Source of the DNA: a virus
Direction: 5' to 3' (one strand)
DNA: 23,129 nt
IMG/VR virus record: IMGVR_UViG_3300042860_003596
Location: 1-23,129 of that record
A model generated the notes under the pieces. The model saw only the letters and a list, made by a program, of their open reading frames with translations. It was not told the DNA's origin and did no database searches. The position numbers and the translations under genes are program-made. Shown piece by piece: positions 1 to 23,129 of the stretch; position 1 is the first letter of the stretch, and each line of letters opens with the position of its first letter.

Positions 1-1
1 G

Positions 2-2068
2 TCCGTCAGCACTGCGTATACAACTACGACAACGCAGCTTCCTGATCCTGGCGCTGTAGTTAGTCCACCGAATCCGCCTGGTTCTTTCGTGGTGTATTCA
101 TCGACTGCAACCGGATCGAACCCCACCAACTGGGCGGATACGAGTGCGCGCTGGGGAACCGCGACCGCGCAGAAGGCGGGCGACTACGCGTTTGCGGTGC
201 AGTTCGAGGACAGCCTAAGCGGGCGCCGGTCGCAGCTCAGCGATTCGGTGGCCGTGACTTTCACGGGCGTCAACCGCAAGTTCACGGTAACTGGTATTGT
301 CGACACGGCGAAGTACGACACGGTGAAGATCTGGCGGAGCGTGCGCAATACCAGCGCGTCCGGCATCTTCACGGCTGGCATTCTGCAGCTCGAGGCGACG
401 TTCAAGGCAACGGACTATCCGGTCAACTCGAGGACGGGATCGGTTTCGTATGCGACTGCGTGGGCGTATGCGGTGCAGAAGGACGACCGGCAGTTGGTGA
501 TGCAGGACACGTTCCAGGACAAGCCGTCCTTCTACTCAAGCGTGCCGTTTGCGGGTGCGATTGCGTCCTTCCAGGGCCAGCTGTACGCCAGCGACATCAG
601 CGGGCAGAGCCCCGACATCGACGACCAGATGCGCTCGGTGGGCGAAATCCGCTGGTCGAGTGCGACCGATGGCTCGTACGAGCTGTTTGCGCCGAAGGCC
701 AGGTGGAACCCGGAGATGTACGGCGACGTGCCGATTGCGTTCCACCAGGCAGGTCAGATCCTGCTTGGACTCTCGAACAACCGGGTGTTCTTTATCCTGC
801 GTGACGGCGCGTTCGTGCGCGTGAGCACGGCACACAACGGGTACGGCGTGACCGGCCCGTATGCGGCTGCGACCATCGGACCCATCGTGTACTACGTCAC
901 GAAGCAGGGCGTGCGTGCGGTGTATCCGGACGGCCGGCTTGACGAGGTTGGCGCGCTAGACTGGCTCATCTCGAAGAGCTGGACCGAGGATCTTGCGCGC
1001 GTCTCGATGGCTTACGATCCAGACACGACGGCGCTCTACATCCTGAATCCCGTGAACAACAAGGCTGTGTGCCTGTGGTTCTCGAGCGGCGTGTGCAGCG
1101 AGATGCACTGGATTCCGTTCCGCAAGTGCGCTCGCGGTTTCTTCCCTCGATCTGCTGGTGGGGCGCTGAAGGATTGCGCGCTGTTCCTGCATTCTCCGGA
1201 TCTGGTTGACGATGCATCCATCAACGTGACCGATTACAGGCCGCGCTTGATGCGCGCAAGCGATGACGGACTTGACAAGGTCAATCTCCCGCCTTCCTCC
1301 AACGTGTTCGAGGGCGTTCACTACGGGATAATCGACGGTGACTGCGACCGCAACATCGTGACAAAGAGCACGAACAGCGTGGTCATCGGACCTGATACCT
1401 ACTACGAGTTCTCGTGGAGCAAGAGGACCAACGGCTGGACTCCCGATTGGGGAATCATGGGTGCCTACCTGTACGTGCACGGGGCAAACGGCTCGGTAGG
1501 CATGGACACGTATTCGAGCCAGTACTACCAGGTGATCGGGTACGACACGAACGCCACCGAGAACATCGTGTACTGCAGGTTCATCTCGGAGTCAAAGGAC
1601 GACGTGGCTGACATATCGGCATCCGACCTGGTGATCAGCATCAACCCGGTTGTGCTGAAGGTACAGACCGCCAACGTGCCTGGCGCTGGTGGTGAATCTG
1701 GCTTCTACAGCAACAAGGAAGTCTCGTCGCTTGGCGTACTGATGAGCGGCGTCCAGTACTCGGGTGCGGTGACGGGGCAGGGCGCGAACTCGAACGCGGC
1801 GTTTGGCAGGTGGTACGCGAACCACTACGTCAGCGACTCGTTCGTGCCGGTGCAGTCGTCTACTCCCGTGAATCCCTCCAAGACCACCTCGGTGATCAGC
1901 ATCGTCGATGGGCCGTCGCCCATCCATTCCGCATTTGCACGCCAGCTGAATCCCCACCAGAGCGTGGAATTCCTGGCGCATGTGGTCGGACTGAATTTCA
2001 GGCTGCTTGCCATGAACGTGCGCGGCCGTATCCTTGAGACCGAGAGGAACAAGAATTCCTATGCCTAA
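2..2068 (+). CDS. Large virion protein, possible tail nozzle/tubular protein B-like (5' truncated by window edge)
   Basis: The reading frame is open from base 2 with no stop, so the GTG at 89 is probably internal and the true start lies upstream of the window. About 688 residues are visible. The protein is rich in beta-forming segments, Tyr, Trp, Gly and Ser, with no signal peptide or membrane segment. An N-terminal Thr/Pro-rich stretch leads into immunoglobulin-like sequence. The central part (bases about 690-1060) carries short repeated hydrophobic strands such as GQILLGLSNNRVFFI and PIVYYVTKQGVRAVYP, the pattern of a beta-propeller or beta-barrel tail protein. Podovirus nozzle (T7 gp12-like) and P22-type stabilisation proteins look like this, but no diagnostic motif is visible, so the name is an inference from fold style and from its place before the candidate internal virion genes. 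Its stop overlaps the next start. Confidence 0.6.
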   Translation, partial: SVSTAYTTTTTQLPDPGAVVSPPNPPGSFVVYSSTATGSNPTNWADTSARWGTATAQKAGDYAFAVQFEDSLSGRRSQLSDSVAVTFTGVNRKFTVTGIVDTAKYDTVKIWRSVRNTSASGIFTAGILQLEATFKATDYPVNSRTGSVSYATAWAYAVQKDDRQLVMQDTFQDKPSFYSSVPFAGAIASFQGQLYASDISGQSPDIDDQMRSVGEIRWSSATDGSYELFAPKARWNPEMYGDVPIAFHQAGQILLGLSNNRVFFILRDGAFVRVSTAHNGYGVTGPYAAATIGPIVYYVTKQGVRAVYPDGRLDEVGALDWLISKSWTEDLARVSMAYDPDTTALYILNPVNNKAVCLWFSSGVCSEMHWIPFRKCARGFFPRSAGGALKDCALFLHSPDLVDDASINVTDYRPRLMRASDDGLDKVNLPPSSNVFEGVHYGIIDGDCDRNIVTKSTNSVVIGPDTYYEFSWSKRTNGWTPDWGIMGAYLYVHGANGSVGMDTYSSQYYQVIGYDTNATENIVYCRFISESKDDVADISASDLVISINPVVLKVQTANVPGAGGESGFYSNKEVSSLGVLMSGVQYSGAVTGQGANSNAAFGRWYANHYVSDSFVPVQSSTPVNPSKTTSVISIVDGPSPIHSAFARQLNPHQSVEFLAHVVGLNFRLLAMNVRGRILETERNKNSYA

Positions 2069-3344
2069 CTCCCCATTCAATTGGTCTACCGCCTTCATGA
2101 ACCAGGGCGGCCAGCAGCAGCGTAACCCCGGCCAGGTGCAACTGCACGGCGGGTCGCTCGGTGGTCTGCGCCAGGCCGGAAGCCGCGTGCCTTCCCAGCA
2201 GTACGGGCAGCGCGGTCCGCAGCAGTACGGTCAGCGGTTCCAGCAGGGCGCTCAGCAGGGGCAGCAGAACGACTTCATGTCGCAGCTGCGCAACTACATG
2301 CAGCAGATGCCGCAGCAGCAGAGGTCGCAGCCGCAGGGCGGACAGCCCGGACAGCCGATGTCGCAGATGTTTGGCATGGGAGGAGGGCAGCAGCATCCCG
2401 GCGGGGTGGCTGCTGGCGACTTTCTCGCAGAGGCCTTTGCCCGAGACTACGCCAACCAGGCGGGCGCCCGGCAGCAAATGGGCAACACCATGGGCGGCTT
2501 CCTCGAAGGGCTTCGCGGCATCCCGGCAATGGGGATGATGGGCGTTGACATGGCGCGACAGGCCGGCCAGCAGGGCATGGACGTTGCGCGCGAGGGCATG
2601 GAACGGATGATGAAGGAGGCGGGCGCCGCAAAGGGCGTTGCCAGCCAGGCCCGTAAGGATGTCCAGGGCGCGACGGGAACTATGGCTCGTGCCATTGAGC
2701 AGCAGGAGTTCTTCCGCAAGGACACTGTGGCTGGTGGGGTGAACGGCATTCAGTCGCAGTTCCAGGGCGCGAAGGACCAGATCATGTCCAACCCGAACCT
2801 GTCCGACGAGGACAAGCAGGTCGAGATGGACAAGCTCAACAACACGATGCGCCAGCAGACCTCGACGTATGCGGCGCAGGCGGATGCTCAGGCTGCGGAC
2901 TCGTTGCTGCAGGCCAAGAACGCGCTTGCCGGCCTGAAGATGCAAGGCGCTGGACTGACCTCCAGTGTCGGCATGCAGGCTGCGGGCATGGGCATGCAGT
3001 CGGCGCAGGCCGGCTACCAGCTGATGAACGCGCAGAGCCAGTTTGCGGCAAGCCTCGCGCAGTCGGCGATGGCGCAGGCGATCAACGCGAACCTGAGCGG
3101 GAACACCGCCGGCGCGCAGATTGCCATGCAGATGCCGCTGGGTGCGCCGAACATTGCTGACACGATCCTGGCGATGATGAACGCGCAGGGCATGCGGCCC
3201 GGTACGGAGACTACGGGACCGTTCGCTGGCCGCATGGCGGGGCTGGTGGGGCAACCCGGATTTGGCGGTTACGCCGACCGAAACAACCAGTCGGCCGTCG
3301 GACGTCCGTCCCCGTATCGCGTTCCGGGATCAATATTCGCTTAA
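2061..3344 (+). CDS. Gln/Met/Ala-rich virion protein, unknown function
   Basis: The encoded protein has 427 residues. I chose the ATG at 2061 because it overlaps the preceding stop by 8 bases (ATGCCTAA) and has an AGAGGAA-like site upstream. The longer form from TTG at 2034 would add nine basic residues. Residues about 10-110 are low-complexity Gln/Gly/Met/Arg sequence with two QQYGQR repeats. The rest is Ala/Met/Gln-rich helix-forming sequence with heptad-like spacing and no long hydrophobic segment. Enzyme motifs are absent. Composition and position between tail-like and giant structural genes suit an internal or ejected virion protein of a podovirus-like phage, or a scaffold-like protein. 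This is inference and the family is not recognised. Confidence 0.75.
   Translation: MPNSPFNWSTAFMNQGGQQQRNPGQVQLHGGSLGGLRQAGSRVPSQQYGQRGPQQYGQRFQQGAQQGQQNDFMSQLRNYMQQMPQQQRSQPQGGQPGQPMSQMFGMGGGQQHPGGVAAGDFLAEAFARDYANQAGARQQMGNTMGGFLEGLRGIPAMGMMGVDMARQAGQQGMDVAREGMERMMKEAGAAKGVASQARKDVQGATGTMARAIEQQEFFRKDTVAGGVNGIQSQFQGAKDQIMSNPNLSDEDKQVEMDKLNNTMRQQTSTYAAQADAQAADSLLQAKNALAGLKMQGAGLTSSVGMQAAGMGMQSAQAGYQLMNAQSQFAASLAQSAMAQAINANLSGNTAGAQIAMQMPLGAPNIADTILAMMNAQGMRPGTETTGPFAGRMAGLVGQPGFGGYADRNNQSAVGRPSPYRVPGSIFA
2196..2236 (+). repeat. Short in-gene direct repeat encoding QQYGQR twice
   Basis: CAGCAGTACGG-CAGCG occurs at 2196-2212 and again at 2220-2236, an offset of 24 bases (8 codons), and gives the peptide QQYGQR twice in frame. 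It lies in the Gln-rich low-complexity head of the surrounding virion gene and is probably a small slippage expansion. Confidence 0.7.
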
Positions 3345-3353
3345 GGAGAGACC

Positions 3354-4988
3354 ATGGCAGACGGATACGAACCAACCAGTGCAGTCAGTCAGGGCGCTGC
3401 GGCAGGCGCGGCTATGTTTGGAGCGCAGCAGCCGAGCCAGGGTCTTGGCTTTGCTCAGTTGCAGCAGCAGCGTCAGCTTGCCCAGCAGGGCATGCAGGCG
3501 GACGAGCGTCGTGCGGCAGAGGACATGCAGCGGTTCCAGGGCGGGCAGGGTCTCGCACGCGAACAGTTGCAGTTCGGTCGCGAGCAGCTCCAGCAGAATC
3601 TTCAGGAGGGCCGCGAGGAACGCGAGAGCCGGATGAAGCTGCAGCAGGACAGCCAGCAGTTCCAGCAGCAGCTTCAGACGGAGATGCTTGAGCGCAACAA
3701 GCAGCTGAAGATCGCCGAGCTTGAGTTTGCCAAGGCCAACGCCCAGCGCCGCGAGTCCCTTGCGCCGCAACTCATGCAGCTCCGAAAGGATGCAGCAGAC
3801 ATCAGCGGCAAGGTCGGCGCATACAAGATCCTTGAGACCCAGGGTCAGGAGGCGCTCTCGCGCTTTCTCAAGCAGGCGGGCGAGGTTCGCGAAACGATGC
3901 GCAAGTCCAATGCGGACGAGCGCGCCATCGGCAGCCGGTCGGCCAAGTCGGCCACAAGCCGGATGTACGAGGACATGATCAACTCTGGCAAGGATTCAGT
4001 TAGCAGGTTTTCTTCGATATTTGGCAAGAGCGGCTACGGCGTTGAGAACTTTGAGGAGTCGATTGGATATGACCTTCTCAAAGAGGTTGGTGTCGGTCAG
4101 TCTGCGGTCAATGCTCTTTCCGGTACTGGTGATTTCTGGGATACGCTGAAGACTACTGCTCTTGGGCTTGCCGGCATTACCGGGACTGACGGTGTCGTGG
4201 CTTCTAATGTCGGGTATGACCCGGAGAAGGGCGCCCGGAACATCATCGACATTGACGACAGCGCGGTCAGCAGCAAGGCAAACATGCTGCTGTCGAAGAA
4301 CCTTGCGCGCGCTATTTCGGAGCAGACCGGCGACAAGATCGCTCCGGACGCTATCCGTGAGGTGATGGAGTCGGTGGTCAAGATGGGCGACGATCCCGGT
4401 GACCAGGCGGTACTTCTGCAGAAGCTCGGGGAGCTGGGTGTGTCGCCGGAGGTGATGCGGTCGGCGATGCTGTCGACGGCGCACATGCTGGACGGAACGG
4501 ATGAGGGCTCGCCGTTCAGCCGGACTTCCATTATGAAGCAGATGGAGGAGACCGAGCCCAACTCGCCCAAGCGGCTTGCGCTGGAGGCGACGTTGAAGAT
4601 GGTGGACACCATGCAGCAGCGCGCCCGCACGGCAGCCGCAAACCTGCCGGGCCAGGACCTTGCCGGCATGGACGCGATGGTGACCTACATCGAGCGCGCC
4701 ATCTCTGGTGGGGGCCGGATCAACCGCAGCGATCTTGCCGGCCTGGTGCAGCAGTACAAGGGCACCGAGGACGACCTGCTTCGGGACGCGATCTTGGCTG
4801 ATACCCGGCTTGGCGATCTCGAGAGCATCGGCGCTGATCCGCTTGGGCAGATCCGGCGCAGCATCGTGTCCGAGACCAGGCGTGGCGATGACATCGGTCT
4901 TCAGCAGATGGATCTTGAGCGGATGCTCAAGGACGAATCGAGCAAGGACATCGAGGTGTTGCTTAACCAGCTGAGGTCCATGAAGTGA
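3354..4988 (+). CDS. Gln-rich coiled-coil virion protein, unknown function
   Basis: The encoded protein has 544 residues. The start is firm: AAGGAG at 3343-3348 overlaps the previous stop and sits five bases before ATG. Residues about 25-165 are almost unbroken Gln/Glu/Arg/Leu helix, rich in QQ and RE pairs, which strongly suggests a long coiled coil. Residues about 205-310 are less charged and richer in Gly, Ser and Val, and lie on a stretch of lower GC. The C-terminal 200 residues are again helical and acidic/basic mixed. There is no signal peptide, membrane segment or catalytic motif. With its Gln-rich neighbour it forms a pair of filamentous, helix-rich late proteins. Internal virion (ejection) proteins fit by analogy, but this is not demonstrated. 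Confidence 0.75.
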   Translation: MADGYEPTSAVSQGAAAGAAMFGAQQPSQGLGFAQLQQQRQLAQQGMQADERRAAEDMQRFQGGQGLAREQLQFGREQLQQNLQEGREERESRMKLQQDSQQFQQQLQTEMLERNKQLKIAELEFAKANAQRRESLAPQLMQLRKDAADISGKVGAYKILETQGQEALSRFLKQAGEVRETMRKSNADERAIGSRSAKSATSRMYEDMINSGKDSVSRFSSIFGKSGYGVENFEESIGYDLLKEVGVGQSAVNALSGTGDFWDTLKTTALGLAGITGTDGVVASNVGYDPEKGARNIIDIDDSAVSSKANMLLSKNLARAISEQTGDKIAPDAIREVMESVVKMGDDPGDQAVLLQKLGELGVSPEVMRSAMLSTAHMLDGTDEGSPFSRTSIMKQMEETEPNSPKRLALEATLKMVDTMQQRARTAAANLPGQDLAGMDAMVTYIERAISGGGRINRSDLAGLVQQYKGTEDDLLRDAILADTRLGDLESIGADPLGQIRRSIVSETRRGDDIGLQQMDLERMLKDESSKDIEVLLNQLRSMK

Positions 4989-5332
4989 ACCGCTGGAAGG
5001 AGGCTGTCCGTCTGGCCTTCGATAGCGTCCAGGACGTGGGCGTGGCGGTGGTGACGCCGGACGCGGGGGACGTGCTGGAGTGGGGTGCGGAGCGGGGTGT
5101 CCTGTTCTACGACTGTGGGACCCCCACCCGCCGGTGGGTTGTCGAGGAACCGCCTCAGCGAGCCGTCCGTGGCTGGCTGTGGGGTTTGCGGAATGACCCG
5201 TTGTGGCGGCATAGGGAGCCGGCGTTCTTGATTCACCGCGACGGAAAGACCTGGAACTGCACGGTCGGAGTGCTTGTGCCCGCCGAGATGTCGTCTATCC
5301 TGAACCCATCCGATACCGTGGAGTTCCTCTGA
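4985..5332 (+). CDS. Hypothetical protein, 115 aa, Trp-rich
   Basis: It starts at GTG 4985, overlapping the previous TGA by four bases (GTGA), and its own stop overlaps the next ATG by one base, so it is translationally coupled on both sides. The product is a compact mixed alpha/beta protein with eight Trp residues and one predicted globular domain, without membrane segments. It reads as a small soluble accessory of the virion operon, such as a tail or assembly factor. I do not recognise the family. Confidence 0.7.
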   Translation: MNRWKEAVRLAFDSVQDVGVAVVTPDAGDVLEWGAERGVLFYDCGTPTRRWVVEEPPQRAVRGWLWGLRNDPLWRHREPAFLIHRDGKTWNCTVGVLVPAEMSSILNPSDTVEFL

Positions 5333-5946
5333 TGGCAAGCGAATACGCAGAACAAGGCATGGTCGAAGCGATGAAGGGCATCAATGGCGCTTCGTCCGAA
5401 AAGAAATCAGGAAGGTCGAGGAAGTCCAAGAGACGTTCTCGCCAGAAGCCTCCTGCTCCCCCTGCCGCAAATCCCGCTGGTGAGATTGCGAAGAAGAGTG
5501 TGCTTGGCGGATTGATGGGTGGCGTAAGTCGCCTTGGTCTTCCCGGTCTTGTCATTGGTACGCTGGCGTATCCGGTCATGGAACGGCTGATCTACGGAAG
5601 CCGCGAGGACCAGATGCGTGATCAGTTGGAGACGCAGCGAAAGATCGAGCAGGAGGAGATGGCCAAGATGGGTGGCGTCTCCCCGATGGGTGACATGGGT
5701 GGCGTTGCCGGCGGGATGATGCCCCAGCAGGAGCAGGGCATGTACGACCTGCTCGAGGACCAGCGGCAGACTGGTGAAGACGTTTCGTTTGCGCGCCGGC
5801 AGAACCGTGCGCTTGAGGGTCTGACGCGTTCGGAAAGCGGTGACGAACTTGATCGCCTGCTTGCTGGCCAAGAGACCCGTCTGCGACAGATTCAGTCTCC
5901 CCGCCAGCTGACTCCTTACGAGATCATGGGGATCATCGGTGGCTAA
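5332..5946 (+). CDS. Small virion/membrane-active protein with glycine-zipper segment
   Basis: The product has 204 residues. The N-terminal third is Lys/Arg/Ser/Pro-rich (residues 23-50, strongly basic). Residues about 57-83 form a glycine-patterned hydrophobic segment long enough to span a membrane, ending in YPVMERLIYGS. A charged helix follows (about 90-112) and then a Met/Gly/Gln-rich tail. The layout of basic arm, glycine-zipper hydrophobic helix and charged coiled coil recurs in the C-terminal half of the next gene. It could insert into the host membrane during genome ejection or sit inside the capsid. The function is unknown. ATG 5332 overlaps the upstream stop by one base. Confidence 0.7.
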   Translation: MASEYAEQGMVEAMKGINGASSEKKSGRSRKSKRRSRQKPPAPPAANPAGEIAKKSVLGGLMGGVSRLGLPGLVIGTLAYPVMERLIYGSREDQMRDQLETQRKIEQEEMAKMGGVSPMGDMGGVAGGMMPQQEQGMYDLLEDQRQTGEDVSFARRQNRALEGLTRSESGDELDRLLAGQETRLRQIQSPRQLTPYEIMGIIGG

Positions 5947-6925
5947 AGCCCAGCCGTCAAACAAGTCTTTCCTTGAGATTGCTCAGGAGATTGCTGCCAA
6001 TCCAGCGGCTGCAAAATCTCTGAGTCCGGGCGCTGCTGAATTGATTGAAAGAATTCGCTCTTCTGAATTGGGCGCCACTCTCTCTGTTCTTGAAAGAAAC
6101 CCGAGGGTTGCTGCCGCGCTTGCCGCAAATCGCAAGGCAATCGGCGCTGTTCGCGAGGACCAGGGACTGAATCCCGAAATGACGCTTGAGCAGCGCGCTG
6201 AAGCAGCATTGATGATGCGTGATCCGGTAGTTGCGAATTCCGAGGGTCTTGACAATCCGCGTTTGTTGCGCCGCGCCCCGAGGGGCGTGCGCATCGGCGG
6301 CAAGGAGATCGAGCTTCCGGAGGACTACGCGGAGCGCAAGAAGTTCCGCAAGTACCGGCTGGAGGAGATGGCAAAGATCGGTGCTGCACGTCGCCGACCT
6401 GGTCAGGACAAAAGGACCGCAGAGCAACTGCGTGGAACGCTTGGTCGTGCCGGTCGCCGTGCGGGTCTTGCGGTTGGTGGGGCACTCAAGGGGCTTCCCG
6501 AGATCCCGATGCCAACTGCCCGGAACCCACTTGTGCGGTTTGGGCTTCGGTACGGCAAGAACATCGGCGGCGTCCGGGGCGGACTTGCCGGCATTGGCGC
6601 CCTGGCGGGTGGGGCCCTGATCGGCAAGATGATCCAGGGGTCGGGCGAGCTGCGGCAGGCTGAGGAGCGGGAGCAGGAGATGCTCCGCCGGCGAGCCCGC
6701 CAGGACATGCTGAACCTGCTGGGCCGCAAGGAACAGAAGCAGGCGGTGCAGATGAGCATCAACCAGAACCTGGCAAAGCTCCAGATGGAGGCGCCGGATC
6801 TGTACATGCGTGCGGCGACGGGTCGCGTGCTGCCGCAGGGAGCGGTTGTGATCGGCGGGGCGCCCCGCGCAGATCTTCTCAATCAACTCGGAATGGCCAT
6901 GGCAAACGGCCAGTTCGGTCAGTAA
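5939..6925 (+). CDS. Virion protein with glycine-zipper segment, unknown function
   Basis: The product has 328 residues and starts at GTG 5939, overlapping the previous stop by eight bases (GTGGCTAA), the same geometry as the 2061 junction. Residues 1-100 are Ala-rich helices on a lower-GC stretch. Residues 120-185 are basic. Residues about 206-232 are a Gly/Ala/Leu/Ile hydrophobic helix of membrane-spanning length. A highly charged helix follows (about 233-268, Glu/Arg/Gln-rich), and the C-terminus is short and globular. No catalytic motif is seen. The hydrophobic segment followed by an I-x-GS turn and charged helix mirrors the preceding 204-aa protein. The likely role is minor virion or genome-ejection protein, inferred from context only. 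Confidence 0.7.
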   Translation: MAKAQPSNKSFLEIAQEIAANPAAAKSLSPGAAELIERIRSSELGATLSVLERNPRVAAALAANRKAIGAVREDQGLNPEMTLEQRAEAALMMRDPVVANSEGLDNPRLLRRAPRGVRIGGKEIELPEDYAERKKFRKYRLEEMAKIGAARRRPGQDKRTAEQLRGTLGRAGRRAGLAVGGALKGLPEIPMPTARNPLVRFGLRYGKNIGGVRGGLAGIGALAGGALIGKMIQGSGELRQAEEREQEMLRRRARQDMLNLLGRKEQKQAVQMSINQNLAKLQMEAPDLYMRAATGRVLPQGAVVIGGAPRADLLNQLGMAMANGQFGQ

Positions 6926-6949
6926 CATCAAAGGAACCAGGAGACACAC

Positions 6950-7420
6950 ATGGCAGGCGAAAACTCTCTCGTTACCCAGCACTACCCCGATGACTTCCAG
7001 GTCACGGTGTTCCCCAACGCGGCTGCCGCGCCGCACGACCCCACCATCCTGCTGTACGCAGACCGCGACCTGTACGTCGATGAGATCGTCGTCGGCATCC
7101 ATGCGGTCGGCGGCTCGGCTGCGGTCCTGTCGTTCGAGGTGACTCGCGACCTGACCAACACCGCAGCTGGCAGCGTTGTTGCGCTTGCCAACATCGACAC
7201 CGCGAACGTTGTTGCCGGCGACACCATGGTTCTGACGACCGACGGCGTGGTTCGCACGGCAATCGCCGGAACCACCTACGCGTCTTCGACCGGCTCGACC
7301 GCGATCAGCAACTCGGAGAACAAGATTCCCCAGGGTTACTGGCTCCTCATCGACATCACCGGAACCATCGGCAGCGGTCGCGCTTCCGTCCAGGTCCGCT
7401 TCCGTTCCCGTCCCAAGTAA
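6950..7420 (+). CDS. Small beta-rich virion protein, candidate capsid decoration protein
   Basis: The product has 156 residues. It is preceded by AGGAG at 6939-6943, six bases before ATG, one of the best ribosome sites in the window, which fits a protein needed in many copies. It is almost entirely beta-prone: alternating hydrophobic strands, many Thr/Ser/Ala/Gly and Asp, and no Cys. Near the C-terminus, IPQGYWLLIDIT is followed by a strand ending in RFRSRPK. There is no signal peptide or membrane segment. Size, composition, expression signal and the similar-looking gene that follows suggest a capsid decoration or tail-surface protein. The family is not recognised and a minor tail protein remains possible. 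Confidence 0.7.
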   Translation: MAGENSLVTQHYPDDFQVTVFPNAAAAPHDPTILLYADRDLYVDEIVVGIHAVGGSAAVLSFEVTRDLTNTAAGSVVALANIDTANVVAGDTMVLTTDGVVRTAIAGTTYASSTGSTAISNSENKIPQGYWLLIDITGTIGSGRASVQVRFRSRPK

Positions 7421-7447
7421 TCGCACACCCCACCACAGGACACCCAC

Positions 7448-7891
7448 ATGGCACTTGTTTCTTCCACCGAGATCCGTCCCACCGACATCACTACGTTTAT
7501 TGAGTTTAGCCCGCTCGCTGCTGGTGTCACTATGCCCACCAGCACTGCTGCCGGTTTCCGCTGCTTCTACACCAGTCGCCCGACCAAGATCATGGCGATG
7601 TCCGTGGTCAGCGGAAACGTGACGGTTGGCGGCGTGACCTACACCGCCGCGTACGATGTCCGTGCGATTGACGGAACCGTCACTCCCGTGACTACGCTCA
7701 ATACTGCCCTTGCAACGACTGCCGTAACCGCCGTTGCCAGCAAGGCAAATGTGTGCCCCATTGATGCGCAGGACAGCGACGCGCTTCCCCCGACCATTCC
7801 GGCCGGCGCATGGGTTGGTTTCAACATTCCGTCGACCGCTACCAATGCCAGCTCCGTTTGCGGCGTCCTCATCACCTACCGTCCTGTGTGA
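7448..7891 (+). CDS. Small beta-rich virion protein, candidate decoration protein
   Basis: The product has 147 residues. The ATG at 7448 lies 27 bases past the previous stop with a weak AGGA upstream. The sequence is Thr/Ala/Val-rich with short beta strands and three Cys residues, no membrane segment, and a C-terminus of VCGVLITYRPV that resembles the strand-basic ending of the 156-aa neighbour. The two genes look like a pair of small structural proteins made in quantity, although I cannot align them convincingly. Decoration, head-fibre or tail-sleeve protein are all possible. Confidence 0.7.
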   Translation: MALVSSTEIRPTDITTFIEFSPLAAGVTMPTSTAAGFRCFYTSRPTKIMAMSVVSGNVTVGGVTYTAAYDVRAIDGTVTPVTTLNTALATTAVTAVASKANVCPIDAQDSDALPPTIPAGAWVGFNIPSTATNASSVCGVLITYRPV

Positions 7892-7904
7892 TGGGAGGTG
7901 ACGG

Positions 7905-10900
7905 GTGTTTGATCCGATCCGGATCTATGACAAGCCGGCCGTCATCCTGACCCAGCTTGGGAACGGGATTGCGACAACCGACAGCGTCCGCAGGGCTCTA
8001 TTCGACCCTGCGGCGCTGTCGCCTCGTGAGCGCGCCTCGTATGCGGACGAGTTGAAGAAGTCGGCGGGTGGCAACCCGGTCGTGGATACGGCCATCGACG
8101 TGCTTGCCAACCCGCTGACCTGGCTGGCGTTCGTCTCCGGCGGGGCGATGGCCTCGAGGAACTTTGCGAGGTCCGGCCGCTTCTTCACCGGTGGCATGGC
8201 TGGTGGGGCCTACGGCGAGTGGGGCATGGCGAAGTGGCCGTTCCTGCGGTCGATTCGTGCTTTGAGCGCGTCCCAGGAACTGAGCAACACGCCGATCCCC
8301 GCACTGCTTGAGTCGATTCCCGGCGAGATGCAGCGGTACCAGAAGGAGTTCAGCCGGCACGTATCACCGGGCGTAGACCGCATCCGCAGGATCCTGAGCG
8401 ACAAGCATGGCGTTGAGGTGAAGAGCCTTGACCCAGCGATGGCTCCGAATGCGGCGGTCGAGCAGGATCTGGTGACGATCCGTCTGGCATTGCAGTCTAA
8501 GTTGTCGGGCTGGGACAAGCAGTCGAACTTCAAGTTCGTGGCTGGCGTGCGTCCCAAGAACTACGAGATCCTTACGACTTGGGAGGACTCGGCGGGGAAG
8601 CTGCACAAGGAGTGGGTGAACGTCGGCACCAAGGAGAACTTCAAGAAGTACCAAGATGCGTTTGCGGAGAACCGCAACAACATCAAGTTCTCCAGGAAGG
8701 CGGACGGGAGCTTTGATGCTGACGTGACATTCATGGATCGCGCGGATCATGACGGCACCGCGCTCGAGGACCGGCGGTCGGGCAACTACCGGGCGTTCCA
8801 GATCGTGGACCCGAAGACCCAGGTGCGGGGCGACTCGCCCTTGCACTCGGGTATCGACGTCGACGTGATCGACGTGGAACGCGGCGCGCTGGTGGGGGAC
8901 ATCGTGCAGCTGAACCGGGACGTGAAGGAGTTCGGGCTGCAAGAGCTTATCGACGGCGTCGACCGGATGCGGACCGAGGTGAAGGTCCGGCTGTACGGAA
9001 ACGATGACGTGTTCCGCAAAACGGGTACGTTCGAGGCCGACCGCTCCAAAATACTTAAGATCGCCCGAGGGGCTAGGAACGACCTTGAGAAGCAGGGCGT
9101 GATTGGGCGGGATGGCCGGTTCAACTACGAGGAGGCGGCGACGGCGAACTCCATCCTGACGGAGGAGGTTGCCGGCGCGATCATCGAGTACGGCAAGAAG
9201 AACCCCGGTCGCGGGATGAAGGCCGACCAGATCGAGCAACTCATCGCGGACACGTACTCGATCCTGGTCGACGACCCGAACTACCTGCCGCGCAACACGA
9301 CGGCGGTCTTCAGGGACGTCGGCGGGACGCGGGTCGAGGTGGAGCCGAGCCAGTTCTCCCGGCCGGGCTCGTTCCTAGAGGGGTTCGGGCGGGACATCGT
9401 GGCGTCCGGTCGCACAAAGTTCCGGGTGCGGGACGCGATCCCGCTGGACCCGCAGGACCTTGCGTCGTTGGCAGAGCGGTACGGGGACACCGAGGAGCTG
9501 AATGCGGCGCGCAACTTCTCGCGGTCGCGGGTGATGAACCAGCAGCGGATGGACGTGCGCGGGACGTACAAGGTGCACAGGCTGGCACCGGACATTGCAC
9601 TGCAGAAGTACATCGTGTCGAGTGCGCGGGACGCGGTGATGTTTTCGGATGACCCGTTCAAGAACCTGGGTGTCGTGGCGGCGCTCAAGGACTTCCCGAG
9701 TCCGCGGACGAACGTGCGGTACCCCGGCCCCACCGGCGAGAAGGGTGGTATGCCCGCGAGCTGGCGTCCGTATGGGGGCGGGCCGAAGCCGGCGGGCGGG
9801 TTCTCGTTGAACGACCTGATCGAGACGCAGATGCTGGCGCTCGAGGAGCAGTCGGGTGCGGATGGGTACGTGGCGCGCGCGATGCGGCAGCACGTCCTGC
9901 CGGCGGTGTTTGGGTACCGGACGGTGGAGGACGGGGCGTCCAAGGCGATGGGCAGCTGGTTGCGGGGGAAGGCGCTGAGCGTCGCCAACAGCGACTTCTT
10001 CAAGGAGGTCGAGCGGCAGGGCGGCGTGGCAGAGCGGTTCGTTCGTGGGATGCGGAGGTACGGCAGCACCCCACCGAGCGACTCCACGAGCTTCGGCAGC
10101 GACGTGGCCCGGATCTTCTACGGGTCGACCATCGGCCTGAACCTCAACACGGCGCTGACCAACCTGCTGCAGCCCCTGCACAACCTGCACCAGATGGGGT
10201 TCATGAATACGGCCCGTGCATATGCACAGACCATTGAGCAGATGTACGCCTACGGGAAGGCGCGGGTGGCGCTTGGCAAGGGTGCGAGCCCGGCCCAGAT
10301 TGAGGAGGCGATGGACCGCACCATGAACCGCACGCTGACGGGCGGGGTGCGTGTGAACCTGCGGGACATCTCGGACATCTCCAATGCGTGGGATGCGGTC
10401 GAGAAGCCGGGCTTCGGGGCGCAGATCTCCCAGGGCGGGGGCGGGGTGTTCGAGGCGGTCATGAAGCCGTTCCAGCTGACCGAGATGGTCAACCGGATGG
10501 CGACGGCCAACGCGGTCCTGAACGCGGCGGAAGAGGGCTGGAAGGCGGGTGGGCGCTCAAGCCGGCTGGATCCCTATCGGGCCATCCAGGAAGCGCGGTC
10601 GGCGGTGGAGACCATGCAGTTCGGCAGCAGCCCGCTGAACCGCCCGCTGATGTTCTACACCGACTACCTGCGGAACCCCGCGATCAGGCAGTTCCTCCAG
10701 TTCCCGGTGCGCTCGGCGGTCAACATCGCCACCATGCCTGGGCTGGTGGGGGGTACCCGGAACGTGCTGGGCATGGAGGTCACGAGCCCGTTTGGCATTG
10801 CCTCGGTGGATACCTTGCGGATGCTGGGCGTGTCGGCGATTGCGTATGAGGTGGGCAAGAACATGCTGGGCGCGGACCTGAGCCGTGGCCTTGCCGTTGG

Positions 10901-11612
10901 CTTCGTCCCGGACATCGACGTGGAGAAGGACCAGCAGCTCATGCTGCCCGTTCCCCCGTTCGCAGATGCCATGTACTCGGGCGTCCGCTCCTTCATGGCC
11001 GGTGGGGACCGGGAGATCCTGAGCGACGTGGTTCCGCTCGTGGTGCCTGGTGGCGTAGCGATCAGCAGGGCGTTGGGAGCGATGCCCAAGAGCGAGACGC
11101 TGCAGTCGCTCGGGTTGCAGAAGCGGTACGCGGCGTGGGACCAGGCGGACGCGGAGGGGAACGTGCCGGTGTTCGATCAGAACAGCCGGTTGCTCGGGAT
11201 GTACTCCGGGTCGGACATCGTCCTGCGGAGCATGGGCACGGACATGGGTCGGTTCCAGAACCAGGGCGAGGTGACCCAGTTCCTTCTGAAGAACCGCGAC
11301 CAGATGCGGGATCTGAGGCGGCAGTGGATTGCGTCTGTCCTGGCGAACGACATGTCCAAGGCGTCAAAGATCAAGGCGAACTACGAGCGCCAGTTTGGGA
11401 TGCCGCTGACGGTGACGCAGCAGCAGATGAAGGAAGCCGTGCGTATCCGGGAGGAGAGCGTCGCCGGCCGAACGCTGCAGTCGATGGACAAGGACCTGCA
11501 GCAGCAGTATCGGGACGTCATGCAGGCAACGGTTCCGCAGGCCATGCTCGGCCCGCAGATGCCCCTGGAACAGGGGTCGATGTACGTGTGGTCGAATCTA
11601 CCGAAGCGCTGA
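7905..11612 (+). CDS. Giant virion protein (1235 aa), candidate internal/ejected protein
   Basis: Start GTG 7905 is set by GGAGGTG at 7894-7900. It is the last and largest gene of the late operon. The N-terminus (residues about 55-85) has a moderately hydrophobic segment around NPLTWLAFVSGGAMA. The middle is a long soluble mixed region. Residues about 735-1000 are helical and include a stretch around GLNLNTALTNLLQPL, then MFYTDYLRNPAIRQFLQFP. Such NL-x-AL-NL-Q helices resemble the C-terminal parts of very large phage and plasmid 'polyvalent' proteins carried with incoming DNA. The C-terminal 150 residues are a Met/Gln/Lys-rich helix. No lytic transglycosylase or polymerase motif was found. 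An ejected protein analogous in position to T7 gp16 is my inference. The last 95 bases overlap an opposing gene. Confidence 0.8.
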   Translation: MFDPIRIYDKPAVILTQLGNGIATTDSVRRALFDPAALSPRERASYADELKKSAGGNPVVDTAIDVLANPLTWLAFVSGGAMASRNFARSGRFFTGGMAGGAYGEWGMAKWPFLRSIRALSASQELSNTPIPALLESIPGEMQRYQKEFSRHVSPGVDRIRRILSDKHGVEVKSLDPAMAPNAAVEQDLVTIRLALQSKLSGWDKQSNFKFVAGVRPKNYEILTTWEDSAGKLHKEWVNVGTKENFKKYQDAFAENRNNIKFSRKADGSFDADVTFMDRADHDGTALEDRRSGNYRAFQIVDPKTQVRGDSPLHSGIDVDVIDVERGALVGDIVQLNRDVKEFGLQELIDGVDRMRTEVKVRLYGNDDVFRKTGTFEADRSKILKIARGARNDLEKQGVIGRDGRFNYEEAATANSILTEEVAGAIIEYGKKNPGRGMKADQIEQLIADTYSILVDDPNYLPRNTTAVFRDVGGTRVEVEPSQFSRPGSFLEGFGRDIVASGRTKFRVRDAIPLDPQDLASLAERYGDTEELNAARNFSRSRVMNQQRMDVRGTYKVHRLAPDIALQKYIVSSARDAVMFSDDPFKNLGVVAALKDFPSPRTNVRYPGPTGEKGGMPASWRPYGGGPKPAGGFSLNDLIETQMLALEEQSGADGYVARAMRQHVLPAVFGYRTVEDGASKAMGSWLRGKALSVANSDFFKEVERQGGVAERFVRGMRRYGSTPPSDSTSFGSDVARIFYGSTIGLNLNTALTNLLQPLHNLHQMGFMNTARAYAQTIEQMYAYGKARVALGKGASPAQIEEAMDRTMNRTLTGGVRVNLRDISDISNAWDAVEKPGFGAQISQGGGGVFEAVMKPFQLTEMVNRMATANAVLNAAEEGWKAGGRSSRLDPYRAIQEARSAVETMQFGSSPLNRPLMFYTDYLRNPAIRQFLQFPVRSAVNIATMPGLVGGTRNVLGMEVTSPFGIASVDTLRMLGVSAIAYEVGKNMLGADLSRGLAVGFVPDIDVEKDQQLMLPVPPFADAMYSGVRSFMAGGDREILSDVVPLVVPGGVAISRALGAMPKSETLQSLGLQKRYAAWDQADAEGNVPVFDQNSRLLGMYSGSDIVLRSMGTDMGRFQNQGEVTQFLLKNRDQMRDLRRQWIASVLANDMSKASKIKANYERQFGMPLTVTQQQMKEAVRIREESVAGRTLQSMDKDLQQQYRDVMQATVPQAMLGPQMPLEQGSMYVWSNLPKR

Positions 11613-12099
11613 GTGGCATCCAGAACTCCAAGATCCCCGGTACGTGGTGCCAGCGCACCGCACCCAGGACTGCCCGGTCCACGAACCTCGATCCGACCCA
11701 GAGTGGATCGAGACCGGGGCACGCCGCGGCGACCTGCGAGACGGTCTTGCGGTTGATGCTCGTGGACACGTGGATCAGCTCGCCGGTGGGCCACACCCGC
11801 GTGTAGGTGTTGGCGACCGGACGGAGGATCCAGGGCTCGCTTTCGTGCGGCCCCACCAGGTCATCGGGCTCGGGGCGGTCCTTGGCGATGGCGTACCGTA
11901 TGAGCGCCCACCAGCGGCGAGGGTTGGTGGGGAACTCGCAGGTGTACAGGTGGGACGTACCGCGCTTGCGCTGGCGCGACGGCATCCACTCCTTGGGGAT
12001 CGAGGTGTTCAGGTACAGGCGCTGGTGCTCGAGGCGTCCGCCACGGCCCTGGGCCCAGCCCGTCTCAAGGGTAAGTCTCTGCGCTCTTTCCAGGTTCAT
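11518..12099 (-). CDS. Hypothetical protein, 193 aa, terminal gene of the - strand arm
   Basis: The codons look real: third positions are mostly G or C, as in neighbours. ATG 12099 overlaps the upstream gene by 35 bases and has no clear ribosome site, so a later start such as ATG 11988 (MPSRQRK) is possible. The protein is basic, Trp- and Arg-rich, with a globular core around RRWWALIRYAIAKD and GILEFWMPL. Membrane segments and catalytic motifs are absent. The last roughly 30 residues are Thr/Pro/Ala-rich, lie antisense inside the giant virion gene, and may be non-conserved read-out after the domain ends. I do not recognise the family. Confidence 0.6.
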   Translation of the reverse strand: MNLERAQRLTLETGWAQGRGGRLEHQRLYLNTSIPKEWMPSRQRKRGTSHLYTCEFPTNPRRWWALIRYAIAKDRPEPDDLVGPHESEPWILRPVANTYTRVWPTGELIHVSTSINRKTVSQVAAACPGLDPLWVGSRFVDRAVLGAVRWHHVPGILEFWMPLSASVDSTTRTSTPVPGASAGRAWPAEPLPA

Positions 12100-12547
12100 A
12101 CGGTGCTTCGCGGATCTTCTGCAGCTGGCCGATGATCATAAGGGAATCCTTGCGGACGTCCTGCATCCAGTCGATCATGCCGGTGGTGGTGATGCCCTTG
12201 GAGGACAGGTCAGCGAGGTGCTGGACCATGCCGATTCCGATGATGCCGGACTCGGTCTTCTCCATCAGATCCTCGAAGAACTTCGGTTGCGTGATGCGGT
12301 GCACCCGTTCGATGGCGCAGTCTGGGAAGCGCTGCTGCCAGCTGTAGTTGATGCGGTCAAGGAAGGCCGGCGATGGGTGGGTGTAGTAGATGAAGCCCCA
12401 CGAGGAGTTGACCTCGCTCGTGACGCAGATGGACCACCTGTCAGGATCCATGCCGTGAAGGCTGTTGCAGGCGGAGATGTGTTCCTTGATGTCCTGATAC
12501 GAACCTTGGTCAGGAATCGAGACGACGATCGTAGATTCGTAAGGCAT
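12065..12547 (-). CDS. Hypothetical protein, 160 aa
   Basis: The product is a mixed alpha/beta soluble protein, slightly acidic. ATG 12547 is preceded by GGATGAGGGT. The first 70 residues resemble a small alpha/beta domain (a strand at STIVVSIPD, helix QDIKEHISACNS, then strands ending GFIYYTHPS). The second half is helical. No motif identifies it. It is the first gene after a strong - strand terminator, so it and the following 193-aa gene probably need read-through or their own promoter, which I could not identify in the 142 bases upstream. Confidence 0.75.
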   Translation of the reverse strand: MPYESTIVVSIPDQGSYQDIKEHISACNSLHGMDPDRWSICVTSEVNSSWGFIYYTHPSPAFLDRINYSWQQRFPDCAIERVHRITQPKFFEDLMEKTESGIIGIGMVQHLADLSSKGITTTGMIDWMQDVRKDSLMIIGQLQKIREAPYEPGKSAETYP

Positions 12548-12570
12548 ACCCTCATCCTAAAGGTAAGAAG

Positions 12571-12607
12571 TAAAAGGGCCCCGTGGATTTTCATCGACAC
12601 GGAGCCC
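12571..12607 (-). terminator. Rho-independent terminator after the ssDNA-binding gene
   Basis: Read on the - strand, a 10-bp stem pairs GGGCTCCGTG (12607-12598) with CACGGGGCCC (12585-12576), with one G-U pair and a 12-base loop. TTTTACTTCTTA follows directly. Stem strength and the T run are typical of intrinsic terminators. It ends the recombination operon about 80 bases after the stop at 12690. Confidence 0.75.
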
Positions 12608-12635
12608 CTATCCGGGGGTTCGTACCCACCAATGA

Positions 12636-12670
12636 GGGGAGGGGGCTCCTTGCGGGAACTCCCCCTCCCC
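12636..12670. other. Perfect G/C hairpin, 10-bp stem
   Basis: GGGGAGGGGG at 12636-12645 is perfectly inverted as CCCCCTCCCC at 12661-12670 with a 15-base loop. It lies between the 175-aa gene stop and the terminator, about 30 bases before the terminator stem in the direction of - transcription. There is no T run, so it is more likely an mRNA 3'-stabilising or pausing structure, or a G-rich structural element, than a second terminator. Confidence 0.6.
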
Positions 12671-12689
12671 GGCTGGTGGGGCTTGTGGG

Positions 12690-13217
12690 TCAGGTCGACA
12701 GGGCCTTCTGCAGGAACTCCTTGCGGTACTGCTTGCCGTCCTTGGCCGTATCGTACTGGCACTTGACGACCACGGCAATCACCGAGTCGGTGTTTTCCAG
12801 ACGGTGGGACAGGTCGGCCAGGGCAGCACCGATGTCCTGCGGCTCACGGCGGAGGCAGGTGGTGAGGTGGCCCTTGAGGCGGCGCAGCTCGATCTCGGCG
12901 CGGGTCTTGGCGCCGTTGTCGGTCAGGGCACCCATGTCCGCGGGGAGGCGGATCGGGGCACCCATCCAGCGGCGCGGCTCGTCCTGACCGGGGTCGTTGA
13001 TGAGCTGGTAGGAGAACTGGATCTCGAAGCCGGGGAACGTCTGCCCGTCCTTCTGCTTGAACGTGCTGTCCTGCATGTTCACGTCGGTGACCAGGCAGTC
13101 GTGGTTGCCCTCCTCCGGCCACCAGCCGAGCGAGCCGAGACCCGAGTCGGCCTGAACGGACTGGAAGTTGTTGTTGAGGGCGGCGAAGACAGTCTTGACC
13201 TTGTTGTCAATGGGCAT
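12690..13217 (-). CDS. Probable single-stranded DNA-binding protein of the Sak4 module
   Basis: The product has 175 residues. I chose ATG 13217 (MPIDNKVKT) because GGAG lies six bases upstream. The longer frame back to 13334 would run into the preceding gene and adds non-coding-like basic sequence. Residues about 35-75 give alternating strands (GNHDCLVTDVNM, then TFPGFEIQFSYQLI) typical of an OB-like fold, followed by a helical stretch (105-140) and a final strand VIAVVVKCQY. No catalytic residues are seen. Phage operons with a Sak4 ATPase and a Cas4-like nuclease commonly carry such an SSB or DUF669-type protein beside them, and this gene directly follows the ATPase. The call rests on context and fold style, so it is moderate. 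Confidence 0.6.
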   Translation of the reverse strand: MPIDNKVKTVFAALNNNFQSVQADSGLGSLGWWPEEGNHDCLVTDVNMQDSTFKQKDGQTFPGFEIQFSYQLINDPGQDEPRRWMGAPIRLPADMGALTDNGAKTRAEIELRRLKGHLTTCLRREPQDIGAALADLSHRLENTDSVIAVVVKCQYDTAKDGKQYRKEFLQKALST

Positions 13218-13272
13218 AGCAAACTCCGAATAGGGTGAGAAGTGAAACACGGAACGTGAGAAGGAAGGCGAG

Positions 13273-13298
13273 CGCGCCCCCCGCGTCAGCGGGGCGCG
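13273..13298 (-). other. Stop-codon hairpin between ATPase and ssDNA-binding genes
   Basis: On the - strand CGCGCCCCGC and GCGGGGGGCGCG pair as a 10-bp stem with a two-base G bulge and TGAC loop. The loop holds the TGA of the upstream ATPase gene (13288-13286). A pyrimidine-rich run follows but no true T tract. It could be an attenuating terminator or mRNA processing element that adjusts expression of the downstream binding protein. Confidence 0.5.
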
Positions 13299-14185
13299 TT
13301 CGCCGCATCGTAAGCAGCCTGAAGGGTTGCCCATGCAGCCTCGGTGGGAAGCTTCAGGGTTTCCATGGGTTGCATGGTGCGGACCTTCGCGATGCCCTCG
13401 AGCTTGGGGTTCGAGAACGTGGCAAAGTGCTGCCGCACCTTCTTGCTGGTGACGTTGTTCTTCTTAATGATGCGGTCGCCGACCTTCACCTCGACCTCGC
13501 GTGATTCCTCAACGACATCCCAGGTGGTGGTGATGGGGACAACCAGATCAAACATGGGGAACATGCGTGCGTACAGGCCATCCGAGATGAGGATCTTGTA
13601 CTCCTCGACGTGCTGGTTCTCGGAGAGCGGGATGTGCTTGCGGGACAGGTGCGCGATGTAGAAGACTCCGTAACCGTGCCGGCGCAACGACGAGCCGAAC
13701 TCGATCAGGGTGTCGAACAGGCGCTCCCATCCCAGCCGGCCGTCGACGTCGGTGAACTTCTCCCGACCGTACAGGCTGGCGATGTGCGGACGGAGCAGGC
13801 GGATGGCAGCACCGAGCGTGTCGATGACCACGGTCTCGGGGCGCGGCTGATTGCGAACGGCAAGGTCGACGAGCTGCTTGTGCTTCTCCTCGACGAGCTT
13901 CCACGACAGGACCATGGGGTTGCCCCGCTCGTCCTGCGCCCGACCGTCAGCACCGGGCGTCGGCCACATCACTGCCTCGCTGGTGGGGCAGACCGCCGGC
14001 GTCTCGTCGAGGTTGATGATGAAGGCATTGGGATTGGACTGGAGCAGGAACGACTTTCCAGCGCCCGCTTCGCCAACAACCAGGCCGAGCATGCGCCCAA
14101 GAGGGACGCGGCCAGTGACCACCGAAGAGCCGAGGGAAGGGTACTTGGAAGCAATTGTCTTACCGGTTGCAAGGGCATGTGTCAT
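13286..14185 (-). CDS. Sak4-like RecA-fold ATPase (recombinase/annealing protein)
   Basis: The product has 299 residues. Walker A is GEAGAGKS at residues 38-45, and Walker B is TVVID at 118-122, followed by helical LGAAIRLLRP. A later strand, GVFYIAHLSRK (about 180), resembles the motif-3 strand of the RecA core. The size and single-domain AAA_24/RecA-like layout match phage Sak4 proteins, which act on single-stranded DNA with an SSB partner in annealing-type recombination and replication. The neighbours support this: a Cas4-like nuclease two genes upstream and a likely SSB just downstream. The start is ATG 14185 with AAGG seven bases upstream. A RAD55-like or generic phage NTPase is the alternative. 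Confidence 0.8.
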   Translation of the reverse strand: MTHALATGKTIASKYPSLGSSVVTGRVPLGRMLGLVVGEAGAGKSFLLQSNPNAFIINLDETPAVCPTSEAVMWPTPGADGRAQDERGNPMVLSWKLVEEKHKQLVDLAVRNQPRPETVVIDTLGAAIRLLRPHIASLYGREKFTDVDGRLGWERLFDTLIEFGSSLRRHGYGVFYIAHLSRKHIPLSENQHVEEYKILISDGLYARMFPMFDLVVPITTTWDVVEESREVEVKVGDRIIKKNNVTSKKVRQHFATFSNPKLEGIAKVRTMQPMETLKLPTEAAWATLQAAYDAANAPR

Positions 14186-14194
14186 GATGATGCC

Positions 14195-14599
14195 TTAGTC
14201 GAGGAAGGTGGGTGCACGCATACCGCCGGGCAGGACCATCCTCTCGCCTGCCGCAAAGGTTGCCGGAACATCCGGCATGCTGATTGGTTCGTCGAACTGC
14301 GCCTCGACCGAGTCGTCGGCGGAGTCCTGGCTGACGGGCTGGACCTCGCGGGCAGCCGGCCGGTAGCCGGGGATGCTCACGACGACCTTCCGTTCGAACT
14401 TGATGTTCAGCTTCTCGCACCACTCGGAGAAGGTTGCCATCGTGATGCTGGTGCCGTGGTTCTCGTTGAAGAGGAGGAGCAGCGAGGAGCGGGACTCGAT
14501 GTTCTCGCCGCAGCGCCTGACGATCTCCGCGATCTTCGGGGCAATGACGGACTCAAGGATCTCCTGCTCGAACTGCATGAATGGATGGGGTCTGCTCAT
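14195..14599 (-). CDS. Hypothetical protein, 134 aa, between nuclease and ATPase
   Basis: ATG 14599 overlaps the nuclease stop by four bases (ATGA) and is preceded by GGGAGA. Residues 8-75 are helical with a possible helix-turn-helix-like pair (a helix ending SSLLLLFNEN, then TMATFSEWCEKLNI). The following VVVSIPGY strand leads into a Pro/Asp/Gln-rich disordered C-terminal half. The fold could be a small DNA-binding accessory of the recombination operon, perhaps with a winged-helix style N-terminus. I do not recognise the family and the DNA-binding idea is only inferred. Confidence 0.75.
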   Translation of the reverse strand: MSRPHPFMQFEQEILESVIAPKIAEIVRRCGENIESRSSLLLLFNENHGTSITMATFSEWCEKLNIKFERKVVVSIPGYRPAAREVQPVSQDSADDSVEAQFDEPISMPDVPATFAAGERMVLPGGMRAPTFLD

Positions 14600-15819
14600 G
14601 CGATGTCTCCCTCGGGCACCGCATCATCGCGGTCCCGTTGCACGAAGTTCTCGCCGCGCACGACGTCCGGCCACACGACCGGGTCCGTCAGCATGAAGGG
14701 CATGTACGCGCTCGGCGTGCCAGTGCCCTGAATCGGGTCGCCCATCTCGAAGTTGTCCGGATAGGGTTCGCGGTTCGCATATGAACGGCAGAACTCGAGG
14801 CGCGAATTGTACTGCGAAACCAGCTTGGAATCAAGCAAATGCGTCGATGACGTGAAAGAAATGTTGACGCACGGATTCGTCAGTCGCTCGGGCGCAAGAT
14901 GTAGGTACTCGTCTTCGCCGACATACCACTGGTAGCAGCGACCCTCGTAGAAGTGCGGGTCGGGCTCGCCGAGATAGATCTTCTCGTTGCGCGGTTCGCC
15001 CTTGCGCGGACCCGACTTGAGCGGGCTGGTGTCCAGCGTGTAGGCCCGGTCCTTCATGCCGAACTCGATGGTGGGCTTCTGCACGGCAATGTGGATGACG
15101 CCACCCACCCGCTTGGCGGAGTACTCGGAGAGCGGCAGTTGGCTCATGACGTGGAAGTAGTGCTGCGTCTGGAACTCGATGGGGCACGCCTGCAATCGGT
15201 CGACGGGGCTTGCGCTCGTGGTCTTGAAGTCCACGATCCACAGCGTGTCGGGATCCTTGGGGAACGTGATGAGCGCATCGGGCTGGATGACGCAGTCCTG
15301 GTACCGGAGCATCGGTTCCTGGGCCACGACGTTGACGGCGCGCAGCCACCCGTCAAGCTTGCCGGTGGGGCCTTCGCCGTCGGGACGGAACGAGACCTGG
15401 ATGGCAGCGGAAAACCAGGCCCACGCGGTACGTGCGTCCTTCTCCTCGCGGGCAAGGATCTCGCGGACCAGCTCGGGGGACTGGCCGGCGGACTTGCCGT
15501 AGCGGCGCAGCTCCTCGAGGCGCAGGTCGATGGCGTTGTCGTACATCTCGAGCGCGGCCTCACGGTCCTTGCGCAGGCAGTAAGCGGCGAAGGCAAGGTG
15601 GGCCCACGATCCACGGGACAGGGCGGCGCTGTACTTGGATGCCTTCACGAGGCCGAGGCGGCGCGAGAGGTACCAGGTGAACGGGCAGGTGCGGAGCGAG
15701 CGGTAGTCGGACGAGCGGATGCCCACGGTGCGGGGCGAGAGGCCGTGGTAACGCAACCATTCGGCTGCCTCCATGCCCCCGCTGGTGGGGACCTTGGGCG
15801 TGTCTGTTTCGGGTGGCAT
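14596..15819 (-). CDS. Cas4-like PD-(D/E)XK family exonuclease
   Basis: The product has 407 residues from ATG 15819, which has AGGAG eight bases upstream. The longer frame to 15885 runs through the preceding hairpin and is unlikely. The nuclease signature is in order: CPFTWYLSRR (about 45-54), RGSWAHLAF with His74, QPDALI with Asp181, WIVDFKTT giving Asp197 and Lys199, and QTQHYFHV (about 217-224). This is the H-x(n)-D-(D)xK-QxxxY pattern of Cas4/RecB-type nucleases. Such nucleases supply single-stranded ends to Sak4-type annealing proteins in phage operons, which fits the neighbours. One Cys is in the usual N-terminal position and three more lie in the C-terminal half, but not in the tight spacing of Cas4, so an iron-sulfur cluster is uncertain. 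It is longer than most phage Cas4-like proteins. Confidence 0.82.
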   Translation of the reverse strand: MPPETDTPKVPTSGGMEAAEWLRYHGLSPRTVGIRSSDYRSLRTCPFTWYLSRRLGLVKASKYSAALSRGSWAHLAFAAYCLRKDREAALEMYDNAIDLRLEELRRYGKSAGQSPELVREILAREEKDARTAWAWFSAAIQVSFRPDGEGPTGKLDGWLRAVNVVAQEPMLRYQDCVIQPDALITFPKDPDTLWIVDFKTTSASPVDRLQACPIEFQTQHYFHVMSQLPLSEYSAKRVGGVIHIAVQKPTIEFGMKDRAYTLDTSPLKSGPRKGEPRNEKIYLGEPDPHFYEGRCYQWYVGEDEYLHLAPERLTNPCVNISFTSSTHLLDSKLVSQYNSRLEFCRSYANREPYPDNFEMGDPIQGTGTPSAYMPFMLTDPVVWPDVVRGENFVQRDRDDAVPEGDIA

Positions 15820-15846
15820 GAGGTTGTCTCCTGAGGATGGAAATGA

Positions 15847-15887
15847 GAGTGCGCGGGCGGCGCACCACGCGACCCGCCCGCGCACTC
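15847..15887. other. Perfect 14-bp inverted repeat in a 102-base intergenic gap
   Basis: GAGTGCGCGGGCGG (15847-15860) is exactly inverted at 15874-15887 with a 13-base loop. It is the strongest hairpin in the window and lies upstream of the nuclease ribosome site, after the membrane-protein cluster. A smaller 6-bp hairpin (15904-15921) directly follows the stop of the 38-aa gene. There is no T run, so it may mark a transcript boundary, a rho-dependent site, an operator or an RNA-processing site. Confidence 0.65.
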
Positions 15888-15921
15888 ATTGTCGTCCGGC
15901 TGGGTGAAGTACTTGCTTCAC

Positions 15922-16038
15922 TCAGAGCTTTGAGCCGTACTTCTTGCACAGGAACCAGCCGCCGACGAAGCCCACCAGGGCGAGCATGCCGGCGAACCAG
16001 AGGGAACCGAGGAACGAGGAGAAGTCAGCGAGGATCAT
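15922..16038 (-). CDS. 38-aa single-pass membrane protein (holin-like microprotein)
   Basis: The frame reads MILADFSSFLGSLWFAGMLA, then a further Gly/Val/Phe-rich stretch, and ends CKKYGSKL. Residues about 9-30 form one membrane helix followed by a Lys-rich tail, so an N-out/C-in topology is likely. Its ATG overlaps the stop of the 167-aa spanin-like gene by four bases (ATGA), the common coupling signal in this genome, which argues that it is translated. Very small single-span proteins in lysis clusters can act as holins or antiholins. The function is inferred from size, topology and position only. Confidence 0.6.
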   Translation of the reverse strand: MILADFSSFLGSLWFAGMLALVGFVGGWFLCKKYGSKL

Positions 16039-16538
16039 TGCGAATCTTTCTTGTGAAGGCGTCGCCACGCAGCGTCGAACTCTGGGTCGGATGCACGCCG
16101 CGCGGCGACGTATTCGCGCGCATCCTCAGGTTTGTCAGGGTTGAGCATTCCTGCAGCGAGGTCCGCGTCAATGACCTTCTTTCGGGGAAGCCAGCCAATT
16201 GCGATGCGGACTGCGGTGCCGAGTCCGGTCTGCCAGAGGATGATGGCCGCAGCCACCAGAGCCACGGCAGCAGCAACCCACCACAGCGTCGATAGCCAAG
16301 CAGGTGTTCGGTCCTCCAGATGAGGAATGCTGCCATGGATATCGCCAGCCAGGACATTGATTCGTTCCGCACGAGTCACAACCTCCTTGTCGCCGACGGC
16401 AATGCCGTGGTCGATGAGAGCCTGGGACTCGGCCTGGATGGCAGTTGCGTTGCGGCTCACCTTGGCGAGCTCGCTGCACCCCACCAGCAGGCTAGTTGCG
16501 AGACTCAAGCTGGCGCTCAATCTTGTCCAGCCGCGCAT
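16035..16538 (-). CDS. u-spanin-like lipoprotein with internal membrane segment
   Basis: The product has 167 residues. A basic N-terminus and hydrophobic stretch end in the lipobox LVGC (Cys21), so the mature N-terminus should be lipid-anchored, probably in the outer membrane. About 60 mostly helical residues follow, then a clear membrane helix at about 83-103 (LSTLWWVAAAVALVAAAIILW). An outer-membrane lipid anchor plus inner-membrane helix in one chain is the plan of unimolecular spanins such as T1 gp11, which fuse the two membranes at lysis. Unlike those, about 60 hydrophilic residues remain after the helix, facing the cytoplasm. Its start lies 47 bases inside the preceding gene, as spanin gene pairs often do. 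No endolysin is adjacent. Confidence 0.6.
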   Translation of the reverse strand: MRGWTRLSASLSLATSLLVGCSELAKVSRNATAIQAESQALIDHGIAVGDKEVVTRAERINVLAGDIHGSIPHLEDRTPAWLSTLWWVAAAVALVAAAIILWQTGLGTAVRIAIGWLPRKKVIDADLAAGMLNPDKPEDAREYVAARRASDPEFDAAWRRLHKKDSQ

Positions 16539-16692
16539 TCATTGCCTCCTGCTGGGAGACCAACCGCATGAGCAAACGATCGTGCGTGAGATATGCGCTG
16601 CCGAGAATGGTCAGCAGCGTGAGTGCCACGCCGATGATGCCGGCCCAATCGCGCAGCGACAGCTTGACGATGTTGTTCTGCTCTACGGTCAT
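16492..16692 (-). CDS. 66-aa membrane protein with coiled-coil tail (holin- or i-spanin-like)
   Basis: The product has one membrane helix (about residues 16-36, DWAGIIGVALTLLTILGSAY) and then a charged heptad-like helix to the end (residues 38-64). The N-terminus is short and has no cleavable signal. The topology is that of class III-type holins, of small Rz-like inner-membrane spanins, or of tail-associated membrane anchors. Its 3' end overlaps the start of the lipoprotein gene by 47 bases in another frame, resembling Rz/Rz1 nesting, and this puts it in the lysis cluster. It starts at ATG 16692 with only a weak GGAT-type site. Confidence 0.65.
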   Translation of the reverse strand: MTVEQNNIVKLSLRDWAGIIGVALTLLTILGSAYLTHDRLLMRLVSQQEAMNARLDKIERQLESRN

Positions 16693-16738
16693 GTCTTATC
16701 CAGCCATCTCTTCGGTTGGCTTGAGGTCTATTTCCATG

Positions 16739-18778
16739 TCAGGCGATGAGCTTGCGAATGATTCCGGTCGTGATCACGGTGTATCCATTATCCGGCGAAG
16801 CAGCGTCCGACAGACCTGTGAATGTGGATGGACTGTAAGTCGGCGTTGTCGTGACGGTGGGCTGACTTCGCAGATGCGCTGCATAGAGAGTGTTTGACAG
16901 GTTCTGATACAGGTTTCTGTCCCTGATCTGCTGCGCCGTCAAGATGGATGCAATGTCCACAACCGTGACATTCTTTCCATCGTTTGAATTCGTAGTCGCC
17001 CAATTTGCTGCCGCTTCTGCTACTGCGGGACGATCCGTGTCCCATGTGCCTGCGCCGGGATCTCCCGCAACGACTGGGTGTGTCACGGACATCACGAACG
17101 ACAGGTCTGCTGCCGGATAGCCGAGCGTTGTGACCCACACGTTGTAGACTGCATCTCTGATTCTTGCGGCATTGGTCGTCCAAGTCGATCCTGTTTCCGA
17201 TCCATTGATGCCGCTGTTGTGCCACCACACAACGCGCCCAGATCCACCTGCTTCAATCTGTCGCTCACGAAGTTCCTTCAGGTACGCCTCCAGGTACTTG
17301 GGCGTAGCTTCAACAAGATCGGCCAGCAATTCAGTCGTAGCGCCGCCAAAGTAGTTGAGGCAGCTTACGCTGAATCCTTTATAACTCCTGCGAATCACCG
17401 AGTGATAGAACGCTGCAAACGGCCCTGTAACTCGATATGTCGTTCCGGTGTTGTAACCGTCCCACGCACACTTCATCTGGTCCGGCGCTCCGCCAGTATT
17501 GGTTGAGCTGAAGTTAAGCTTCTCCGTGGCATATCCGGTGCCGCCGCTCGTCGGGATGTCGCTTGCGCTCCCTGCGACAAGCGTATTGCTTCCCTTCATG
17601 GCACGAAGTCGGAACGTGCCTCCAGTCGTAGCAAACTTTCCATACACGAGGCGGTATTGCAGAGACACCCCCGCACCACCAGTTGGGCCGCTTGCAAGTT
17701 GACTACCTCCATTCAGTCGAACACTTGTGCCGCCGCCAAATGATGTGTAGGTTGTGCCTGCCGGAACAAACGCAACACCAATATTGAAAGATGCTGGCTT
17801 CCAAAATGCTTTGGCAATCACAAATGATGCCGTACTACTTGGCGTGCTTACTGACCAACCGCTAACTGTTGCCGTCTTGGTCGTGCCGTTGTATGCCGTA
17901 ATTTTCCCGTAATTGAATGAGGAGCCGGAGGGGTACGTGCTTCCTACCGCACCCGACAAAATGCCGATGAACATTCCGGTGTATGCGTTATTCACCGATG
18001 ACGCACCAGCATCAAGCTGCAGCGTCGTGGATGAGGAAGCAACAGCGGTGTTTTCCCGAACAAACAAATTGTCGAACGTGGTGTTGAGAGCCGTGGCATC
18101 TGTATCACTTGCGACAGCAATCCGGTTAGTAAGCGAATACACAAATCCAACATCCTCTTGTGATCTTCCATTCCAGATGTACCCGTTCCACTGCATAAAC
18201 ATCCCGCCGTAACGCTCATTTCCGCCATCTTCAGAATCGCATGGATGCAACGGCGTTGCGTAATTCGGCGCTCCAAGCGCAGCCATTGCCGAAGACCATC
18301 CGTAGGTGTACCCGCATACTCCCGGCGATCCAGCGTTGCTGTCTCCGAACACCACGATGTCCACGGAATCGTTTCCGGCCATCACATCTCGAAGAAATAC
18401 GCCGGCACGGCTGCTCCCGTACACACCAGCCTCGGGACTGTCCACCGATCCCACCCGCTGCGCCGAGAATGTTCTTCCAGATGTAACACTTGAAGTAGAA
18501 ACAAACTGAGCATTGAAAGAAGTTGTTGTAATTACTGCTCCGCCGGAGGTGGGTATAACAAGATCAGAAGAAACAATTGTTCCGCCAGCAAGCAGCTGAA
18601 CAACATCTCCTGACTGGAGATTGACCGGCTCGTTATTTAGCGCAGGTGTGGGGCCATTGACGCCGAACACGGTGTCGGTCGCGGCGGTGGCGACGGTGAC
18701 GAAGCCGGGCGTGGTGGTCATCTTGACGCACGCGTATGCGGGAATGGTGCCGGACGCTCGGATGGTGGGTGTGGTCAT
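16739..18778 (-). CDS. Cement-like domain fused to SGNH hydrolase (head fibre, tail fibre or spike)
   Basis: The product has 679 residues. Residues 1-110 match the neighbouring 107-aa cement-like protein across their length (shared TTTP, GTI-S-DL, QF and TSG-F-A-R positions). The rest reads as an SGNH-type esterase: block I GDSN at 145-148 (Ser147), block II-like YFGGATT at 476-482, block III-like SGIN with Asn525, and a candidate catalytic His635 in YAAHLRSQ. No Asp sits at the usual DxxH spacing. Between blocks I and II lies a roughly 320-residue insertion with a beta-rich, carbohydrate-binding-like part (about 325-460). SGNH domains on phage fibres usually deacetylate surface polysaccharide. 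The domain fusion suggests attachment to the capsid or to a tail site of the same geometry. Composition falls sharply after about residue 40. ATG 18778 follows the upstream stop by one base. Confidence 0.75.
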   Translation of the reverse strand: MTTPTIRASGTIPAYACVKMTTTPGFVTVATAATDTVFGVNGPTPALNNEPVNLQSGDVVQLLAGGTIVSSDLVIPTSGGAVITTTSFNAQFVSTSSVTSGRTFSAQRVGSVDSPEAGVYGSSRAGVFLRDVMAGNDSVDIVVFGDSNAGSPGVCGYTYGWSSAMAALGAPNYATPLHPCDSEDGGNERYGGMFMQWNGYIWNGRSQEDVGFVYSLTNRIAVASDTDATALNTTFDNLFVRENTAVASSSTTLQLDAGASSVNNAYTGMFIGILSGAVGSTYPSGSSFNYGKITAYNGTTKTATVSGWSVSTPSSTASFVIAKAFWKPASFNIGVAFVPAGTTYTSFGGGTSVRLNGGSQLASGPTGGAGVSLQYRLVYGKFATTGGTFRLRAMKGSNTLVAGSASDIPTSGGTGYATEKLNFSSTNTGGAPDQMKCAWDGYNTGTTYRVTGPFAAFYHSVIRRSYKGFSVSCLNYFGGATTELLADLVEATPKYLEAYLKELRERQIEAGGSGRVVWWHNSGINGSETGSTWTTNAARIRDAVYNVWVTTLGYPAADLSFVMSVTHPVVAGDPGAGTWDTDRPAVAEAAANWATTNSNDGKNVTVVDIASILTAQQIRDRNLYQNLSNTLYAAHLRSQPTVTTTPTYSPSTFTGLSDAASPDNGYTVITTGIIRKLIA

Positions 18779-18779
18779 G

Positions 18780-19103
18780 TCAGGCTCGGTATGCGTTGAA
18801 GACGTTGCCGGAAGTCTTGGACTCGATGGCGATGAACTGCCCGCCGGTCACGCTCTTAATGAGCGAGCCGGGCGTAGTGCCGGGGACTAGAAGGTCGCCG
18901 GATGTGATGGTTCCCTCGGCGATCACCTGGTATGCGGGACCGTCCTGGAAGACGACGGGCTGGCCGGCTGCAACCGTGGTGGCGGATACTCCGAGCACAA
19001 CCTTGCCTTCGGTGGATCGCGAGACCAGAGCAGGCGTCGTCGTGAGCGAGACGCACTGGTTGATGGAGATTGACTCAGATGCAAGGAAGGTTTGCATAGT
19101 CAT
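18780..19103 (-). CDS. DUF2190-like capsid cement/decoration protein
   Basis: The product has 107 residues. It is a small all-beta protein with the pattern seen in DUF2190-type decoration proteins: an N-terminal strand with CVSLTTTP, a GVS turn, a PVVFQDG strand, then EGTITSGDLLVPGT and a final IAIES strand. Those proteins bind the outer capsid and stabilise it. The same domain begins the following 679-aa SGNH protein. ATG 19103 overlaps the stop of a 25-codon frame that itself carries a remnant of this domain. A second in-frame ATG at 19097 is also possible. Naming rests on pattern recognition, not on an alignment I could compute. Confidence 0.65.
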   Translation of the reverse strand: MTMQTFLASESISINQCVSLTTTPALVSRSTEGKVVLGVSATTVAAGQPVVFQDGPAYQVIAEGTITSGDLLVPGTTPGSLIKSVTGGQFIAIESKTSGNVFNAYRA

Positions 19104-19177
19104 GTTTCAATCTGCACTTGGAAGGTGTCGATGGTTGCGTTGGTCGCAACAGCCACGAAACCAGGCGTGCTTGTCAT
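19100..19177 (-). pseudogene. 25-codon remnant of the cement-like domain
   Basis: The frame reads MTSTPGFVAVATNATIDTFQ plus five residues, then stop. Its first 15 residues match residues about 20-35 of the SGNH fusion protein (MTTTPGFVTVATAAT), while its ending echoes the C-terminus of the gene just upstream (ATIDTF-V). It begins two bases after that gene's stop and its TGA overlaps the next ATG by four bases, so it may still be translated as a coupling peptide. Most likely it is debris of a duplicated or recombined cement domain. Confidence 0.55.
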
Positions 19178-19216
19178 GGTCAGGTAAATGTAACAGTGAA
19201 GGTGTCGATGGTCGCC
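19121..19216. repeat. 18-bp direct repeat pair, 77 bases apart
   Basis: GAAGGTGTCGATGGTTGC at 19121-19138 recurs at 19198-19215 with one difference (C for T). One copy ends the 154-aa gene and the other lies in the 25-codon remnant. They mark a short duplication or recombination point between the two frames. Confidence 0.7.
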
Positions 19217-19644
19217 TTGCTACCGAAATAGTTTCTCACCGTAAACGTGAGAGGACCGATTGGTATGTCGCAGTATGCGTTGAAGGACACGATGTCGCCC
19301 GGCCTGATCGTGTAGTAGCTCGTTGCCGTGACCGACGGATCTACCGTGATAATGTTCGAGTTTGTAATGTCGCTGGCATTTGAGGTCGGCGACGTGTAGA
19401 TCAGAAGGGATCCGCCGTTTGCTTCCCAGAAAGTGTTTGCGGGTACGCTGATCTCAAGGACGGAGGTGTTCGTGAACCCGGTTACGGTCACGAAGTTTCC
19501 GTTCGCGCCATCGTTGGCGAATCCGCTGATGTTGTTCCAGTTCAGGGTGCCGAGCGTCTGGTCTGCAATGGACTTCGTTCGTTCCCGCTGAGTGCGGAAG
19601 AACGTATTGCCGTACATGTACTTGGTTCTCGAACGCTGCAGCAT
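19180..19644 (-). CDS. Small beta-rich virion protein, unknown (154 aa)
   Basis: I chose ATG 19644 because it overlaps the preceding TGA by one base (TGATG). The longer frame to 19806 only adds His/Arg-rich out-of-frame sequence. After a basic N-terminus with TKYMYGNTFFRTQRERTKS, the protein is nearly all beta strands with many Thr, Asn, Ser and Gly. It ends in a strand that contains the repeat shared with the downstream remnant. There is no membrane segment or catalytic motif. It belongs to a four-gene structural cassette with cement-like and SGNH proteins and is probably a virion surface protein such as a decoration or fibre-attachment component. Confidence 0.7.
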   Translation of the reverse strand: MLQRSRTKYMYGNTFFRTQRERTKSIADQTLGTLNWNNISGFANDGANGNFVTVTGFTNTSVLEISVPANTFWEANGGSLLIYTSPTSNASDITNSNIITVDPSVTATSYYTIRPGDIVSFNAYCDIPIGPLTFTVRNYFGSKATIDTFTVTFT

Positions 19645-20141
19645 CAGAGCCCCGCGTAGAGAACGGTGATGGTGGGGGTTCCGCTGCTTGCGTAGGAGAA
19701 CACCTCGATGTACTCGCAGCCTAGTGTGTCGACGAGGATGAAGCCACCCGGGGTGGTGGTCGTCGCTCCGTTGTAGAGCTTGGCGTCTCCCTGCGAGAGA
19801 GTCCACGAGGTCATCTCGTAGGCACTGCCGATGCCGGGGAGATTGGTCTGCTGCGTGGTCGAGACGGTGCCGACCACGTATGCAAGGAGCTGCGGAACGT
19901 ACGCGTTGTTCTCCTGTACGTAGTTCCAGCCGAAGACGTAGAAGTTCTGCGATGCAGTGTTAGCGCTGCTGTAGATCTTCAGCTTCAGGTAGTTCAGGCT
20001 CGCACCGAACACCGTGCTGCCCGCTGCCGAAGCTGGCTTGGTCGCGGTCAGCGTCTTGACCGGCGCCGTCGCTGCAGTTCCCGCAGTGAACGATGCCAGG
20101 TGGAAGTTCTTCGCGTCGGTCGTGAGTGTGACGTATGACAT
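19644..20141 (-). CDS. Small beta-rich virion protein, unknown (165 aa)
   Basis: ATG 20141 (MSYVTLTTDAKNFHL) is the natural start. The frame upstream of it is a shadow of the nuclease gene. The protein is Thr/Ala/Ser/Tyr-rich and beta-prone, with strands such as NFYVFGWNYVQ and YIEVFSYASSG and a hydrophobic last strand ITVLYAGL. No domain is recognised. It is the first gene of the structural cassette and its 5' part lies under the out-of-frame tail of the nuclease gene. Its style matches the 147- and 156-aa virion proteins of the + arm, so it is probably a capsid or tail surface protein. Confidence 0.7.
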   Translation of the reverse strand: MSYVTLTTDAKNFHLASFTAGTAATAPVKTLTATKPASAAGSTVFGASLNYLKLKIYSSANTASQNFYVFGWNYVQENNAYVPQLLAYVVGTVSTTQQTNLPGIGSAYEMTSWTLSQGDAKLYNGATTTTPGGFILVDTLGCEYIEVFSYASSGTPTITVLYAGL

Positions 20142-20634
20142 GGTCGTCCTGGGTGATGAGCCACCTGGCGGTCCACTCACCTGCAGCCCTGCGCTGGCCT
20201 GCCGTGCCGGTGGGGAGGACCATGAGACCGATGGCGTACTCCTGCAGGATACGCATAAGGGCGTCGATCGCAAGACCCGGGTGCGGCTTTCCTGCCTTGG
20301 GTTCAGGCATCCCCACCAGCCCCTCGAGGAGGAGGAGCGGGCGGGGAGTGCCATCCCGGAGACGGCGGCAGCAATCGGCGAACCGGCGGCGGCCGTCAGG
20401 GGTCAGGAGGTTCTGCGTGATCTCGTCGATGGATCCCTTCCGCTCGACGACGGCTGGGTTCCCGTCGATCTGGTAGTCACCCGTCTTGAGCGTGCGCTTC
20501 TGTGTGCGGATGCGTACCGTGATACCCGACTGACGGCACGGGTCACGCGATGGATCCAGGCAGACGATGTGCTCGGGGAAGGTGAACGGCTTCTTCTCCC
20601 GCTCGTCAACAAGGATGGTGTACTCGCGCTTCAC
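19960..20634 (-). CDS. ERCC4-type structure-specific nuclease with out-of-frame C-terminal extension
   Basis: The product has 224 residues from GTG 20634, which lies 29 bases inside the polymerase 3' end. The ERCC4/XPF nuclease core is visible: LVDEREKKPF (Asp10), TGDY (Asp53), then AVVERKGSIDE giving the ERKxxxD motif (Glu64, Arg65, Lys66, Asp70), with LLLLEG and a helix-rich end to about residue 163. Such enzymes cut branched or flap DNA and may resolve phage replication or recombination intermediates. Residues about 165-224 are read in a different frame from the 165-aa structural gene over 182 bases. They are His/Asp/Gly-rich and look non-native, as if the original 3' end was replaced. Confidence 0.8.
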   Translation of the reverse strand: MKREYTILVDEREKKPFTFPEHIVCLDPSRDPCRQSGITVRIRTQKRTLKTGDYQIDGNPAVVERKGSIDEITQNLLTPDGRRRFADCCRRLRDGTPRPLLLLEGLVGMPEPKAGKPHPGLAIDALMRILQEYAIGLMVLPTGTAGQRRAAGEWTARWLITQDDHVIRHTHDRREELPPGIVHCGNCSDGAGQDADRDQASFGSGQHGVRCEPELPEAEDLQQR

Positions 20635-22507
20635 CTGTGCCTTCAGTGTACGACAGCTTGAAGGTGAAGGGCAGGCTCGTGCCGAACAGTTCGTTGGACC
20701 AGATGAAGATGGACTTGGCGATGGTGTCCCGGACTACGGCAGGATTCGTCTGGCTGGTGGTGAAGATCAGCTCGTCGTGCAGCTGGAGGTTGAAGCGGTA
20801 CTGGTCGACCGTGTCCTGCATGAGTCGGGACTGGATCATGGTCATGAACACGGCCGAGGTGCCCTGCACCATGAACGAAGTGGTGTCGTGGATAGTGCGG
20901 GCAGGGCTGTGGGTGTAGAGGATGTCCGCTTCCATGAGGCGGAGCTTGCCTACCTTGCCGTCATCGAACCAGGCCGAGCGGGTGTTGGCATAGTCCTGCC
21001 AGGCGGAGAAGATGGGCAGGGCACGGACCTCAGGCAGGGTGATGAGCCTGCCGGTCGTGGCGATGGCGGTGCGCCACGCTTTGTCGGGACCGCCGCCGTT
21101 GACCCCCACCAGCAGGGCGGTCTTGGCGAGGTTGCGGTCGCCGGGCAGGGCGAGGTACGGGTCGTGGGCAAAGGCGAAGTCCCGCATCTTGCGGTCGCGG
21201 GAGATTGCTGCTGCCACACGGAGTTCGAATGCGGTCATGTCCATCCGCCACACCCGCTGGCCGGTGGGGTCGGTCATCAGTTCGCGGATGTCCTTGGACC
21301 AGGTCTGGGCTGCGGGTCGCCGGCATGAGAGGCGCACGGACTGCACGCCGCCCTCGTCGGTGGGGGCTCCGTACCAGGAGGGGTAGCAGGAGACCTGGTC
21401 GCCGAGGGTGAAGCATCCGGACGGGATGTACTCGTCGTTTCCACGGTGGATCCGCTGGGACAGGATCTTCCGGATCTCCTGCTCGATGCTGTGCTCGGAT
21501 GCGTAGGTCGAGATGTACTCGAGGAGCTGGGCGTCGGCGTCGTTGGGGTTGCGTTCGCGGAGGATGCCGGCCAGGACCTTGCGGTTCTCCCGGTTGTTGC
21601 GGACGCTTCGCTTCTTGTCGGAGTACTCGAGGAGGCGCGAGTCGTGCAGCTCCAGCATGTAGTCGGCTGCAGCTGACGAGGCGCGGTCGATCAGCTCAGA
21701 TTGGGAGGAGCCGCTGCCCTCGCCGGACGTGAAGATCTCCGACTTGTAGAGTTCGGCGCCGATCACTTCGGTGGTGTGGGCCAGGTTGTCGGCGGCACAG
21801 TGCAGCTCGTAGCGGTTGAAGTGCTGGCCGTTGTGCGAGAGGTCGAGGATGTTCCAGAGGCGGTCGGAGTGGAACATGATGGCGGACGGCGTGAGCTTGC
21901 GACCCTGCTCATCGTGGATGCGCTGGGCCAGGGCGCGCGCTGCGAGCACTGCGTTGTGCGTGTCCTGCGCGTTGTACTTGATGGCGTCGGCGCACATGGG
22001 GAACGGGAACTTGCCGGCCTTGAGCGTGCGGTCGTAGGCGAAGGCGCCGAGTGCGGGGCCGAGTGCCTTGAGCGAGCGCTCCTTGCGGGTACCGGAGTGA
22101 AGCCACGACAGGATGATCGTGTCCACCAGGGTGGGCAGCGGGTACTCGACGAGCCACGAGGCGAAGCCGGAGAACTCGCGCAGGTACGACAGGTCGTACA
22201 CGATGTTCGATCCGACGATGGTGTCTGCATTGCGGACCAGGTCGAGGACCAGGTGCTGCTCGGTGCACATGTCGAAGACCGCCGTCTCCTGCGGTTCCCA
22301 GCCGGTGGGGTCCGAGGGTTCGCCGGAGACGATGGTCACGGCGCACTGCGGGACGAGGCGGCACGGCAGGTGGACGCGGTCGATCTGCTTGGAGAGTGCG
22401 GGGTTGAAGACGGTCTGGTCGGGACACGCACCGGAGCCCTTGTCCCAGCAGGAGAAGGCGCCGTATGTCTCGACGTCGAGGGAGATGATGAGCGGCTTAG
22501 TACTCAC
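20606..22507 (-). CDS. Family A DNA polymerase with 3'-5' exonuclease domain
   Basis: The product has 633 residues from GTG 22507, which overlaps the upstream stop by 11 bases and has AGGAG upstream. The longer frame to 22732 is a shadow of the 80-aa gene. Exonuclease motifs are present: LDVET (Asp11, Glu13), SNIVYD (Asn101, Asp105), and YNAQD (Tyr178, Asp182). Polymerase motif A is MDMTAFELR (Asp423, Glu428), motif B RNLAKTALLVGVNGGGP (Arg458, Lys462), and motif C LHDEL (His577, Asp578). All metal ligands are present, so it should be active with proofreading. There is no 5' nuclease domain, as in most phage enzymes. The Tyr normally found in motif B is absent. This is the phage replicative polymerase; helicase and primase are not in the window. 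Confidence 0.92.
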   Translation of the reverse strand: MSTKPLIISLDVETYGAFSCWDKGSGACPDQTVFNPALSKQIDRVHLPCRLVPQCAVTIVSGEPSDPTGWEPQETAVFDMCTEQHLVLDLVRNADTIVGSNIVYDLSYLREFSGFASWLVEYPLPTLVDTIILSWLHSGTRKERSLKALGPALGAFAYDRTLKAGKFPFPMCADAIKYNAQDTHNAVLAARALAQRIHDEQGRKLTPSAIMFHSDRLWNILDLSHNGQHFNRYELHCAADNLAHTTEVIGAELYKSEIFTSGEGSGSSQSELIDRASSAAADYMLELHDSRLLEYSDKKRSVRNNRENRKVLAGILRERNPNDADAQLLEYISTYASEHSIEQEIRKILSQRIHRGNDEYIPSGCFTLGDQVSCYPSWYGAPTDEGGVQSVRLSCRRPAAQTWSKDIRELMTDPTGQRVWRMDMTAFELRVAAAISRDRKMRDFAFAHDPYLALPGDRNLAKTALLVGVNGGGPDKAWRTAIATTGRLITLPEVRALPIFSAWQDYANTRSAWFDDGKVGKLRLMEADILYTHSPARTIHDTTSFMVQGTSAVFMTMIQSRLMQDTVDQYRFNLQLHDELIFTTSQTNPAVVRDTIAKSIFIWSNELFGTSLPFTFKLSYTEGTGEARVHHPC

Positions 22508-22739
22508 GGGCTTCGTACTCCTGGAGTTGGGAGAGCAGACGGGTGTTGCGTTCGCGCAGTTCCTTGTTGACTCTTCGCAGCATGGCGATTTCCTCGATGG
22601 TCTGACGGAGGGCGCGCTTGTCCGCGAACGAGGAGTCCTTCGCGGCGCTGCTTGCGTAGCGAGAGATGAGCTGCGACAGGATGTCGGACGGGCCGAGGCA
22701 GGTGGCGCCGGCGTGCTGAAGCCAGATGTCATCGTTCAC
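22497..22739 (-). CDS. 80-aa coiled-coil protein
   Basis: GTG 22739 overlaps the upstream TGA by four bases and has AAGGAGG seven bases before it. Residues 1-40 are mixed. Residues about 40-78 form a clear heptad helix (RQTIEEIAMLRRVNKELRER and onward) like a leucine zipper. Nothing suggests a membrane segment or an enzyme. Its last codons overlap the polymerase start, so the two are translationally coupled, and it may be a polymerase accessory or regulator. The family is not recognised. Confidence 0.7.
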   Translation of the reverse strand: MNDDIWLQHAGATCLGPSDILSQLISRYASSAAKDSSFADKRALRQTIEEIAMLRRVNKELRERNTRLLSQLQEYEAREY

Positions 22740-23029
22740 TTGCCGTCCTCCTTGAAGCAGTTCCAGCCAAGATCCGCTGCAACGGCGCGGCTTGTCATGT
22801 TTGGATCTCCTGATGCACTACTTTCAATGCGGCAAAGTTCCCGCCTCGCCTCGTCGCGCTCGGCGGTGATGGTTGCGTTCTCCTGCCGAAGTCGCTTGTT
22901 TTCCTGCCATGCCTTTTCGATCATTGAAACTGCCTCGGTCGGAGTCATCTCCACGATCACTTCTCCTTCGCACCCCATAAACGAAAGTGGGTAGGAAGCA
23001 CCAATTGTCTTTGGCTTCTTCTTGCTCAC
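22736..23029 (-). CDS. 97-aa coiled-coil protein with GW-(D/N)-CF tail
   Basis: I chose GTG 23029 because AGGAGG lies seven bases upstream and it overlaps the preceding TGA by four bases. The TTG at 23059 would give 107 aa. Residues about 35-75 are a charged coiled coil (EKAWQENKRLRQENATITAE). The C-terminus, ADLGWNCFKEDGK, matches the end of the gene just upstream (GWDCFPQEDGK). The last codons also supply the AGGAGG for the next gene. Function unknown; early, replication-side phage gene. Confidence 0.65.
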   Translation of the reverse strand: MSKKKPKTIGASYPLSFMGCEGEVIVEMTPTEAVSMIEKAWQENKRLRQENATITAERDEARRELCRIESSASGDPNMTSRAVAADLGWNCFKEDGK

Positions 23030-23129
23030 TTGCCGTCCTCCTGCGGGAAGCAGTCCCAACCCTTGGCTTTGGCGAAGTCGTGCTGCAATTCAGCACTAGT
23101 GAAATGCAAACGGCAGATCATCTGCCTCG
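23026..23129 (-). CDS. Small protein cut by the window edge or 31-aa protein, GWDCF tail
   Basis: The frame is open to the edge. An internal ATG at 23121 with GAGG before it would give a 31-residue protein that starts MICRLHFTSAEL and ends KGWDCFPQEDGK. The C-terminal motif is shared with the following gene, so the two look like paralogous ends. Whether the gene begins at 23121 or further right cannot be decided here. Confidence 0.5.
   Translation of the reverse strand, partial: RQMICRLHFTSAELQHDFAKAKGWDCFPQEDGK

Follow-up and report, generated by a model that had tools for sequence, protein, structure and literature searches.

The abrupt fall in G+C content inside the fused gene analysed here probably marks one of two places where recombination joined parts of a modular virion surface protein, whose capsid-decoration-type base carries exchangeable tips. 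Related phages carry different tips at the same place, and the step therefore looks like a recombination scar and not like the edge of a foreign enzyme. In the window (the whole stretch of viral DNA analysed, 23,129 nucleotides), the fused gene consists of three pieces with differing closest relatives (codons 1–39, 40–105, and 106–679), and its composition shifts within about three codons of the points at which relatedness shifts. Where the flanks of another phage matched closely, almost everything behind a short 5' handle had been replaced by other tips. The features discussed below are collected in Table 1.

Table 1. Features of the fused gene and its surroundings, in window positions. L numbers are loci found in a scan of viral contigs.
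Feature	Positions	Strand	Basis or remark
Fused gene, 679 codons: capsid-cement-like head and SGNH-type enzyme part	16739-18778	-	
Piece 1: head codons 1-39, common 5' handle, GC3 0.90	18662-18778	-	
Seam 1: G+C step, codon 39/40	18659-18662	-	Drop in identity to L008; GC3 break after codon 40
Piece 2: codons 40-105, AT-rich later half of head; holds the 33% G+C bases	18464-18661	-	
Seam 2: codon 105/106	18463-18464	-	Jump in identity to L002; GC3 break after codon 103
Piece 3: codons 106-679, SGNH-type enzyme part, Ape1-like predicted fold	16739-18463	-	
Stand-alone head paralogue, 107 aa, predicted capsid-decoration-type fold	18780-19103	-	
25-codon scar ORF	19100-19177	-	Comparison by eye with L010 and L014; direct repeat D4
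Direct repeat D4, copy 1	19121-19142	+	Partner 19198-19219, 91% identical
Direct repeat D4, copy 2	19198-19219	+	Partner 19121-19142
Interval swapped out in L011-L014, bar the 5' island	16702-19641	-	blastn
Sak4-like single-strand annealing protein, candidate recombinase	13286-14185	-	phrog_124, E 7.9e-10; PF13479, E 1.1e-13
Exonuclease, possible partner of the annealing protein	14596-15885	-	phrog_1218, E 8.9e-12; PF12705, E 2.2e-11
DNA polymerase gene, upstream of the fused gene	20606-22732		phrog_17

Base composition along the fused gene

Direct counting gave 20 G+C among the 60 bases at 18481–18540 and 44 among the 60 bases at 18661–18720, exactly the values in the initial annotation. Eleven of the 23,070 overlapping 60-base segments of the record held 20 or fewer G+C (minimum 19), every one of them starting at 18468–18481, and pairs of such segments 180 bases apart that differed by at least 22 formed a single cluster at 18468–18482. 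The GC-rich side was ordinary, 1,049 of the 23,070 segments holding at least 44 G+C.

GC3 (G+C at third codon positions) was 0.90 in codons 1–39, 0.33 in codons 41–107, and 0.56 in later codons, and its fall of 0.625 between adjacent 40-codon blocks was the largest among the 17 window genes compared (the second largest being 0.50). When GC3 was segmented without preset borders, it broke after codon 40 and again after codon 103; 2 of 500 shuffles reached each of these breaks, and the gene thus has three compositional pieces. It is therefore the later half of the head, not the enzyme, that is low, and bases 18481–18540 correspond to approximately codons 80–100, within the cement-like head. The initial annotation had placed the boundary differently, taking the N-terminal cement-like codons as typical of the phage and most of the remaining gene as not; the step lies inside the head, at codon 39/40, and the lowest piece is codons 41–107. 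At four-fold-degenerate sites, GC was 0.90 in codons 1–39 versus 0.31 in codons 40–107, a contrast for which piece 1 was drawn from homology, so that the segmentation, and not this contrast, is the independent test. Because four-fold sites dropped equally, amino-acid content does not account for the step.

Predicted folds and SGNH residues

The AlphaFold2 model of the whole protein (mean pLDDT 87.1, pTM 0.80) describes a base of approximately 110 residues with a predicted 'beta-tulip' fold, a short linker of low confidence at residues 111–114, and a C-terminal SGNH-type module. For residues 2–111, fold matches were obtained to the phi29 gp8.5 head-fibre base (107 residues at rmsd 2.0, Z 15.3) and, at Z 14.5, to an HFTV1 capsid chain that we take to be the capsid stabilisation protein (CSP). 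The cement-like character that had been assigned to the head from the sequence thus agrees with a predicted fold of capsid-cement type; a search for DUF2190/Phage_cement_2 (PF09956) gave no Pfam family at E 0.1 for P0001 or P0002.

The model of residues 116–679 matched many GDSL-type esterases (Z about 12–18), with Campylobacter Ape1 on top (Z 17.9 over 329 residues, 10% identity). When PDB sequences were searched with a profile of the enzyme part, none was found at E up to 10. SGNH blocks were assigned from the motifs of the superfamily, by their order along the sequence and not from superposed coordinates. In the 35 module rows of alignment A3, G145-D146-S147-N148 with the putative GDS nucleophile Ser (block I), G479 (block II), and G523 and N525 of the GxN oxyanion-hole motif (block III) were kept in 35/35, and H635 of block V, near the C-terminus, was kept in 30/35 (three gaps, two other residues). 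SGNH enzymes usually have an Asp three residues before this His, which is not among the four name-giving residues. A catalytic Asp at that distance from H635 was not found: the window has Tyr, and D occurs in 2 of the 35 rows, the alignment being gappy there. We therefore read the sequence as keeping the four SGNH residues and do not claim a full catalytic triad. By its modelled fold, the tip resembles a peptidoglycan O-acetylesterase, and it may be catalytically active.

Relatives and exchanged tips

A whole-protein scan of viral contigs yielded 15 loci (L001–L015). The L001 record is nearly identical to the window (99.8% over 11.8 kb). In L002, this enzyme part sits on a different head (49% identical in protein), and L003–L007 and L009 combine the enzyme part with a short N-terminus and lack the head. 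The head of the window gene recurs in L008, with a distant enzyme part and with the stand-alone paralogue upstream of the fused gene, and in L010–L015, with other tips. No SGNH module is present in L010 or L011; by eye, their tips look like what we presume to be YadA-type head repeats. The tips of L013 and L014 matched the pectate-lyase-like beta-helix family PF12708 (E 4.5e-14 and 8.3e-11, respectively), and the L012 and L013 proteins are identical. The L015 tip resembles the beta-helix tips of L012–L014 by appearance. The head statistics exclude L015, whose head does not run in a single frame, and count L012/L013 once. The orthologues and neighbours in the L010 record belonged only to families of unknown function or regulatory families. 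Head and enzyme thus have different closest relatives, as the initial annotation had anticipated: the enzyme occurs in L002 with a diverged head, and the 5' end of the head occurs in L010–L015 with other tips.

The enzyme part has relatives at 64 viral loci. The L060 record contains a terminase (phrog_38). In bacterial and archaeal genome contigs (one genome per species), none of 78 enzyme pattern candidates and none of 10 head pattern candidates was confirmed, and the known relatives are therefore other phages. A tblastn search with P0001, the head, and the L002 cement protein gave no matching record among 50,697 phage records. Among 59 non-identical SGNH modules (identical proteins counted once, two ORFs with a weak module match of E >1e-9 excluded, and the modules not being independent of one another), the N-terminus was this head in 9, at most 35 residues in 34, cut by a contig end in 2, and a longer stretch or of uncertain start in 14. 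The first 173 residues of the L077 protein gave a weak PF09956 match (E 4e-4, below the cut-off), and the full 903-residue protein matched no family at E 0.01, so we give this match no weight.

Position on the virion

The base is likely attached to the capsid, judging from its predicted fold and from the L002 gene order. There, a cement paralogue, the fused gene, a 499-aa gene, a second cement paralogue, and a probable major head protein (phrog_29, E 1.6e-4) follow one another, and this neighbourhood is a head operon; L027 has the same order of paralogues and fused gene. In the window, no recognisable capsid genes adjoin the fused gene, and no Pfam or PHROG family matched at E 0.01 among the plus-strand genes scanned, so that the capsid genes of the window could not be recognised. 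Weighing the L002 head operon against these unrecognisable capsid genes and a head that is found on 9 of 59 modules, we rate capsid attachment as likely.

A tail position is possible, and the same mosaic could belong to a tail spike or fibre whose beta-tulip-like domain acts as a tail or neck adapter. We consider this somewhat unlikely, but it draws on several observations. The model of the stand-alone paralogue matched the C-terminal domain of the phi29 tail appendage gp12 (Z 10.3). In BFVD, the best matches of the whole model were uncharacterised phage proteins; further matches were named head fibre, hydrolase, DUF2190, pectate lyase superfamily, and tail fibre, the last including proteins of Rhodococcus phage ReqiPoco6 and Klebsiella phage Sin4. 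The beta-helix tips resemble tail spikes by PHROG names, and L010 matched virion-structural and tail-spike PHROGs. An SGNH-esterase tail fibre is reported for Klebsiella phage KP8 (PMC6950046). Finally, the window fused gene is followed downstream by small genes, the exonuclease, and the Sak4-like gene, with one small gene giving weak holin matches (E about 0.05). However, the higher matches of the stand-alone head were capsid chains (phi29 gp8.5 base, Z 14.7; HFTV1, 14.5; Sf11, 11.5), with capsid chains of BB1, T1, and TW1 matched too, and in L002 cement paralogues flank the fused gene within a head operon.

The 5' handle and seam 1

By blastn, both flanks of the gene are shared with L011, L012/L013, L014, and L015: the downstream match extends to about 16.7 kb at 96–97% identity, and the upstream match begins at 19641 in L011–L014 (91–94%) and at 19164 in L015 (97%). 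The interval between these flanks was replaced except for an island with edges at 18651–18675 and 18784–18801, so that 110–151 bases, comprising the first 35–43 head codons, were retained. L010 showed the same replaced-gene pattern with more distant flanks (72–81%) and an island identity of 86%. Nucleotide identity to the window in piece 1 was 0.966 for L008, 0.915 for L012, 0.863 for L011, 0.855 for L010, 0.786 for L014, and 0.624 for L002; in piece 2, it was 0.52–0.60 across the six other heads compared.

L008 was identical at 402 of 438 positions over 19097–18660 (paralogue and handle), and identity dropped to about 60% over the next 30–60 bases, with 29/30, 22/30, and 14/30 identical bases in successive 30-base blocks from 18710 to 18621; the aligned downstream flanks of L008 were 66–83% identical. 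Four-fold sites dropped alike, with 26/28 (L008) and 21/26 (L012) unchanged in codons 1–39 and 15/28 and 8/25, respectively, in codons 40–107, and the fall in identity at seam 1 is therefore not due to protein constraint alone. Trees of codons 1–39 and 40–107 (six heads) rejected each other, with AU p values of 0.004 and 1.7e-72, the former being a modest test with 117 bases and six tips; L014 joined L011 in piece 1 and L012 in piece 2.

The same pattern could have arisen with no recombination at codon 40, if codons 1–39 were strongly constrained at the DNA level and codons 40–105 evolved faster with a drift in composition. Piece 1 is indeed short and its tree weak, the break falls at a variable-length loop in the head alignment, and the composition breaks of L008 and L011 are not at codon 40. 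We nevertheless regard this as improbable, since the two pieces group L014 differently, flank-matching phages replace nearly everything behind the handle, and a junction scar lies upstream. In that scar ORF, situated between the upstream gene and the stand-alone paralogue, a head-gene start runs into a second copy of the 3' end of the upstream gene, as judged by eye and as in L010; the repeated 3' end is direct repeat D4, and blastn gave extra matches of 43–45 bases at the scar ORF in L011 and L014. We read the scar ORF, from its sequence, as a putative remnant of an earlier exchange.

Transfer of the enzyme module at seam 2

The window and L002 were 97.7% identical in nucleotides over 16703–18464, and blastn over 12.9 kb of L002 found nothing else in common with the window. 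The start of this similarity was abrupt: 1 of 20 codons was identical in codons 86–105 and 8 of 8 in codons 106–113, and at the other end the identity continued for approximately 36 bases beyond the stop codon. Codons 106–679 differed by 19 silent differences and 16 changed residues. L002 comes from another phage, and its contig carries a Mu-like head operon that encodes, besides the probable major head protein, a Mu F protein (PF04233), Mu Gp36, and a portal of Mu type (PF06074, E 6.3e-49). Since the module is near-identical in otherwise different phages, the sequence comparison indicates that the enzyme module moved recently between unrelated phages, with one end of the transferred segment at the domain border.

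Composition of the enzyme module

Low G+C content is usual in this SGNH family, and in the window it is thus no sign of a low-GC donor. The module was poorer in G+C than the remainder of its own locus in 54 of the 59 non-identical modules (median deficit 0.049), and in all seven L002-type genes the head had a GC3 of 0.61–0.87 throughout and the enzyme a GC3 of 0.30–0.63. The initial annotation had proposed that the enzyme came from a lower-GC source and was joined to a resident cement-type head, and had held that close relatives in other phages with the same full-length architecture and the same step throughout a long lineage would refute this; these two series come close to that case. Although the enzyme part is lower in GC than the remainder of the window (0.547 vs 0.626) and head and enzyme differ in their closest relatives, a foreign low-GC enzyme whose join is marked by the step is very improbable and largely refuted, given that the step is at codon 40 and not at 106, that the lowest-GC piece belongs to the head and is also low in L010 and L011 with their other tips, and that the enzyme relatives found were at viral loci, with none of the 78 pattern candidates from bacterial and archaeal genomes confirmed.

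Unlike in the L002-type genes, the later half of the window's head is AT-rich, and so is that of three relatives: in codons 41–107, GC3 was 0.46 in L008, 0.33 in L010, and 0.28 in L011. The non-SGNH tips of the window lineage were low in GC3 as well (0.55–0.64 in L010, L011, L012, and L014). Segmentation of the relatives' genes placed GC3 breaks after codons 65 and 126 in L008, 47 and 124 in L011, 149 in L012, and 528 in L010, and found no break in the L002 and L014 genes.

The composition break coincides with a homology seam in the window only, and not in the relatives.

Proposed mechanism of tip exchange

The recombination reading of the step suggests a mechanism in which tips would be swapped by homologous recombination between short common stretches, with the 110–151-base handle on the upstream side and, on the downstream side, the small genes and recombination genes that are conserved there. 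These swaps would be carried out by the Sak4-like protein and exonuclease that the phage itself encodes; annealing proteins of the Sak4 kind are reported to recombine diverged DNA and so to generate mosaics (PMC5499656). The base would bind the virion, probably at the capsid, so that the tip would form an appendage resembling a head fibre. This tip may deacetylate or bind an acetylated cell-surface glycan during adsorption, and its exchange would alter what the phage recognises. The complete picture, in which a fixed beta-tulip socket on the capsid keeps codons 1–39 as a recombination handle, SGNH-esterase, beta-helix depolymerase-like, or adhesin-like tips are swapped among close and unrelated phages, and host-surface chemistry is displayed on the head and not on the tail, is a tentative one that we hold with less confidence than an even chance would warrant.

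Tail spikes and fibres are well known to exchange their receptor-binding tips. Should the base lie on the capsid, evolution by tip exchange would extend to enzyme-bearing head appendages, which are seldom searched for host-range determinants. A recombination seam within a domain can show up as a step in composition, so that composition alone would misplace both the border and the donor.

Comparison with known systems

The esterase tailspike of phage G7C, which is attached to the tail, reportedly serves as a surface esterase in adsorption, and we liken the window protein to it by description. The same holds for gp84 of Klebsiella phage KP8, which joins an N-terminal attachment part to an SGNH domain and was found in virions by mass spectrometry; it is annotated as a tail fibre and has an N4-type N-terminus (PMC6950046). 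Campylobacter jejuni Ape1 (PDB 8GKD, 4K3U) is likened to the window protein through the fold alignment of residues 116–679 given above; it differs in its low sequence identity and in being a bacterial enzyme and not a virion part, and the window protein is without the usual SGNH Asp before the His.

The closest likeness to the base is phi29 gp8.5 (PDB 6QVK, 6QYY), in which an N-terminal base of approximately 110 residues, of the fold predicted here, precedes a C-terminal part that projects (PMC6542822). In gp8.5 this part is a stem formed by a helix-turn-helix supercoil, whereas the window tip has an enzyme fold and the tips of its relatives are beta-helical or adhesin-like. The gp8.5 head fibre is a trimer at quasi-threefold sites of the capsid, whereas the window protein was modelled as a monomer. 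Because its C-terminal part is of the SGNH type, we do not file the window protein as a gp8.5 homologue, only as one that would work like it.

In HFTV1, whose CSP resembles the gp8.5 base according to PMC12494034, the capsid chain that matches the head occurs together with a deacetylase-like domain that is also on the capsid. There, the enzyme-like domain belongs to a turret head protein with zinc sites, which is separate from the CSP and not fused to it (same source). Decoration proteins are reviewed in PMC7602432. Passages of a crassvirus structure paper (PMC10172136) describe head fibres of other kinds and have nothing on fused enzymes, and searches of open-licence PMC papers found no description of a capsid-decoration domain fused to an SGNH enzyme. 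The BFVD entry A0A6J7WYD5 comes from an uncultured Caudovirales phage and is named as a pectate lyase superfamily protein, with no SGNH part indicated. It was 40% identical to the query over 81 alignment columns. This suggests that public sequence data already hold such a head fused to a protein of the pectate-lyase type.

N-terminal regions of the SGNH modules

A short basic N-terminal tag stood where a cement head would be in many SGNH modules, which begin, for example, with MRAIRTRQLF, MYTSMLRRALLS, or MYEYRNRTRSL, and resembling tags were found repeatedly in diverged phages. These short basic tags may represent another anchor. A further set of modules carried a different N-terminal domain; residues 1–173 of one of these, L077, gave a weak match to Phage_cement_2 (E 4e-4, under the cut-off), and the full L077 protein showed no Phage_cement_2 match. 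In L015, a locus sharing the head of the window gene, the head was split over more than one reading frame (about 670–845), reflecting either a sequencing error or a broken gene.

N-terminal arrangements at viral loci (L-numbers) related to the window gene
Arrangement	Loci	Coordinates
SGNH module with a different N-terminal domain (~165 residues)	L051, L070–L072, L077, L079, L082, L087	
Short-tag SGNH modules, among others	L003–L007, L034, L039, L058, L061–L066, L078, L084, L085, L091	
Short-tag SGNH gene adjoining a separate cement-head/beta-helix-like gene	L098 (L060 record)	10928–14981

Both gene types of the last row were present in one 49 kb relative. The N-terminal start of another gene of the window, at 19180–19644, also resembled the basic tags.

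Plus-strand genes of the window

The plus-strand genes at 2–12766, one of them 1235 codons long, matched neither Pfam nor PHROG families at E 0.01 as far as they were scanned. Many of them nevertheless had orthologues in the L010 and L060 records, with their order kept.
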